Source of the DNA: Bacillota bacterium
Lineage (GTDB): Bacteria > Bacillota > Clostridia > Tissierellales > MES13
Reading direction: 5' to 3'
Assembly: GCA_009711785.1 (NCBI GenBank)
Contig: VENA01000034.1
Span: 1-64,000, forward strand
Length of the DNA: 64,000 nucleotides
Below, one piece after another: positions 1-64,000 of this stretch. Below the pieces are notes generated by a model that was not told where the DNA came from, searched no databases, and saw only the letters and a program-made list of their open reading frames with translations. Both the position numbers and the translations under genes were made by a program. Every line of letters begins with the position of its first letter. Position 1 is the first letter of the stretch.

Positions 1-33
1 ATTTATAATTTTATTAAAAGACCAATTAGACAT
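1..33 (-). CDS. Start of a gene running off the left edge
   Basis: An ATG at 33 on the minus strand is preceded by a GGAGAAG ribosome binding site and opens a frame with no stop to the window edge. The only residues visible are MSNWSFNKIIN, too few to identify. It diverges from yyaC. Only the start is supported. Confidence 0.4.
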   Translation of the reverse strand, partial: MSNWSFNKIIN

Positions 34-211
34 TTCACTTCTCCTTTCTATAAAAGGCTTTTTTATAGCTTTTCCAAAATTCTAAGTTATTATTTAAACT
101 ATTAATTTTTTAAATATTGAATTATTACTTAATTTATTGGAAAAGATTTAAGTAATAAAAATTATTTTGTAATTATATATTAAATTAACAGGCTACTAGG
201 GGAGGAATGTT

Positions 212-832
212 ATGGCTATTGTAAAAAAAGAAACAATTGATTCTAAATCTCCATTTGCAACTTCAGAATTTAGTAAAATTCTATATAATAAAATAACAGA
301 TTGTTATAAAGAGAATTATAAAGATATAATTATAGTATGTGTTGGTACAGATAGATCTACTGGGGATTGCTTAGGTCCTTTAATAGGTCATAAATTATCT
401 AATTATTTTAAAAGATATGAAAATATACATATATTTGGTACTTTAGAAGAACCAGTACATGCTAAAAATTTGGAAGGGAAAATGAGATTAATTAAAAATT
501 CCTATAATAACCCACTAATAATTGCAATAGATGCTTGTTTAGGAAAATTAGAAAGAGTTGGTTATGTTTCCATAGGAGAAGGGCCAATAAAACCAGGAGC
601 AGGTGTTAATAAGAAACTCCCAGCTGTTGGTGATCTTCATATAACTGGTGTTGTTAATATGTCAGGATTTATGGAATATGTTGTTTTGCAAAATACAAGA
701 TTGAATGTAGTTATGAGAATGGCTGATATTATTTCTAATTCCCTTAACTATACGATGTGGAAAATATTTAAACATAAAACATGTGAAGCTAATTTTGTAA
801 AAAGAAAATATAAACCCCTACTAGATAGTTAA
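212..832 (+). CDS. yyaC: YyaC-family spore protease-like protein (DUF1256)
   Basis: A 206-residue protein of the DUF1256/YyaC family, made in sporulating Firmicutes and related to the germination protease fold. The family signature is visible: a strand followed by VGTDRSTGDCLGPLIG near residues 45-60, then AIDACLG and a Gly/Pro-rich GEGPIKPGAGVNKKLPAVGD stretch. The start has a GGGGAGG site seven bases upstream. Its presence implies a spore former. yyaC normally sits close to parAB and DUF4446 in clostridia; here it lies across a large insertion from parB. The exact substrate is unknown. Confidence 0.85.
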   Translation: MAIVKKETIDSKSPFATSEFSKILYNKITDCYKENYKDIIIVCVGTDRSTGDCLGPLIGHKLSNYFKRYENIHIFGTLEEPVHAKNLEGKMRLIKNSYNNPLIIAIDACLGKLERVGYVSIGEGPIKPGAGVNKKLPAVGDLHITGVVNMSGFMEYVVLQNTRLNVVMRMADIISNSLNYTMWKIFKHKTCEANFVKRKYKPLLDS

Positions 833-860
833 AAGCCATAGGTTTAAACCTATGGCTTTT
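831..860. terminator. Bidirectional terminator between yyaC and the YkuS-like gene
   Basis: A perfect 30-bp inverted repeat with arms AAAAGCCATAGGTTT / AAACCTATGGCTTTT lies between two convergent genes and gives a T-run on either strand. It fits an intrinsic terminator for both. Confidence 0.85.
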
Positions 861-1122
861 ATTGAAACAAAGGACTATAGACACGTTTTTTTATCATATA
901 ATCAATATCCTCTATAGATTTATCAGTTGCATTAATAAGTAAAATTCCCTTTGAGTTTAAACTATTTGTCATATTACTATATGATACATCTTCTCCATTA
1001 GCTTTATATACTAATACATCCATATAATTATTATCATCTAAATCTATCACGTCATATCCTAAAGATATTAATCCCTTTTTTATATCATCTAATCCTTGTT
1101 GGATACCAATGATTTTTTTCAT
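859..1122 (-). CDS. UPF0180 (YkuS-like) small protein
   Basis: An 87-residue protein of the UPF0180/YkuS family, function unknown. It begins with a short strand and GLDDIKKGLISLGYDVIDL, typical of this family, and ends with a segment on 'NA' and 'IDYMIKKRVYSPLFQ'. A GGGGGTGT ribosome binding site precedes the ATG; that site can pair with TGGGAGTGT at 1163-1171 and so may be partly hidden in RNA. A second family member with the same length is at 39180-39443. It is convergent with yyaC. Confidence 0.75.
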   Translation of the reverse strand: MKKIIGIQQGLDDIKKGLISLGYDVIDLDDNNYMDVLVYKANGEDVSYSNMTNSLNSKGILLINATDKSIEDIDYMIKKRVYSPLFQ

Positions 1123-1179
1123 ATATACACCCCCAGTATAATATATGTTTATTATTTAATATTGGGAGTGTTTTTATTC

Positions 1180-2061
1180 TTAATTACATATTACATTGAC
1201 TTTCTTATCACTTATCCTGAAATTAACTTCTTTATCCCCTTTTATAATATCTCCATCTATATTAATCATTGCATCCTCTTTAGATTTTATCTTTAAATTT
1301 TTTGTTTTATGAAAACTTACATATTTATTATATTTAATATGTGTTCCCTTAAAAACAGATGGGAAAATAAAAAAAAGTTTCAATTTAGGTAATTTTTTAA
1401 TTAAACATACATGTAAATATTCATCTTCTATATCTGCTTTAGGACATATTTTCATACCTCCACCATAATACTTACCATTAGCCACTGCAACTAATAATAC
1501 TTTCTCTTTTATTTCTTTGTTGTCTAATACTATATCTAAATATTTATACTTATATGTTATCAATGTTTTTAATAGTCCTAATGTATATGCAAATTTACTT
1601 CTTAAATATCTTTTTATTTTTTTTACATTCTCAACTATTTCAGCATCGAATCCTACACTTGCTACATTTAAAAATATATTTCCTTTAACCTCGGCTAAAT
1701 TTATTTTTTTATTAGTTCCTTTAATAATTAAATCTAAAGCCTTTATAGGATCTTCACTAATTTTTAAAGTCCTCGCTAAGTCATTACCTGTGCCTGCAGG
1801 TATTATTCCTAAAATACCGTAGCCTTTAGAAATCAATCCTTTATTAACTTCATTAATCGTTCCATCTCCACCCACAGCAATAATTTTTTTATATCCTCTA
1901 GTAAGTCCATCAATGGTAAATTCTGTTGCTTGTCCAACTTCCTTTGTTATTAATATTTCATACTTCTTATTTGAATTGTTAAGATATCTTTCAATTACTG
2001 GTATGATACCTTTAGCTCTACCCTTTCCAGCTATAGGATTTACTATAAATAAAAGTGACAT
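1180..2061 (-). CDS. YegS/DgkB-type lipid kinase
   Basis: A 293-residue member of the diacylglycerol/lipid kinase family (DAGK catalytic domain). The nucleotide-binding signature GGDGTINE is at residues 64-71 and PAGTGND at 88-94, followed by the usual beta-sandwich C-terminal half. The expected role is ATP-dependent phosphorylation of diacylglycerol or a related lipid at the membrane. The length is normal for the family. It starts 24 bases after DUF4446 and is probably cotranscribed with it. Confidence 0.88.
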   Translation of the reverse strand: MSLLFIVNPIAGKGRAKGIIPVIERYLNNSNKKYEILITKEVGQATEFTIDGLTRGYKKIIAVGGDGTINEVNKGLISKGYGILGIIPAGTGNDLARTLKISEDPIKALDLIIKGTNKKINLAEVKGNIFLNVASVGFDAEIVENVKKIKRYLRSKFAYTLGLLKTLITYKYKYLDIVLDNKEIKEKVLLVAVANGKYYGGGMKICPKADIEDEYLHVCLIKKLPKLKLFFIFPSVFKGTHIKYNKYVSFHKTKNLKIKSKEDAMINIDGDIIKGDKEVNFRISDKKVNVICN

Positions 2062-2085
2062 ATGTTATCTCCTTTAAAATTTAGT

Positions 2086-2598
2086 TTATCCTTCAGATAA
2101 CCCATATTTTTTTGCTCTATCTAATGCTTGTATTTCTTCTACTGATAACTTGTAGCTAGACTTTCCATTTACTATAGGTTTTCCATAGGTATTACATTCA
2201 TTTCTACCAAATAAACTTGATATAATAAAACCATTATTATTTTCATCTAATAATGCCACAGAAAAACTTAAATCACTACCCATATCATTAAAGGCATTAT
2301 ATCTAATAAACCCAACTCTTTGTACTGTAAGTTTTAATCTTTCATTTAAATTATCACAAAAGCTTTCAATATCATTTAATTTAAGCTTTACATTTTTAAC
2401 CTCATCTAAATGATCTATTAACATATCTTCTAAGGATGCTTCATTAACCCCTTCTGTTATTACATTATATTTTTTAGTAATCTTTGATATTCTTATTTGG
2501 CTTATAATATTTAATATAAGTAAAATCAAACAGGTAATAATAAGAGCAAAAATAATTTCTAAATTATAATTTGTTATTAGTCCAAATACTTTTTCCAT
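2086..2598 (-). CDS. DUF4446 membrane-anchored protein
   Basis: A 170-residue protein with one N-terminal membrane segment (about residues 12-34), then a predicted coiled coil around residues 55-95 and a small C-terminal domain containing FIRYNAFNDMGSDLSFSVALLDENNNGF. This matches DUF4446, found next to parB in many clostridia. Function is unknown. It marks the left border of the insertion between the partition locus and its usual neighbours. Confidence 0.8.
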   Translation of the reverse strand: MEKVFGLITNYNLEIIFALIITCLILLILNIISQIRISKITKKYNVITEGVNEASLEDMLIDHLDEVKNVKLKLNDIESFCDNLNERLKLTVQRVGFIRYNAFNDMGSDLSFSVALLDENNNGFIISSLFGRNECNTYGKPIVNGKSSYKLSVEEIQALDRAKKYGLSEG

Positions 2599-2674
2599 AA
2601 CCTCACCTCTTTATCTTAGTTATTCTAATTTTATCAAAACTATTATACTTTTAGCTAGTACTATTTAATAAATT

Positions 2675-2706
2675 AAAAAAGAGTAAGATTTCTCTTACTC
2701 TTTTTT
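2675..2706 (-). terminator. Terminator of the hydroxylase-maturation operon
   Basis: The stem AAAAAAGAGTAAGA / TCTTACTCTTTTTT with a four-base loop overlaps the stop of the gene at 2705 and gives a T-run on the minus strand. It ends the long minus-strand operon before DUF4446. Confidence 0.85.
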
Positions 2707-3850
2707 AATTTATTTCTTTAGTTATTTCTTTAATAGCATTTATTGCTTTATCTAACTCTTCAATTGTTGTAAATGGTCCTAAACTAAACCTTACTACCCC
2801 CTGTTCAAAGGTATCTATTGTTTTATGGGCTAAAGGAGCACAATGAAGTCCTGGTCTTGTTCCGATATCAAATACACTATCTAAAACATAGCTTACCTCA
2901 GAAGAATCTTCATTAGCTATATTAATAGCTACCACTGCTGCTTGCCTTTCTGAATCCTGTGGCCCATATATTTTAACATGATCTATTCTCTTTAAATTTT
3001 TAATAAAATAATCTGTTAATTTCTTTTCATGATTTCTAATATTTTCTATACCTCTATCTAATATATATTTAATCCCTGCTCCTAATCCAATAATCCCTGG
3101 AGTATTAGGGGTTCCACTTTCGTATCTATCAGGTAATATTGAAGGTTGAAATAATTCATGGGACTTACTACCCGTTCCTCCCTCTTTAAGTTGGGGGATA
3201 TCTAAACCTTCTTTAATGTATATTCCTCCCGTTCCCTGGGGACCTAATAAACCTTTATGTCCAGGAAAAGCTAATATATCTATCCCTAATTTTTCTACAT
3301 CTATATCATAAACCCCTGCAGTTTGAGCTGCATCTAGCATATATAATAATTTATGTTTTTTACAAACTTCAGATATTTCTTTTACTGGAAATATGGTTCC
3401 TGTTACATTTGAAGCATGGGTTGTAACTATCAATTTCGTATTTTCCTTAATTTCATCCTCTATATCCTTAACATTAACTTCTCCTTTATTGTTGCATTTT
3501 ACTATTGTAACTTCTACCCCTTTTTCTTTTAAAGCCATAAGGGGTCTTAATACTGAATTATGTTCCATTGTTGTAGTAATAACATGGTCTCCACTTTTTA
3601 ATATGCCTTTAATTCCTAAGTTTAACCCTTCCGTAGCATTATGGGTAAATATTATATTCATTGGATTTTTTATATTAAAAAGCTTTGAAAGTAGTTCCCT
3701 TGTTTCATATATACCTCTTCCTGCTTTTAAAGCTAGTTTATGTCCTGACCTTCCTGGATTAGCCCCATAATTCTTCATAGCATCCATGATAGCTTTATAA
3801 ACACTTTCAGGTTTTGGATAGGTTGTAGCTGCATTATCTAAATATATCAT
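2705..3850 (-). CDS. Cysteine desulfurase-like PLP enzyme (EF2568 type)
   Basis: A 381-residue class-V aminotransferase fold enzyme. The PLP lysine is K199 in AFPGHKGLLG, the PLP-binding DAAQTAG is near 173-179, and the candidate nucleophilic cysteine is C337 in TRPGLHCAPLAH. Such enzymes take S or Se from cysteine or selenocysteine. This short, group-II-like form is the one found with selenium-dependent molybdenum hydroxylases (the EF2568 relative in Enterococcus). As last gene of the operon after XdhC, MocA, YqeC and YqeB, it is a good candidate to supply Se or S to the hydroxylase cofactor. The choice between sulfur and selenium is inference. Confidence 0.82.
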   Translation of the reverse strand: MIYLDNAATTYPKPESVYKAIMDAMKNYGANPGRSGHKLALKAGRGIYETRELLSKLFNIKNPMNIIFTHNATEGLNLGIKGILKSGDHVITTTMEHNSVLRPLMALKEKGVEVTIVKCNNKGEVNVKDIEDEIKENTKLIVTTHASNVTGTIFPVKEISEVCKKHKLLYMLDAAQTAGVYDIDVEKLGIDILAFPGHKGLLGPQGTGGIYIKEGLDIPQLKEGGTGSKSHELFQPSILPDRYESGTPNTPGIIGLGAGIKYILDRGIENIRNHEKKLTDYFIKNLKRIDHVKIYGPQDSERQAAVVAINIANEDSSEVSYVLDSVFDIGTRPGLHCAPLAHKTIDTFEQGVVRFSLGPFTTIEELDKAINAIKEITKEIN

Positions 3851-3986
3851 TAAATATTCCTCCTAGATTTAATACTTTAACTAAATTATATAACAAATTA
3901 TAAAACTTTGGAGTTTTAAATATAAAATAATATCTATTATCACCATATTATTAAATATTTCTATATTCTTTGAAAATATTATACAT

Positions 3987-4784
3987 TTAATCTATATCCT
4001 TCATATGCTCTAAACTTCCATTATTTTTTATAATCAGTATTTCACTCATTATAGAAAAGGCTATTTCATTAGGTTTTCCTCCACCTAAATTTAATCCTAT
4101 TGGCGCATAAACTTCTCTTAGTTTATCTTTATTAATTCCTTTATCTAATAAGTTATTCATTATATAACTAGTTTTTTCTTTACTTCCTATCATACCAATA
4201 TATGAAGCTTCCTTATTAAGTACATTTTCTAAAGCTACTTCATCATTCTTATGTCCCCTTGTAATAATGACTATAAAACAATCCTTAGTTATTGGATACT
4301 TATCTAAATTCTTTCCTATGTCGCCTAATTGTAATTCATCTATTTCAGGAAATCTATTATTATTACAATATTCTTCTCTATCATCAAATATCACCGTATA
4401 AAAGTCTAAAGCTTTTCCTAATTTATATAATTCATATGCAATATGTCCCCCCCCTACTATCAATAATTTCTTTTCAGGTTTAAAAAGCTTTATAAAAACT
4501 TCAGCACTACCTCCACACTGCATATGTAAACTTCCTGTATCATCTAGTTTAAAGGTAAAGTTTTTATTAATATTTTTTCTTATACATATTTTAGCTTCCT
4601 TTGTTACTTTATATTCTAAATTCCCTCCACCTATAGTTCCATAGGTAGAACCATCTTCTAAAATAATCATCATTGCCCCTTTTTTAGCCGGAGTAGATCC
4701 ACTTGATTCAGTTATCATTGCTAAAGCCACTTTTTTATTATCTTTTATTTCTTTTGATATTCTCTCCATTATTCTATACTCCAT
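3987..4784 (-). CDS. XdhC-family molybdenum cofactor insertion protein
   Basis: A 265-residue XdhC/CoxI-family protein. The N-terminal half carries GSTPAKKGAMMII and GTIGGGNLE; the C-terminal half is Rossmann-like with LLIVGGGHIAYEL and ends with YIGMIGSKEK and APIGLNLGGGKPNEIAFSI. XdhC proteins bind molybdenum cofactor, help its sulfuration or selenation and deliver it to xanthine dehydrogenase-type enzymes. I start it at 4784, where GGAGG lies six bases upstream, although the frame is open to 4811. It overlaps the end of mocA, so the two are translationally coupled. Confidence 0.88.
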   Translation of the reverse strand: MEYRIMERISKEIKDNKKVALAMITESSGSTPAKKGAMMIILEDGSTYGTIGGGNLEYKVTKEAKICIRKNINKNFTFKLDDTGSLHMQCGGSAEVFIKLFKPEKKLLIVGGGHIAYELYKLGKALDFYTVIFDDREEYCNNNRFPEIDELQLGDIGKNLDKYPITKDCFIVIITRGHKNDEVALENVLNKEASYIGMIGSKEKTSYIMNNLLDKGINKDKLREVYAPIGLNLGGGKPNEIAFSIMSEILIIKNNGSLEHMKDID

Positions 4785-5361
4785 TATTTTCCTCCTTAAT
4801 AAAAGTTTCATACTCCTTTAATGTATCTATATCTATCCCTTTTAACCTCTTTTTTATATCAACATAACTTATATTTTTATTATTTTTAATTAACTTCCTT
4901 CCTCCTGTATCCCCCTTTAAACTTTTTAATTTAGATCTATATAAAGAAGGAAATATTACAGGATTACCCTTTTTTCCATTATACATTGGAATCACAATAT
5001 CAGATTTATTATTATTAAATACTTTAATAACTCTATTTATTATTTCATATGTAATAAAGGGTTGATCTGCTACAAAAAAAACAAATCCCTCTGTATTTGG
5101 ATCTGCATTATTAACCCCTAATTTTATTGATTCACTTTGTCCTAAATAAGCTTTATTATTTTTATAAGTCTTTAAATTATATTTTTTAGCTATATTTTTA
5201 ACTTCTTCGTTTCTATAGATAATTATAATTTCATCAATATTAGATTTTACAACCTCTTTAATTACCCTTTCTACTAAAGGCATACCAAATACATCTAAGG
5301 TAAGTTTTTCTCTTCCCATTCTTTTTGAAAAACCAGAAGCCATAATAACTCCACTAATCAT
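4774..5361 (-). CDS. mocA: Molybdenum cofactor cytidylyltransferase (MocA-like)
   Basis: A 195-residue nucleotidyltransferase of the MobA/MocA fold. The N-terminal GVIMASGFSKRMGREKL is the NTP-binding loop; FVADQPF near 94-100 holds the metal-binding aspartate, and GNPVIFP follows. The FxADQPx form is typical of MocA, which adds CMP to molybdopterin for xanthine dehydrogenase-family enzymes, rather than of MobA. It lies between yqeC and xdhC. A separate MobA-type gene is with formate dehydrogenase at 44388-44975. Confidence 0.85.
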   Translation of the reverse strand: MISGVIMASGFSKRMGREKLTLDVFGMPLVERVIKEVVKSNIDEIIIIYRNEEVKNIAKKYNLKTYKNNKAYLGQSESIKLGVNNADPNTEGFVFFVADQPFITYEIINRVIKVFNNNKSDIVIPMYNGKKGNPVIFPSLYRSKLKSLKGDTGGRKLIKNNKNISYVDIKKRLKGIDIDTLKEYETFIKEENNGV

Positions 5362-5364
5362 TTT

Positions 5365-6090
5365 CTACACCTCAATAGATATTTTATTTTTCATGCTTGT
5401 AATTATAATTTTAATTTTAGATTCATTCTTTATTTTTTTAGCTATTTTATTTGCTATATTTAAATCTATTGTATCTAATTTATTTAATAAAAGATATTTC
5501 TCCATACTTTCAGAAACACCTTTAAACAATCCCTTTGGATTTAGAACTAATCTTTTTATAATTGTCTCATCAATTAATTGTGATGGCTTACTTAAGGTTG
5601 CCTCTCTAAATCTATCAACTCTATGTACATTTTCAACGTTTATACTTTTTTTATAAGAATCTAAACCTAAAATCCCTATAACCTTTGTACTTTTACTAGG
5701 TATTACTGGTTCATAAGTTTCAGGGGCTTTAATTGTTTTTTTTCTAGCACCATCTGCCTCAACTAATATTACATCAAATAAACCTTTTTTATATAACTTA
5801 TTTATATAATCACTACTAACCCTACCTATTTTATTTTTTACTTTATGTCCAATAACTGTTATAGAACCCTGTGGGATATTTTTATATTCTATATCATTAT
5901 CTAGTAAAAAAATATTATCGATAAACTTTTTATTTGGATAATACATTTTAGTTGTTGATGCTATAAGTACTTTTTTATTTTCACTTTTTAACTCCTTAGC
6001 TAAAGTATAAATAGTACTTGTCTTACCTCCAGCTCCTACTATAGATATTAATTCTAATCTATCTATATTTAATTTTTTATAAAGTTTCAT
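5365..6090 (-). CDS. yqeC: YqeC, selenium-dependent hydroxylase accessory protein
   Basis: About 241 residues. VGAGGKTSTIYTLA near the N-terminus is a P-loop-like ATP-binding motif, followed by STTKMYYP and VEADGARKKTIKAPETYEPVIP, which are characteristic of the YqeC family. The family co-occurs with selD and selenium-dependent molybdenum hydroxylases; its biochemical step is not established. The ATG at 6090 lies inside the end of yqeB (overlap 14 bases), indicating tight coupling. Confidence 0.87.
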   Translation of the reverse strand: MKLYKKLNIDRLELISIVGAGGKTSTIYTLAKELKSENKKVLIASTTKMYYPNKKFIDNIFLLDNDIEYKNIPQGSITVIGHKVKNKIGRVSSDYINKLYKKGLFDVILVEADGARKKTIKAPETYEPVIPSKSTKVIGILGLDSYKKSINVENVHRVDRFREATLSKPSQLIDETIIKRLVLNPKGLFKGVSESMEKYLLLNKLDTIDLNIANKIAKKIKNESKIKIIITSMKNKISIEV

Positions 6091-6889
6091 TTTTTTTCTC
6101 ACTTATAAACTTACAAACTGCCTCTAAAGCTCCTCCACCTACGGCTAAAGCTTTTCCTGATATTTTATAACAATATTCTTTTACACCCCTTGGGTCAACA
6201 TCTCCAATTTTCATTCCTTCATGAACATAAAAATCATTCCTTATCATACCCCTAATAACTCCCTTGATTTTAGCTTTAACTTCTATATCATCTATAATAG
6301 CAATAGTTTCATCCTTTTTAACAAAGGAACCAATATCTTTAATAACTTTTATTTTACCGTTATTATTTGCTCTTATAACCCTTTCTTTAGTAAATCCGTT
6401 TATATTTCCTGGAATGCCTGTATTAGCATCTGTTTTTCCATTATAAAAGACACGTCCTAATTTATGCCCTCTATTTGTTTCTATCACAGCATCTACATCT
6501 TTTCCTGCCATAAATCCAGGACCAGTACCTATGGTGTACTCTGCCATATCCTTATTAGTTCCTATGTTTTTCTTAGCTAATATAGCATCTATAACTAAAA
6601 AAAAGTTTTCTTTAGTTATAAGTTCTCCTTTAGGATCTACAATAACCGGTATAATTGAATCTTCTAAGCATTTATATGCATCCTTTAATGTTTTTACTCT
6701 TTTAGCCTTTATATCTTCTATTTTTGTTTCGTTTGTATAAATAGTTTGAGCAAAGGCTACTTTTCTTCTAATTACTGTTGGTTTTTCTATTTCAAATACT
6801 ACTATTTTAAACCCAGCTTTATGTAATCTATAAATTATTCCACTTGCTACGTCTCCTCCACCCCTTACTGCAATTAACTTATCTATCAT
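6077..6889 (-). CDS. yqeB: YqeB (EF2563 family) selenium-dependent Mo hydroxylase protein
   Basis: A 270-residue protein. The N-terminal VRGGGDVASGIIYRLHKAGF is a Rossmann-type loop, followed by EIEKPTVIRRKVAFAQ, a hallmark of the EF2563/YqeB family, and later GTGPGFMAGKDVDAVIETNRGHKLGRV. The family is a marker for selenium-dependent molybdenum hydroxylases and is absent from organisms with only ordinary xanthine dehydrogenase. Its exact role is not known. The gene order yqeB-yqeC-mocA-xdhC is a compact maturation unit for the enzyme at 11.5-15.1 kb. Confidence 0.9.
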   Translation of the reverse strand: MIDKLIAVRGGGDVASGIIYRLHKAGFKIVVFEIEKPTVIRRKVAFAQTIYTNETKIEDIKAKRVKTLKDAYKCLEDSIIPVIVDPKGELITKENFFLVIDAILAKKNIGTNKDMAEYTIGTGPGFMAGKDVDAVIETNRGHKLGRVFYNGKTDANTGIPGNINGFTKERVIRANNNGKIKVIKDIGSFVKKDETIAIIDDIEVKAKIKGVIRGMIRNDFYVHEGMKIGDVDPRGVKEYCYKISGKALAVGGGALEAVCKFISEKKNETL

Positions 6890-6899
6890 AATAATCCCC

Positions 6900-7709
6900 C
6901 TATTTTTTTATAATAATAATTGCACTTTTTTTATTATTAGGAAGATAATATTTATTATCTTTTATAATAAGTTTCTCCCTTAGCCATCTACTAATTTCTA
7001 GATCTTTATCCTTAGAGAGTTTAAAATAATCATATAAAAATTCTTTACTCTCATTGAAATTTTTAAAGGGTTGGCCAAAAGAGGCCTTAAAAAATTTAGT
7101 ATTATAATTAATTTTATTATCAGTTAAAGTTTTCTCTATATTTTTATATGTTGGTTGTTTTAATTTTGATATATCCATATTTAAAATATTATATAATCTA
7201 TCAATTTGAAAATCATTTTTTATATTACTTGTTGGCATTACTAAAACTAAATATTTAGAAGTATGATTTAACATTTTTTTTAAGTTTTCATTATTTATAA
7301 GTCCACCAACAAAACTTGCAACCGTTAAATCATACTTCCTTTTAATATAAATATCTTCATAATTAGCTTTTATAGTAAGTATATTGTCTTCATTAACTAT
7401 TCTATTTTCTAAGGTTTTAATTATCATAGGTGATTTATCTAATGCAGTAACTTTTATATTTTCCCTTTGTAACCCTATAGATATTCCACCAAGACCACAT
7501 CCAATATCTATAGCTGAATTTATATTACTTAAATGTGGTTTTAGAAAGTCAATCACCGTTTTATGAAAGTTAGATGCTTTTTCAGCCTCGAGATACCATT
7601 TGACTTTTTTTGTATTCCATTTAAATTTTCTTTTTTTATTTGATACGTTTATAAATTTTTTCTGGTAAATCCCCTCTGTTATATTTACTAACTGCAAAAA
7701 CCTCCACAT
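6900..7709 (-). CDS. SAM-dependent methyltransferase in the hydroxylase cluster
   Basis: A class-I methyltransferase: IDIGCGLGGISIGLQ is the SAM-binding motif I, followed by VTALDKSP and a YDLTVASFVGGL motif. The substrate is unknown. The frame overlaps the upstream NTPase gene by 74 bases, so the true start may lie downstream; no clear ribosome binding site decides it. Small methyltransferases and THEP1-type NTPases recur near yqeB/yqeC genes, which suggests a cofactor-maturation or regulatory role, but this is context only. Confidence 0.7.
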   Translation of the reverse strand: MWRFLQLVNITEGIYQKKFINVSNKKRKFKWNTKKVKWYLEAEKASNFHKTVIDFLKPHLSNINSAIDIGCGLGGISIGLQRENIKVTALDKSPMIIKTLENRIVNEDNILTIKANYEDIYIKRKYDLTVASFVGGLINNENLKKMLNHTSKYLVLVMPTSNIKNDFQIDRLYNILNMDISKLKQPTYKNIEKTLTDNKINYNTKFFKASFGQPFKNFNESKEFLYDYFKLSKDKDLEISRWLREKLIIKDNKYYLPNNKKSAIIIIKK

Positions 7710-8151
7710 CCTTTCTTTCCCTTATGGAATCCATAAACGGTATTTGGACTGGTTTAATTACACCTAAAATCAGTTTATTACTTGATAATAATTTATGTAT
7801 ACTATCTTGAAATTTCACCGCTTTATTTTCAAAAAATCCTAATTCATCTAATACTACAAGCTTTTCTTTACTATTTATTATATCCTTAACTAAGTTAAAT
7901 CCATATTCTTCAAAGTTTTTCGTTATACCTATCCATCTATCATTAACTTCTTTTCCTATTATTCTTTTACTCATATCTACTTTCTTATAATTAATTGGAT
8001 CTATATAAAACCCAATTACTTTTTCTTTTTCTAGTAATGCCCTAGTTTTAAAACCCTTTATATCTTTTTTGTTATATTTTGTTTTTTTTATAACCTTATC
8101 TATAACAGTACTCTTTCCTATATTTATATCTCCTGTTAAAAATATATTCAT
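7636..8151 (-). CDS. THEP1-like nucleoside-triphosphatase (NTPase_1/DUF265)
   Basis: A 171-residue P-loop NTPase. GDINIGKSTVIDK at residues 7-19 is the Walker A motif and LVVLDELGFFE near 99-109 is Walker B with the catalytic glutamate, as in the THEP1/NTPase_1 family. The Walker A is slightly unusual (GDINIGKST). It lies between the chemoreceptor and the methyltransferase in the selenium-hydroxylase operon. THEP1 proteins hydrolyse NTPs slowly and their physiological role is unclear; a link to molybdenum cofactor nucleotides is only a guess. Confidence 0.75.
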   Translation of the reverse strand: MNIFLTGDINIGKSTVIDKVIKKTKYNKKDIKGFKTRALLEKEKVIGFYIDPINYKKVDMSKRIIGKEVNDRWIGITKNFEEYGFNLVKDIINSKEKLVVLDELGFFENKAVKFQDSIHKLLSSNKLILGVIKPVQIPFMDSIRERKDVEVFAVSKYNRGDLPEKIYKRIK

Positions 8152-8162
8152 ATTAATCTTCC

Positions 8163-9728
8163 TTAAAATTTAAGTAATGTTTTTATTGATAATCCCACTT
8201 GATAAATCTTATCTTCATCAATAACTGCTAAAAACTTAAATACTTTGCCATCTTCTGCTCTTTTCTTAACAGGTGTAGCCACATATTTTTTATTACCATT
8301 TCTTAAATCTTCAAAACTTTCATCTACTTCATATAGATTTAAGCCTATAGAGTCTTTTTCATTACAATGGGTAACAGTACCCTTATCATCTGTTACATAA
8401 ATAAGATCAACACCTGTTTCTTCTAATAATTTATTTAAAGTATTATTATCTAAGTTTTTATTTTTTAACTCATCTTTAATATAATATACATCCTTTAACA
8501 TCTTTCCTTCCATTACTTTGCTTGTTACATACTGTTGCATTTTATCTGCATGAATATTTAAATTCTCTGTTATTTCCTTTATTTTAGAAGCTTTTTCATC
8601 CTGTAGATTAGACTCAGCTTCCATTTCTTGCATCTCTGATGCTATTTCCTCAGAAAATGCAGTAATCTCTTCTATACCAGACATTATATCCTGCCCTTTA
8701 TAGTTAACATCCTCAAGATCTTTATCAACTGATTTCACCTTATCTACACATGCTTTTAAGGAATCATCTATACTATTAAATTTACTTATTGTTTCATTTA
8801 CTATAGTATATCCTTCATCAACATAAATAGATTCTTTTTCCATAGACTCAGTTATATTTACAATTTCGTTTTGAAGTGTTTTTATAACCTCTCCTATTTT
8901 ATTTGATACTTCAGTAGTCTCCTTTGAAAGTGTTCCTACTTCATTTGCAACAACAGCAAATCCTTTACCATATTCTCCTGCTCTTGAAGCTTCTATCGAT
9001 GCATTTAATGCAAGCATATTAGTTTGTTCTGCTATTTGGTTTATTAAATCTATAAATTTAGATACTTCCTTTGAATAATCATTTAAGGCTTTTACTTTTT
9101 CTTCTGTATTATTAACTATATTTTTAATTTCTTCCATTTTTAATTTTATTTGATCTGTATCCCTAATCCCCTGCTGGGCTGATTTAATTGAAGTTTCAGT
9201 GAAATTTACTGTTTCGTTCATTTCCTCATTTGTTGTCTCTAATGTTTTTACAATATCTTCAACATTATCTGTTATATTTTGAAGCATTTGACTTTGTTGT
9301 TCACTATTATTACTAGTTGTTTCTGTGGAAGATGTTATTTTATCCATTGAAGCCTTAGATTCTTCAGCTATAGTTTGTAATTCATTACTTAATTTAGTTA
9401 TTTCAGTGGATATATTAACCTGTTGTCTGAAATTATTTTTAAGTCCTTTAATAACTTTTCCTATCTCTGATAATATCTCCTTAGCCATACCACTTTCATT
9501 TTCTATATTAGATGTTAAATCATTTTTATTTATCTTTTTAATATAATTAGTTATGTTTCTTAAAAAGTATTTAAACATACCCTTTAATATAAAATTAATT
9601 AAAAAAGTATAAAGTACTATAAACAACCCTACTAATAATAAATTATCAATAAGCTTTGAAACAAAAACAGCTACCAAAAATGAAACTAATAAAATAATAA
9701 ATATAAAAACTTCTTTCTTATTCTTCAA
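8163..9728 (-). CDS. Methyl-accepting chemotaxis protein with C-terminal sensor domain
   Basis: A 521-residue chemoreceptor. Two adjacent membrane segments (about residues 7-25 and 28-49) have almost no extracellular loop between them. A long cytoplasmic coiled coil follows, with the conserved tip [20 protein letters not shown] near 237-256. After the signalling domain comes an extra domain at about 415-521 ([27 protein letters not shown]) that resembles a PAS/Cache-type ligand fold. Sensing therefore seems cytoplasmic and C-terminal. It starts at a TTG (9728) behind a GGGGGG ribosome binding site. Placement between adenine deaminase and maturation genes suggests a purine-linked signal. Confidence 0.85.
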
Positions 9729-9743
9729 AGCTTTCCCCCCTAA

Positions 9744-11477
9744 TTATTCTTCAACGCTTAACTTAGTAAAATCAAACTTTGTAACATCAAATAATCCAAG
9801 ATCTGTAACCTTTAACTCAGGAATAACAGGTAATGCTAAAAATGATAAAGTCATAAATGGATCAAGGTCAGTATTTACATTTAATTTATTATAAGCAATA
9901 TCAAGCATTTCTTCTAACTCTTTATTAACATCCTCCATAGATCTATTAGACATTAATCCTGCAATTGGAAGCGCTAAAGTTTTAAGAACTTTACCTTCAG
10001 AGCAAATAGTAATACCTCCACCTACTTTAGTTACTTCTTCTATTGCTTTTATCATATCTTCATCATTATCACCAACAACGATTAAATTATGGGAATCATG
10101 GGCTATTGTTGAAGCTATTGCTCCATTATTAAGTTTAAAGTTTTCAACCAAACCTAAACCTATATTCCCTGTTGCATTATGTCTTTCTATAACAGCTAAT
10201 TTTAATATATCTAAATTTTTATTTACTTTAAATTCATTAGTATCGTTTGTTTCTACTTTCCTTACAACCTTCTCTGTAACTAAACTGTGGGCTGAAAGCC
10301 TCATTACATTTACTATATCTGAATCAAGCTTTAATTTTAAAGCACCATTTTCTATTTCTTTAATATTTACAGTATCTACAACTTTAGAATGGTCATAGGA
10401 TTTTACTTTAAATAAAGCCTTATTATTTTCTGCAACTAATTTACCCTTTTTAAATACCTTTTTTACTTTAAATTCTCTTAAATCATCTAAAACAACTAAA
10501 TCTGCATCATATCCAGGTGCTATTGCTCCTTTATTTTTTAAATTATAACACTCAGCTGCATTTATTGTTGCCATTTTTATCGCAGATATAGGATCTATTC
10601 CATTTTTTATTGACAATTTAAGATTATTATCTATATGACCATCATTAATAATATCCTCTGGATGTCTATCGTCTGTACAGAATATACATCTTCTTAAATT
10701 TTCTTTATTTACTCCCCTAATTAAATCTTCAAGGTTTCTAGCAGCTGATCCTTCTCTGATAGCTATATACATCCCTAATCTTAATCTGTCAATCATCTCT
10801 TCAACTGTAGAACATTCGTGTTCTGTCCTAACACCTGCAGTAACATAAGAGTTTAACTCTTTATCGTTTATTCCTGGTCCATGTCCATCTATAAGTTTAT
10901 CTCTTTTTTTTGCAATTTCTATTTTACTTAATATTTTTTCATCTGCATTTATAGTGGATGGATAATCCATTAACTCTCCTAAACCTAATATTCTTTCATT
11001 ATCTATCATTTTTTCTAAACTATCTGCTTCTAATACAGCCCCTGAATTTTCAAAATTTGTTGCAGGCACGCAGGATGGCAACATGAAATATACATCAAGT
11101 GGTATTTCTTTACTAGAATCTAGCATAAACTGTATTCCATCTAAACCACATACATTTCCTATTTCATGGGGATCAGCAATAATAGTAGTCGTTCCTCTAG
11201 GTATTATAGTTCTAGCAAATTGTGTAGGAGTTACCATGGAAGATTCTATATGAACATGACTATCAATTAGTCCTGGGGATACAAATTTTCCATTCATATT
11301 TATTTCTTCTTCACCTTCATATTCTCCAATTCCTACTATTTTACCTTTATTTATAGCAATATCACCTTCTATTATTTCATGGGAAAAAACATTTATTATT
11401 TTGCAATTTTTTAAAACTAATTCACTTACCTTTCTACCTGCAGCTAAATCTATCATTCCTTTTATTTTATCCTTCAC
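9744..11477 (-). CDS. ade: Adenine deaminase (canonical paralogue)
   Basis: An amidohydrolase of the bacterial adenine deaminase family (COG1001), converting adenine to hypoxanthine and ammonia. The motifs are complete: DSHVHIESSM, ADPHEIGN, DGHGPG (H199), TEHE and TDDRHPED at 268-275. The frame is open to 11522, but I start it at the GTG at 11477, where GGGAGG is seven bases upstream, giving 577 residues, normal for the family. It directly follows the Mo-M subunit gene. Its product hypoxanthine is a likely substrate of the neighbouring hydroxylase. A second, altered homologue is at 18146-19960. Confidence 0.9.
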   Translation of the reverse strand: MKDKIKGMIDLAAGRKVSELVLKNCKIINVFSHEIIEGDIAINKGKIVGIGEYEGEEEINMNGKFVSPGLIDSHVHIESSMVTPTQFARTIIPRGTTTIIADPHEIGNVCGLDGIQFMLDSSKEIPLDVYFMLPSCVPATNFENSGAVLEADSLEKMIDNERILGLGELMDYPSTINADEKILSKIEIAKKRDKLIDGHGPGINDKELNSYVTAGVRTEHECSTVEEMIDRLRLGMYIAIREGSAARNLEDLIRGVNKENLRRCIFCTDDRHPEDIINDGHIDNNLKLSIKNGIDPISAIKMATINAAECYNLKNKGAIAPGYDADLVVLDDLREFKVKKVFKKGKLVAENNKALFKVKSYDHSKVVDTVNIKEIENGALKLKLDSDIVNVMRLSAHSLVTEKVVRKVETNDTNEFKVNKNLDILKLAVIERHNATGNIGLGLVENFKLNNGAIASTIAHDSHNLIVVGDNDEDMIKAIEEVTKVGGGITICSEGKVLKTLALPIAGLMSNRSMEDVNKELEEMLDIAYNKLNVNTDLDPFMTLSFLALPVIPELKVTDLGLFDVTKFDFTKLSVEE

Positions 11478-11498
11478 AAAATTAACCTCCCTTTTTAT

Positions 11499-11527
11499 AA
11501 TAAGTGAAGGTAGAACCTTCACTTATT
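11499..11527. repeat. 13-bp perfect hairpin between Mo-M subunit gene and ade
   Basis: Arms AATAAGTGAAGGT / ACCTTCACTTATT with a three-base loop overlap the stop codon at 11523. There is no T-run on the minus strand, so rather than a full terminator it may be an mRNA-processing or stability element that sets different levels of hydroxylase and deaminase. Confidence 0.7.
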
Positions 11528-12500
11528 TTTTAGACTTATTTAATTCTTTTAAAACTCGAGAAGGTGTTACCGGTATTTCAGTTATTCTTACCTTTACTGC
11601 ATCATATATAGCATTTAAAATAGCTGGCGTTACTGGAATCATAACCGGTTCACCTACACCTTTAGCTCCATAGGGCGCAGTGTTTTCTGGATCTTCTATT
11701 AAAATATTATCTATATCTATCATGTCAAGAGAAGTTGGTATTAAATAATTAGTAAAGCTATCATTTTTAATTTTTCCATTATCTACATTTATATCTTCTA
11801 ATAAAGCATATCCCAGTGCCATGGAAAATCCTCCATCCATTTGTCCCTCTACTAATGAAGGGTTTATAGCTCTACCTACATCCTGGGTAAATACTGCTTT
11901 TAATACATTTACTTCTCCTGTTAAAGTATCAACACTTACCTTAACTGCACAGGCCCCAAAGGTATATGGCCAATAAGGTGCACCTTGTCCAGTCTCTGGA
12001 TCCATTTCTGTTGTTTGGGCTGTAAAACTTCCCTTTATCTTTAAAGACTTATCTTTAGCTAAATCTTTTAAAGCTATGCTTTTTTCAGGTAATGTTTCTA
12101 CATAAACATATCCATCTTTTAATTTAAGACCAACATCTGTATTTAAATTTAATTTTAATTTTGCTTCTTCTTTTATTTTTTCTCTTAAATCTTCACATGT
12201 TTTTTTAACAGCATTACCTGTATTATAGGTTTGTCTACTGGCTGCTGCTGTTCCTGAATCGGGCATGTTACTTGTATCCTCTGATATAAGTATAATATCA
12301 TTAACCTTTAATCCTAATACTTCACAAGCAATTTGTGTCATGGCTGTTTTTGCACCTTGACCAACTTCTGTAGCTCCAGTATGAACAGCTACCTTTCCAT
12401 CAGCCCTTAATACAGCCTCTGCTTTGGATACATCCGGAAAACCATTTCCATATCCTGTTCCATAAAACATTGTTCCTAAACCTATTCCTTCTTTTATCAT
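11523..12500 (-). CDS. Molybdenum hydroxylase, Mo subunit C-terminal half (NdhM-like)
   Basis: A 325-residue protein that corresponds to the C-terminal half of a xanthine dehydrogenase large subunit. It carries the cofactor-binding EVGQGAKTAM (residues 45-54) and GVGEP (281-285), whose E284 matches the catalytic glutamate of xanthine oxidase. Its ATG overlaps the stop of the preceding gene (ATGA). Xanthine dehydrogenases usually have this region fused to the upstream half; a separate 325-330-residue subunit is known in nicotinate dehydrogenase of Eubacterium barkeri. Purine genes on both sides favour a purine (hypoxanthine/xanthine) hydroxylase, but nicotinate-type substrates cannot be ruled out. 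Confidence 0.87.
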   Translation of the reverse strand: MIKEGIGLGTMFYGTGYGNGFPDVSKAEAVLRADGKVAVHTGATEVGQGAKTAMTQIACEVLGLKVNDIILISEDTSNMPDSGTAAASRQTYNTGNAVKKTCEDLREKIKEEAKLKLNLNTDVGLKLKDGYVYVETLPEKSIALKDLAKDKSLKIKGSFTAQTTEMDPETGQGAPYWPYTFGACAVKVSVDTLTGEVNVLKAVFTQDVGRAINPSLVEGQMDGGFSMALGYALLEDINVDNGKIKNDSFTNYLIPTSLDMIDIDNILIEDPENTAPYGAKGVGEPVMIPVTPAILNAIYDAVKVRITEIPVTPSRVLKELNKSKK

Positions 12501-13771
12501 TCCTTCACACCACCTTTATAACTTTGTGTGAAATTCATTTTTTTATCTATTTCAGCTAAACATTTGTCTAATGGTACACTTTCTTTTAATATTTGTCCAG
12601 TTGATGTTTTAGAACCCTTTGTAAATATATTTTTCATTCTTATAGTTAATGGGTCTAAACCTAGGCTTTCAGCTAACATATCCATTTGCTGTTCATGGGC
12701 TATGGGTATTTGAGTAGCCCCAAATCCTCTCATTGCGCCTGAAAAAGGATTATTAGTATAAACAGCTATACTATCAACTTCTACATTTGGTATTTCATAA
12801 GGCCCTGTTGCATGTACCCCTGCTTTTCTTAATACGTTAATAGCCCAGGATGCATAGGCTCCAGTATCTCCTATTATTTCTGCCTTTAAAGCTATCAAAT
12901 TACCTTGTTTATCTGCCCCTGTTTTATATTTCATAATTAGAGGATGTCTTTTACAGTGGGCATTAAAGGATTCTTTTCTTGAATAAACCGCTTTAATAGG
13001 TCTTTTTAATTTCATTGCAGCTAGTGCTAAATGAATTTGTAAAGTTATATCTTCTCTACCTCCAAAGGCTCCTCCTACGGCTGCATTAATAACCCTTACT
13101 TTTTCTTCCTTTACCCCTAATGCTTCTGCTATTTCTAATCTGTCATAATGGGGATATTGAGTTGCTACACAAACTGCATACCTTCCTTCTTTATCTATAT
13201 AACTTATTCCTGCTTCTGGTTGTAAGAAAGCATGGTCAGTTCTTGAGGTTTTATATTCATTTTCAACTATTTTATCACAATTTTTAAATCCTTTGTCTAT
13301 ATTACCCTGTCTTAATTTATAATGATAAACTATATTACTACTATCGTGTACTTTAGGAGAATCTTTATCCATTGCTTTAATAGGATCAAATATAGGTTCA
13401 ATCTCATTATATTCTACTTTTATTTTATCTACAGCATTCTCTGCTATTTCTTCAGTTTCTGCTACAACAAAAGCAATAGGATCCCCTATTCTTCTTACCT
13501 TTTTTTCACAAAACACTTCATGGTCTTTAAATAATACTCCATGATGATTTTTACCAGGGACATCCTTTGCTGTTAAGACTGCTTTTACCCCCTCTAAATT
13601 TAAAGCCTTACTAATATCTACTTTTATATAAGCATGGGGTTTTATAGAACGAAGTGTTTTTCCATATAACATATTATCCATACTTATATCCTGAGGATAT
13701 GTAGCCTTACCAGTAACTTTAGAAAGTCCATCTACTCTTATAATATTTTTTCCTACAACATCGTAACTCAA
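12497..13771 (-). CDS. Molybdenum hydroxylase, Mo subunit N-terminal half (NdhL-like)
   Basis: A 424-residue protein holding the N-terminal (a/b hammerhead) domain with KVTGKATYPQDI and the first Mo-cofactor domain with GGAFGGREDI and AMRGFGATQIPIAHEQQMD. It stops where a one-piece xanthine dehydrogenase continues and overlaps the next gene by four bases. Sizes (424 + 325) and order F-S-L-M match the four-subunit nicotinate dehydrogenase of E. barkeri, a Se-dependent enzyme. The frame is intact and ends naturally (SYKGGVKE), so this is a subunit split, not an accidental frameshift. The enzyme is cytoplasmic and hydroxylates an N-heterocycle with water as oxygen source. Confidence 0.88.
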   Translation of the reverse strand: MSYDVVGKNIIRVDGLSKVTGKATYPQDISMDNMLYGKTLRSIKPHAYIKVDISKALNLEGVKAVLTAKDVPGKNHHGVLFKDHEVFCEKKVRRIGDPIAFVVAETEEIAENAVDKIKVEYNEIEPIFDPIKAMDKDSPKVHDSSNIVYHYKLRQGNIDKGFKNCDKIVENEYKTSRTDHAFLQPEAGISYIDKEGRYAVCVATQYPHYDRLEIAEALGVKEEKVRVINAAVGGAFGGREDITLQIHLALAAMKLKRPIKAVYSRKESFNAHCKRHPLIMKYKTGADKQGNLIALKAEIIGDTGAYASWAINVLRKAGVHATGPYEIPNVEVDSIAVYTNNPFSGAMRGFGATQIPIAHEQQMDMLAESLGLDPLTIRMKNIFTKGSKTSTGQILKESVPLDKCLAEIDKKMNFTQSYKGGVKE

Positions 13772-13772
13772 T

Positions 13773-14249
13773 TTAGTTACCCTCCCTTTTTAAGTACTTA
13801 GAGGCTTTTATAATTGCATCAACTATCTTGTTATATCCAGTACATCTACAAAGGTTTCCTGATATTGCTTTTCTTGCTTCTTCTCTAGTCGGTTCAGGAT
13901 TTTTATCAAGTAATACCTTTGCAGATAAAATCATCCCTGGAGTACAAAATCCACACTGTACAGCTCCTTCATCTAAAAATGCCTGTTGTATCGGATGAAT
14001 TTTATTTCCACCGTTAATTCCTTCTATAGTAATTATTTCTTTTCCTTTAGCTTGAAAGGTTAAAACAGTACAGGATGTTACAGTTTCTCCGTCCATTATT
14101 ACAGTACATGCTCCACACTCACCTTCACTACACCCTTCTTTAACTCCAGTTAAACCTAATCTATTCCTTAAAGTATCTACTAATCTTTCATCTTCTTTTA
14201 TATTTAATTTATGTGTTTTTCCATTTACATTAATTTTAATATCCTTCAT
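13773..14249 (-). CDS. Molybdenum hydroxylase [2Fe-2S] subunit
   Basis: About 158 residues with two [2Fe-2S] clusters: the plant-type GCSEGECGACTVIMDG followed by C (residues about 40-70) and the C-terminal QCGFCTPGMI ... NLCRCTGYNKI. This small subunit carries electrons from the Mo site to the FAD subunit. I start it at the ATG at 14249, with AAGGTGAT upstream, rather than at the GTG within that site. It overlaps neither neighbour and lies one base from the Mo-L gene. Confidence 0.93.
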   Translation of the reverse strand: MKDIKINVNGKTHKLNIKEDERLVDTLRNRLGLTGVKEGCSEGECGACTVIMDGETVTSCTVLTFQAKGKEIITIEGINGGNKIHPIQQAFLDEGAVQCGFCTPGMILSAKVLLDKNPEPTREEARKAISGNLCRCTGYNKIVDAIIKASKYLKREGN

Positions 14250-14273
14250 ATAAATCACCTTCTATTATTATTT

Positions 14274-15113
14274 TTATAAAGCATCTTTAAATGCTTTCTT
14301 AAACGTTCCCTTTACTGCTTCTTTTTTAAATTCTAAAGATGACCTACCCTTTAATCTTTTTTCAATCTCCTCACTTAAAAGTGTTGCTGAAGCTTCAATG
14401 ATAGCTTCGTTTATCTCTTTATTTATTAAATAATCTTCAACTTTTCTTTCTCTTAAGCCGTGTCTTCCTAGTGCTCCGTTTCCTATTCTTATTTCTTTAC
14501 ATATGTTATCTTCTTTTTCGATATATATAGCTGTTGCTATTTTAGATATTGCTAATGCCTTTCTAAGTCCTAACTTATAAAAGCCTAATTTTCCCTTTGT
14601 ATTTTTAAACTTTACACTTAAAACCATTTCATCTTCTTTAATATCTATTTTTCCTTTATTAAGAAATATTTTTTCTAAACTTACTTCTCTTTTATTATCC
14701 TTACTTTTAATAACTACCGTTGCATCTAATGAAAGTAATGGTGGAACTATATCTGCAGCAGGTGAAGCATTGCAAATATTGCCTCCAATGGTTCCTCTAT
14801 TTCTTATTTGAGGTGAACCAACTTCCCTAGCTGCCTTTTTTAAACCCTTAAGATTATCAGTTAATATCTCACTTTTTTCTATATCTGTAAAAGTAGTAGA
14901 AGCACCTATTTCTATATAATTATTATCTTTTTTTATATATTTTAATTCATCAAGATTTGAAATATCTATTATAGCTTTAGGTTTTATCTTCTTTTCTCTT
15001 AAATCTAAAACTAAATCTGTTCCTCCTGCTATAAGTTTTGCATCCCTTTTATATTTGTTTAATAAATCTAAAACTTCAACCGTACTTTTGGGATTATAAA
15101 CCTCTAAATTCAT
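14274..15113 (-). CDS. Molybdenum hydroxylase FAD subunit
   Basis: A 279-residue FAD-binding subunit of the CoxM/XdhB family. The FAD motifs KLIAGGTDLVLDLR (about residues 26-39) and IGGNICNASPAADIVPPLLSLDA (about 104-130) are clear. It accepts electrons from the [2Fe-2S] subunit and passes them to NAD or another acceptor. As the first gene of the F-S-L-M set it probably follows the deaminase at 15195-16532, with a hairpin between the two. Confidence 0.92.
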   Translation of the reverse strand: MNLEVYNPKSTVEVLDLLNKYKRDAKLIAGGTDLVLDLREKKIKPKAIIDISNLDELKYIKKDNNYIEIGASTTFTDIEKSEILTDNLKGLKKAAREVGSPQIRNRGTIGGNICNASPAADIVPPLLSLDATVVIKSKDNKREVSLEKIFLNKGKIDIKEDEMVLSVKFKNTKGKLGFYKLGLRKALAISKIATAIYIEKEDNICKEIRIGNGALGRHGLRERKVEDYLINKEINEAIIEASATLLSEEIEKRLKGRSSLEFKKEAVKGTFKKAFKDAL

Positions 15114-15150
15114 GTTTTCCCCTCCCTTTTAATAAAAAAATTTATAAATA

Positions 15151-15185
15151 GGCATAATTAAAAGTAACAAACCTTTAATTATGCC
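15151..15185 (-). terminator. Hairpin after the 15195-16532 deaminase gene
   Basis: Arms GGCATAATTAAA / TTTAATTATGCC with an 11-base loop, followed on the minus strand by an A/T-rich stretch with a T7 run some bases on. It is a plausible partial terminator between the deaminase and the hydroxylase genes. Confidence 0.55.
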
Positions 15186-15194
15186 CTTTTATTT

Positions 15195-16532
15195 TTACTT
15201 CTTAATACCTGCTAATTTACATTGTTTACTTACAATTCTATTTGAATCCTTTAATATAGATCTTTCATTTAATGTAACAAGATTTTTATTAAGCATTACT
15301 ATTTTACCGTCAATTATTGTAGTATCAACATCTGTAGATTTTGCAGAGTATACAAGTTGCGATATTATATTCATATCTTTACATGGACTATTATGCAGTT
15401 TATTTAAATCAACTACGGCCATATCTGCTATTTTTCCTTCCTCTATACTTCCTAATTTATCTTCCATACACATAGCCTTAGCTCCACCTAAAGTAGCTAA
15501 TTCAAATACCTTTTCTGCAGGCATAGTAGTAGGGTTATGAAGTCTTGCCTTTTGTATTAAAGCAGCACTTCTCATTTCTTCAAACATATCTAAATTATTA
15601 TTACAAGGTGCTCCATCAGCCCCTATTGAAACATTAGCATTAAGTTCTAATAATTCTGGTACTTTTGCAATACCTGAAGCTAGTTTAAGATTAGAATTAG
15701 GACAATGGGACACTTTCGTTCCTGTATCAGCTAATATTTTCATTTCTTCATCATCTAACCATATACAATGGGCTAATATAAGTTTTTCTCCAGTTAGTCC
15801 TAACTTATCTAGAAATACTATATTCCTCATACCTCTATCCTGTTGAACTATTTGGATTTCACCTTGATTTTCTGAAGCATGGGTATGAACCATAACATCA
15901 TATTCCCTAGATAAATCCCTAACTCTTTTTAATAAATCATCCGAACAGGATATTACAAATCTAGGGGCAAAAGCATATTGAATTCTACCATTTCCCTTTC
16001 CATGCCATTTTTTTAGTAATTTAACACTTTCTTTTATAGAATCGTCTGTATTTTCCATTAAAGTTTCAGGTACATCATCACCATAATCCATCATACATTT
16101 TCCTGTTATTGCTCTAAAACCACTTTCGTATATAGCTTCAATGGCAGCATCTGTATGATGTACTGTTTCCATATCTATTATTGAAGTTGTTCCTCCCTTT
16201 ATCATTTCTGCAATCCCTAATTTAGCAGAAATATAATTACTTTCAGCCTGATGAGACCCTTCTAATGGCCAAACCTTCTTTTTAAGCCAATCTAAAAGCT
16301 CTAAATCATCAGCTTGTCCTCTATATAAGGCTTGAGTTAGATGTATATGGGTTTGAATTAATCCAGGTATAATTACCTTTTCACTGGCATCAATAATCTG
16401 GTCAGCCTCAACTTCTATATCTTTAGATACCTTTTTTATTTTGTTACCTTCAACTAATACATCTCCCTTAAAAATCTCTCGTTCCTTATTCATGGTTACT
16501 ATAGTACCATTTTTTATCAATAGTTTGTTCAT
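15195..16532 (-). CDS. Amidohydrolase, guanine / 5'-deoxyadenosine deaminase type
   Basis: A 445-residue member of the ATZ/TRZ-SsnA branch of the amidohydrolase superfamily. It has the metal motif QTHIHLTQALYRGQADDLELLDW (start near residue 60), HTHASENQGEI, LAHCIWLDD and SIGADGAPCNNNLD, all needed for catalysis. Relatives deaminate guanine, 8-oxoguanine, adenosine or 5'-deoxyadenosine. Between a purine permease and the Mo hydroxylase, guanine (or another aminopurine) is the most economical substrate, which would give xanthine. The sequence alone does not separate these possibilities. Confidence 0.75.
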   Translation of the reverse strand: MNKLLIKNGTIVTMNKEREIFKGDVLVEGNKIKKVSKDIEVEADQIIDASEKVIIPGLIQTHIHLTQALYRGQADDLELLDWLKKKVWPLEGSHQAESNYISAKLGIAEMIKGGTTSIIDMETVHHTDAAIEAIYESGFRAITGKCMMDYGDDVPETLMENTDDSIKESVKLLKKWHGKGNGRIQYAFAPRFVISCSDDLLKRVRDLSREYDVMVHTHASENQGEIQIVQQDRGMRNIVFLDKLGLTGEKLILAHCIWLDDEEMKILADTGTKVSHCPNSNLKLASGIAKVPELLELNANVSIGADGAPCNNNLDMFEEMRSAALIQKARLHNPTTMPAEKVFELATLGGAKAMCMEDKLGSIEEGKIADMAVVDLNKLHNSPCKDMNIISQLVYSAKSTDVDTTIIDGKIVMLNKNLVTLNERSILKDSNRIVSKQCKLAGIKK

Positions 16533-16566
16533 TTCAATTCCCCCTACAATATTGTTTTAAATAAAC

Positions 16567-16612
16567 ACTATAAAAGTCAAATACAGATTATTCTGTAGTT
16601 GATTTTTATAGT
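16567..16612. repeat. 46-bp near-perfect inverted repeat upstream of the deaminase
   Basis: Two 21-base arms (16567-16587 and 16592-16612) match at 19 of 21 positions around a four-base loop. It lies between the permease terminator hairpin and the deaminase start. It could be an operator, or a strong RNA hairpin acting on the downstream gene. Confidence 0.6.
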
Positions 16613-16651
16613 ATTTAATTTGCCCCCCCTTAAAGGGGGCAAAATTAAATT
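16613..16651 (-). terminator. GC-rich hairpin after the purine permease
   Basis: A GCCCCC / GGGGGC core extended by TTTAATTT / AAATTAAA begins right at the permease stop. There is no long T-run after it on the minus strand, but the stem is strong for such AT-rich DNA. Confidence 0.6.
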
Positions 16652-17979
16652 TATGCATATACAAGCTTTAATATAAATAAGAAAGCTAAGAAATACATAA
16701 GAGGTGAAACTTCTTTTCCTCTTCCTGTAAATAGCTTAAGTAAAGCATATGATAAAATACCAAATACTAAACCTTCTGCTATTGAATAAGTTAAAGGCAT
16801 CATTATAATAGTTAAAAATGCCGGTATTGCTTCTGTATAGTCTTCTAAATCAATCTTTAATATTGGTGACATCATAAATAGTCCAACTAATATTAAAGCT
16901 GGTGCTGTAGCAGCTGATGGAACAATAGTAAATAATGGTGCAAAGAATAATGCAAGTAAGAATAAAATACCTGTTATTAAGGATGTTAATCCTGTTCTTC
17001 CACCTTCAGCAACTCCTGATGCACTTTCAACATAAGTTGTTACTGTACATGTACCTAAACAAGCACCTGCTGTTGTACCTATAGCATCTGCAAATAAAGC
17101 TTGTTTAGCATTTGGAAGATTACCCTTTTCATCAAGTAAATCAGTCTTAGATGCAACGCCTATTAATGTACCTATAGTATCGAACATATCAACAAATAGG
17201 AATGTAAATAAAACAATTACCATATCTAAACTAAATATCTGGTCAAATCCTACAAATTGAAATGCAATAGGTTTTAAAGATGGAGGTGCATCAAATATAC
17301 CATTAGGCATTGGAGTAACACCCATAGGAATTCCTATTACAGTTGTTATAACAATACCTATAAGTAAAGCACCTTTTACTTTTTTAGCAAGTAAAATACC
17401 TGTTATTACTAAACCTATAACAGCTAATAATGTAGCTGGATTAGTTACATCTCCTAATGAAACTAAAGTAGCATCATTATTAATAACTATCTTAGCATTT
17501 ACAAGTCCTAAAAATGCTATAAATAAACCTATACCAACACTAACTGCATGTTTAATATTTAAAGGTATACAATTAAGAATTGCTTCTCTTATTTCAAATA
17601 ACGTAAGTATTATAAAGATAATACCTTCAAGTAATACTGCTGTTAATGCAAACTGCCATGAATATCCCATACCTAAAACTACTGTATATGCAAAGAATGC
17701 ATTTAGACCCATACCTGGAGCTAAAGCAAATGGATAGTTTGCATATAAAGCCATTATAATAATTCCTATAAATGCAGCTACTGCTGAAGCTGTAAATACT
17801 GCACCTTTATCCATTCCAGCGTCACTAAGTATTAATGGGTTAACAACTAAGATATAAGCCATTGTCATAAAAGTCGTTATACCTGCAACTATTTCTGTTT
17901 TTACATTGGTACCGTTTTCCTTAAGTCTGAATTTTCTTTCTAGAAAACCATTATATGTTCCAATTTCACTACTCATCAA
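16651..17979 (-). CDS. NCS2-family purine permease (PbuG/AzgA type)
   Basis: A 442-residue polytopic membrane protein, with about 12-14 segments, of the AzgA-like branch of the NCS2 family (COG2252). Visible signatures are EIVAGITTFMTMAYILVVNP, the substrate-site ALAPGMGLNAFFAYTVV and DMFDTIGTLIGVA near residues 265-277. These import hypoxanthine, guanine or adenine by proton symport. Placement between the microcompartment operon and the hydroxylase genes supports purine uptake. No purine riboswitch core is visible in the leader (17980-18145), which carries a small AAAGATTTT inverted repeat before the ribosome binding site. Confidence 0.9.
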   Translation of the reverse strand: MMSSEIGTYNGFLERKFRLKENGTNVKTEIVAGITTFMTMAYILVVNPLILSDAGMDKGAVFTASAVAAFIGIIIMALYANYPFALAPGMGLNAFFAYTVVLGMGYSWQFALTAVLLEGIIFIILTLFEIREAILNCIPLNIKHAVSVGIGLFIAFLGLVNAKIVINNDATLVSLGDVTNPATLLAVIGLVITGILLAKKVKGALLIGIVITTVIGIPMGVTPMPNGIFDAPPSLKPIAFQFVGFDQIFSLDMVIVLFTFLFVDMFDTIGTLIGVASKTDLLDEKGNLPNAKQALFADAIGTTAGACLGTCTVTTYVESASGVAEGGRTGLTSLITGILFLLALFFAPLFTIVPSAATAPALILVGLFMMSPILKIDLEDYTEAIPAFLTIIMMPLTYSIAEGLVFGILSYALLKLFTGRGKEVSPLMYFLAFLFILKLVYA

Positions 17980-18145
17980 ATATCCCCCTTTTAGTATTTA
18001 AAGATTTTTAAAATCTTTTGTATGATAAATTCCCCCTTTCAGGTTTATTCGATTGCCAATTAAGTCTAAATATTTAATTAATTCTGACTATAAAAATGAT
18101 AATTATTTGACAATCTGTGTATCTTCAAACCTGTAAGGAGCCTAA

Positions 18146-19960
18146 TTACTCCTTAACAGGTGGAAGAATCTTAAAGTTATTTACATCTATAAGTCCTTTG
18201 TCAGTTATTTTCCACTTAGGACTTGTTGATAGTGCTAAGAAAGATAGATGCATAAACGGAGCATGTACTGTTCCATTTAATTTTTCTGTTACTACTCTTT
18301 CTAAATCTGATACTTTCTTACTAACCTCAGAACCCGTTATTTCATCTGTTATTAATCCTCCAACGGGAAGTCTCATTTCTTCTATTACTCTACCATTTTC
18401 ACAAACGGCTAAACCGCCACCCATCTCTATAACTTTATTAACTGCTTCCTTCATATCTCTAAGGTTTGTTCCTACTACCATTATGTTATGGGTATCGTGG
18501 GCAACACTTTCAGCAAAGGCTCCTTTCTTTAAACCAAATCCTTTAACAAAAGCCTTTCCTATGCCACCTCCGCGGCCATATCTTTCAACACATGCTATCT
18601 GAAGTACATCCTTTTTAGTATCAGGTCTAACAATTCCTTGATTTACTTTTAAATTAAATTCTAAACTTCCAGATAAGTTTTGATCTGGTATTAATTCTAT
18701 ACACCTTACTAATGCTTCATTTCCTGATGCTTCTATCGAAAGATCCTCTTCACTAATTGGATCTCTTTTTACTGAATTTTTAACTTCCTCTGGGTAAGTA
18801 TAACTAGGAAGGTCTATTGTTAAATCTCCCTGGGATGCTACTAACTTACCTTCTAAAAATACTGCTTCAACATCCATATTTTTAAGATCATCTATGATAG
18901 CTATATCTGCTAATTTACCTGCAGCTAATACTCCTCTATCATCAAATCCAAAGTAAGTAGCTGGATTAATCGTTACCATTTGTATAGCCTCAACAGGATC
19001 TACACCTTCATTAATAGTTCTTTTTACTATTTCATTCATATGACCTAAGTTTTCTAAATCCTCAGCTACCATATCATCAGTAGCTAAAATACACCTTCTT
19101 GAATCTAGGTTTTCTTCAGTTACTGCCTTAATACATTCAGCCATATTTCTTTGGGTTGAGCCTTCTCTCATAAACACATATACACCTTGTCTTAACTTTT
19201 CAATACACTCATCTTTACTTGTTGTTTCATGACAAGAACATCTACCACCAGTAGAAACTATATGTGCAGCAAGTTCATTTCCAAATAACTCAGGTGCATT
19301 ACCATCAACTACCTTTCCTACACTTTTTGCATAGGAAGTTGATGCTACTAAATCTGTTACTACCTCCGGTGTATTTCTATATACATGTTTTGCATTACTA
19401 AACCCTTGTAATTCTCCTATACCTATAACATTGTCGTAATTAAGAAGATCTTCCATGTCCTTAGAAGTAACATCGTATCCTGCTGTTTCTAACCCAGGAC
19501 AATCTGGAGTTAATGCAGGAACTACTAAGCTTACATGATTAGGTACTAAACTTGCTTCATCTGCCATTGCCTTCATACCTACTGGCCCTAAAGCATTACC
19601 TATTTCATGAGGGTCTGCAATTAAAGTTGTTGTTCCTGATGGTATACTTAGCCTTGAAAATTCAGTAATTGTTAACATACTGCTTTCAAAGTGCATATGA
19701 GAATCCATAAATCCTGGAGATATGTATTTGCCTTCAACATCTACTACTAAAGTGTCATCTCCTATTAAATTTTCAGAATCTCCAACTAAGGCTATATATT
19801 TTCCTTTTATTGCTATATCTGCAGTATATACTTCCCTTGTTAATACATTTATTACATTACCACCATATAATACTACATCAGCATAGTCTTTATCTGACAT
19901 TAAAACATCTATTAACTCTCTATATTCCATTGCTTGTTTTATATTTAAAGCATCTGACAA
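18146..19960 (-). CDS. Divergent adenine deaminase homologue; candidate 4-aminoimidazole deaminase
   Basis: A 604-residue COG1001 amidohydrolase at the end of the microcompartment operon. It keeps DSHMHFESSM (residues 86-95), ADPHEIGN and the HE pair near 244-245. Two active-site motifs differ from the canonical paralogue at 9744-11477: DGHGPG is DGNAPE here (Asn221 for His) and TDDRHPED is TDDMVAED (294-301). It is therefore probably not a plain adenine deaminase. The fermentation of xanthine needs a 4-aminoimidazole deaminase, and no other gene in this operon fits that step. It starts at a TTG (19960) seven bases after GGAGG. Substrate assignment is inference. Confidence 0.72.
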   Translation of the reverse strand: MSDALNIKQAMEYRELIDVLMSDKDYADVVLYGGNVINVLTREVYTADIAIKGKYIALVGDSENLIGDDTLVVDVEGKYISPGFMDSHMHFESSMLTITEFSRLSIPSGTTTLIADPHEIGNALGPVGMKAMADEASLVPNHVSLVVPALTPDCPGLETAGYDVTSKDMEDLLNYDNVIGIGELQGFSNAKHVYRNTPEVVTDLVASTSYAKSVGKVVDGNAPELFGNELAAHIVSTGGRCSCHETTSKDECIEKLRQGVYVFMREGSTQRNMAECIKAVTEENLDSRRCILATDDMVAEDLENLGHMNEIVKRTINEGVDPVEAIQMVTINPATYFGFDDRGVLAAGKLADIAIIDDLKNMDVEAVFLEGKLVASQGDLTIDLPSYTYPEEVKNSVKRDPISEEDLSIEASGNEALVRCIELIPDQNLSGSLEFNLKVNQGIVRPDTKKDVLQIACVERYGRGGGIGKAFVKGFGLKKGAFAESVAHDTHNIMVVGTNLRDMKEAVNKVIEMGGGLAVCENGRVIEEMRLPVGGLITDEITGSEVSKKVSDLERVVTEKLNGTVHAPFMHLSFLALSTSPKWKITDKGLIDVNNFKILPPVKE

Positions 19961-19988
19961 TGTTTGACCTCCTTTCTTTTGTCTTTCA

Positions 19989-20270
19989 TTATTCTAATAA
20001 ATCATTATAAACATCAACATTATCAACAATAGCAACTATTGATGCATCAATAGGTGCATCTAATCTATTAGCCCCTATTCTAGCTGCAGTTCCCTTTGTA
20101 TAAACAACAATCTCTCCTATTCCAGCACCAACAGTATCTACAGCAATAATTGTATCTCCTATTGGTTTTTTAAAAGAATCTAGAGGTTGTGTAATCATTA
20201 GTTTACATCCTGTTAAGTTTTCATCCTTTCTAGTAGCAACAACTGTACCAACTACCTTTCCTATATGCAT
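19989..20270 (-). CDS. BMC-P vertex protein (EutN/CcmL family)
   Basis: A 93-residue single-domain protein of the EutN/CcmL family, whose pentamers cap the vertices of microcompartment shells. It begins MHIGKVVGTVVATRKDENLTGCKLMI and has the conserved VDTVGAGIGEIVVYTKGTAAR loop, followed by a strand with IDASIVAIVD. Only one such gene is in the window. It lies 28 bases downstream of nothing but the flavoprotein gene, within the BMC operon. Confidence 0.92.
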   Translation of the reverse strand: MHIGKVVGTVVATRKDENLTGCKLMITQPLDSFKKPIGDTIIAVDTVGAGIGEIVVYTKGTAARIGANRLDAPIDASIVAIVDNVDVYNDLLE

Positions 20271-20289
20271 ACTACCTCTCCTTTGCCTT

Positions 20290-21090
20290 TCACTTTTTCA
20301 CAATTGAAATGTTTAGCTCTTTAGCTTTATCTTTAGCTAAAGGTGTTATAATTGTTTTTTTAGATATAATTAATTTATCTGATTTAATCTCTTTTATATC
20401 ACTTTCTGTAATCACTTTTTTACTTATTTTTTTATTAGTTTTCTCATCATCAATTATTTCTTCATTTTCTTTAACTAAATCAGATTCGTTAAATATATCA
20501 AGAACTTCTAATACATAGTTCTTTTTATTAACTTCTTTTATTCCCATGTTTTTAAGCTTTAAAGTATAATCATCTACCATTTGCTTTAATACTGGGTTTA
20601 CAGGTTCATCGCCTCTATTATTATTAACATTTGACATGTCCATAAGCACTTTTTTACCTTGCCATAAAAAGCGCCAAAGTAATGTTGAAATAAAATCATC
20701 CTGCAAGCCTAAAGCTAACTTAAAAGCAGTATTCTGAGTAGTCATAGGAATTATAACACCGTTAACTTTATCAATAATCTCCATATAGGAATACTTATTT
20801 TCCTCTGTATATATATTACTAGGTCTTAATCTCTGTTTTATTTTATTTAAATCTAATATTTTTTCAGCACTTTTTGAAAAGGCAATATCTATTTTAAATC
20901 CATATCTTTTTAACTTAACAAGTTCTTTTATAGAGTCCTTTAAACCTATATTAGTTCCTGTAAATACTACTAATATTGACTTATCTTTGAATTTATTTTT
21001 ACTTTCACTAGTATCTTTTTTTAAATCAAATCCATCTAATCTAGAAGAAAGCTGATTTATTATGTCCTTAGAAAAACTGTATTTATCCAT
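20290..21090 (-). CDS. Microcompartment-associated flavoprotein (HFCD-like)
   Basis: A 266-residue protein. Residues about 37-190 resemble the flavoprotein domain of the HFCD/UbiX family, with VVFTGTNIGL at the start, PMTTQNTAFKLALGLQD and VLMDMSN. A charged linker (about 200-225, rich in Glu and Lys) leads to a small C-terminal domain ending TPLAKDKAKELNISIVKK, a tail shared with several microcompartment proteins. Similar flavoproteins occur in other BMC loci without a known function. Here it might hold or repair flavin for the UbiD enzyme, or be a redox or shell-linked protein; none of this is shown by the sequence. Confidence 0.65.
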   Translation of the reverse strand: MDKYSFSKDIINQLSSRLDGFDLKKDTSESKNKFKDKSILVVFTGTNIGLKDSIKELVKLKRYGFKIDIAFSKSAEKILDLNKIKQRLRPSNIYTEENKYSYMEIIDKVNGVIIPMTTQNTAFKLALGLQDDFISTLLWRFLWQGKKVLMDMSNVNNNRGDEPVNPVLKQMVDDYTLKLKNMGIKEVNKKNYVLEVLDIFNESDLVKENEEIIDDEKTNKKISKKVITESDIKEIKSDKLIISKKTIITPLAKDKAKELNISIVKK

Positions 21091-21140
21091 TTGACCACCT
21101 CTTGTAATGGCCTAAGCTACCATTATGGTAGCTTATGGCT

Positions 21141-21419
21141 TTATAACTCCTTACTTAACATAACTCTTTCAACTTCTGAATGTGGTCTTGGGATTACGTG
21201 TACAGAATGTAATTCCCCTACTGATCTTGCTGCTTCTGCACCTGCATCTGTTGCAGCTTTAACAGCTCCAACATCTCCTCTAACCATTACAGTTACTAGT
21301 CCAAAACCTATTTTTTCATAGCCTACAAATTGAACATTTGCAGCCTTAACCATAGCATCTGAAGCTTCAACAGCACCTACTAATCCTTTAGTTTCCACCA
21401 TACCTAAAGCTTGACTCAT
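21141..21419 (-). CDS. BMC-H shell hexamer protein 1
   Basis: A 92-residue single BMC domain, forming hexagonal tiles of the shell. It starts [27 protein letters not shown] and has [27 protein letters not shown], with the Arg/Pro-rich VIPRPH motif near the C-terminus. The segment equivalent to the pore loop reads near YEKIGFG. It is close in sequence to the other two BMC-H genes downstream in the operon order, which are probable duplicates. Confidence 0.95.
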
Positions 21420-21440
21420 TATAATTCCTCCCTTAAATAA

Positions 21441-21842
21441 TTATTTACTACTTTCTTTTGAAGTTGTCTTCTTAGTTGTAGATTTACTTTGAGACTTTTT
21501 ACTTTGCGTTTTTTTGTTTTGCTTTGTTTTTGTTTCTTTTTCTTTTTTGTTATTCTTTTTGAATTCTTCAATTAAACGGTCAACTTCCTCATGAGGTCTT
21601 GGAATAACATGTGAAGATATTACATTTCCTACTTTATTACCAGCTAACTCTCCTGCATCTATAGCAGCCTTAACAGCTGCAACTTCTCCTGCTACTTGTA
21701 TAGTAACACTTACTGATTTCCCAGCTCCTATTACTTTTTCATATCCTATTAAAGTTACATCGGCAGCTTTGCTTGCAGCATCTAAAGCCGATACAGCAGT
21801 CGTTAAACCTACTGCTTCTATTAATCCTAACGCTTTTCCCAC
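21441..21842 (-). CDS. BMC-H shell protein 2 with a Lys-rich tail
   Basis: A 133-residue protein. Residues 1-94 are one BMC domain (MGKALGLIEAVGLTTAVSALDAASKAA ... HVIPRPHEEVDRL). Residues 95-133 form a tail of Lys, Ser, Thr and Gln with no hydrophobic core, probably disordered and strongly positive. Tails of BMC-H proteins can point to the outside or inside of the shell. The next gene upstream codes for another Lys-rich disordered protein, so the two may share a partner such as nucleic acid, folate polyglutamate or acidic enzymes. Confidence 0.92.
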   Translation of the reverse strand: MGKALGLIEAVGLTTAVSALDAASKAADVTLIGYEKVIGAGKSVSVTIQVAGEVAAVKAAIDAGELAGNKVGNVISSHVIPRPHEEVDRLIEEFKKNNKKEKETKTKQNKKTQSKKSQSKSTTKKTTSKESSK

Positions 21843-21858
21843 AACTACACCTCCTTAG

Positions 21859-22293
21859 TTATTTGTTAAAGGTGTTTTTCTTTCCTATTGAATTAAGTGA
21901 CACTTTAGGAATATATCCTTTAGGGTTATTTATTTTAGTTGATTTAACATATTGTTTTTTGTTTTTATTTTTATTTTCTTTTTCTTTTTTATTTCCTGAT
22001 AAATCATCTAAAGTAACCATTTTTTTATTATCATCTTTTTCTTTCTTTTCTTTTTTAACTTCTTTATTTTTCTTCCCTATAAGCTCATCTAAGCTTATTT
22101 TATTTCTTTGTTTATTATTTTTATTTTCAACTTTAGTACCCTTTGTATAAACTTCTTTTAAAAGGTCTTCTTCATGTTTGCTAATATTAGATTTAGAAAG
22201 TTTATACTCTTTTTTATTATTAGAACCATTAGTTTTTGGTCCTGTTTTATTTACAATATTATTCATTATGGTTCTTGATAATGGATTAGCCAC
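21859..22293 (-). CDS. Lys-rich disordered protein of the microcompartment operon
   Basis: I do not recognise this protein of about 144 residues. It is very rich in Lys, Asn and Glu and is probably disordered. The N-terminus (ANPLSRTIMNNIVNK) could form an amphipathic helix like the targeting peptides of microcompartment cargo. Three short repeats stand out: ISLDELIGKK, VTLDDLSGNK and VSLNSIGKK, at about residues 66-75, 93-102 and 131-139, separated by charged linkers. Repeated short motifs in a disordered chain are typical of scaffolds such as CsoS2. I take the GTG at 22293, with AGGTGAT upstream, as the start. It lies between two BMC-H genes. Confidence 0.7.
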   Translation of the reverse strand: MANPLSRTIMNNIVNKTGPKTNGSNNKKEYKLSKSNISKHEEDLLKEVYTKGTKVENKNNKQRNKISLDELIGKKNKEVKKEKKEKDDNKKMVTLDDLSGNKKEKENKNKNKKQYVKSTKINNPKGYIPKVSLNSIGKKNTFNK

Positions 22294-22313
22294 TATAATC
22301 ACCTACCATTTAA

Positions 22314-22580
22314 CTAATCTAACATTTTATCTACTTCATCATGTGGTCTTGCAATAACATTAGTTGAAATAATCTCAGCTATTTGTCCTGCTGTATCAGA
22401 GCCATTGTCAACAGCTGCTTTTACAGCCGCAACTTCTCCGGTTACAACTACTGATATAACTCCTGAGCCAACATACTCAACATCCACTATATTAACATCA
22501 GCTGATTTAACCATGGTGTCTGCCGCTTGAATAGCAGCTACCAAACTTCTTACATCAACCATTCCAATGGCTTGTCTCAT
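22314..22580 (-). CDS. BMC-H shell hexamer protein 3
   Basis: About 88 residues, one BMC domain: MRQAIGMVDVRSLVAAIQAADTMVKSA, then GVISVVVTGEVAAVKAAVDNGSDTA and VIARPHDEVDKML. I start it at the ATG at 22580, which gives the usual N-terminus, although a GTG at 22595 is also possible with the AAAGGTGG site. It directly follows the UbiD gene in the transcript and begins the shell-gene block. Arg in the PRPH motif of the other two is kept as ARPH. Confidence 0.93.
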   Translation of the reverse strand: MRQAIGMVDVRSLVAAIQAADTMVKSADVNIVDVEYVGSGVISVVVTGEVAAVKAAVDNGSDTAGQIAEIISTNVIARPHDEVDKMLD

Positions 22581-22607
22581 ATAATCTGACACCACCTTTT
22601 ACTTTTT

Positions 22608-23948
22608 TTAGAAATACTTACTTATATCTATATTTTCGTATCCTGGAATCTTAGCCTTATCAAATCTCTCTTTACTTTCTCCTAAAGGTTTAGTAGCATC
22701 TATACCTACCTTATCTGATATACTTTCTAAATTGTGAGAAGGATCTAATCCTGTACCTAGACCTCCTTCGATTGTTACTATATCTTTAGAAGCTTGAACC
22801 CTTGTTGCTAGTATTCCTTCTACTTCTCTTCCATTAAAGATATCAACATCTTCATCTACTATTACAACATGCTTTAAATCTTTACTGCTACTTAAAGCTC
22901 CTATTATTGCGCTTTTTGCATCCCCTTTTGATAATTTATTTATTGATACAACACCATGGAATCTACATCCTCCACCAATCGTTACATTTACATCTTTAAC
23001 ATCGACCATTTTGTTTGTTTCAGTAAATAGTTCAACTTCTCTAATTAATCCATTAGATAAGTGTTCCTCTCTACATGGAAAAGATACTTGAAATATTGGG
23101 TCATTTCTATGCATAACTCCACTGACTTTAATTATAGGGTGTTCAGCTACTCCACCATAATATCCCATCAACTCTCCAAAGGGACCTTCAATTTCACTTT
23201 GATTAGCCGGGATAGTACCTTCTAAAACAATTTCTGCATGGGCAGGTACTTCTAAGTCAATAGTCTCACATTTAACAAGTTCTAAGGGTTCTCCCCTTAA
23301 AGCTGAATCTATTTCATATTTATCTACTCCATAAAGACTACTACTTACCTGGGATGCTAAAAGAAAAGTATAATCATAACCTAATATAACTGCTACTTCT
23401 AGCTCCTTATTTTTCTTTTGAAGCTCTTTAATTTGATTTGTTAATTTTGGTGATGCTATTAATATACTTAGATTATCTTTACCATTTACTTGTAATCTTC
23501 TTACAGCAGTGTATCTTTTATTAGTTTCTGGATCTCTAATAATAACAATTCCTGCTGTTATAAAACTTGATGAATCCTTTTCATGAAATGTTGGTATAGG
23601 AAACATTTTAGATACATCAATGTTTCTTTTTACTATGTTTTCTTTAATAGGTCCATCGTTTAGTAATTTAGTTGGTTTAGGATTTGCTATTGCATCCATG
23701 AACTTATAAATTCTTTCTTCATGATTAGTTTGAAGCATATCATAAAAAATTTCTCTATCTCCAAACATTCCTCCTATGGCTTTAGTATTATAGCCTTTAA
23801 CATTATCAAATAGGATAGGAGTTTCATTATTATAATATTTAAGTACTGCACCCATTTCGTATTTAGGGTCTACTTCTACTTTGCATTCTTTTAATTTATT
23901 AGTTTCATTAAGTCTTTGTAAGGATGCTCTAAGCATTTGCCTTTCCAT
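22608..23948 (-). CDS. UbiD-family prenylated-FMN decarboxylase
   Basis: A 446-residue member of the UbiD family, which decarboxylates unsaturated or aromatic acids with prenylated FMN. The catalytic elements are present: the Arg of AVRRLQ (about 149-153) and the pair E254/E259 in EIEGPFGE. In this operon the likely substrate is 4-amino-5-imidazolecarboxylate, whose loss of CO2 gives 4-aminoimidazole, a step known biochemically in purinolytic clostridia. The UbiX partner lies just upstream. The family call is firm; the substrate is inferred from context. Confidence 0.9.
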   Translation of the reverse strand: MERQMLRASLQRLNETNKLKECKVEVDPKYEMGAVLKYYNNETPILFDNVKGYNTKAIGGMFGDREIFYDMLQTNHEERIYKFMDAIANPKPTKLLNDGPIKENIVKRNIDVSKMFPIPTFHEKDSSSFITAGIVIIRDPETNKRYTAVRRLQVNGKDNLSILIASPKLTNQIKELQKKNKELEVAVILGYDYTFLLASQVSSSLYGVDKYEIDSALRGEPLELVKCETIDLEVPAHAEIVLEGTIPANQSEIEGPFGELMGYYGGVAEHPIIKVSGVMHRNDPIFQVSFPCREEHLSNGLIREVELFTETNKMVDVKDVNVTIGGGCRFHGVVSINKLSKGDAKSAIIGALSSSKDLKHVVIVDEDVDIFNGREVEGILATRVQASKDIVTIEGGLGTGLDPSHNLESISDKVGIDATKPLGESKERFDKAKIPGYENIDISKYF

Positions 23949-23963
23949 CTAAGACCTCCCTTC

Positions 23964-24530
23964 TTATAAGTTCTCTCCCCATCTTTTAGATATGTTATGT
24001 TCAATGTTAAACTGATCTAATATTCGACCTACTATTGAACTTACAATATCACTTATGGTTTCAGGGTGATTATAAAACCCAGGTGTTGGAGGCATTATAG
24101 TAGCACCCATTTTTGAAAGTTTTAGCATATTTTCTAGATGTATACTACTTAAAGGAGTTTCCCTTGGCACAATAACAAGTTTTCTTTTTTCTTTAATGGT
24201 TACATCCGCTGCTCTTGAAAGCAAGTTATCTGAATACCCCATACTAACTGCAGAAACTGTTTTCATAGAACTTGGAACTATAACCATTCCATCAACCTTA
24301 AAAGATCCACTTGAAATATTAGCTGCTAGGTCTTTATTATCATAGTAATATGTAGCTAATTCTTTAAGTTCAGATATATCAATACCACATTCATGTTCAA
24401 CTACATATTCTCCCATACTAGATACCACTAAGTGGGTTTCTATATCTAGTTCTTGTAACACCTTAAGTAAAGCAACTCCATATATTGCTCCACTTCCTCC
24501 TGAAATTCCTACTACTAGCTTCATATTCAT
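23964..24530 (-). CDS. ubiX: UbiX-family flavin prenyltransferase
   Basis: A 188-residue flavoprotein of the UbiX/PadI family, which makes prenylated FMN from FMN and dimethylallyl phosphate for UbiD enzymes. The sequence shows VVGISGGSGAIYGVALL at the N-terminus, VPSSMKTVSAVSMGYSDNLLSRAADVTIKEKRKLVIVPRETPLS in the middle (in two conserved blocks) and MPPTPGFYNHP. The coupling to the UbiD gene (15-base gap) shows that the two work together. Confidence 0.93.
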   Translation of the reverse strand: MNMKLVVGISGGSGAIYGVALLKVLQELDIETHLVVSSMGEYVVEHECGIDISELKELATYYYDNKDLAANISSGSFKVDGMVIVPSSMKTVSAVSMGYSDNLLSRAADVTIKEKRKLVIVPRETPLSSIHLENMLKLSKMGATIMPPTPGFYNHPETISDIVSSIVGRILDQFNIEHNISKRWGENL

Positions 24531-24609
24531 TTCCCCACTTTCTTACCTTAAGGATAGCTATATTTTAACTCATTATCCATTTTATTTCAAAACATTTTCT
24601 AATATACAA

Positions 24610-24642
24610 ATTCCCCGCCTGTCTTAATAAGACAGACAGGGT
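24610..24642 (-). repeat. Hairpin between the cysteine hydrolase and ubiX genes
   Basis: CCTGTCT can pair with either of two AGACAG copies across a short A/T loop just after the hydrolase stop. There is no T-run on the minus strand, so it may only modulate readthrough or stability. Confidence 0.4.
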
Positions 24643-24648
24643 ATTGAA

Positions 24649-25251
24649 TTACTCTACTTTATTTTCTGTGTCTCCTCCACCAATCCATGGGTCTTCTCCG
24701 TTTTCCCATGCATTAATATATTCATCTATTGTCATTACTTTACTAAATAGACTTAAGTCTTTTAATCCATACTCATGCATTTCTTGAGTCTTTGACTGTG
24801 TTCCATCACTTAAAGTAATAACTTTGTATGCATTGTAAAGTGCATCTGAAGCTGTAGATCTAACACATACGTTAGTCCATACACCTGTAACAACTACTGT
24901 GTCTATATTTTCTTCTCTTAAGAAAAGATCTAAGTCAGTATGAGCAAATCCACTGTGTCTTCTCTTTTGAACAATATACTCATCTTCATTAGGGTATAAC
25001 TCTTCTATAAAGTCTGACCCCCAAGTTCCTTTAACAGCATGTACTGGTCTTACTCTAAAGTCAGCATCATTTTTTCTGTGAGCCTCTTGGATGTGTACTA
25101 TTTGTACATCATCATCTTCTCTATTTCTAACCCATTCCATTAACTTTTGAAGATTAGGAACTATTTCATCAGCTCCAGGACATCTTAATTTAGCATTTTC
25201 TCCAACAAAATCATTTAACATATCTATAACAACAATTGCATGTCTAGCCAT
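24649..25251 (-). CDS. Isochorismatase-family cysteine hydrolase; candidate ureidoimidazole amidase
   Basis: A 200-residue cysteine hydrolase. The catalytic triad is visible as D10 (VVIDMLNDF), K96 (VQKRRHSGF) and C129 (TGVWTNVCVRSTA). Family members split amides, carbamoyl or ureido groups, for example N-carbamoylsarcosine and ureidoacrylate. In the xanthine pathway 4-ureido-5-imidazolecarboxylate must lose its carbamoyl group to give 4-amino-5-imidazolecarboxylate, CO2 and ammonia; this gene sits exactly between the ring-opening amidohydrolase and the decarboxylase. The acidic C-terminal tail (DPWIGGGDTENKVE) is unusual. Substrate is inference. Confidence 0.82.
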   Translation of the reverse strand: MARHAIVVIDMLNDFVGENAKLRCPGADEIVPNLQKLMEWVRNREDDDVQIVHIQEAHRKNDADFRVRPVHAVKGTWGSDFIEELYPNEDEYIVQKRRHSGFAHTDLDLFLREENIDTVVVTGVWTNVCVRSTASDALYNAYKVITLSDGTQSKTQEMHEYGLKDLSLFSKVMTIDEYINAWENGEDPWIGGGDTENKVE

Positions 25252-25276
25252 AATTAATTCCTCCTTGAAATTTAAT

Positions 25277-26689
25277 TTAGTATTTTAATTTTTTCTCTAG
25301 CTTTTGTATACTTTGTCTCTTAATGAACTGTCCGTATCCTTCTTGACCAACAATTCCTTCATTATCATCATATACAACTTTACCGCGGATAACTGTCTTA
25401 ACTGGCTTTCCTTTTAACTTATATCCATGGAATGGAGTATATTTAGCCATTGTATACATCTTATCTTTATCTATAGTCCATTCTTTATCAAGATCTAATA
25501 TTGTAAAGTCTGCATCAGAACCTATAAACATAGCACCTTTTTTAGGATATAATCCATAATGCTTAGCAGGACTTTCACTTAATACTTCAACTAATCTTGA
25601 TAATGAAAGTCTTCCTTTATTGTATCCTTCACTTACTATTACAGGTACCATTGTTTCAACTCCTGGGATTCCAGGGAATGAATTCCATATATTCATGCCT
25701 TCTGCATCTTTTTCAGTTTCTATGTTATATGGAGCATGGTCTGTAGCTACAAAGTCAACACTTCCATCTTGAAGTCCTTCCCAAAGTTCTTCATTATCTT
25801 TCTCAGTTCTAAGTGGTGGTGCAATTTTAGCAAACTGCATATGCTCAGTCATTGCGTCTTGATAGTTTAATGTTAAGTAATGAGGGCATACCTCACTAGT
25901 TACATCTAAGCCTCTTTCCTTTGCTTCTCTTACTAATTTAGAACCTATTCCAGTACTCATATGAACTATATGAAGTCTAGCTCCTGTATCTTCTGCAAAA
26001 CTTATTCCTAATTGGATAGCTACCTTTTCTATAAGAGTATTTCTAGCCTCAGCCCAAGCTGGACCATCCATACGTCCTTCTTTTTCAAATTTATCAGTAT
26101 AGAATTCAGCCATAGCAAAGTTTTCTGCATGGATTCCAACAGGTAATCCAGTTTCAGCTACTGCCTTGAAACATTCATACATTTCAGGGTCTGTAACTCT
26201 TGGATAAGTTGGAACTGATGGAGTCATATATACTTTAAATGCTAGCACACCGTAATCTGCTTGTTCTTGAACGTTGTGTAGATTTCCTTCTCTAACATCT
26301 TCTCCTGTTACTCCACCCCACATACCATAATCAACTATAGCCTTATCTTTTATGGCTTCTAATTTGTGTTCTAATTCTTCAACACTTCTTACTGAAGGCT
26401 TTGAACAACAAGGCATATCTACTATTGTTGTTACACCTCCACTTGCTGCTGCACTAGAACCTGTAAGGAAATTTTCTCTATGGGTAAATCCAGGATCATT
26501 AATGTGTGTATGAGAGTCTATACACCCTGGTAATGTTAATTTACCTTCAGCATCAATAGTTTCCTTTGCATCAATTCCTTCTAAATCTTGGGTAAAACCA
26601 GCTATTAATTCATCCTTAACTAAGATATTAGTAACAACTGTGTCGTCACCCTGTGGTATTCTTGCATTCTTTACAATTACATCATACAT
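25277..26689 (-). CDS. Dihydropyrimidinase/allantoinase-like hydrolase; candidate xanthine amidohydrolase
   Basis: A 470-residue cyclic amidohydrolase. The binuclear metal site is complete: DSHTHINDPG (H60, H62), the lysine to be carboxylated K152 in AFKVYM, HAENF near 182, VHMS near 238-241 and ATDHAPYN. Relatives hydrolyse hydantoins, dihydropyrimidines and allantoin. In purine fermentation the first ring opening, xanthine to 4-ureido-5-imidazolecarboxylate, is the same kind of cyclic-amide hydrolysis and has lacked an obvious gene. The operon context favours this over allantoinase, since no uricase or other allantoin-pathway gene is present. Substrate is inference. Confidence 0.8.
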   Translation of the reverse strand: MYDVIVKNARIPQGDDTVVTNILVKDELIAGFTQDLEGIDAKETIDAEGKLTLPGCIDSHTHINDPGFTHRENFLTGSSAAASGGVTTIVDMPCCSKPSVRSVEELEHKLEAIKDKAIVDYGMWGGVTGEDVREGNLHNVQEQADYGVLAFKVYMTPSVPTYPRVTDPEMYECFKAVAETGLPVGIHAENFAMAEFYTDKFEKEGRMDGPAWAEARNTLIEKVAIQLGISFAEDTGARLHIVHMSTGIGSKLVREAKERGLDVTSEVCPHYLTLNYQDAMTEHMQFAKIAPPLRTEKDNEELWEGLQDGSVDFVATDHAPYNIETEKDAEGMNIWNSFPGIPGVETMVPVIVSEGYNKGRLSLSRLVEVLSESPAKHYGLYPKKGAMFIGSDADFTILDLDKEWTIDKDKMYTMAKYTPFHGYKLKGKPVKTVIRGKVVYDDNEGIVGQEGYGQFIKRQSIQKLEKKLKY

Positions 26690-26780
26690 AAGAATCCTCC
26701 TTTATTTTTTAAAACATACATATGTCTGACATAACTTAGATTATTAAGTTATTGTCTGCATACGTTTTCAAGCCTTTAGG

Positions 26781-26815
26781 AATACAATTAAAGGGGAAAA
26801 CCCCTTAATTGTATT
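26781..26815 (-). terminator. Hairpin after the formyl-THF synthetase gene
   Basis: AATACAATTAAAGGGG pairs with CCCCTTAATTGTATT across an AAAA loop, with one bulge. It begins one base after the fhs stop. The T-run is poor on the minus strand, so it may reduce rather than stop transcription into the amidohydrolase gene. Confidence 0.6.
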
Positions 26816-28489
26816 TTAAAATAGTCCAGTTATCTCTCCATCTTTAGTAACATCCATATTATTTGCTGCAGGAACCTTTGGAAGTCCTGGCATTGTCATT
26901 ATGTCACCTGTTAATGCAACTAAGAATTTAGCTCCAGCTGATACATTAACTCCTCTTACTGTAACTCTAAATCCTTCTGGTCTTCCTTTTAATGAAGGAT
27001 CATCGGATAATGAAGATTGTGTTTTTGCCATACATATTGGCATTTTGTCTAATTCTAAGTCTTTTAATTGTTTAATTTGCTTTTTACATTTACCTGTAAA
27101 GTCTACTCCATCTGCACCGTAAACCTCTTTTGCTATTATTTCTATCTTTTCTTCTATACTCATATCAACATCGTATAGTGGCTTAAAGTTTGAAGGCTTG
27201 TTCTCTACTGTTTCTACTACTTTTTTAGCTAAGTCTATTCCACCTTCTCCTCCTTTAGCCCATACTTTTGATAATACAACCTCTGCTTTTATTTCTTTAC
27301 ATTTATTAAATAATAAATTAACTTCTTCTTCAGTGTCAGATGGGAATTCATTTATTGCTACTACAGCTGGTACTCCAAATTTATTAACATTTTCTATATG
27401 TTTTTTAAGATTTTCAAATCCTTTATCTAAAGCTTCTAAGTTTTCTTCATTTAATTTATCTTTAGCTACTCCACCATGGCTTTTAAGTGCCCTTACAGTG
27501 GCAACTATCACTGCAGCATCAGGATTTAAATCTGCAAATCTACTCTTTATATTAAAGAATTTCTCTGCTCCTAAATCTGCACCAAATCCTGCCTCTGTTA
27601 CACAATAATCAGCTAATTTAAGTGCCATCTTTGTTGCCATAACACTGTTACATCCATGGGCAATATTAGCAAAAGGTCCTCCATGGATAAACGCTGGAGT
27701 ATTTTCAAGTGTTTGTACTAAATTAGGTTTGATTGCATCCTTTAATATTAAAGTAAGTGCTCCTGTTGCATCTAAATCATCTGCCTTAACAGGTTCACCA
27801 TCAAATGTATATGCAACAATCATATTACCTAATCTTTCTTTTAAATCTTCTAAACTTGTTGCTAAACAAAGAATTGCCATTATCTCTGAAGCAACTGTTA
27901 TATCAAATCCATCTTCTCTAGGGATGCTATTTCCTTTACCCCCTAGACCTACTACAACATTTCTTAAAGCTCTATCATTCATATCAAGTACTCTATTCCA
28001 AACAACTCTTCTTTGGTCTATATTTAAATCATTTCCTTGATGCATATGATTATCAATAAGTGCAGCTAAAAGATTATGGGCTGTAGTTATAGCATGGATA
28101 TCTCCTGTAAAGTGTAAGTTTATATCATCCATAGGTACAACTTGAGAATATCCTCCTCCAGCAGCTCCTCCTTTAATTCCAAAACAAGGACCTAATGAAG
28201 GCTCTCTTAATGTGGTCATAGTCTTTTTACCTATTTGATTAAGACCCATACTAAGACCTATGTTTGTAGTTGTCTTTCCTTCACCTGCCGGTGTCGGGTT
28301 AATAGCTGTTACTAAAATTAACTTTCCATCTTCTTCATCTTTTAATCTATCAAATACCTCTAATGAAACCTTAGCTTTATGATTACCAAAAAGCTCTAGT
28401 TCATCATTATTTATCCCTACCTTCTCTGCAATGCTTTTAATATGTTCCATGTTAGCTTCCTGTGCTATCTGAACGTCTGTTTTCATCAT
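26816..28489 (-). CDS. fhs: Formate-tetrahydrofolate ligase
   Basis: A 557-residue formyl-THF synthetase, complete in length. The P-loop [11 protein letters not shown] is at about residues 64-74, followed by the conserved [22 protein letters not shown] region, in two blocks, and [13 protein letters not shown]. In purine fermentation the enzyme runs in the ATP-forming direction: 10-formyl-THF + ADP + Pi to formate + ATP, the main substrate-level phosphorylation. It lies between the formiminotransferase and the amidohydrolase. The formate product feeds fdhA at 45-47.7 kb. Confidence 0.96.
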
Positions 28490-28514
28490 ACACCTCCCAA
28501 AGTATTTAAAAAAC

Positions 28515-29426
28515 TTACATATCCATTAAGTGTGTTTCTAGAATTTGTTCCTTTCTAAAGCCTTCTAATTTTAAGTAATACTCTAATGAATTAATTATAT
28601 GTGGTAATTTAACAGGACCTACAAGCTCAGAACCTGTTACCGTAACACCATATCTTTCTGCTTCTTGTTCTACAAACTTAAATGCTCTATATATAGGAGT
28701 GTTATTACAATCAAATAAATTCATTGATACAACTACTCCATCCCTTTCTGGGAATTTAATACCAACTGATCTAATAGTTGAGAATCCACCACTTGGTCCT
28801 CTTAAAGCTCTAGCTATTTTCTTAGCTATACTTAAATCCTCTGTATTTAAGAATATATTATAAGCAGTTAATCCTTCTTCCTTTGCACTTACTATGGTAG
28901 CTCCTGCTGTTTCATGTAATTTATTAGGTCCTATATCTGGTTTTCTTTCATCTGTATGGGCTACTTCTTTTAAACCTTCATATTGACCTTTTCTTATGAA
29001 GCTTAATTTCTTTCTTTCTTCACACCTAGCATTTTCTCCTGAAAAGTAAACAGGTACATTATATCTTTCATATACTTCTTTACCTATTTCTTCTGCTAAT
29101 TCTTTAACTTCATCCACTGTGATGTTTTTAAATGGGAACATTGGTATAGTATCCTGTGCACCTATTCTAGGATGCGTACCCTTATGTTCTTCCATGTTGA
29201 TTAGTTCATAGGATTTCCCTGCCATATTAAGTAGTGCTTCCTTTAGTGGTTCAGGCTCACCTATAACTGTTAATACTGTTCTGTTAAAATCTTCTTCAGG
29301 TTCACAGCTAACTAACTTAACTCCTTCAACATCTCTTAATTGGTCAGCTACCTTTTCAATAACTTCCTTGTTCTTACCGTCACTGAAATTTGGTACTGCT
29401 AAAACATATTGCTTATTATCTGACAT
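28515..29426 (-). CDS. Formimidoyltransferase, probably glycine-specific
   Basis: A 303-residue stand-alone transferase domain homologous to the N-terminal half of FtcD. It holds the catalytic His (H85) in [28 protein letters not shown], and [15 protein letters not shown]. It moves the formimino group from an amino acid to tetrahydrofolate. In purine fermenters the donor is formiminoglycine, which yields glycine; no histidine-degradation (hut) gene lies nearby, so the glycine enzyme is more likely than the glutamate one. It is the first gene of the microcompartment operon. The cyclodeaminase partner is at 41860-42498. Confidence 0.87.
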
Positions 29427-29784
29427 AATTAAACCTCCCTTTTATTTAAAATAATTATTTGTTTTCTTTTTCGCTCACTATATGGATTCAATAATTTTAA
29501 AGCATTTACCTTTGTTATATTTTTATAAATAGTTTGATATATACAAATTAAAAAAAGACCCTATTTGTTATTAGTTAATAAAATTTTTAACGAAATTTGT
29601 ATATTTTTTTAGACTACATGCTTTAACCCCAGTAATGTCAACAGGTTTAGGGTTTTGTAATTATTTTACTTTTATTTCTATCCATATTAGTATTTAAAGG
29701 ATTTTAATTCTAATTTCTAGTATAATTTTATTTAAAGCATCCTAAATTTGATTTGGGATAAATTTAATAAAAGGAGGTTTTAAG
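29427..29784. promoter_or_regulatory. Divergent control region of the BMC operon and cyclase gene
   Basis: 358 bases without a gene, between divergent starts. On the minus strand TTGACA (29636-29641) and TGTAGT (29613-29618) are 17 bases apart and could drive the BMC operon with a leader near 180 bases. On the plus strand TATAAT at 29721-29726 could serve the cyclase gene; its -35 box is weak. An inverted repeat ATATACAAATT (29539-29549) / AATTTGTATAT (29594-29604) is a possible operator, perhaps for the nearby PucR regulator. No riboswitch is recognised. Confidence 0.55.
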
Positions 29785-30477
29785 ATGGCTTTACGTTTAA
29801 TTGATTTATCACAGGAAATATTTCAAGGTATGTCAGTCTTTCCTATGCATCAGAAAACTTTTATAATGACAAATATGACACATGAAGAAAATATGGAAGC
29901 TACAGGAAGTGATACCTTAGGCTTTTCTGCTAGAAACTTATTAATAAGTGAGCACGGTGGCACACATTCCGATGGTGTTTGGGAATATAAAAAGAGTGGT
30001 GAAACAATAGATAAAATGCCTATGGAATATTTCTGGGGGAGTGCTATATGTATAGACTTATCCCACGTACCTAGTAATAGATACATTGAAATTAAGGATT
30101 TAGAAAAAGCAGTTAAAAAATCCGGTCAAGAAATAAAAAAGGGAGATATCGTTCTTTTATATACCGGACACTATGATAGGAACTTTGGAACGGATAAATG
30201 GCAAACTACCTATAGTGGTTTGAATTATAAGTCTGCTAAATGGTTAGCTGAAAAAGGTGTTGTAAATATCGGTGTTGATGCTCCAGCTATTGACCATCCC
30301 GACGATTTAGATTTTTCAGGACATTTAGTTTGTGGAGAATATGATATTACTAATACTGAAAACTTATGTAATTTAGATAAGGTTGTTAATAAAAGGTTTT
30401 TATATATCGGTCTTCCACTAAAAATAAGAGATGGTTCAGGTTCCCCTATAAGGGCAGTTGCATTATTAGAAGAATAA
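29785..30477 (+). CDS. Cyclase-family metal hydrolase; candidate 4-imidazolonase
   Basis: A 230-residue protein of the cyclase / kynurenine formamidase-like family. The metal ligands of the HxGTHxDxPxH motif are present as H57, H61 and D63 in HGGTHSDG, but the final PxH is replaced by GVW. The family includes isatin hydrolase, which opens a five-membered lactam. The xanthine pathway needs opening of 4-imidazolone to formiminoglycine, a comparable reaction, and no HutI-like imidazolonase is in the window. It is transcribed divergently from the BMC operon and ends at a shared terminator with the PucR gene. The GGAGG site is eight bases before the ATG. Role is inference. Confidence 0.75.
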   Translation: MALRLIDLSQEIFQGMSVFPMHQKTFIMTNMTHEENMEATGSDTLGFSARNLLISEHGGTHSDGVWEYKKSGETIDKMPMEYFWGSAICIDLSHVPSNRYIEIKDLEKAVKKSGQEIKKGDIVLLYTGHYDRNFGTDKWQTTYSGLNYKSAKWLAEKGVVNIGVDAPAIDHPDDLDFSGHLVCGEYDITNTENLCNLDKVVNKRFLYIGLPLKIRDGSGSPIRAVALLEE

Positions 30478-30480
30478 TAA

Positions 30481-30508
30481 TAAGCCGATGGTTAAAACCA
30501 TCGGCTTA
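30481..30508. terminator. Bidirectional terminator between cyclase and pucR genes
   Basis: The stem TAAGCCGATGGTT / AACCATCGGCTTA with a two-base centre lies between convergent stops. It is GC-rich relative to its surroundings and has an A/T-rich flank on each side. Confidence 0.85.
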
Positions 30509-32176
30509 ATTAATTTTAATTCCTAATAATCTTTTTATTTTTAAAGCAATTTCTAAACTTAATCTATCATTAGCATTATCTAAATTAAGTTCTGTAATAT
30601 CTTTTATTCTTTGCACCCTATAAAGTACTGTATTATAGTGAGTAAACAACGAATCAGACATTTTCTTAAGATTTCCATTATGTTCATAATATGACTCTAG
30701 AGTTTTTACAAGTTCCGTTGATTTTTTATTATCATAATCAACCAGTGGTTTTAAAGTTGTATTATAAAAATTAAGTAACTCTTCATTTAAATCATCTTGG
30801 CATAATATCTTAAAAATTCCTAACTTATCAAAATCAATAACAATTTGATCATCTAGCATTCTTCCAGCACGTATTGCCTTTTCTGCATCAATATGACTTT
30901 TATAGGCTTTAGTAATGCCTTTATAGGGTCTACCTACACCCATAGTAAATTCTGCATCTTTAAATCTACTTTTTAATAATTTCTCTACTTTTCTTTTGAA
31001 TTCATCTAATACCTTTTTATTAACTAAATTTTCATCAATTGATAATAATATATTAATACTTTCTGTCTTACTAGCTACTACACCTTTTAATTTAACATCT
31101 TCCATAATTTTTTCAATGGAATTAATTATTTTATTTATATAGTTACTTATTACATCTATAGTCATCCGTTCTTCATTATTAGATTTTATATTAATTATAC
31201 CTATAGAATATAAAGTATCTATATCTAATCTAAAAGATTCTGCCCTTTCAACTGCCTTTTGTCTTCTATTTTTATTTAATGAAATTAAGTCTTCTAGAAA
31301 TTCAGATTTGTATCTATTTTCAACTTCCCTTACAGTTAATTTTTTTAAAACTTCTAAGGCTATAGTAGTTGAAGCGGATTCTAAAATAGATAAATCAAAT
31401 CCTCCTAATGGATTATTAGTGGCAAAGGAAAATATGTGTCCATATACTTCATTTTCAACAACAATAGGCATTACCATTCTTTTGATACATTTACCATTTA
31501 TAAGTTCTGATCTTTCATCTAGCTTTTTAACTTTTCTTTTATTAAAATTAGGACTATAAAAATTTTCAATATTCTTCGTTATCTGCTCTTTGGTAGTTTC
31601 ATTTATACATTTAAACTGTTTTATTGAAAATTTAGGTATGTCCAATCTTATATATACAGGATTGTGTAAATTTTCATATATTATCCTAGATATTTTTTCA
31701 ATACTTGACCCAGATAACATAGCATTCATCAATCTTTCATGAATTTTTTCTAGTCTTTGCAATAATCTAGCCTGTTTATTAAATATCTCCTTAAATATAG
31801 GAGTCATTATATCTGAAAATGGGGTTGAGTAATGAAGGTCTATAATAGGAAAATTCAATTCATTAGCTAATTGTATTACTTCATCTGAAAGTTTTTCTAA
31901 ATAAGGATATACTTTTATACCTATACCTGCTAATTTTTTATTAGCACATTCTTTTATAAGCTTTTTTTGTTCTTCAACATTATCTTTATTCATTGAGTAT
32001 GCAGTTGTAAGGAGTAATTCCCCTTCATCTACCCAATTAAGAATATCTGGATCTGCCATAACATTAACTTTAGATACTGTCCTCATTGTACCTCTTAAAC
32101 CTGCAATAATCTTGCTTTTTTTCATACAATCCATCTTAAGAATTTCATTTAATGATATTCCGTTTTGCCTCATCAT
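30506..32176 (-). CDS. PucR-family transcriptional regulator
   Basis: About 556 residues with the PucR layout: N-terminal purine catabolism domain (residues about 5-125, with DPDILNWVDEGELLLTTAYS), a variable middle with a GGDEF-like fold, and a C-terminal helix-turn-helix (HNGNLKKMSDSLFTHYNTVLYRVQRIK). Members control purine degradation and related amine pathways. It adjoins the BMC operon and cyclase gene, its likely targets. I start it at the ATG at 32176, behind GGGGTGG, although the frame opens with a GTG at 32185. Whether it activates or represses is not visible. Confidence 0.88.
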   Translation of the reverse strand: MMRQNGISLNEILKMDCMKKSKIIAGLRGTMRTVSKVNVMADPDILNWVDEGELLLTTAYSMNKDNVEEQKKLIKECANKKLAGIGIKVYPYLEKLSDEVIQLANELNFPIIDLHYSTPFSDIMTPIFKEIFNKQARLLQRLEKIHERLMNAMLSGSSIEKISRIIYENLHNPVYIRLDIPKFSIKQFKCINETTKEQITKNIENFYSPNFNKRKVKKLDERSELINGKCIKRMVMPIVVENEVYGHIFSFATNNPLGGFDLSILESASTTIALEVLKKLTVREVENRYKSEFLEDLISLNKNRRQKAVERAESFRLDIDTLYSIGIINIKSNNEERMTIDVISNYINKIINSIEKIMEDVKLKGVVASKTESINILLSIDENLVNKKVLDEFKRKVEKLLKSRFKDAEFTMGVGRPYKGITKAYKSHIDAEKAIRAGRMLDDQIVIDFDKLGIFKILCQDDLNEELLNFYNTTLKPLVDYDNKKSTELVKTLESYYEHNGNLKKMSDSLFTHYNTVLYRVQRIKDITELNLDNANDRLSLEIALKIKRLLGIKIN

Positions 32177-32379
32177 AATTACCACCCCTTTATATACCTA
32201 TTTTAACATTTCGAAAAAATTTGACAAATTCCTTCATTTTTTTGACTTTTTTTTATCAATTTTTTTCAATAAAGTTTTACTTTGATAAATTATTAGATTA
32301 ATTTTATTTAAATTATTGATTATTTACATAATATGTAATAAGATTTAGTTGTTGGGAAATTATAGAAAGGAAGGTTTAT

Positions 32380-32970
32380 ATGAATAATATAGATGTTTTC
32401 ATACAATTTATTAGTATTGTATCGCTATTTATAATTTCACTACATAATATGATAATAAGTTCAAATAAAGGCTATAGTACAGATTATACAATAATTAATT
32501 TGATAGTTTTTTATTTAATAAGTTTTTCCCTTATATATGATTTAATAGATAAAACAGCTTTTGATGCGATAGGTATAATATCAGTCGTAATATTTATATT
32601 AATATTTTTTACTTATTATATACTTAAACAAAGGACATATATTGTTTATGATACTTCACCAAGTGACTTATTAGGCTATTTAACTAAACTATTTGATAAA
32701 TATAATATCAATTATAAAATTGACAAATATAACAATAACAATACTATAAGTATAGAAAATACAAATACTAAAATATCTATTGATGATACATATTATAAAA
32801 ATAATTGTAATATAAAAATTAGTTATCCTAAGGGTTTATCTAATTATAAAGATATAAAAAAGGATATAAAACTTATAATAGAAGAGAATAATAATTTTAA
32901 ATTCAGAGGAAGTTTTTTAGTGTTATTTTCCTTAGTAGCACTTATCTTTCTTTATAAAGTATTAGTATGA
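32380..32970 (+). CDS. Unrecognised membrane protein
   Basis: I do not recognise this 196-residue protein. Three hydrophobic segments lie in the first 85 residues (about 8-28, 38-56 and 62-82), then a polar, Asn-rich domain of about 85 residues, and a last membrane segment at about 176-194. The polar domain contains YDTSPSDLLGYLTKLFDKYNINYKI. It has an AGGAAGG ribosome binding site. It is the first of a plus-strand group of small membrane-related genes (32.4-34.8 kb) with no visible tie to purines. Confidence 0.7.
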   Translation: MNNIDVFIQFISIVSLFIISLHNMIISSNKGYSTDYTIINLIVFYLISFSLIYDLIDKTAFDAIGIISVVIFILIFFTYYILKQRTYIVYDTSPSDLLGYLTKLFDKYNINYKIDKYNNNNTISIENTNTKISIDDTYYKNNCNIKISYPKGLSNYKDIKKDIKLIIEENNNFKFRGSFLVLFSLVALIFLYKVLV

Positions 32971-33026
32971 TAGAATAATGATATAAACATTTTAATTAAA
33001 CTAGGTGAAAAATTAACAATTTGAAT

Positions 33027-33061
33027 AACAGCTCTCTTTGCTGTTAAAGAGGTGATAAAAA
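33027..33061 (+). promoter_or_regulatory. Alternative hairpins over the DUF881 ribosome binding site
   Basis: AACAGC (33027-33032) can pair with GCTGTT (33040-33045), leaving the ribosome binding site free. The loop CTCTTT (33034-33039) can instead pair with AAAGAG (33046-33051), which is part of the ribosome binding site. The two structures exclude each other. Confidence 0.4.
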
Positions 33062-33786
33062 TGATTAATAAAAAAAATTCCATCGCAATAATTACTGCTT
33101 GTATTATCCTAGGTATATTATTGAGTCTTCAATATAAAACTATAAATGATTTATTCACCACTAGATATCTTCCTAGTCAAAGAAACAATGAATTTGCTTC
33201 AAAAATAAATGATGTAAGAAAAAATAATAAGGAATTAAAAGAAAAAATAGATGAATTAGAACAAAAAATCACTAGATATGAAAAAAATGCATCAAAAGAC
33301 AATCCCCAAATAGCTGCTTTAAGAAACAAATTAAACAATTATAAAATGTTCATAGGAAAAATAAATGTAAAGGGTCCAGGTATTGTTATAAATATAGAGG
33401 TAGTTAAAAACGATGGGTATTATGAAATTAGTCCTATAGTAACACATTATGATTATATAGAGGATGTAATAAGTGTATTAAATATATCCGGCGTAGAGGC
33501 TATATCTATTAATGATTTAAGATATAATAATTTTACTGAAATATTAAGAGTTGGTGATCATTTAAATATTAATGGAACTCCTCTAGGGCCACCTATAGAA
33601 ATAAAAGCCATAGGTAACCCATATATATTGAATACATCACTCAATTCTGAGGGTAGTCCTCTTAAATATTTTATAAAAAACGATAAGTATAAAGTAACTA
33701 TCAAGAAAGAAAAAAATATTATTATACCAGAATATAAAAAAATTATTGAATATAGATATGCACAACCTGATAATAATAATTTTTAA
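33061..33786 (+). CDS. DUF881 family membrane-anchored protein
   Basis: About 241 residues. A single N-terminal membrane segment (about residues 7-22) is followed by a coiled coil (about 42-80, NNKELKEKIDELEQKITRYE) and a DUF881 domain with KGPGIVINIEV and GVEAISINDLRY ... GPPIEIKAIGNP. DUF881 proteins are found near cell division genes in many Firmicutes and their function is unknown. I start it at the ATG at 33061 with AGAGGTGAT five bases before, not at the GTG inside that site. A terminator follows at once. Confidence 0.85.
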   Translation: MINKKNSIAIITACIILGILLSLQYKTINDLFTTRYLPSQRNNEFASKINDVRKNNKELKEKIDELEQKITRYEKNASKDNPQIAALRNKLNNYKMFIGKINVKGPGIVINIEVVKNDGYYEISPIVTHYDYIEDVISVLNISGVEAISINDLRYNNFTEILRVGDHLNINGTPLGPPIEIKAIGNPYILNTSLNSEGSPLKYFIKNDKYKVTIKKEKNIIIPEYKKIIEYRYAQPDNNNF

Positions 33787-33812
33787 CCTATAGTTAAACT
33801 ATAGGTTTTTTT
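33785..33812 (+). terminator. Terminator after the DUF881 gene
   Basis: The stem AACCTATAGTT / AACTATAGGTT, followed by seven T residues, starts at the stop codon of the DUF881 gene. Confidence 0.85.
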
Positions 33813-33830
33813 GTTGTAAATTTAACAACT

Positions 33831-33852
33831 ATCATATAAAATTTTATATGAT
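33831..33852. repeat. 22-bp perfect palindrome before a small membrane gene
   Basis: Each half reads ATCATATAAAA from its outer end. It lies 20 bases before the ATG at 33872 and just before its ribosome binding site. It may be an operator or an RNA hairpin. Confidence 0.5.
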
Positions 33853-33871
33853 AATTAGTTGAGGTGAGAAT

Positions 33872-34036
33872 ATGAAAAACATAGATACTTTATCAGGTTT
33901 AACATTATTTTTTATAATTATTATAATTAACATTTTACATATGGAAGGGTTACTAGCTAGAGAATATACTATTTTTATATTAATTATTATTATAATATTT
34001 ATTCCCATTATATTATTTTTTGACAACAATAATTAA
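33872..34036 (+). CDS. Small 54-residue membrane protein
   Basis: A short frame with a good GAGGTGAG ribosome binding site five bases before the ATG. The product has two hydrophobic stretches (about residues 11-22 and 33-50, almost all Ile, Leu and Phe) around a short polar turn, LHMEGLLAREYT. It ends in DNNN 24 bases before the TauE-like gene. No family is recognised. The ribosome binding site and position between a terminator and a gene make it likely to be real. Confidence 0.6.
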   Translation: MKNIDTLSGLTLFFIIIIINILHMEGLLAREYTIFILIIIIIFIPIILFFDNNN

Positions 34037-34060
34037 ATATTAAATTTAAGGGGAGATTTA

Positions 34061-34819
34061 ATGGTAAATATAATTTTGATATTAATAACTGGTATGTGTG
34101 CAGGCTTTATGAATACCATAGGAGGGGGAGGTTCTTTATTAACTATTCCTATGCTAATATTTTTAGGCCTTCCTTCTGCGGTTGCAAATGGTACAAATAG
34201 AATTGCTTTAATGGTTCAAAATATAGTAGCAGTGACTAATTTTAAAAACAAAGGTTTTTTTAATCCAAAACTAAGCTTTATTTTAGCAATTCCTGCAGTA
34301 CTTGGATCCATTTTAGGAGCTAGATTTGCAATTAGTTTGTCAGAAGAAGTTTTTCAAAAGATATTAGCTATTGTAATGATTGTAGTTATGATTTTAATTG
34401 TAACCCGTCCTGAAAAGAAGTTTCTTAAAAAAGCTCAAGAAAATTTAAGTAAGTCCCGTTTAATTGTAGCAGTCTTTGCTTTTTTCTTAGTTGGTTTTTA
34501 TGGAGGCTTTATACAGGCCGGTGTTGGTTTTATAATTATCGTTACTTTGGCTTTAATTACAGGTATGAATCTTGTTAAAATTAATAGTCTCAAAGTTTTT
34601 ATAGTTGGCATCTATATGTTTTCTTCATTAATGGTCTTTATATTAAGTGGAAATATTGATGTATCTAAAGGATTAATACTATCTGTAGGTAATGGCTTAG
34701 GTGCATATATTGGAAGTAATTTTGCAGTGGCTAAAGGTGATAAGTGGATACGTAGAATATTATTATTAATAATCTTAGTAATGGCAGGAAAACTATTAGG
34801 GGTACATAAGTTATTTTAA
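34061..34819 (+). CDS. TauE/SafE (TSUP) family anion transporter
   Basis: A 252-residue membrane protein with about eight segments. The N-terminal GMCAGFMNTIGGGGSLLTIPMLIFLGLPSAVANGTN, in its two conserved parts, is typical of the family, and the second half repeats it as FYGGFIQAGVGFIIIVTLALITGMN. TSUP proteins move sulfite, sulfoacetate and other small organosulfur anions; the substrate here is unknown. A strong terminator follows at 34819-34866. GGGGAG precedes the start. Confidence 0.88.
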   Translation: MVNIILILITGMCAGFMNTIGGGGSLLTIPMLIFLGLPSAVANGTNRIALMVQNIVAVTNFKNKGFFNPKLSFILAIPAVLGSILGARFAISLSEEVFQKILAIVMIVVMILIVTRPEKKFLKKAQENLSKSRLIVAVFAFFLVGFYGGFIQAGVGFIIIVTLALITGMNLVKINSLKVFIVGIYMFSSLMVFILSGNIDVSKGLILSVGNGLGAYIGSNFAVAKGDKWIRRILLLIILVMAGKLLGVHKLF

Positions 34820-34866
34820 ATACAAACAGGGTATGTGAAAAATACATACTCTGTTTGTATTTTTTG
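34819..34866 (+). terminator. Terminator after the TauE-like gene
   Basis: An 18-base arm (34819-34836) pairs with 34844-34861 with one mismatch across a seven-base loop and runs into five or more T residues. Confidence 0.88.
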
Positions 34867-34917
34867 TAAATATAATGTAAAATTTACATATGCTTAGTAA
34901 TATAGTCCTATATTGGG

Positions 34918-35208
34918 GTGATATTTATTAATAATTATGTAACTAAAAAACAAATTCATGAAATTATTAAAAGGTTACAAGTATTAGATAATATAAAGGT
35001 GAATATAAACAATGAAACTATAAAAATAAAGGAATTAAATAAACTAAATAAGTTTAATATTACTAAAGAAACCATCGGACTATTGCTTAAATCTAATATT
35101 AAATCACTAAAAATATATAATACTGATAAACTTAATACTCTTTTAGTTATTGATAATAATAAAAATAATACGGATATTTATATCAAAATTGAAAAAATAC
35201 CTAACTAG
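34918..35208 (+). CDS. Hypothetical 96-residue protein
   Basis: I do not recognise this protein. It is rich in Asn, Lys and Ile, lacks membrane segments, and seems to hold a helix (KKQIHEIIKRLQVLDNIKV) followed by two or three strands. The frame opens with a GTG at 34918 inside a GGGGTGAT that looks like a ribosome binding site, so the real start, possibly a rare ATT a few codons on, is uncertain. Its end overlaps the convergent Dph6-like gene by four bases. Confidence 0.45.
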   Translation: MIFINNYVTKKQIHEIIKRLQVLDNIKVNINNETIKIKELNKLNKFNITKETIGLLLKSNIKSLKIYNTDKLNTLLVIDNNKNNTDIYIKIEKIPN

Positions 35209-35867
35209 GTTAACTTTACATCTAAAAACCAGTACCCATTACTTAATATACTTTTTCCTTCCTTTAATTTTAAAGGATAAGAAAATATAGGTCCATCATA
35301 TACGACTGTATGAAACTCTCCTTCTTCTCCACAGGGATCTATACCTATACTTTCTAACTCATTAATAAGTTTATAATCCAAAGTTTTTCCTAAATATTTT
35401 TTATCCATTAAACTTTTCTTTAATGAAACAATCTTTGCTTTAAATCCTAAATCAACAAATTCCTTTAAAAGCTTTTTTCTTTCTTCCTTCCATAATGGAT
35501 GATAGGGAAGTATTTTAGTAACACTTAAAGTATTTTCAACCCATTTTAAGTGATCTATAATATCTATATCTCCAAATACTCCAATTTCAATATCTTCATC
35601 TTCCATTTTTTTTATATTTTCAATAAAAACTCTTTCATAATTATTCCAACTTGCTTTCCCTATAATTAGTTCTGTTTCTATTGACTTTGCCTGTTCTTTT
35701 AAAACTTTTAACTGAAGTCCATGGGACCTTGACCTTTTACCTTCCTCAGTAAACATTGTAAATAGATACTTTAAATTAGCGCCTCTTTCAAGGGCTTTAT
35801 ATAAAGATAAACATGAATCTTTACCTCCACTAAAAGAACAAAATATAGATTTATTCGATATATCCAT
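35205..35867 (-). CDS. Dph6-like ATP-binding amidoligase family protein
   Basis: A 220-residue PP-loop ATPase. The ATP pyrophosphatase loop SFSGGKDSCLSLYKAL is at about residues 12-27, and the C-terminal part has the family's GIDPCGEEGEFHT motif followed by FSYPL. Eukaryotic and archaeal members are diphthine-ammonia ligases; bacteria have no diphthamide, so the bacterial substrate is unknown. An AMP-forming amide synthesis is the expected chemistry. It diverges from the hydrogenase maturation operon, with a Rex-like site between them. Confidence 0.83.
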   Translation of the reverse strand: MDISNKSIFCSFSGGKDSCLSLYKALERGANLKYLFTMFTEEGKRSRSHGLQLKVLKEQAKSIETELIIGKASWNNYERVFIENIKKMEDEDIEIGVFGDIDIIDHLKWVENTLSVTKILPYHPLWKEERKKLLKEFVDLGFKAKIVSLKKSLMDKKYLGKTLDYKLINELESIGIDPCGEEGEFHTVVYDGPIFSYPLKLKEGKSILSNGYWFLDVKLT

Positions 35868-35932
35868 AATACAACTCCTTTTTATTTTATTACTTTAGAT
35901 AATATTATATTTAAGTAGACATATCAAATTTA

Positions 35933-35954
35933 ATTTGTTATAATTATAACAAAT
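35933..35954. promoter_or_regulatory. Rex-like operator before the hydrogenase maturation operon
   Basis: A perfect 22-bp palindrome whose inner 18 bases, TTGTTATAATTATAACAA, match the clostridial Rex consensus TTGTTAAnnnnTTAACAA at every defined position but the two central ones. It lies 22 bases before the TATAAT at 35977-35982. Rex senses NADH/NAD and often controls hydrogenase genes. Confidence 0.65.
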
Positions 35955-35976
35955 CCATTATATTGGTATTTTCCGA

Positions 35977-36106
35977 TATAATAGATAGAAAAAACTATAA
36001 CCTAATTACAAGGAATAATCCGAGTAAAAGGGGAAGGTAAATAGATTAAAAATAACTTAGGATATCTATGTCTAATGACCTTCCGTCTTTTGCGGAAGTT
36101 TTTTTA
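35977..36106 (+). promoter_or_regulatory. Leader with promoter and attenuator-like terminator, upstream of hydG
   Basis: TATAAT at 35977-35982 is the likely -10 box. The leader then holds an intrinsic terminator: CTTCCG (36080-36085) pairs with CGGAAG (36093-36098), followed by T7. Upstream GGAAGGT (36032-36038) can instead pair with ACCTTCC (36078-36084), helped by ATAGAT / ATCTAT inside, and this destroys the terminator stem. A third pairing, CCTAA with TTAGG, is possible. This layout is that of a riboswitch or protein-controlled attenuator. No known riboswitch class is recognised. Confidence 0.6.
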
Positions 36107-36130
36107 TTGCTTAAATTAAGGAGGTTTAAT

Positions 36131-36373
36131 ATGAATAGAATTGGAATAGTAGGCATTGTAGTTGAAGAAATAGAAAATGCCGATAAAGTAAACTCTATTT
36201 TACATGATTTTTCAAAAATAATAGTTGGAAGAATGGGGATTCCATATAGAGAAAGAGAACTTTCTGTTATTTCTTTAATTGTAGATGGAACCTCCGATGA
36301 AATTAGTGCAATGACAGGTAAACTTGGAAAGATTAGTGGTATTAAAGTGAAATCCGCTTTAACTAAAAAATAA
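36131..36373 (+). CDS. TM1266-type iron-only hydrogenase system regulator
   Basis: An 80-residue ACT/NikR-like domain protein of the TM1266 family, a putative regulator linked to [FeFe]-hydrogenase maturation genes. It begins MNRIGIVGIVVEEIENADKVN and has RMGIPYRERELSVISLIVDG. The frame is open from an ATG at 36068, but that codon lies in the attenuator stem, while 36131 has GGAGG six bases upstream; I use 36131. It is the first gene of the hydG-hydF operon. Confidence 0.88.
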   Translation: MNRIGIVGIVVEEIENADKVNSILHDFSKIIVGRMGIPYRERELSVISLIVDGTSDEISAMTGKLGKISGIKVKSALTKK

Positions 36374-36395
36374 TTAATTTTAGGGAGGTCATTAG

Positions 36396-37808
36396 ATGAA
36401 GTATAATGCAGAAGATTTTATTGTTGATTCTGAAATAAAAAAGTCAATGAATTATGGAAAAAATAAAGCTAATGATAAAGGGTATGTAGAAAGTATTTTA
36501 AAGAAAGCTAAAAAGGCTAAGGGGCTTACCCATAGAGAAGCAGCAGTTTTGTTAAATGTTAATAATGATGATATATTAGATGAAATATATAAAACAGCAA
36601 GACACATAAAAGAAAGTATATATGGTAAAAGAATTGTACTATTTGCTCCATTGTATGTAAGTAATTATTGTGTTAATAACTGTAAATACTGTGGTTATAA
36701 ACATAGTAATAAAAACTTTAAAAGAAAAAAATTAAACATGGAAGAATTAAAAGAAGAAGTTAAAATTTTAGAATCCTTAGGTCATAAAAGACTTGCTTTA
36801 GAAGCTGGCGAGGATCCTAAAAATTGTGATTTAGATTATATTATAGAATGTATTAAAAATATATACTCAATAAAATCTGATAATGGCAGTATTAGAAGGA
36901 TAAATGTAAATATAGCAGCTACAACAGTGGATAATTACAAAAGATTAAAAGAAACAGATATAGGAACTTATATACTTTTCCAAGAATCATATCATAAAAA
37001 AACCTATGAAACTATGCATCCTGAAGGACCTAAACACGATTATAATTGGCATACTACTGCAATGGATAGAGCCTTTGAGGCAGGCATAGATGATGTTGGT
37101 ATAGGTGTATTATATGGTTTATATGATTATAAGTATGAAACAATAGCAATGCTAATGCATGCTGAACACTTAGATAAAACCTATGGTGTTGGTCCCCATA
37201 CTATTTCAGTACCACGTATTAGAGAAGCTTTAGGGGTAGATATTAATAAATACCCGCATTTAGTTAGTGATTCTGAATTTAAAAAGATCGTTGCAATTCT
37301 AAGATTAGCAGTACCATATACAGGAATGATTCTTTCAACTAGAGAAGCTCCTGATTTTAGAGCTGAAGTTCTAAGAGTTGGAATATCTCAAATTAGTGCA
37401 GGTTCTTGTACAGGTGTTGGTGGTTATTATAAAGAGCATAGTAACCCTAAAGATATGGATAAACCACAATTTGAAGTTGAAGATCATAGATCTCCTATGG
37501 AAATACTAAAAGGTTTATGTAAATCAGATTATATACCAAGTTACTGTACAGCATGTTATAGAGAAGGAAGAACTGGAGAAAGATTTATGCCCCTTGCAAA
37601 AAATGGTCAAATTCACAATGTATGTCTTCCTAATGCAATATTAACCTTTAAAGAGTTTTTATTAGATTATGCCGATGATGAATTAAAGAAAATAGGTGAA
37701 GATACAATAAATAAAGCTTTAGATAATATACCTAAAGAATCAGCTAAAAAAGCTACTATAAAAGGTTTAAAGGAAATGGAAGAAGGTAAAAGAGACTTAA
37801 GATTCTAG
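36396..37808 (+). CDS. hydG: [FeFe]-hydrogenase maturase HydG
   Basis: A 470-residue radical SAM tyrosine lyase that makes the CO and CN ligands of the H-cluster. The SAM cluster motif CVNNCKYC has C92, C96 and C99 (CX3CX2C), and the C-terminal cluster motif CTACYREGRTGERFM is present, as in true HydG and unlike ThiH. It is complete in length. It is followed 13 bases later by hydF. The third maturase, HydE, is not in this window. Confidence 0.96.
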   Translation: MKYNAEDFIVDSEIKKSMNYGKNKANDKGYVESILKKAKKAKGLTHREAAVLLNVNNDDILDEIYKTARHIKESIYGKRIVLFAPLYVSNYCVNNCKYCGYKHSNKNFKRKKLNMEELKEEVKILESLGHKRLALEAGEDPKNCDLDYIIECIKNIYSIKSDNGSIRRINVNIAATTVDNYKRLKETDIGTYILFQESYHKKTYETMHPEGPKHDYNWHTTAMDRAFEAGIDDVGIGVLYGLYDYKYETIAMLMHAEHLDKTYGVGPHTISVPRIREALGVDINKYPHLVSDSEFKKIVAILRLAVPYTGMILSTREAPDFRAEVLRVGISQISAGSCTGVGGYYKEHSNPKDMDKPQFEVEDHRSPMEILKGLCKSDYIPSYCTACYREGRTGERFMPLAKNGQIHNVCLPNAILTFKEFLLDYADDELKKIGEDTINKALDNIPKESAKKATIKGLKEMEEGKRDLRF

Positions 37809-37821
37809 AAAGGAGCTAAAT

Positions 37822-39006
37822 ATGATAAATACACCTAAATCTAATAGAATGCATATAGCTATATTTGGTAAAAGAAATTCAGGTAAATCTACTTTAATTA
37901 ATGCTATTACAGGACATAATATTGCTTTAGTCTCTGATTTAGCCGGTACAACAACAGATCCTGTTTATAAAGCAATGGAACTATTACCTATAGGGCCTGT
38001 TGTAATTATAGACACTGCAGGTCTTGATGATGAAGGTTCAATTGGTGAATTAAGAATAAAGAAAACTAAGGAAGTTATGGATAAAACAGACTTAGCATTA
38101 TTATTATTTGATGATAATAAAAATATTTCCCTGGAAAAACAGTGGTATGATGAACTTAAAAATAGAGAAATTCCAATGATAGGAGTTATAAACAAAATAG
38201 ATGTAAATAATGGTGATACAAGCCATATTACTGATGCTTTTGATATACCTTTTGTTAAAGTTAGTGCTAAGGATAAACTTAATATAGGTAAACTTAAAGA
38301 AGCAATTCAATTAAATGCCCCTTCAGATTTTGAAAGAAATGTAATTGTAGGAGATATACTTAAACCTAAAGATACAGTAGTTTTAGTTGCTCCTCAGGAT
38401 ATTCAAGCTCCAAAGGGAAGATTAATATTACCCCAAGTACAAACAATGAGAGATATCTTAGATCATGATGCTATGTCTCTAACTGTAAAGGGATCTGAAC
38501 TAGAAAATATATTAAATACTTTAAATAAAAAGCCAGATCTTGTCATTACTGATTCACAAATATTTAAATATGTTAATGACACTTTACCTAAAGATGTAAC
38601 ATTAACTTCATTTTCTATACTTATGTCAAGATATAAGGGTGATTTAAATACTGTAATAAAAGGAGCTAAACATATAGATAAACTTAAAGATGGAGATAAG
38701 GTTTTAATTGCAGAATCATGTACACATCATCCTCTAAAGGGTGATATAGGTAGAGAGAAACTTCCTAAGTGGCTACAAGAACGAAATGATATAACTCTTG
38801 ATATAACAATTAATGCAGGTTCTGATTTTCCTAAAGATTTAAGCAAATATAGTTTGATAGTACATTGCGGGGCTTGTATGTTTAATAGAAAGCAAATGAT
38901 GACAAGGATAATTAGAGCTCAAAGTCAAGGAGTGCCTATTACTAACTATGGAATAGCTATAGCTTATATGAATGGTATCCTTAAAAGAGTTACTGAAATG
39001 TTCTAG
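37822..39006 (+). CDS. hydF: [FeFe]-hydrogenase maturation GTPase HydF
   Basis: A 394-residue GTPase and scaffold for the 2Fe subcluster. Its N-terminal G domain has GKRNSGKSTLINAI (G1), DLAGTTTDP, DTAG and NKID (G4). The C-terminal domain keeps the cluster ligands in ESCTHHPL and HCGACM. Together with HydG it serves the hydrogenase encoded at 50738-55273 on the other strand. A terminator with eight T residues follows at 39005. Confidence 0.96.
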   Translation: MINTPKSNRMHIAIFGKRNSGKSTLINAITGHNIALVSDLAGTTTDPVYKAMELLPIGPVVIIDTAGLDDEGSIGELRIKKTKEVMDKTDLALLLFDDNKNISLEKQWYDELKNREIPMIGVINKIDVNNGDTSHITDAFDIPFVKVSAKDKLNIGKLKEAIQLNAPSDFERNVIVGDILKPKDTVVLVAPQDIQAPKGRLILPQVQTMRDILDHDAMSLTVKGSELENILNTLNKKPDLVITDSQIFKYVNDTLPKDVTLTSFSILMSRYKGDLNTVIKGAKHIDKLKDGDKVLIAESCTHHPLKGDIGREKLPKWLQERNDITLDITINAGSDFPKDLSKYSLIVHCGACMFNRKQMMTRIIRAQSQGVPITNYGIAIAYMNGILKRVTEMF

Positions 39007-39032
39007 ATGGTCTTTTAAGGCCATCTTTTTTT
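39005..39032 (+). terminator. Terminator after hydF
   Basis: AGATGGTC pairs with GGCCATCT across TTTTAA, then seven T residues. The hairpin begins within the hydF stop region. Confidence 0.88.
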
Positions 39033-39179
39033 GTTAAAAAATAAATTTTCAGAATATTTAGTAAACTGCTTTAAATTAATCTTATTAAATGATATAATCA
39101 TATTAACAAATACTATAGTATCGTCTCTAGAGATTGTGTTTTATTTTTCTCCTAAAAAAATATAAAAGGAGGCATTATT

Positions 39180-39443
39180 ATGACAAAATATACAATTTCT
39201 ATTCAATCGGGCCTTGGTGAAATTGAAAACTTACTTAAAAAAGAAGGTTATGAAGTTTGTAAAATGGGAAAATGCAATAAAAATGAAAATATTTCAATAA
39301 TTGATGTTTGTGACTCAGAATATGAAGAATTAGAATCAACATCATGTAGAATTGATGGTAGGAATAAACGATTAGTAATAAATGCAGCAGATTATACCCC
39401 AGAAGAGATTTTAAATCTTATAAAAAATAATAGATGTTCATAG
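39180..39443 (+). CDS. Second YkuS-like (UPF0180) small protein
   Basis: An 87-residue protein of the same family as 859-1122. It opens with IQSGLGEIENLLKKEGYEVCKM and has VINAADYTPEEILNLIKNN. Unlike the first it has five cysteines (CKMGKC, VCD, SCRI, RCS), which could bind metal. An AGGAGG ribosome binding site is present. Function unknown. A terminator hairpin (GGGAGCC / GGCTCTC) follows at 39443-39460. Confidence 0.75.
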   Translation: MTKYTISIQSGLGEIENLLKKEGYEVCKMGKCNKNENISIIDVCDSEYEELESTSCRIDGRNKRLVINAADYTPEEILNLIKNNRCS

Positions 39444-39475
39444 GGAGCCAAAAGGCTCTCTTTATTTATTTTTTA
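39443..39475 (+). terminator. Terminator after the second YkuS-like gene
   Basis: GGGAGCC pairs with GGCTCTC across AAAA, then a T-rich run (TTTATTTATTTTTT). It overlaps the last codon and stop of the gene. Confidence 0.8.
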
Positions 39476-39640
39476 ACAAATTCACTAATCCTTTCAACTA
39501 ACTCATCTGATAGTGGTATATTAGGATCACTATATGATTTTTTATTTTCTATATCAAATACTTTCTTTAAAACATGATTCATATTTTTAATTACTTTATA
39601 TTATCCTAATGAATGTGTTTCCTCTGCTTTTATACTTATT
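39466..39640 (-). pseudogene. Remnant of an alpha/beta-hydrolase gene
   Basis: Read on the minus strand the last 38 codons (39582-39466) give MNHVLKKVFDIENKKS... ending DELVERISEFVKK, and the codons before them add VIKN. The NMNHVLK block carrying the catalytic His and the PLSDELV end are typical of alpha/beta hydrolases. Upstream the frame meets a TAA after THSLG and another a few codons earlier, and no N-terminal half is visible. It fills most of the 309 bases between 39443 and 39753, which hold nothing else but the terminator. Confidence 0.55.
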
Positions 39641-39752
39641 TTTTACTTATAGCTTCATTTATCTTACTTTCCTTTATTTAAAAACTTATAAACATTATTA
39701 AAATACACCCTATAAAAATTATTATATGTTTTTTTAACCATATTTTCACTTC

Positions 39753-40520
39753 TTAATTAATTTCAATTCTTTTTAATCTCTCTATTGTTATCACTGTAAT
39801 AATTACAATATAGATTAAAGTCCATAGAATTGAAATTATTAATGTACTATCAAATATGACATTAAAATTATTTGCTTGTTTAATTAAATAAAATGGTAGA
39901 TACGTACTTAATATTTTAATATTCATAATTAAAGGCATTGTATATATTATTAAAATACTAAGTAAAGCTGCTATTATTCCCTTTTTAAAAAGGCTACTTA
40001 GAAGATATATTAAACTTATAACAAATAAAAGGTATATTGAATATAATAAACAACTTTTCATTACACTGCTAAAGCTTACTAAATCTTTTGGAAATAAAAT
40101 TTGAGAATAATAATAGTTAATTATAAATCCAACAAAAGTAAAGGATGTTATTATCAGACTATATACTAATGTTTTTGCAATTACTAATCCTTCTAGATTT
40201 AATCCTTTCGTAAGTGGAATAACAATATTCTTATCTTTGATTTCATCTGTTATAACCCCCATTAATGTTAATGCTATAACTATATTAGCAATATTGTATA
40301 TATCATTCATATAATTTGTTATTGAAAATCTGTGGTTTATGTTCATAAATTGTGATATATCAACTCCTTGCGTCTGTCCTTTTAATATTTCAGGGAGCAA
40401 TTTTAGCATTATAGGATCTAAAATTGCAAATAGGATTATCCCTATTGCAAGGATTAAAAACTTATAATTTCTAATCCCCTCAATTAATTCTTTTTTAAAA
40501 TAAGCCTTATAACTACTCAT
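39753..40520 (-). CDS. ABC-2 type permease (YxlG-like)
   Basis: A 255-residue membrane protein with about six segments, of the ABC-2 permease family. It begins MSSYKAYFKKELIEGIRNYKFLILAIGIILFAILDP in two recognisable blocks and has IMGVITDEIKDKNIVIPLTKGL-like features around residue 95, as in Bacillus YxlG. It overlaps the ATPase gene by eight bases. Since that ATPase has an in-frame stop, the transporter may not work. Substrate unknown. Confidence 0.8.
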   Translation of the reverse strand: MSSYKAYFKKELIEGIRNYKFLILAIGIILFAILDPIMLKLLPEILKGQTQGVDISQFMNINHRFSITNYMNDIYNIANIVIALTLMGVITDEIKDKNIVIPLTKGLNLEGLVIAKTLVYSLIITSFTFVGFIINYYYSQILFPKDLVSFSSVMKSCLLYSIYLLFVISLIYLLSSLFKKGIIAALLSILIIYTMPLIMNIKILSTYLPFYLIKQANNFNVIFDSTLIISILWTLIYIVIITVITIERLKRIEIN

Positions 40521-41433
40521 TATTATTAACCACCTTTATAAATATCTCTTCTAATTTACTTTTACGAATTTTATAAGATAATACAGTGTTTTCTATATTA
40601 GAAATGATATTTAATAATTTTCTATCAGCTTTAAATCTATCCTTTACATAAATACTCATCTTTTTATTATTGGTTTTTACTTTATCTATCCACTCATACT
40701 CATTAAGATGGTCATTTAAATCTTCACAGTTATTAGAAAATTCGATATCATAAACAGGTAGTATATATTTATTTTTAAGTTTTTCTAAACTATCTTCTAA
40801 AACTATATTTCCTTCATTTAAGATACCTATCCTATTACAAATTCTCTCTACATCACTTAAAATATGGGTTGATAAAAATATAGTTATTCCTAAAGATTTT
40901 AATGATTCTATTATTTTAATAACATCCTTTCTTCCCTCAGGATCTAATGCTGAAGATGGTTCATCTAAAAATAAAATCTCAGGATCATTAATGAGCGATA
41001 CTGCTATTCCAAGTCTTTGTCTCATCCCCCTAGAATATCCTCCTATTTTTCTTTTGCTAGCTTTATTTAATTTAACTAACTCTAATAAGTTATTTATTTC
41101 CTTACTTGTTTCTAATTTATTTAACCCTTTAATTTCACATATGAATTATAAATATTCTCTACCTGTCATATAAGGGTAAAACTTTGGATCTTCAGGTAAA
41201 TAACCTATTATTTTAATAATTTTTTTATACTCTTTTTTCATATCAAACCCTGCTATTGTTATATCTCCTGAATTATATTTAATTAATCCTGTTAATATAT
41301 TCATAGTAGTTGATTTCCCTGCACCATTATGACCTAAAAATCCATATATTTCTCCCTTTGATATCTCAAAATCTATGCCTTTGAGAACCTCTTGGTCTTT
41401 ATAGCTTTTTTTCAAGTTTTTAACTTTTATCAT
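40513..41433 (-). pseudogene. ABC transporter ATPase (YxlF-like) with an in-frame stop
   Basis: From an ATG at 41433 (GGGAGG upstream) the frame encodes a YxlF-like ATPase with GHNGAGKSTTMNIL (Walker A), but TAA at 41146-41148 stops it after TGREYL. The same frame continues without shift as FICEIKGLNK ... GGYSRGMRQRLGIA (signature) and LFLDEPSSALDPEG (Walker B). A single base change would repair it. The intact second half could still be made from the ATG at 41025 but would lack Walker A. It is either a recent nonsense mutation or a sequence error. Confidence 0.8.
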
Positions 41434-41638
41434 AATTTCTTCTCCTCCCAAATAATAGAAAAGATATCGGTCCAAATGTCGATAACAAAACAATAATAAT
41501 AAGCCAAATTGGTATTGATAAATTTCTTACTCCTTCTTTAATCATTTTAACTATACAAAACACCTTAAAAATTAACTCAAATATTATTAGAGGTGCAAAT
41601 AATTTTAATAACTCAAAAGTTGTAAATCCTTCTAACAT
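41420..41638 (-). CDS. PLDc_N domain membrane protein (YxlE-like)
   Basis: About 72 residues with two membrane segments (about 10-30 and 42-62) and a final GRRRNYDKS. The WLIIIVLLSTFGPISFLLFGRR segment is the PLDc_N signature. In Bacillus the order yxlE-yxlF-yxlG follows the sigma factor gene sigY; here the order is the same but no sigma factor gene is present. I prefer the ATG at 41638, nine bases after AGGAG. Its end overlaps the ATPase gene by 14 bases. Confidence 0.75.
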   Translation of the reverse strand: MLEGFTTFELLKLFAPLIIFELIFKVFCIVKMIKEGVRNLSIPIWLIIIVLLSTFGPISFLLFGRRRNYDKS

Positions 41639-41746
41639 TTTTATCATCTCCTTTTTATTTTCATTAATATAACGGATGATTTTAAAAAAAGTTCAAATCT
41701 TTTCGATTTGAACTAATAAGTATAAAAAATATTTTATTTTACATGA

Positions 41747-41777
41747 AAAAAGGACTTTGTTTTCACAAAGTCCTCTT
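41747..41777 (-). terminator. Terminator of the fdh-fchA gene group
   Basis: On the minus strand AGGACTTTG pairs with CAAAGTCCT and runs into six T residues. A second inverted repeat, CTTATAATTTAAATA (41788-41802) with its partner at 41813-41828 (one bulge), lies between it and the fchA stop. Confidence 0.8.
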
Positions 41778-41859
41778 TCCTTAATATCTTATAATTTAAA
41801 TAGACGTTTGCATATTTAAAATTATAAGAAGGATATATATGGGTTTTACATTTAAGGGC

Positions 41860-42498
41860 TTATCCTAAATCTGAATAAACTAATTCTAAAACTTCTTCTT
41901 TTAGCTTTTTACCTTCATTCATTATTTCTTTACATTCACTATCTATTTTTTCTACATACTCTTTATCTTTAATACTACCAAGATTTATTTTTACATTAAA
42001 TAAAGCTCCTTCTAGACCTGAATATGCCATTAATGCACCTACACCTACATCGGTTATCGCATTTTTATTACCATATTCAGCAAATACCTTTTGTAACTTA
42101 AGTACATTTAAACATTGATTTGCTGTATCTAAAGGTACTTCTAGAGCCTTTTTAAAGCCTTTTTGTATAGCCTCACTTCTTTTATTTTTCTGTTCTTCAG
42201 TATCCTTAGGCATTTTAAATGCTTGCATAACAGAATCAAAAGCATTAGTATCTTCATCTACTAATTCATTTAATTTAGTTACTAGCTTTTGTACTTTTTC
42301 AAAATTTTCATCTATTTTAACTTTCTTATCATCATCTAAAGATTCATAAGCTTTTTTTCCTATGGTTAAATTTCCAACCATACTGATTAAAGCTGCTCCC
42401 ATACTTCCTGCTAAAGCAGAAACACTTCCACCGCCAGGTGCAGGACTTTTACTTGCAGTTTCTTCTATAAAACCTTTAACCTTCTTTTCAATCAACAT
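41860..42498 (-). CDS. fchA: Formimino-THF cyclodeaminase
   Basis: A 212-residue helical protein of the FtcD C-terminal (FTCD_C) family. It begins with KVKGFIEETASKSPAPGGGSVSALAGSMGAALISMVGNLT, in which SPAPGGGSVSA is the folate-binding signature, and has VDEDTNAFD. It converts 5-formimino-THF to 5,10-methenyl-THF and ammonia. It completes the path from the formiminotransferase (28515-29426), though the gene sits 12 kb away beside the formate genes. GGGAGG precedes the start. Confidence 0.94.
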   Translation of the reverse strand: MLIEKKVKGFIEETASKSPAPGGGSVSALAGSMGAALISMVGNLTIGKKAYESLDDDKKVKIDENFEKVQKLVTKLNELVDEDTNAFDSVMQAFKMPKDTEEQKNKRSEAIQKGFKKALEVPLDTANQCLNVLKLQKVFAEYGNKNAITDVGVGALMAYSGLEGALFNVKINLGSIKDKEYVEKIDSECKEIMNEGKKLKEEVLELVYSDLG

Positions 42499-42708
42499 TT
42501 TAAAACCTCCCGTATCATCTTCATTGTCTAATTATAATTTATCATAAGTACTTTTTTTAGTCTATGTGAATTTTACACAATACTCGAGATATTTCTTGAA
42601 ATTATATACACATTTAATTATAAAGTTTTTTAAAATTGTTTACACTAATGCTAAATACTTGACTTTAAAGATTTATTAAAAATATACAAATAGGTATAAA
42701 TTAATAAT

Positions 42709-43503
42709 TTAAACTGCCTTTGATTTTTTTAATTTATCTTCTTTTATATAACATATATAATATACAATAGGAACTAAAACTCCTCCACCTATAATATTAC
42801 CTATGGTAACAGGAATTAAATTATTCCACATTTCTATCCAAGTAAAATTTGCACCTACAAATTTACCCATAGGTATAAAAAACATATTTGCTACACAGTG
42901 TTCAAACCCTGATAATACAAACATCATTATAGGAAACCATATTGCTAAGATTTTACCTGTAACAAACTTAGATGCTGTTGAAAACCATACAGCTAAAACA
43001 ACTACAATATTACAAAGTATAGCTCTTATAAAAGCAGAAAGAAAAGTTAATTCCACTTTCCCTTGGGCTATTGCAATAGCTTTTGTTGCTACAGTAGACT
43101 TGTATAGTCCTGATTTACTTAGTATCCATGCTAATAATATTGAACCTATAAAATTTCCTATATAAACTATTATCCAATTTCTAAGCATTCCTTTAACTGT
43201 AATTTTCTTATCTAGTGCTGCTAAACTCATTAAATTATTTCCTGTAAAAAGTTCTGCTCCAGCCATAACAACTAACATTAATCCCACTGGAAATACGGAT
43301 GCTCCTATAAGTTTAGCTAATCCAACATCTACAGTTTTACCAAGAGTTTGGGTAACTACTATGTCTGCATGGGCTCCAAATCCTATGAAAACACCTGCAA
43401 AAATACCTAATAATAACATTTTTAATACACTTAAATTAGCCTTTTTGATGCCACTTTTAATTGTTGCCTGGGCTATATCACCCGGCTTTAGCATATTTTC
43501 CAT
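42709..43503 (-). CDS. Formate/nitrite transporter family channel (FocA-like)
   Basis: A 264-residue membrane protein of the FNT family with six membrane segments. Signatures are IFAGVFIGFGAHADIVVTQ, in the first helices, LFTGNNLMSLAAL (the omega-loop region) and VLSGFEHCVANMFFIP, which holds the pore His. FNT channels pass formate, nitrite or hydrosulfide. Placed between fchA and fdhD, formate is the most likely substrate. It would export or retrieve the formate made by fhs. Confidence 0.92.
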   Translation of the reverse strand: MENMLKPGDIAQATIKSGIKKANLSVLKMLLLGIFAGVFIGFGAHADIVVTQTLGKTVDVGLAKLIGASVFPVGLMLVVMAGAELFTGNNLMSLAALDKKITVKGMLRNWIIVYIGNFIGSILLAWILSKSGLYKSTVATKAIAIAQGKVELTFLSAFIRAILCNIVVVLAVWFSTASKFVTGKILAIWFPIMMFVLSGFEHCVANMFFIPMGKFVGANFTWIEMWNNLIPVTIGNIIGGGVLVPIVYYICYIKEDKLKKSKAV

Positions 43504-43593
43504 TAACTATCCCCTCACTTTTTAATGTCTGTTAAAAGAAATTATACTAACATCTAGTATTAAAATCATTATTAAATCTTTACAAAAAAATTT

Positions 43594-44376
43594 CTAAATA
43601 ATTAAATTTTTATATTTAGAATAAATGTTTAACCGCTTTCCCCTGGCAAAACCAATTAAAAGTATTCCTAATTCATTAGCAATATCGACAGCTAAACTAG
43701 TAGGTGCAGATCTAGATATGAGTACTGGAATATTCATCTTAGCTACTTTTATTATTATTTCAGATGATACTCTACCACTTGTTAATATTATTTTCTCATC
43801 TAAGTTTATTTCCTCCATAATACTTTTTCCTAATATCTTATCTAAAGCATTATGTCTTCCTATATCTTCTTTAAAACACATGATTTCATTTTTACTACAT
43901 AATGCACAGCTATGTACTCCCCCTGTATTTAAAAAAAGTTTAGATTTTTTATTAAACATTTCTATTAACTTAATCACATTTTTTCTTTTTAAAGTAAAAT
44001 TATTATTTATTTTTTTAGTCTTAAAGGAATCTAATACATTATAAAATATTGTACCCTTGCCACATCCAGTTGTTATTGTTCTTTTTCCTTGTAATTTCTT
44101 TATGATATCATTTTTCTTTTTTATTTTTAAATATGCTATACCATTGTCATAATCAATGTTTATACCTACTATATCCTCTTTATTATTAATCATTCCTTCT
44201 GAAAAAAGAAAACCAACTGCTAAATAATCTAAAGATTCTGGCGTACATAAAAGAGTTACAAACTCATTATCATTTATAAAAATTGTATATGGGTATTCCT
44301 TTACAACATTATCGGACATATTTGAAACTTCATCTTTATTAACCTTTTTTATTTCATAATTTAGATAACTTTTCAT
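43594..44376 (-). CDS. fdhD: Formate dehydrogenase accessory sulfurtransferase FdhD
   Basis: A 260-residue FdhD protein, which sulfurates the metal cofactor of formate dehydrogenase. The catalytic cysteine loop is GGVHSCALCSKNE (CxxC near residues 157-160), followed by EDIGRHNALDKILGK and SGRVSSEIIIKVAKMNIPVLISRSAPTSLAV in two conserved blocks. It starts eleven bases after mobA and ends a compact mobA-fdhD pair that serves the adjacent fdhA. Confidence 0.93.
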   Translation of the reverse strand: MKSYLNYEIKKVNKDEVSNMSDNVVKEYPYTIFINDNEFVTLLCTPESLDYLAVGFLFSEGMINNKEDIVGINIDYDNGIAYLKIKKKNDIIKKLQGKRTITTGCGKGTIFYNVLDSFKTKKINNNFTLKRKNVIKLIEMFNKKSKLFLNTGGVHSCALCSKNEIMCFKEDIGRHNALDKILGKSIMEEINLDEKIILTSGRVSSEIIIKVAKMNIPVLISRSAPTSLAVDIANELGILLIGFARGKRLNIYSKYKNLII

Positions 44377-44387
44377 ATTATCAACCT

Positions 44388-44975
44388 CTATTTTCCCTTT
44401 ATATACTTTTGTAAGTCCTCTTTAGTGTTTAAATTTACAAACATATCCCAAGTAGGACTAAACTTTCTAGCCACTTTTTCTTCTATAAAAAGACAATTTC
44501 TATTTTTTAGAAATGTATATATAGACCTTTCATCATTTCTTAATCTCTGTTCTATAGAAGTTATTAATCTTTTGTTATAAAAACTATTAAAAGGTTCTAT
44601 CCGTTCTTTATATTTAGTAACACATGCATCAACTTTTATTTTACTTATTTTTTCTTTCATATATCTTATATAGGAAATATTTACATTTGGCATGTCACAG
44701 GCAGTAAAATATACATATTCACTTTTTGCCTTTTTTAAACCTATATGAATACCACTTAAAGGTCCTTTCTTTTTTATTTCATCTGTAAATACGTTTTTAT
44801 AGTTATTATAGTAACTAGGTTTATTAGTAACTATAATAACTTCTTTAAATTCTTCATTCAGCTTTGAAATTAAAATATCTATTACCCTTTGTTGTTTTAT
44901 CCTCATTAACTGTTTATCAAATCCCATTCTTGAACTTTTCCCACCTGCTAATATTACTGCACTATTAAATCTCAT
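44388..44975 (-). CDS. mobA: Molybdenum cofactor guanylyltransferase MobA
   Basis: A 195-residue nucleotidyltransferase. AVILAGGKSSRMGFDKQLM is the NTP loop and FTACDMPNVN is the metal-binding motif, in the form usual for MobA. It adds GMP to molybdopterin for DMSO-reductase-family enzymes such as formate dehydrogenase. A paralogous MocA (cytidylyl type) is with the hydroxylase genes at 4774-5361, so each molybdenum enzyme family has its own nucleotidyltransferase close by. Confidence 0.9.
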   Translation of the reverse strand: MRFNSAVILAGGKSSRMGFDKQLMRIKQQRVIDILISKLNEEFKEVIIVTNKPSYYNNYKNVFTDEIKKKGPLSGIHIGLKKAKSEYVYFTACDMPNVNISYIRYMKEKISKIKVDACVTKYKERIEPFNSFYNKRLITSIEQRLRNDERSIYTFLKNRNCLFIEEKVARKFSPTWDMFVNLNTKEDLQKYIKGK

Positions 44976-45033
44976 AAAAACACCTTCCTAAAAGAAGCTA
45001 AAGTCCCTCCTATTACAAGGAAGGACATTTATT

Positions 45034-47718
45034 TTAAAGCTTTTCTATTCTAACTGTACATGATTTATATTCAGGTATTTTTGCTATTTTATCTAAGGCT
45101 GGATTTGTTAATACATTAGCACTTCCTTCTTTAAAATGGAAAGGAATAAATACAACATTAGGTGCTACAATATCGGTTATCTTTACCTTAGTTTTTATTT
45201 CACCACGTCTAGATATTACTTTAACTTGTTCATTATTTACTATATTTAATTTACTAGCCGTTGAAGGATTAACTTCTATATAAGATTCTGGAGCTTTTTC
45301 ATTTAATCCTTTAACTCTCCCTGTCATACTCCTTGTATGGTAATGATAAAGTACTCTCCCATTTGTCATTATAAGTGGGAATTCTTTATCTGGTAATTCT
45401 TTGCTATCTGAATGGTCATGGGGAAGAAATAATCCTTTACCTCTAGCATGATTACCTTTGTGTAAATATTTTGTTCCTTGATGGGTATTAGTTGGACATG
45501 GCCACTGTAAACCTAATCCATCTACTTTTAATGCTAATCTATCATAGCTAATACCACCATATTGGGGAGTTACACTGGCTATTTCTTCCATTACTTCTGC
45601 TGGATTATTATATTTTTTATCATATCCTATGCTATTCATTATTTCCATTAAAATTAACCAATCTGGTTTAGCTTCACCTGGAGCATCTATAGCTTTTCTT
45701 ATTCTTTGTATTCTTCTTTCTGTATTTGTAAAGGTACCATCTTTTTCAGCGAAGGCTGCTGCAGGTAAAACTACATCGGCTAATTCAGCTGTTTCAGTTA
45801 AGAATATATCTTGTACTACTAAAAATTCAGTTTCCTTAAGTACCTTTTCAACATGATTAGTATCTGGGTCAGATATCATAGGATTTTCTCCCATAACATA
45901 TAAGAATCTAACATCACCATTATCAGCACTTTCTAACATCTCAGGTATAGTTAATCCTACTTTATCTGAAAGCTTTGATCTCCATGCCTTTTCAAACTTT
46001 TTATTAACTTCAGAATCTTCAACCTTTTGATACCCTGGGTATACATTAGGTAATGCACCCATATCACAGGCTCCTTGAACATTATTTTGACCTCTTAAAG
46101 GATTTACTCCTCCAGATTCTATGCCTATGTTTCCACAAAGATTAGCAAGGTTTGCTATTGCCATAACACTATAAGTTCCTGTCGTATGCTGTGTTATACC
46201 CATAGCATAATATATACTTGCTTTATTTGCTTTTGCATATAATCTAGCTGCTTTTATTAAATCTTTTGAATTTATATTACATATTTCAGCTACTTTTTCA
46301 GGTGTATAATCCTTAACTAACTCCTTTAATGCTTCATAGTTTTCACATCTATTTTCTATATAGCTTTTATCTTCAAGTCCTTCTTTTATAATCACATGCA
46401 TTAATCCATTAAAAAGAGCTGTATTAGTCCCTGGTCTAATTTGTAAAAAAACATCTGCATCATCTGCTAATTTTATTTTCCTAGGATCTGCTACGATTAA
46501 CTTTGCTCCTTTTTTAATAGCCCTTCTCATTTTAGTTGCAATAACAGGATGATTCTCAGTTGTATTTGAACCTGTTACAAACATTAAATCTGTACCTTCT
46601 ATTTCTTCTATACTATTTGTCATTGCTCCACTACCTAACGTTGTTGCAAGACCTGCAACAGTTGATGAATGTCAGAGTCGAGCACAATGATCTACGTTAT
46701 TTGTTCCTAAAGCTGCTCTAAATAATTTCTGAAATAAATAATTTTCTTCAGTAGAACATCTTGCCGATGAAAATCCTGCGAATGCATCTGAACCATTTTC
46801 ATCCTTTATTTTCTTAATATTTTTAGCAATTATTTTATATGCTTCATCCCAGGAAGATTCAACAAATTTACCATCTCTTTTAATTAAAGGTTTTTTAAGT
46901 CTATCAGGATGGTCTAAAAACTTAAATCCAAATCTCCCTTTAACACATAAAAGATTTTCATTTGAAGGACCATCAGCGGGCTTAACATCCACTATTTTCC
47001 CATCTAAAACTAATAAATCCATTTGACAACCTACTCCACAGTATGGACAGGTTGTCCTTACTTTCTTTAATTCATCATATCTTATTCTTTCTTTAACCTT
47101 AGGCATTAATGCTCCTACAGGACATACAGAAACACAATTACCACAAGAAACACATTCTGATTCATTTAACTCCATATCAAAGGGCGCTCCTATATGGGTT
47201 TTAAATCCCCTCTCATTAAAGCCTATAGCTCCTACACACTGAAGTTCGTTACATATCCTAACACATTTTCCACAGTTAATACATTTATTTTGATCGCTAT
47301 AATAAAAAGGATTGCTATAATCAATTTTATGACTCTTTTTTTCTCCTTTAAATTCTACTTCACTAATACCGTATTCATAACAATACTCCTGCAATTTACA
47401 ATTACCTGAATTATCACACATAATACAATCTAAGGGATGATTAGCTACTATTAAATTTAATATATCCTTTCTTGCTTTTCTAACTCTATTACTATGGGTT
47501 CTTATTTTCATACCATCTTTTACTTTTGTTGAACATGATGTAGGCAATTCGTCCATACCTTCTATTTCTACAATACAAAGTCTACAGGCTGCATGAGGAT
47601 CTATTCTATCGTCATGACATAACGTAGGAATATGTATTCCTAAATCATTACAAGCTTTAAGTATTGTATAATCTTTAGGTACATTCATTTTATGACCATT
47701 AATTATAACGTTAACCAA
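45034..47718 (-). CDS. fdhA: Selenocysteine formate dehydrogenase, catalytic subunit
   Basis: An 894-residue protein if the in-frame TGA at 46672-46674 is read as selenocysteine (Sec349) in DHCARLUHSSTVAGLA, the usual FDH active-site context. Before it come a [2Fe-2S] domain (IPTLCHDD ... CRLC), a His-Cys cluster (HPLDCIMCDNSGNC), two [4Fe-4S] motifs and the FDH cluster CPYCGVGC. After it come the molybdopterin domains. A SECIS-like hairpin follows the TGA. The N-terminal ferredoxin-like part mirrors that of HydA. With the modules at 47743-50426 it resembles the bifurcating NAD/ferredoxin formate dehydrogenase of C. acidurici. Confidence 0.95.
46642..46674 (-). promoter_or_regulatory. Selenocysteine codon and SECIS hairpin of fdhA
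   Basis: TGA at 46674-46672 is followed, 11 bases on, by a hairpin with arms TGTTGCA (46660-46654) and TGCAACA (46648-46642) and loop GGTCT. The apical GCAGGTCT is the same as that of the Escherichia coli fdhF SECIS, at a similar distance. Confidence 0.92.
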
Positions 47719-47742
47719 AATACTACCCCCTAACTAAAAAAT

Positions 47743-49533
47743 CTACTTTTTAATTATTGCATCAAAAGGACATTGTGAAATACATTCACCACATTTAATA
47801 CATTTATCTCTATCTATAATATGTTTTTGCTTAACTTTACCTTCTATAGCATCCACAGGGCATGCTTTACTACATTTAGTACATCCTTTACACTCATCAG
47901 TAATATAAAAACTTAATAAGTCCTTACACGTTCCAGTAGGACATGTTCTATCAATCACATGGGCTTCATATTCCTCTCTAAAGTACTTAAGAGTAGATAA
48001 TACAGGGTTAGGTGCTGTTTGTCCTAAACCACATAATGAAGCTTGTTTTATTGTATTAGCAAGACTTTCTAAATTATCTATATCCTCTAATTCTCCTTTG
48101 CCCTTTGTTATTTTTTCTAATATCTCTAACATTCTCTTAGTCCCTTCACGACATGGAGTACATTTACCACAGGATTCATCAACTGTAAAGTCTATGAAAA
48201 ATCTTGCTATATCAACCATACAATTATCCTCATCCATAATTATCATTCCTCCAGAACCCATCATTGAGCCGAAGGTAGATAAGGATTCAAAATCTATAGG
48301 TGTTTCAATTAAATCTGCTGTTAAGCATCCCCCTGAAGGTCCTCCTGTTTGAACTGCTTTAAATTCTTTATTATTAGGAATTCCTCCTCCAATATCATAA
48401 ATAACCTCTCTAAGGGTTGTACCCATTGGTATCTCCACAAGTCCTGTATTTTTTATTTTACCTCCTAAGGCAAACACTTTAGTTCCAGGAGATTTTTCCG
48501 TTCCAATTTCTCTAAACCAATCAGATCCCTTTAATATTATCTTAGGTATGTTTGCGAAGGTTTCTACATTATTTATTAAAGAAGATTTATTCCACAATCC
48601 CTTGTCAGATGGATATGGTGGTTTATTATTAGGCATTCCTCTTTTTCCTTCAATAGAAGATATTAAAGCTGTCTCTTCACCACATACAAATGCTCCTGCA
48701 CCTAATCTAATTTCTAAATGAAAATTAAAACCTGTTTCAAATATATTTTCTCCTAATAAACCTTTTTCTTTTGCTTGGTCTATTGCTATTTGAAGTCTTC
48801 TAACAGCGATAGGATATTCTGCTCTTATATATACATAGCCATTATTAGCCCCTACAGCATATGCAGCTATTGCCATTGCCTCTATCACTGCGTGGGGATC
48901 TCCTTCTAAAATACTCCTATCCATAAAAGCACCAGGATCTCCTTCATCGGCATTACAAATTACATATTTTATATCACTATTTGCATTATATGTTAATTCC
49001 CATTTACGACCCGTTAGAAATCCTCCACCACCTCTTCCTCTTAAGCCTGATTTTTTTATTTCATTTATCACATCTAAAGGCCTCATTTCAGTTAATACTT
49101 TGCCTAACGCCATGTATCCATCATAAGCAATGTATTCATCAATATCTTCTGGATTTATTACACCACAATTATCTAATACTATTCTTCTTTGTTTTTTATA
49201 AAAATCTATTTCATTAACTGATTTTAGTTTACCTTCTGAAAACGCTTCTTTATATAATAATCTCTCTACTATTCTTCCCTTTAAAAGATGTTCATTAACT
49301 ATTTCATCTACATCCTTAAGTTTTACATGGCTATAAAAAGCCCCTTCAGGATAAACTACGACTATAGGCCCAGCTTCACATAATCCAAAACAACCTGTCC
49401 TTACTACTTTAACTTCCTTATCTAAGTTTTTATCCTTAATATTATTTATCATTTTTTCTTCTATTTTGTCAGAATTTGAAGAAGTACATCCAGTTCCCCC
49501 ACATATAATTACATGGGACCTATAAATATCCAT
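47743..49533 (-). CDS. NuoF/HydB-like diaphorase subunit of the formate dehydrogenase
   Basis: A 596-residue flavoprotein. An N-terminal thioredoxin-like [2Fe-2S] domain (GGTGCTSS ... CFGLCEAGP) is followed by the FMN/NAD domain (GLRGRGGGGFLTGRKW, then GAGAFVCGEETALI), the cluster ESCGKCTPCREGTKRM and two C-terminal [4Fe-4S] motifs (CKGCTKCSKACPVDA, CIKCGECISQCPFDA). It exchanges electrons with NAD and probably ferredoxin for FdhA. It has the same length as HydB at 52541-54331 and clearly arose by duplication; the pair differ mostly on the surface. Confidence 0.93.
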   Translation of the reverse strand: MDIYRSHVIICGGTGCTSSNSDKIEEKMINNIKDKNLDKEVKVVRTGCFGLCEAGPIVVVYPEGAFYSHVKLKDVDEIVNEHLLKGRIVERLLYKEAFSEGKLKSVNEIDFYKKQRRIVLDNCGVINPEDIDEYIAYDGYMALGKVLTEMRPLDVINEIKKSGLRGRGGGGFLTGRKWELTYNANSDIKYVICNADEGDPGAFMDRSILEGDPHAVIEAMAIAAYAVGANNGYVYIRAEYPIAVRRLQIAIDQAKEKGLLGENIFETGFNFHLEIRLGAGAFVCGEETALISSIEGKRGMPNNKPPYPSDKGLWNKSSLINNVETFANIPKIILKGSDWFREIGTEKSPGTKVFALGGKIKNTGLVEIPMGTTLREVIYDIGGGIPNNKEFKAVQTGGPSGGCLTADLIETPIDFESLSTFGSMMGSGGMIIMDEDNCMVDIARFFIDFTVDESCGKCTPCREGTKRMLEILEKITKGKGELEDIDNLESLANTIKQASLCGLGQTAPNPVLSTLKYFREEYEAHVIDRTCPTGTCKDLLSFYITDECKGCTKCSKACPVDAIEGKVKQKHIIDRDKCIKCGECISQCPFDAIIKK

Positions 49534-49556
49534 GTCTCTACCTCCTTTTTAAAGAA

Positions 49557-49925
49557 TTAATCTTCGTATGCTCCTATAGTGTAATCATAAATAACATTAC
49601 CATTAACAATATGTTCTGCTATTACGTTTCTTGCTTTTTCTTCATTCATGTCAACATATGTTACCTTTTCTTCCCCTGGTTTATAAACTTCAACTATAGG
49701 TTCTAATCTACAAATACCTATACATCCAGTCTGATTTACAGTAACATCTTCAAGGTTTCTTTTTTTTGTTTCTTCAAGTAAAGTCATTAATACAGGTCTC
49801 GCTCCAGCTGAAATGCCACAAGTTGCCATGCCAACAACTATCCTTATCCCTTCTCGATTTTCTCTTAAAACAACTCTTTTTTTAGCCTCTTGTCTTATCT
49901 TTTTTAATTCTTCAAGAGATTTCAC
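49557..49925 (-). CDS. [2Fe-2S] thioredoxin-like subunit of the formate dehydrogenase
   Basis: A 122-residue protein. Cys motifs VVGMATCGISAGARPVL and TGCIGICRLEP are those of a thioredoxin-like [2Fe-2S] ferredoxin. It resembles the small HydD-like protein in the hydCDBA operon (54377-54745) and the N-terminal domain of HydB. It lies between the NuoE-like and NuoF-like genes, so it probably belongs to the same complex as an extra electron carrier. Confidence 0.88.
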   Translation of the reverse strand: MKSLEELKKIRQEAKKRVVLRENREGIRIVVGMATCGISAGARPVLMTLLEETKKRNLEDVTVNQTGCIGICRLEPIVEVYKPGEEKVTYVDMNEEKARNVIAEHIVNGNVIYDYTIGAYED

Positions 49926-49940
49926 TTTTATACACCCCCG

Positions 49941-50426
49941 TTATTTATATTTTTTAATAATATCCGGTACTTCATCAGGATTTAATTTTCCATATACATC
50001 TTCATTAACAGTCATAACCGGTGCTAAACCACATGCTCCTATACATCTAGTGGCTTGTAGAGAAAACTTTCTGTCTTTAGTAGTTCCTCCAACTTCTAAA
50101 TCTAATTGTTCTTTAATTCTATCAACTATATCCTGTGCACCTTTTACATAGCATGCTGTACCTAAACATACTCCAATTGTATATTTTCCTTTTGGTATCA
50201 ATGAAAACTGTGCATAAAAGGTAGCTACACCATAAACTTCAGCTAAAGGTACATTTAATTCTTCAGAAATAATCTTTTGTATCTCTATAGGTAAATAACC
50301 AAATATTTTTTGGGCTTGATGTAAAATAGGCATTAATGGCCCTTTTTTATTTTTATTTTCCGTTATGACTTTTTTGAGTTCATCAATTTTTTTTGAATTC
50401 TTTTTAACATCAAATTTAAACTCCAC
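49941..50426 (-). CDS. NuoE/HydC-like [2Fe-2S] subunit of the formate dehydrogenase
   Basis: A 161-residue NuoE-family protein. The helical N-terminal half (ILHQAQKIFGYLPIEIQ) precedes the [2Fe-2S] ligands CLGTACYVKGA and ATRCIGACGLAP. It is the first gene of the formate dehydrogenase operon and forms the diaphorase with the 596-residue subunit. It is a close paralogue of HydC at 54788-55273, with equal length. Confidence 0.92.
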   Translation of the reverse strand: MEFKFDVKKNSKKIDELKKVITENKNKKGPLMPILHQAQKIFGYLPIEIQKIISEELNVPLAEVYGVATFYAQFSLIPKGKYTIGVCLGTACYVKGAQDIVDRIKEQLDLEVGGTTKDRKFSLQATRCIGACGLAPVMTVNEDVYGKLNPDEVPDIIKKYK

Positions 50427-50641
50427 AATAACCCCTCCTAGAATAATATGTTAATAATTTAACCTTCGCAACCAGTTCTCTAGTCTATTTTTCTTGTATT
50501 ATCTAAAAATATATCTATATTAGGATGTTATTTCGACATAATCTATGTCTCTATTATATCTGTTTCGTTACAAATTTGTCAATCTTTTCTTTGTATAAAC
50601 TTATATAAATTATAACATATTTTTATATATATAACATAAAA

Positions 50642-50678
50642 AAAGTATTATGGATATAATAGATTTCCATAATACTTT
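50642..50678 (-). terminator. Second hydA terminator
   Basis: The 13-bp stem AAAGTATTATGGA / TCCATAATACTTT gives a T7 run on the minus strand. It lies downstream of the hairpin at 50706-50734 and backs it up. Confidence 0.75.
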
Positions 50679-50705
50679 CTAAAATATTAATTGATTTTTA
50701 TATAA

Positions 50706-50734
50706 AAAAGCTCTGACCAAAGGTCAGAGCTTTT
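50706..50734 (-). terminator. First hydA terminator
   Basis: The stem AAAAGCTCTGACC / GGTCAGAGCTTTT with a three-base loop starts four bases after the hydA stop and runs into a T6 tract on the minus strand. Confidence 0.9.
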
Positions 50735-50737
50735 AGA

Positions 50738-52489
50738 TTACTTATCTAAAGGATAATTCTCTCTTTTAACATAATGAGTATGAAGAAGTTCATGAGCTTT
50801 ATGACTATTTGGCTTTTCAAAATAATCATCATAAATCTTCTTAATCATTGGGTTCTCATGAGATTTTCTTATTTTCTTAGATTTATCTTCAGTGTATAAA
50901 GCTTTTGCTCTTTCAGCTTTTACATCTTTTTTAAATCTATCTTCAGGCTTAATATGAGGCTGTCCTCCACCAGTTACACAACCGCCTGGACATCCCATAA
51001 CTTCTATAAAGTGATAGTCTTTTTCACCTGATTTAACTTGATCTAATAATTTACTAGCTTGACCTGTACTATGAACAACCGCAACTTTAACTTCTGTACC
51101 ATTTAAATTAACAGTAGCTTCTTTTATTCCTTTAGTCCCTCTCACTTGTTCAAAATCAAGAGCTTCTAATTGTTCACCTGTAACTACTTCTGCAACAGTT
51201 CTTAAAGCAGCTTCCATAACTCCACCTGTTGCTCCAAATATTACAGATGCACCTGTTGATTCACCAAGAACTTCATCAAAGTCTTCATCTGGTAACTCAA
51301 CAAAATCAACTCTAGTTTGTTTTACCATTTTTGCTAATTCTCTAGTTGTTAATACAGCATCAACATCTGGATATCCTGAAGCAGCTAATTCTTCTCTATC
51401 AGCTTCAAATTTCTTTGCTGTACAAGGCATTATAGAAACTACATATATATCCTTAGGATCAATATCATTAATTTCAGCGTAGTATGATTTAATAACTGCA
51501 CCTAACATTTCATGGGGAGATTTACATGAAGATAAATTATCTATGAATTCTGGGTAGTAATGTTCACAGTATTTAATCCAACCTGGTGAACATGATGTAA
51601 TCATTGGTAACTTTCCACCATTTTGTAATCTATCTAATAATTCATGTCCCTCTTCCATAATAGTTAAGTCAGCAGCAAAATCTGTGTCAAATATTTTATC
51701 AAATCCTAATCTTCTTAATGCTGCAACCATTTTTCCAGTTACACTAGTTCCCATTTTAAGTCCAAATTCCTCTCCTAATGCAGCTCTTACTGCTGGAGCT
51801 GTTTGAACTACTACGTGTTTATTATCATCTTCAATAGCTTCCCATACATAATCTATTTCTTCTTTTTCTTTTAAAGCCCCTACTGGACACGCTGCTATAC
51901 ATTGTCCACAGTTGATACAAGGGATTTCATCCATCTTCTTATCAAATGCTGGCCCAACTACTGTATCGAAGCCTCTATTAGTAAATCCTAATACTCCTAC
52001 CTTTTGAACATCATTACATACTCCTACACATCTACCACAAAGAATACATTTATTAGGATCTCTTACTATAGAAGGAGAAGAAGTATCCTCATAATTAACA
52101 TTCTTTTCACCTTCAAATGCTACATCCTTAATTCCTAATTCTTCTGCAAGAGTTTGTAATTCACAGTTTCTATTTCTATCACAAGTTAAACACTCTCTAT
52201 CATGATCTGAAAGCAATAATTCTAAAGTTGCTTTTCTAGCTTCTCTAACTTTTTTAGTATTTGTCTTAACTACCATTCCGTCACTTACTTTTAGTGTACA
52301 AGAAGTTTGAAGTCCTCTTGCTCCTTCTACTTCCACTAGACACATTCTACATGCGCCGACTTCATTTATACCTTCCAGATAACAAAGTGTTGGTATATGA
52401 ACATTATTACTTCTAGCTGCCTGAAGTACTGTATAATCTGCCGGAACTTGAACTTCTTGATTATCTATTATAACAGTAACTTTACTCAT
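50738..52489 (-). CDS. hydA: [FeFe]-hydrogenase catalytic subunit
   Basis: A 583-residue hydrogenase. Domains in order: [2Fe-2S] (1-75), His-Cys [4Fe-4S] (about 95-110), two [4Fe-4S] (145-205) and the H-cluster domain. The H-cluster motifs are TSCSPGW (C300), MPCTAKKFE (C355) and VMGCPGGCVTGGGQP (C500, C504); the serine in TSCSPGW replaces the more common cysteine. A C-terminal small-subunit domain follows. With HydB, HydC and the HydD-like protein it forms an electron-bifurcating NADH/ferredoxin hydrogenase, used to dispose of or use reducing power in the cytoplasm. Confidence 0.95.
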   Translation of the reverse strand: MSKVTVIIDNQEVQVPADYTVLQAARSNNVHIPTLCYLEGINEVGACRMCLVEVEGARGLQTSCTLKVSDGMVVKTNTKKVREARKATLELLLSDHDRECLTCDRNRNCELQTLAEELGIKDVAFEGEKNVNYEDTSSPSIVRDPNKCILCGRCVGVCNDVQKVGVLGFTNRGFDTVVGPAFDKKMDEIPCINCGQCIAACPVGALKEKEEIDYVWEAIEDDNKHVVVQTAPAVRAALGEEFGLKMGTSVTGKMVAALRRLGFDKIFDTDFAADLTIMEEGHELLDRLQNGGKLPMITSCSPGWIKYCEHYYPEFIDNLSSCKSPHEMLGAVIKSYYAEINDIDPKDIYVVSIMPCTAKKFEADREELAASGYPDVDAVLTTRELAKMVKQTRVDFVELPDEDFDEVLGESTGASVIFGATGGVMEAALRTVAEVVTGEQLEALDFEQVRGTKGIKEATVNLNGTEVKVAVVHSTGQASKLLDQVKSGEKDYHFIEVMGCPGGCVTGGGQPHIKPEDRFKKDVKAERAKALYTEDKSKKIRKSHENPMIKKIYDDYFEKPNSHKAHELLHTHYVKRENYPLDK

Positions 52490-52540
52490 TAATTTACACC
52501 CCTTTACTATCTTATTAATTTATATTTAACCGCATTATAA

Positions 52541-54331
52541 TTATTTGTTTATAATCGCTCCAAACGGACATTTCTCTTCACAAGCTCCACACTTGATACA
52601 TTTATCTTGGTCAATAACATGAGCTTCTTTTCTTTCACCTGATATTGCATCCACTGGACAAGCCTTTGCACAAAGAGTACATCCTTTACATGCTTCAGGG
52701 TCTATAGAGTAAGAAACTAAATCCTTACATGTTCCAGCAGGACATGTTTTTTCATTTACATGTGCTTCATATTCATCTCTAAAATACTTTAATGTTGATA
52801 ACACTGGGTTTGGTGCTGTCTGACCAAGTCCACACAGTGCGGATGATTTAATATTTTCTGCTAATCTCTCTAATTTATCTATATCTTCTGCTTCACCATT
52901 ACCACTAGTAATTCTCTCTAATATTTCTAACATCCTCTTTGTTCCTATTCTACATGGAGGACATTTACCACAGGACTCTTCAACTGTAAAGTCTAAGAAG
53001 AATCTAGCAATATCAACCATACAAGTTTCTTCATCCATTACGATCATTCCACCTGAACCCATCATAGATCCAATTTCGGTTAATGAATCATAAGTTATTG
53101 GTGTATCTATTAAATCGGCTGGGATACATCCACCTGAAGGTCCTCCTGTTTGAACTGCTTTAAATTTCTTACCATTTGGTATTCCTCCACCTATTTCATA
53201 AATTACTTCTTTTAATGGAGTTCCCATTGGTATCTCAACAAGACCTGTATTATTAATCTTTCCACCTAATGCAAATACTTTAGTTCCAGGTGACTTTTCA
53301 GTTCCAATGTCTTTAAACCAATCAGCACCATTAAGAATAATTTGATTAACATTTGCATAAGTTTCAACGTTATTTATTAATGTTGGTTTTTGCCATAAAC
53401 CACTATTTGCTGGGAAAGGTGGTTTATTTCTAGGCATACCTCTCTCACCTTCTATAGAAGCTATTAAAGCAGTTTCCTCACCACATACAAAAGCTCCAGC
53501 ACCTAATCTTATTTCCATATCAAAATTAAAGTCTGTTCCAAAAATATTTTCTCCTAGTAAACCTTTTTCCCTTGCATGGTCGATTGCTAATTGAAGTCTT
53601 TCAACTGCTATAGGATATTCAGCTCTAATATAAACATATCCTTGATTAGCACCAACTGCATAACCTGCAATAGCCATTGCTTCAACTACAGCATGAGGGT
53701 CTCCTTCTAATATACTTCTATCCATGAAAGCTCCAGGATCCCCTTCATCGGCATTACATAATACGTACTTTTGGTCACCTTCTGCTTTAGATGTGAAGTC
53801 CCATTTAAGTCCTGATGGGAATCCTCCACCACCTCTACCTCTTAATCCTGAATCCTTTATTACATTTATTACATCTTTAGGTTCCATTTCAGTTAAAACT
53901 TTACCTAATGCCATATAACCATCATATGCAATATACTCATTTATATCTTCTGGGTCAATAACACCACAATTTTTTAATGCAACCCTTTTTTGTTTTTTAT
54001 AGAAAGTTACCTCATTAACTGATTTGATTTTTTCTTCTTCTTCACCTTTATATAATAATCTATCAACTATTCTTCCCTTTAATAGATGTTCTTCTACTAT
54101 TTCATCAATATCTTCTAATTTTACATGACTATAGAATGCACCCTCTGGATATACTACTATTATAGGTCCAGCTTCACATAATCCAAAACATCCTGTTCTT
54201 ACTACTTTAACTTCTTTGTCTAGTTCTTTTTCCTTTATAAGTTCGTTTAATTTTACTTCCATATCATCTGATTTTGAAGAAGTACATCCAGTACCACGAC
54301 AAATAAGCACATGTGATCTATATAATTCCAT
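52541..54331 (-). CDS. hydB: Hydrogenase diaphorase subunit HydB
   Basis: A 596-residue flavoprotein with the layout of its paralogue at 47743-49533: N-terminal [2Fe-2S] domain (RGTGCTSS ... CFGLCEAGP), FMN/NAD domain (GLRGRGGGGFPSG), ESCGKCPPCRIGTKRM and two C-terminal [4Fe-4S] motifs. It is the subunit that binds FMN and NAD and splits electrons between NAD and ferredoxin. A parS-like site lies between its start and the upstream hydD gene. Confidence 0.94.
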   Translation of the reverse strand: MELYRSHVLICRGTGCTSSKSDDMEVKLNELIKEKELDKEVKVVRTGCFGLCEAGPIIVVYPEGAFYSHVKLEDIDEIVEEHLLKGRIVDRLLYKGEEEEKIKSVNEVTFYKKQKRVALKNCGVIDPEDINEYIAYDGYMALGKVLTEMEPKDVINVIKDSGLRGRGGGGFPSGLKWDFTSKAEGDQKYVLCNADEGDPGAFMDRSILEGDPHAVVEAMAIAGYAVGANQGYVYIRAEYPIAVERLQLAIDHAREKGLLGENIFGTDFNFDMEIRLGAGAFVCGEETALIASIEGERGMPRNKPPFPANSGLWQKPTLINNVETYANVNQIILNGADWFKDIGTEKSPGTKVFALGGKINNTGLVEIPMGTPLKEVIYEIGGGIPNGKKFKAVQTGGPSGGCIPADLIDTPITYDSLTEIGSMMGSGGMIVMDEETCMVDIARFFLDFTVEESCGKCPPCRIGTKRMLEILERITSGNGEAEDIDKLERLAENIKSSALCGLGQTAPNPVLSTLKYFRDEYEAHVNEKTCPAGTCKDLVSYSIDPEACKGCTLCAKACPVDAISGERKEAHVIDQDKCIKCGACEEKCPFGAIINK

Positions 54332-54357
54332 TTCCTTGACCTCCTTTACGTTATGAA

Positions 54358-54373
54358 TGTTTCACATGAAACA
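54358..54373. promoter_or_regulatory. parS-like site inside the hyd operon
   Basis: TGTTTCACATGAAACA matches the parS consensus (CACGTG at the centre) at 15 of 16 positions. It is identical to the site after parB and lies in the gap between hydD and hydB. Confidence 0.8.
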
Positions 54374-54376
54374 ATT

Positions 54377-54745
54377 TTACTCTTCGTATGCTCCAATTGT
54401 ATATTCAGTAACAACTTTCCCATTAACTATATGTTCTGCAATAACTTTTTTTGCTTTTTCTGGAGTCATATCAACATATGTTACTTTCTCTTCTCCAGGT
54501 CTATATACTTCAACTATAGGCTCTAATCTACATACTCCTATACAACCAGTTTGATTAACCGTTACATCATTTAAATTTCTTTTCTTAGCTTCTTCTAATA
54601 ACGCCATTAAAACAGGTCTCGCTCCTGCTGATATTCCACAGGTTGCCATACCAACTACTATTCTAGTTCCTTTTTTTTCTTCCCTTAAATCAACTTTCTT
54701 TCTAGCTTCTTCTCTAATTTTTTTCAATTCTTCAAGTGATTTCAA
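54377..54745 (-). CDS. HydD-like [2Fe-2S] thioredoxin-fold subunit
   Basis: A 122-residue protein nearly identical in layout to 49557-49925: VVGMATCGISAGARPVL and TGCIGVCRLEP carry the four cysteines, and it ends YTIGAYEE. Small proteins of this kind occur in bifurcating hydrogenase operons such as hydCEDBA of Acetobacterium. It is likely part of the complex; the exact electron path is unknown. Confidence 0.85.
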   Translation of the reverse strand: MKSLEELKKIREEARKKVDLREEKKGTRIVVGMATCGISAGARPVLMALLEEAKKRNLNDVTVNQTGCIGVCRLEPIVEVYRPGEEKVTYVDMTPEKAKKVIAEHIVNGKVVTEYTIGAYEE

Positions 54746-54787
54746 TATAATACACCCCCGTTTGCTTTTAGTTAAGCTAAACTATAA

Positions 54788-55273
54788 TTAATATTTTTTA
54801 ATTATACCTGGAACTTCGTCTGCATTTAACTTTCCGTATACATCTTCATTAACAGTCATTACTGGTGCTAATCCACAAGCACCTATACATCTTGTTGCTT
54901 CTAATGAGAACTTTCTGTCTTTAGTAGTTCCCCCAACTTCAAGGTCAAGTTCATCTTTGATTCTGTCAATAATATCCTGAGCACCTTTTACATAACATGC
55001 AGTACCTAAACAAACACCTATAGTATATTTACCCTTAGGTATTAGTGAAAACTGTGAATAAAAAGTAGCCACACCATAAATCTCAGCTAAAGGTATATTT
55101 AATCCTTCAGATATTATTCTTTGGACTTCGATAGGCAAATAACCAAATAACTTTTGTGCTTGATTTAAAACTGGCATTAAAGGTCCTTTTTTCTGTTTCT
55201 TTTCTTCAATAATTTCTTTTAACTTTTCAATCTTACTTGCATTTTTTTCCCAGTCAAATTTAAATTCCATCAT
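54788..55273 (-). CDS. hydC: Hydrogenase subunit HydC (NuoE-like)
   Basis: A 161-residue [2Fe-2S] protein with CLGTACYVKGA and ATRCIGACGLAP ligands and the N-terminal NQAQKLFGYLPIEVQ helix typical of NuoE. First gene of the hydCDBA operon. Start codons at 55273 and 55270 are adjacent and both fit the GGGAGGG site. It has a long leader of about 185 bases from a strong promoter. Confidence 0.94.
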   Translation of the reverse strand: MMEFKFDWEKNASKIEKLKEIIEEKKQKKGPLMPVLNQAQKLFGYLPIEVQRIISEGLNIPLAEIYGVATFYSQFSLIPKGKYTIGVCLGTACYVKGAQDIIDRIKDELDLEVGGTTKDRKFSLEATRCIGACGLAPVMTVNEDVYGKLNADEVPGIIKKY

Positions 55274-55613
55274 TAACCCTCCCTTAAATATAATTTACCT
55301 CGTTAATTTCTGTGGTAAAAATCTTCCTTTGTTAGTTAATTAATTAACCATGTCAGATATAAACAAACCAACAAAATAGTCTCAAACTTCTTTTGTTGGT
55401 TATTAAGCTGCAAACCTTTTCTTTAATCTTTACCACTAAAATGTAACTGTCTGTCTTCCGTATTTATTATACATAATCTATTTAATTTATGTCAATTGTT
55501 TTTGTTAAAATCTTTACAAAAACAATAATTTCCTTGGTTTTCTTTCCATTTATATTATATCTTATCAATTTTTTAACAATCTTGGGTGTAGGATAACCCT
55601 ATATTATATTTCA
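55274..55613 (-). promoter_or_regulatory. Promoter and structured leader of the hydCDBA operon
   Basis: 340 bases without a gene. TTGACA (55490-55495) and TATAAT (55466-55471), 18 bases apart, form a strong promoter. The leader can fold: TTTACCAC (55429-55436) with GTGGTAAA (55312-55319) encloses a stem AACCAACAAAA (55366-55376) / TTTTGTTGGTT (55391-55401). TAGTTAATTAATTAACCA (55333-55350) matches the Rex consensus at all but two defined positions and lies about 110 bases past the start site. The part beyond the promoter, up to the PhzF gene, shows nothing else. Confidence 0.65.
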
Positions 55614-56504
55614 TTATATATGAATTACCCCTTCAATTACAATACAAGCCTTTCCTCCAACTTTTACATTTATTTCATTGTTATCTTTAAATATTTCACA
55701 TTGGATTTCACTTATACGTCCTAAACTTTCTCCTTGATATACACTTATTCTATCTTTAATGATACCATGATTATATAACTTATAAATAAGAGCACCATTT
55801 GAAGTTCCAGTTGCAGATTCTTCTTCAATCCCTACTGCTGGAGCAAAGTTTCTACAATACACTGCTTTATTATCAACAGTAAATACGTGAATACCTGTAA
55901 CATTTAAACTTTTTGATAATTTTATTAACTCTTGAGTATCTATCTTAATGCTTTCTAAAACTTCTTTATTCTTCACTGGTAATATAATATCTGCTAGACC
56001 AGTTGATATTATCTCTGATGAAATGTTGTATCCATTAAGTCCTATATCATCTGAATCTATATTTAATATATCTGATATTCTCTCTTTTGTATTATTGTCT
56101 ATTTCTCCTAAAGATTCCGGCGACTTTTGCTGCATCATTATCTTTTCGATGTCTCCATCTTTAAAATATAGTTCCACAGGTAAAGTTCCAACATTTGTTT
56201 CCTGATATACTTTAACTATACCATTTTCTATATCCCCTATATAACCCTTAGAAGCAAGAGTATAAAAAGTTGCAATAGTGGCATGTCCACACAAATTAAC
56301 CTCACAAATAGGAGTGAAAAATTTAACACTATATAAATCATCTTTTTTCTTAGTAACAAAAGCTGTCTCTGAAAGATTTAATTCTTTAGCTATGTTTTGC
56401 ATCTCCCTTTCAGTGATTCCCTTAGCATCAGGTATAACTCCTGCTGGATTTCCCCTAAAAGGCTTGTCTGTGAAAGCATCTACCTGATACAAAATAATTT
56501 CCAT
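55614..56504 (-). CDS. PhzF-family isomerase
   Basis: A 296-residue protein of the PhzF / DAP-epimerase-like fold. Typical features are VDAFTDKPFRGNPAGVIPDA at the N-terminus (with the catalytic Glu in LSETAFV near residues 44-50), CGHATIA near 72-78 and ESATGTSNGAL near 238-248. Members isomerise or epimerise small acids; most, like this one, have no known substrate. It stands alone between parB and the hyd operon, with its own GGAGAG ribosome binding site. Confidence 0.87.
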   Translation of the reverse strand: MEIILYQVDAFTDKPFRGNPAGVIPDAKGITEREMQNIAKELNLSETAFVTKKKDDLYSVKFFTPICEVNLCGHATIATFYTLASKGYIGDIENGIVKVYQETNVGTLPVELYFKDGDIEKIMMQQKSPESLGEIDNNTKERISDILNIDSDDIGLNGYNISSEIISTGLADIILPVKNKEVLESIKIDTQELIKLSKSLNVTGIHVFTVDNKAVYCRNFAPAVGIEEESATGTSNGALIYKLYNHGIIKDRISVYQGESLGRISEIQCEIFKDNNEINVKVGGKACIVIEGVIHI

Positions 56505-56663
56505 ATAATAATCTCTCCTTAATTTTGATTGTTAATTTATATCATAAAATATTAATGTGGTCTTTAAAGCAATTATATATATATTATAACAGAAAAATAT
56601 ACTTTTCTGTATGGTATTTATTTATATAAGTTGTTAAATTTGTTTTAAGTTGAAATATTTTGA

Positions 56664-56690
56664 TAAAAAAAGCAGACTTTTAAAGTCTAC
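56664..56690 (-). terminator. Terminator of the parAB operon
   Basis: On the minus strand GTAGACTTT pairs with AAAGTCTGC (one wobble pair) and runs into T7. It lies 24 bases past the parB stop, just after the parS-like site. Confidence 0.85.
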
Positions 56691-56698
56691 TTATGAAT

Positions 56699-56714
56699 TG
56701 TTTCACATGAAACA
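56699..56714. promoter_or_regulatory. parS-like site after parB
   Basis: TGTTTCACATGAAACA, 15 of 16 matches to consensus parS, ends one base before the parB stop codon. ParB/Spo0J would load here and spread. Confidence 0.85.
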
Positions 56715-57578
56715 TTATGCTAATATTTCTAATATTCTTTCTAAATCTTCATTGCTATAGTATTCTATTTCTATTTTCCCTTTATTTTTTTTCTTATTGA
56801 TCTTAACTTTAGTACCAAATCTTTTCCTTAAATTTTCTTCTAATTCTAATAGTATTGGATCTTTATTTCTTTTTTTAGTATTGCTCTTATCATTTTCTTT
56901 GTTAAGATTCTTTACTAATTTTTCAGTTTCTCTTACACTTAAATTGTTTTCTATTACTTTTTTAGCTAGCTCTATCTGTTCTTTTTCATTTTTAACACCT
57001 AGTAATGTTCTCCCATGACCACTTGATAACTTACCTTTACTTATTAATTTAATAACCTCATCTGATAAATTTAGTAATCTCATTATATTTGCTATATAAG
57101 ATCTACTTTTACCTACTACTTCTGAAATTTTTTCTTGTGTTAGATTATACTCTTTTATTAAATTATTATATGCTAGAGCTTCTTCTATTGAATTTAAGTC
57201 CTCCCTTTGAATATTCTCTATTAAAGCTATTTCAGTTGATTTATTTTGTTCTATGTCTTTTACTATACATGGGATTTCTTTAAGTCCTGCTTCTTTAGAT
57301 GCTCTCCATCTTCTCTCCCCTGCTACTAGTTGATATCCTTCATCTACTTTTCTAACTATTATTGGTTGAATAACTCCATGCTTTTCTATAGATCTTGTTA
57401 ATTCTTCTAAAGCTTCACTACTAAAATCTTTTCTAGGTTGTCCGCCATTTGGCTCTATTAATGCTATATCGATGTTAATAATGGAATTTTTATTATTATC
57501 TTCTTTTTTTTGTTCCACAGGTTCATCTGGTATTAAAGCCGATAATCCCTTTCCTAATCCCCTTTTTTTCTTAGCCAT
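56715..57578 (-). CDS. parB: Chromosome partition protein ParB (Spo0J)
   Basis: A 287-residue ParB. N-terminal CTPase/ParB domain with GGQPRKDFSSEALEELTRSIEKHGVIQPIIVRK in two blocks and GERRWRA (the CTP-binding box); then the helix-turn-helix around LTQEKISEVVGKSRSYIANIMRLL; then a dimerisation domain at the end. It binds parS and loads SMC at the origin. The Lys-rich N-terminal tail (AKKKRGLGKGLSALIPD) is the usual ParA-activating peptide. It is one base downstream of parA. Confidence 0.96.
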   Translation of the reverse strand: MAKKKRGLGKGLSALIPDEPVEQKKEDNNKNSIINIDIALIEPNGGQPRKDFSSEALEELTRSIEKHGVIQPIIVRKVDEGYQLVAGERRWRASKEAGLKEIPCIVKDIEQNKSTEIALIENIQREDLNSIEEALAYNNLIKEYNLTQEKISEVVGKSRSYIANIMRLLNLSDEVIKLISKGKLSSGHGRTLLGVKNEKEQIELAKKVIENNLSVRETEKLVKNLNKENDKSNTKKRNKDPILLELEENLRKRFGTKVKINKKKNKGKIEIEYYSNEDLERILEILA

Positions 57579-58352
57579 TTATATCACATCCTCCACGTAA
57601 TCTAAAAACTCTTCTGCAAGTTCCATATAAGCTTCTGCTCCTCTAGAACGAGGATCGTAATCAACTATTGATAATCCATAGCTCGGTGCTTCTGCTAATC
57701 TAACATTTCTTGGTATAATAGTTGTATATACCTTCCCCTTAAAATATTTTTTTACTTCATCTACTACTTGAATAGATAAGTTAGTTCTACCATCAAACAT
57801 ACTTAAAACTACCCCTTCAATTTCTAGGTCTTTATTTAACCCCCTTTTTACAAGTTTAATAGTATCCATTAACTGACTAACTCCTTCTAAGGCATAATAC
57901 TCACATTGAATAGGTATGATAACACTATCTACAGCAACTAAAGCATTAATAGTTAATAATCCTAATGATGGAGGGCAATCTATAAAAATATAATCATATT
58001 CACCTTTAATATCATCTACTACTTTCTTTAATGAAGATTCCCTATTTTCCTTCTTTGTTAATTCAATTTCTCCTCCTGCTAAATCAACATTAGACGGTAT
58101 GATATGTAAATTATCAATTCCTGTTTCTATAACTACGTCATGGATATCAACATCACCCACTAAAGCATCATATACTGAATACTCCACTTCTTTTTTATTA
58201 ATCCCAAAACCACTGGTGGTATTACCCTGTGGGTCTATATCAAAAACTAAAACCTTTTTATTAAGCTTTGATATACAAGAACTTAGATTAACATTAGTTG
58301 TTGTTTTTCCTACTCCACCCTTTTGATTAAAAATCGCTATGGTCTTAGACAT
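57579..58352 (-). CDS. parA: Chromosome partition ATPase ParA (Soj)
   Basis: About 257 residues, a deviant Walker A ATPase: NQKGGVGKTTTNVNL near the N-terminus, FDIDPQGNTTSGF and FIDCPPSLG. It works with ParB in origin segregation and, in Bacillus, with DnaA. I start it at the ATG at 58352 behind GGAGGTGG, not at the GTG within that site. Length and motifs are normal. Confidence 0.96.
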   Translation of the reverse strand: MSKTIAIFNQKGGVGKTTTNVNLSSCISKLNKKVLVFDIDPQGNTTSGFGINKKEVEYSVYDALVGDVDIHDVVIETGIDNLHIIPSNVDLAGGEIELTKKENRESSLKKVVDDIKGEYDYIFIDCPPSLGLLTINALVAVDSVIIPIQCEYYALEGVSQLMDTIKLVKRGLNKDLEIEGVVLSMFDGRTNLSIQVVDEVKKYFKGKVYTTIIPRNVRLAEAPSYGLSIVDYDPRSRGAEAYMELAEEFLDYVEDVI

Positions 58353-58490
58353 TAAAACCACCTCCGTTTATGTACCTATTATTTTTATTTCTTCAACTAG
58401 TTATATTTTCCTTCTTATATTTTATGGTAATTCATTTCTATTAATCACATATTTGTAATTTTAATTATAACAGATTTATTAAAATTACAA

Positions 58491-58522
58491 TAAAAAAAAG
58501 GATTCAAAATTAATTGAATCCT
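58491..58522 (-). terminator. Terminator after noc
   Basis: AGGATTCAA pairs with TTGAATCCT across a six-base loop at the noc stop and is followed by T8 on the minus strand. It separates noc from parA. Confidence 0.88.
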
Positions 58523-59329
58523 CTAAGCTTCCTTCTTATTTTTAGGTATTTTCACCACTACTTCAATAAATTCACCCTTATCCTTTTGTTCATATTTTGC
58601 ATCTACTCCGCTATCTTTTATTGCGTTATATGCGTTTTTTATAGTATTTAAATATATCCTAAAATTAATTAAACTTTTAATGTTTTGTTTGCTTTCTTCC
58701 TCGTCTTCCTTTGTTAAATCTTCTAGCATTCCTTTTATTAAACTTTCAGTTTTCTTTACCGTCATATCCTTAGCTATTACTCTTTCTAATACAGCTATTT
58801 GTAAAGATTCATCCGGTAATTTAAGTAATGCTCTTGCATGTCTCTCCGATAATCCATTTTCTAGTAGCATTTTCTTAACTTTAGTTGATAATCTCAATAT
58901 TCTTAACTTGTTTGCTACCGTTGATTGATTCTTTCCTACCTTTATTGCTAATTCTTGTTGTGTTAATCCATGGTCATTTATTAAATTACTATAACCTTCT
59001 GCTTCTTCAACAAAATTTAAATCTTCTCTCTGTAAATTCTCAATTAAGGCTAATACTGCTGAATCCTGATCTTTCATGTTTACTATTATTGATGGTATCT
59101 TTTCTAAATTTGCTAATTCTGATGCTCTTAATCTTCTTTCTCCAGCGACTAACTCATAACTATCATCATTAATCTTTCTTACACTGATTGGTTGGATAAC
59201 CCCGTATGCTTTTATTGACTGACTTAATTCCTCTAAAGCTTTTTTACTAAAATTCTTTCTTGGTTGATAAGGATTAGGTCTTATTTTTTCAACAGGTATA
59301 TTTACAATCTCTTCATTCAAATGGCTCAT
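58523..59329 (-). CDS. noc: Nucleoid occlusion protein Noc (ParB family)
   Basis: A 268-residue ParB paralogue placed directly after rsmG, as noc is in Bacillus and clostridia. It has PNPYQPRKNFSKKALEELSQSIKAYGVIQPISVRK in two blocks, GERRLRA and the helix-turn-helix LTQQELAIKVGKNQSTVANKLRIL. Noc binds its own sites and keeps the division septum off the nucleoid. Assignment as Noc rather than a second Spo0J rests on gene order. No consensus Noc-binding site was found in the window. Confidence 0.85.
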   Translation of the reverse strand: MSHLNEEIVNIPVEKIRPNPYQPRKNFSKKALEELSQSIKAYGVIQPISVRKINDDSYELVAGERRLRASELANLEKIPSIIVNMKDQDSAVLALIENLQREDLNFVEEAEGYSNLINDHGLTQQELAIKVGKNQSTVANKLRILRLSTKVKKMLLENGLSERHARALLKLPDESLQIAVLERVIAKDMTVKKTESLIKGMLEDLTKEDEEESKQNIKSLINFRIYLNTIKNAYNAIKDSGVDAKYEQKDKGEFIEVVVKIPKNKKEA

Positions 59330-59472
59330 AATATCCTTCCTCTCCCGATAACTTTCCCATTTAATTTTCTTCTTTGTTTATATACTTTATTCTCTATAAA
59401 ATTAAGAGTTCCTTCCAATTATATTATTTTTTTAAAACTTTCGTATAACATATATCTTTAAATTTCAACCTT

Positions 59473-60189
59473 TTACAACGGTCTTTTTTTAGGTTTACCA
59501 GGTTTTCTAGGATATTTTGTCGGAGTTTTTGTTATCTTCTTGATAATAAGTAAGTTATGTGTAATATCACTATTAGGTAATTTTACTTTTATATTTTTAA
59601 AAACTTCTCCTCCTAAAGTTTCTAAAGCTTTTTTAGCTTCATTGATTTCATCCTTTAAGTCTGGTCCCTTCATTGCTATAAAATATCCTCCTACCTTTAC
59701 AAAGGGAAGACAATATTCACTTAATATATTCAGTGATGCTACAGCTCTAGATACTGCTATATCATATTTTTCTCTATGTTCAGTTTGTTTTGCATATTCT
59801 TCTGCTCTCCCATGTACTGCCTTTATATTGTCTAATTCTAATTCTTCGATAACAGTATCTAGATACTTTATTCTCTTTTTTAAACTATCTAATAATAAAA
59901 CTTCAGTACTATTATTAATAATTTTTATTGGAACTCCTGGAAATCCACCACCAGTGCCTATATCTATAATCTTTTGATTATCTTTAATTAAATCAGTTTT
60001 AAAAATAGTAAGACTATCTAAAAAATGTTTTAGATCTATCTCATCATCATCTTCTATAGCTGTTATATTTATTTTTTTATTCCATTCCTTTAATAATTGT
60101 TTATAAGTCTTAAATTTTTCTAACTTTGAATTATCAACATCAATATTAAGCTCTTTAATACCACTGGTTAAAGTATCTATATTACTCAC
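59473..60189 (-). CDS. rsmG: 16S rRNA 7-methylguanosine methyltransferase RsmG
   Basis: About 238 residues. The SAM motif [16 protein letters not shown] and the downstream [30 protein letters not shown] blocks are diagnostic for RsmG (GidB), which methylates G527 of 16S rRNA. I prefer the GTG at 60189, eight bases after GGGGAG, which gives the normal length; the frame opens at 60198. It overlaps the end of mnmG by eight bases. The C-terminal tail is Lys- and Pro-rich ([17 protein letters not shown]). Confidence 0.95.
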
Positions 60190-62092
60190 TTTTTTCACTC
60201 CCCTTTTTTAATCGCCTTTGCTGTTCTAAATATACTAATAATACATTTATATCTGCAGGGGAAACTCCTGATATTCTTGATGCTTGACCTACGGAATCTG
60301 GTCTAATTTTATTTAACTTTTGTCTTGCTTCAAGTCTTAAACCACTTATTTCACTATAATCAATATCCTTTGATAGTTTCTTTCCTTCAAGTTTTTTAAA
60401 TTGCTCTATTTGCTTTGATTGTTTCTTTATATATCCTTTATATTTAATCTGTATTTCAACCTGCATTCTTATCTCTCTAGCAAGTTCAGGGCGCTCATTA
60501 TCTAATTTTATTAAAGCATCATAACTTAGTTCAGGTCTTTTTATTAAATCAAAAAGAGTTACAGGTTTTTTAAGAGGTGAACTATTTAGTTTATCTAAAA
60601 ATTCATTAGTTTCATTAGTTGGAGTTACCTTAACTTCTTTAAGTCTATTTAATTCTTTATTAATTTGTTCTCTTTTATTAACCATTTTTTCATAACGTTT
60701 TTCACTTACTAAACCTATTTTATATCCTTTTTCAGTTAACCTTAAATCTGCATTATCTTGTCTTAAAGTTAATCGATATTCAGCCCTTGATGTCATCATC
60801 CTATATGGTTCATTCGTTCCTTTGGTTACTAAATCATCAACTAATACACCTATATATGCTTCTGATCTATCTAGTATAAATGGTTCTTTTTCCTTTAACT
60901 TTAAAGAGGCATTAATCCCTGCTATTATACCCTGGGCTGCGGCTTCTTCATACCCTGATGATCCATTAACTTGACCTGCAAAATAAAGATTTTCTATGTT
61001 TTTATACTCTAATGTTCTTTTTAGTTCTGTTGGATCTATACAATCATATTCAATAGCATAGGCTTCTCTCATTATTTCTGCATTTTCCATGCCTTTTATT
61101 GATCTATACATTCGTAATTGTACCTCTGCTGGTAAAGTTGTAGACATTCCTTGTATATACATTTCCGAAGTGTCTAATCCTTCTGGTTCCACAAATATTT
61201 GATGTCTATTTTTATCTGAAAATCTTTCTATTTTTGCTTCTATAGAAGGACAATATCTAGGTCCTGTACTTTCCATTACTCCTGCTTTCATTGGTGATCG
61301 ATCTAAGTTGTTAAGTATTATTTTATGAGTTTGTTTATTAGTATAGGTTAAATAACAAGGTACCTGTTCTTTCTCTAGTTGTTCATTCATAAATGAGAAA
61401 GGAACTATTTCCTCATCTCCTGGTTGAATAATCATTTCATCTAAATCTAAACTATCTATATGTATTCTAGCAGGGGTTCCAGTTTTAAATCTTCTGAAAT
61501 TTAAACCTTGATTTACTAAAGACCCTGTTAATTCCTTTGCAGGAAAAAGACCGTTAGGCCCTCCTTCATAATTAACTTCACCTATATAAATTTTTCCGCC
61601 TAAATAAGTTCCTGTTGCAAGGATTATAGACTTTGCATCATATACAGCTCCTGTTTTAACAGAAACCCCACTAACTTTACCTTCCTTTGTCTTTAGATCT
61701 ACAACTTCTCCTTGCTTTAACTGTAGATTCTTTTCATTCTCTAAAATCTGTTTCATTGTTGCTTGATATTTATTTTTATCAGCTTGGGCTCTTAATGAGT
61801 GTACAGCTGGTCCTTTAGATGTATTAAGCATTCTACTTTGTATAAAGGCCTTATCAATAACCTTACCCATTTCTCCACCTAAAGCATCTATTTCTCTTAC
61901 TAAATGTCCCTTTCCTGTTCCTCCTATTGAGGGATTACATGGCATTAGTGCTACTGAATCTAAGCTAATAGTTAATACTAAAGTTTTTAAACCCATCCTA
62001 GCTGAGGCTAAAGCGGCTTCACAACCTGAATGACCAGCTCCAACAACTATAACATCATAGCTTCCTCCGTAGTATTCTATTGTATCTTTCAT
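60182..62092 (-). CDS. mnmG: tRNA uridine-5-carboxymethylaminomethyl enzyme MnmG (GidA)
   Basis: A 636-residue FAD protein. [17 protein letters not shown] is the FAD loop; the Cys motifs [14 protein letters not shown] and PRYCPSIE and the GYEEAAAQG block are all present, with the helical C-terminal domain [17 protein letters not shown]. With MnmE it modifies U34 of certain tRNAs using methylene-THF and glycine or ammonium, a link to the folate economy of this organism. It lies 26 bases after mnmE. Confidence 0.97.
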
Positions 62093-62118
62093 ACATAGCC
62101 TCCTTTGTAATAAAAAGC

Positions 62119-63501
62119 TTATTTACCTATACAGAAGTCTTCAAATATCTTATCAATTATATCCTCAGAAACTGTATCTCCATTTATTTCTCCTAAATTA
62201 GACCAACAATCCTTAATATCGACTTCTATACAATCTATAGGCATCCCCATATTAAGTGATTCTAAAGCTTCTTTTATATTTTGTCTTGCTTTATTTAACA
62301 ATTCTTTATGACGTACATTAGATACTATAACATCATCTTTTATTTTTACATCCCCTGTAAAAAACATTTCCTTAAGAGTATCTTCTAAAATATCTAATCC
62401 TGAACCTTTTAGTATAGAAGTTGGTATTATTTCTTTATTAGGTAAATATTTCTCTATTTCTTTTTTATCTATTTTTTCTTCAAGATCTGTTTTGTTAATA
62501 AGTATTATTGCCTTTCTATCTTTTATTAGCTTCATAATTTCTTTATCTTCATCTGTTAAATCCCTAGATCCATCAAATATAACGATAGCTAAATCTGATT
62601 CATTAAGTAGATTTTTAGCTCTATTAACTCCTATTTTTTCAACTACATCATCTGTCTCTCTAATTCCTGCAGTATCAATTATTCTTAATGGTATACCATT
62701 AACATTAACATATTCTTCTATTATATCTCTAGTAGTTCCTGGAACATCAGTAACTATAGCTCTATTTTCTCTTAATATAGAGTTTAGTAACGAAGATTTA
62801 CCAACATTAGGCTTACCTAAAATTACAGTTTTTAAGCCTTCTCTTAGTATTTTACCTGTTGATGATGTCTTTAGTAATTCATCTATTTTCATTAAAACTT
62901 TCTTTCCCTTTTGTTCTATTTTTTCATATGCTACATTTTCAATATCATCCTCAGGAAAATCTATAGAAGCTTCGATATGAGCTATTATTTCTAATATTAC
63001 ATCTCGTATATTCTTAACTTCCTTTGATAAAGATCCTTCAAGTTGATTTAAAGAAACATCAAAACTAGTATCGGTTTTAGCACTTATTAAATCCATTACA
63101 GCTTCTGCTTGGGCTAAATCTATTCTTCCATTTAAAAAAGCTCTCTTAGTAAATTCTCCTGCTTCAGCCATCCTAGCTCCCTGTTCTAAAACTAATTCTA
63201 ATATCCTTCTAACTGGTATAATTCCACCATGACAATTTATTTCTACTATATCTTCTTTAGTATATGTAAAGGGTCCTTTCATATAAACAGTTAATACTTC
63301 ATCTATTCTACTTTGATCTTTAGGGTCTATTATATGACCATATACTAATTTTCTCTCATCTACATTACTTAATTTTTCTTTTGTTTTTCCTCTAAATATA
63401 CTCTCAGCAATTTCAATAGATCTATCTCCACTTATTCTTACTATACCTATTCCTGCTTCTCCTTTAGCTGTAGCAATTGCCGCTATAGTTTCTTCACCCA
63501 T
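62119..63501 (-). CDS. mnmE: tRNA modification GTPase MnmE (TrmE)
   Basis: About 460 residues. N-terminal folate-binding domain ([15 protein letters not shown]), helical domain, and an inserted G domain with [27 protein letters not shown] and NKTD. The last residues, FCIGK, end in the catalytic CxGK motif. I start it at the ATG at 63501 with GAGGTGAG before it; a GTG at 63510 overlaps that site. It pairs with MnmG. Confidence 0.97.
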
Positions 63502-63576
63502 TATACTCACCTCTTTTATTGAGCTTTTATATTTGATTTATTATATATTATACCAAAAAGTAGTATAAACATAACA

Positions 63577-63602
63577 TAAACCCAGTATTTAAACTGGGTT
63601 TA
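63577..63602 (-). terminator. Hairpin after jag
   Basis: TAAACCCAGT pairs with ACTGGGTTTA across a six-base loop, eleven bases past the jag stop. The T-run on the minus strand is weak, so termination may be partial. Confidence 0.6.
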
Positions 63603-63612
63603 TTACTTAAAA

Positions 63613-64000
63613 TTATTTTAATTCGATTACTACCTTTCTAAAGGGTTCTTCTCCTTCACTATGAGTTTCTACATAGGAATCTCTCTGTAAAGCTGAATGG
63701 ATTATCCTTCTTTCATAAGGATTCATAGGCTCTAGTTTTACACTCTTTTTAATTCTTTTAACTTTACCAGCCATTCTCTTTGCTAATCTTTTTAATGTCT
63801 CTTCCCTTTTCTTTCTGTAGTCTTCAGTATCAAGTAGTACTCTTATATAATTTTCTCTGTCTTTATTTATTACTAAATTCAATAAATACTGTATAGAATC
63901 TAGTGTTTTTCCTCTTTTGCCTATTATTACACCCATATCGTTTTTGTTTTCTCCGATAATATCAATATAAAGGTTTTTACCCTTTCTAGAAATTTTGGGT
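63613..64000 (-). CDS. jag: Jag (SpoIIIJ-associated RNA-binding protein), N-terminus cut off
   Basis: The frame is open past the right edge; the visible 128 codons hold a KH domain (DMGVIIGKRGKTLDSIQYLLNLVIN) and an R3H domain (NPYERRIIHSALQRDSYVETHSEGEEPFRKVVI in two blocks, at the C-terminus). Jag (KhpB) binds RNA and is encoded next to yidC/oxaA near the origin. Its N-terminal Jag_N domain lies outside the window. Confidence 0.93.
   Translation of the reverse strand, partial: PKISRKGKNLYIDIIGENKNDMGVIIGKRGKTLDSIQYLLNLVINKDRENYIRVLLDTEDYRKKREETLKRLAKRMAGKVKRIKKSVKLEPMNPYERRIIHSALQRDSYVETHSEGEEPFRKVVIELK

Follow-up and report, generated by a model that had tools for sequence, protein, structure and literature searches.

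An adenine-deaminase-like protein with asparagine at the beta5 metal-ligand position is a probable 4-aminoimidazole deaminase of xanthine microcompartment loci

The pathway of xanthine fermentation is already known; Ravcheev et al. 2019 proposed it for the Xau (BUF1) gene cluster, in which the fifth step (deamination) was given to Amet_4572, named XauE, xanthine ring opening to Amet_4587 (cyclase) and imidazolone opening to Amet_4584 (hydantoinase); an Ade-like gene, which by gene order would be Amet_4574, goes unmentioned in the main text (PMC6620236). Gottschalkia acidurici (Clostridium acidurici 9a), which grows on xanthine but not on adenine, was reported to have three adenine deaminase genes but to lack candidates for the genes that turn 4-ureido-5-imidazolecarboxylate into formiminoglycine (PMC3519856), while G. 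purinilytica is reported to use adenine (PMC4582583). In the related deaminase YerA, the metal ligands are His87, His89, Glu179, His210, His231 and Asp283, with Glu179 bridging; the placement of the two metals comes from AlphaFold 3 and is said to match the crystal structure of Atu4426 roughly (PMC12133300).

The window, i.e., the whole stretch of 64,000 nucleotides analysed here, is gene for gene a xanthine-utilization (Xau or xanthinase pathway) bacterial microcompartment (BMC) locus. Features by which such a locus is identified were all present, namely BMC-domain and EutN shell genes, UbiD, UbiX, hydantoinase, isochorismatase and formiminotransferase. The gene order was PF04199 cyclase, FtcD, formate-tetrahydrofolate ligase, hydantoinase-like, isochorismatase-family, UbiX, UbiD, BMC shell, EutN and AdeN, followed by permease, SsnA-like, xanthine dehydrogenase and canonical adenine deaminase genes (Table 1). 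AdeN, our working label for the beta5-Asn type of protein, had been described as ending the BMC operon; it is the last gene of a tight block of shell and enzyme genes, although genes on the same strand continue after a gap of 166 bases. The genome used for comparison is presumably that of Alkaliphilus metalliredigens, to judge from its gene order. A lysine-rich ORF of 147 aa between shell genes (21859-22302) was matched by neither Pfam nor NCBIfam, and its relatives, which occupy the same position, are only weakly similar (31% identity in A. metalliredigens). The molybdenum subunit of xanthine dehydrogenase is encoded by two overlapping ORFs (11523-13771), which is probably not a frameshift error since the same split is found in A. 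metalliredigens. A search for purine, xanthine or folate riboswitches gave no match to any Rfam family in the window, and in six related loci only an rRNA was matched.

Table 1. Positions of AdeN and of associated genes in the window
Feature	Position	Strand	Remark
Canonical adenine deaminase paralogue, His at beta5	9744..11522	-	592 aa
SsnA-like / 5'-deoxyadenosine-deaminase-like aminohydrolase; counterpart of Amet_4572	15195..16532	-	
Permease, next gene downstream of AdeN	16651..17979	-	NCBIfam: no match
AdeN, adenine-deaminase-like amidohydrolase, beta5 Asn221; proposed 4-aminoimidazole deaminase	18146..19960	-	
Asn221 codon, in place of beta5 His metal ligand	19298..19300	-	Computed from residue number (19960-220*3)
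EutN/CcmL shell pentamer protein	19989..20270	-	
PduM-like / flavoprotein-domain BMC protein	20290..21090	-	
BMC-domain shell protein	21141..21419	-	
BMC-domain shell protein	21441..21842	-	
BMC-domain shell protein	22314..22595	-	
UbiD-family decarboxylase; proposed 4-amino-5-imidazolecarboxylate to 4-aminoimidazole, step before AdeN	22608..23948	-	
UbiX flavin prenyltransferase, cofactor supply for UbiD	23964..24530	-	
Isochorismatase-family hydrolase, closest to biuret hydrolase/RutB; proposed to hydrolyse the ureido group	24649..25251	-	
Hydantoinase/allantoinase-like amidohydrolase; proposed xanthine amidohydrolase (xanthinase)	25277..26689	-	
Formate-tetrahydrofolate ligase	26816..28489	-	Sequence and conserved position
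Formiminotransferase (FtcD); proposed formiminoglycine to glycine	28515..29426	-	
PF04199 cyclase-family hydrolase; proposed 4-imidazolone ring opening, step after AdeN	29785..30477	+	

The earlier note had placed the AdeN gene correctly and had given no strand; the ORF runs along the minus strand from 19960 to 18146, encodes 604 aa and starts with a TTG codon, ahead of which lies a strong ribosome-binding site (AGGAGG, aaaggaggtcaaaca). Both the amidohydrolase domain and Adenine_deam_C were found in AdeN by Pfam, and its score of 485.3 bits against TIGR01178 (adenine deaminase) was just above the curated cut-off of 472.5 bits, compared with 656.8 bits for the canonical paralogue. An ORF for this paralogue does lie where it had been reported (9744-11477) but extends to 11522, on the minus strand, and a search of the whole genome indicated that it and AdeN are the only full-length family members. 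The predicted structure of AdeN (AF2, pLDDT 91.8, pTM 0.91) was closest in the PDB to the adenine deaminase of A. tumefaciens (3nqb/3t81, TM 0.85-0.89, with 3nqb as best match at TM 0.86), the comparison with 3NQB being by TM-scores only. AdeN was 35% identical to the window paralogue, 32% identical to the 3NQB sequence and 30% identical to E. coli AdeD. An N-terminal helix seen in AdeN is also present in the canonical enzyme.

When the six metal ligands of YerA were aligned onto the window proteins, the corresponding residues were H89, H91, E183, H214, H235 and D284 in the canonical paralogue, with spacings from E to beta5 and from beta5 to beta6 equal to those of YerA, and H88, H90, E183, N221, H244 and D295 in AdeN. 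By this alignment, Asn221 of AdeN occupies the beta5 metal-ligand position. Thus, the binuclear centre of six ligands (HxH, E, beta5 H, beta6 H, beta8 D) is incomplete in AdeN, where five of the six are found and beta5 is Asn221. The earlier note had reported the underlying change, from DGHGPG in the paralogue to DGNAPE in AdeN, and this is real; its statement that the metal motifs are kept holds for HMH and DPHE but not for the site as a whole. A second reported difference, TDDRHPED in the paralogue as opposed to TDDMVAED in AdeN, is likewise real but not diagnostic, and was dropped as functional evidence because residues flanking TDD vary among true (His-type) adenine deaminases (TDDRNPWE in E. 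coli, TDDVFPDD in Atu4426).

Fixation of this change was evident from homologues collected from 58 loci of a species-level genome collection, 391 genomes of the class and 249 genomes of the order, to which E. coli AdeD and the 3NQB sequence were added. Scores in the class search (391 genomes) fell into two ranges, 889-1177 bits for Asn-type proteins and at most 530 bits for all others. After dereplication at 82% identity for column statistics, position 221 was Asn in 27 of 27 clade members and His in 93 of 93 others, the single Cys belonging to a divergent type; among all 222 rows there were 110 Asn, 109 His and 3 Cys. The alignment with characterised adenine deaminases that had been proposed as a check bore out the difference, since E. 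coli AdeD and the crystallised Atu4426, both included in the 93, have His at beta5. Column 221 was the only one of 604 with a complete (100%/100%) split between groups, other near-fixed differences of the Asn clade being D153, Q185, H233, T246 and H571. In a quick LG+G4 tree, which contains long branches, the beta5-Asn clade had SH-aLRT support of 100 and was explained by a single change of state. Identity among Asn-type proteins ranged from 55 to 98%, and H88, H90, E183, H244 and D295 were invariant in Asn-type and His-type groups alike. Because these other ligands are invariant and the fold is kept, AdeN appears to be an enzyme rather than a product of decay.

Two further types of family member were noted. 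One, a divergent paralogue of adenine deaminase found in L104, L105 and L188, carries Cys at beta5 and GLDE in place of DPHE; its gene forms a tandem with a His-type gene in L104 and L105 and stands alone in G. acidurici. The other, in L081-L085, is a small clade of His-type proteins that have GHS and RCCHES motifs and belong neither with canonical adenine deaminase nor with AdeN.

Shell genes were visible at 52 of 58 related AdeN loci. Of the six shell-less loci, four begin no more than about 230 bases from the end of a contig. The remaining two, from Moorella (L056 and L061), have full flanks, in which AdeN is accompanied by cyclase, formiminotransferase, cyclodeaminase and a UbiD-family protein but by no microcompartment genes. 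The Moorella loci therefore indicate that AdeN goes with the imidazole chemistry and not with the shell. They also bear on the reading of AdeN as an inactive protein with a structural or scaffold role in the BMC, which the loss of one metal ligand and the location of the gene at the end of the shell block might suggest; with five ligands invariant, 55-98% identity maintained across the Asn clade and AdeN present where there is no shell gene, this reading is extremely improbable. Also noted in both Moorella loci were a creatininase-family protein and an ABC/CbiQ-type transporter.

The genes that accompany AdeN were compared in a set of 21 genomes that was built on the presence of AdeN, so that the comparison is one of partner genes. 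UbiD was found in 19 of 21 AdeN genomes and a close PF04199 cyclase (at least 52% identity) in 17 of the 18 AdeN genomes searched for it, the one genome without cyclase and the two without UbiD all being fragmentary MAGs, whereas a close hydantoinase (at least 63% identity) was found in only 10 of 18. A close SsnA-like orthologue (at least 59% identity) was present in 8 of 21. Outside BMC loci, cyclase adjoins AdeN at L056, L061, L193, L195 and L198. This co-occurrence and adjacency are most simply read as UbiD, AdeN and cyclase carrying out consecutive steps, i.e., decarboxylation, deamination and ring opening.

L193, L195 and L198 contain a second subgroup of Asn-type proteins (57-58% identical), encoded near 8-11 kb beside cyclase and without BMC genes, and with ribonucleoside hydrolase/ribokinase as neighbours in L193 and ABC permeases in L195. 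This subgroup together with cyclase is possibly a separate aminoimidazole module. Some stand-alone Asn-type copies are located away from UbiD, among transport, nucleoside hydrolase or cell-wall genes. Copies that lie beside cyclase and nucleoside hydrolase plus ribokinase, with UbiD not adjacent, would suit a reading in which AdeN acts at the preceding step or takes a related aminoimidazole as substrate (4-amino-5-imidazolecarboxylate or, for stand-alone copies, one derived from a nucleoside), the order of deamination and decarboxylation being different. This is very unlikely, as UbiD is a universal partner in BMC loci and the order of intermediates established classically, reportedly by Rabinowitz and Pricer, opposes it.

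The preferred function of AdeN, acting on 4-aminoimidazole itself, had been put forward in the earlier note as a candidate for an unassigned step of xanthine fermentation. That step was in fact assigned in 2019, apparently to another gene. The Xau locus of A. metalliredigens is collinear with the window; its genes correspond one-to-one to tags 4587 to 4568, and every named anchor falls where it should, the tags being assigned by consecutive numbering rather than from an annotation table. By this gene order, AdeN corresponds to Amet_4574 (80% identity) and Amet_4572 to the SsnA-like gene (L201, 6029-7366); the idea that AdeN is the XauE of Ravcheev et al. was dropped on the same count of genes. 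The 2019 prediction for step 5 (PMC6620236) and this match by gene order would favour the SsnA-like amidohydrolase as 4-aminoimidazole deaminase, leaving AdeN another step such as imidazolone opening. That assignment is unlikely: close SsnA-like orthologues are confined to the 8 of 21 Asn-type genomes noted above, G. acidurici, an organism in which the pathway is known, has an SsnA-like match of at most 40% that is elsewhere in the genome, and the relatives of the SsnA-like protein are of 5'-deoxyadenosine/guanine deaminase types, which fits entry of other purines. Judged from these sequence comparisons, the 2019 model likely ties deamination to the wrong gene, Amet_4572 being absent from most relatives. 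The nearly constant co-occurrence of cyclase with AdeN, which is not seen for hydantoinase, also suggests that steps 2 and 6 of that model (cyclase and hydantoinase) should be swapped.

The three "adenine deaminases" of G. acidurici are two of Asn-type, one of them inside the xanthine BMC locus, and one of Cys-type, from which DPHE has been lost as well. The beta5 His is thus missing from all three. This gene set fits a role in aminoimidazole rather than adenine metabolism. In genome G422, probably G. purinilytica, there are two Asn-type genes, no His-type gene and no PF00962 deaminase. If G422 is G. purinilytica, then either another enzyme deaminates adenine or the Asn-type enzyme might do so. 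An adenine user with only Asn-type genes, together with the TIGR01178 score of AdeN, is what could be expected if AdeN were a working adenine deaminase with a metal site tolerant of Asn, but this is quite unlikely in view of the strict swap of a metal ligand across the whole Asn clade, the frequent location of a canonical adenine deaminase gene next to AdeN and the two Asn-type copies of G. acidurici, which does not use adenine. A canonical beta5-His gene was found nearby in 28 of 58 AdeN loci, so that a second adenine deaminase would often be redundant.

4-Aminoimidazole deaminase is EC 3.5.4.8. AdeN probably catalyses this "aminoimidazolase" reaction in the pathway from xanthine to formiminoglycine that is linked to the xanthine BMC. 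The function is the best supported computationally, and is favoured because pathway context, co-occurrence, the redundancy of the nearby canonical enzyme and the gene content of G. acidurici agree. The function named in the earlier note is thus likely on these grounds, although the note's claim of novelty was too strong. In the proposed pathway, the hydantoinase-like protein would open xanthine, the isochorismatase-family protein would remove the ureido group, and AdeN would act between the UbiD decarboxylase and the ring-opening hydrolase, with FtcD handling formiminoglycine. AdeN retains the fold of adenine deaminase and all but one of the six metal ligands (H88, H90, E183, H244, D295), so that a metal-bound hydroxide would attack the carbon bearing the amino group in the small imidazole ring, and ammonia would depart to give 4-imidazolone. 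With Asn221 in place of the beta5 His, one of the metal sites should be weak, unoccupied or Asn-ligated, and the pocket altered as a result. Sequence, clade, ligand substitution and gene context of AdeN are observed, while its substrate, number of metals, chemistry and location inside the shell are inferred. For the step that would follow, isatin, a five-membered lactam, offers a parallel. Isatin hydrolase, a relative of the PF04199 family, is a cyclic amidohydrolase (PMC6117287), and opening of a small lactam ring is therefore within the capability of that family.

A broader and more tentative proposal, which we regard as possible, is that the clade represents a metal-site subtype of the amidohydrolase superfamily that has Asn for beta5 His but retains the bridging beta4 Glu, and that uses either a single metal or a second metal bound by Asn to deaminate a five-membered aminoimidazole; it would then provide the gene for aminoimidazolase, an activity long known, and revise the published assignment of steps in the xanthine BMC. 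Three points may be new: that beta5 His is universally replaced by Asn, that this replacement can serve as a diagnostic in annotation, and that the 2019 assignments of genes to steps are corrected. A gene cluster for the clostridial conversion of xanthine to glycine (xanthinase pathway) is reported to have been identified by Tong et al. 2023 (PMID 37164019, as cited in PMC12507026), and AdeN may already have been assayed in that study. Asn-type genes exceed the NCBI cut-off for adenine deaminase and have been annotated as such, for example in G. acidurici, an organism unable to use adenine. Whether the single residue at beta5 is Asn or His would allow annotators to tell the two types apart. 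This would also give a candidate gene to a reaction that was measured as early as the 1950s, and would amend the order of steps in the xanthine microcompartment model. Anaerobic purine breakdown is of practical interest for the clearance of purines and urate in the gut.

Among known systems, AdeN shares with the AdeC/AdeD family (TIGR01178; E. coli AdeD, Atu4426, 3NQB/3T81/3T8L) the two-domain fold including Adenine_deam_C, the HMH and DPHE motifs, E183, H244 and D295, at 30-35% identity, and differs from it in having Asn rather than His at beta5 and in further near-fixed differences at positions 153, 185, 233, 246 and 571. With YerA/Bh0637, an N6-methyladenine/adenosine deaminase, it has the superfamily and the C-terminal domain in common, and YerA provides a precedent for an Ade homologue with an altered substrate (PMC12133300). 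In contrast with AdeN, however, YerA has all six ligands, His210 included.
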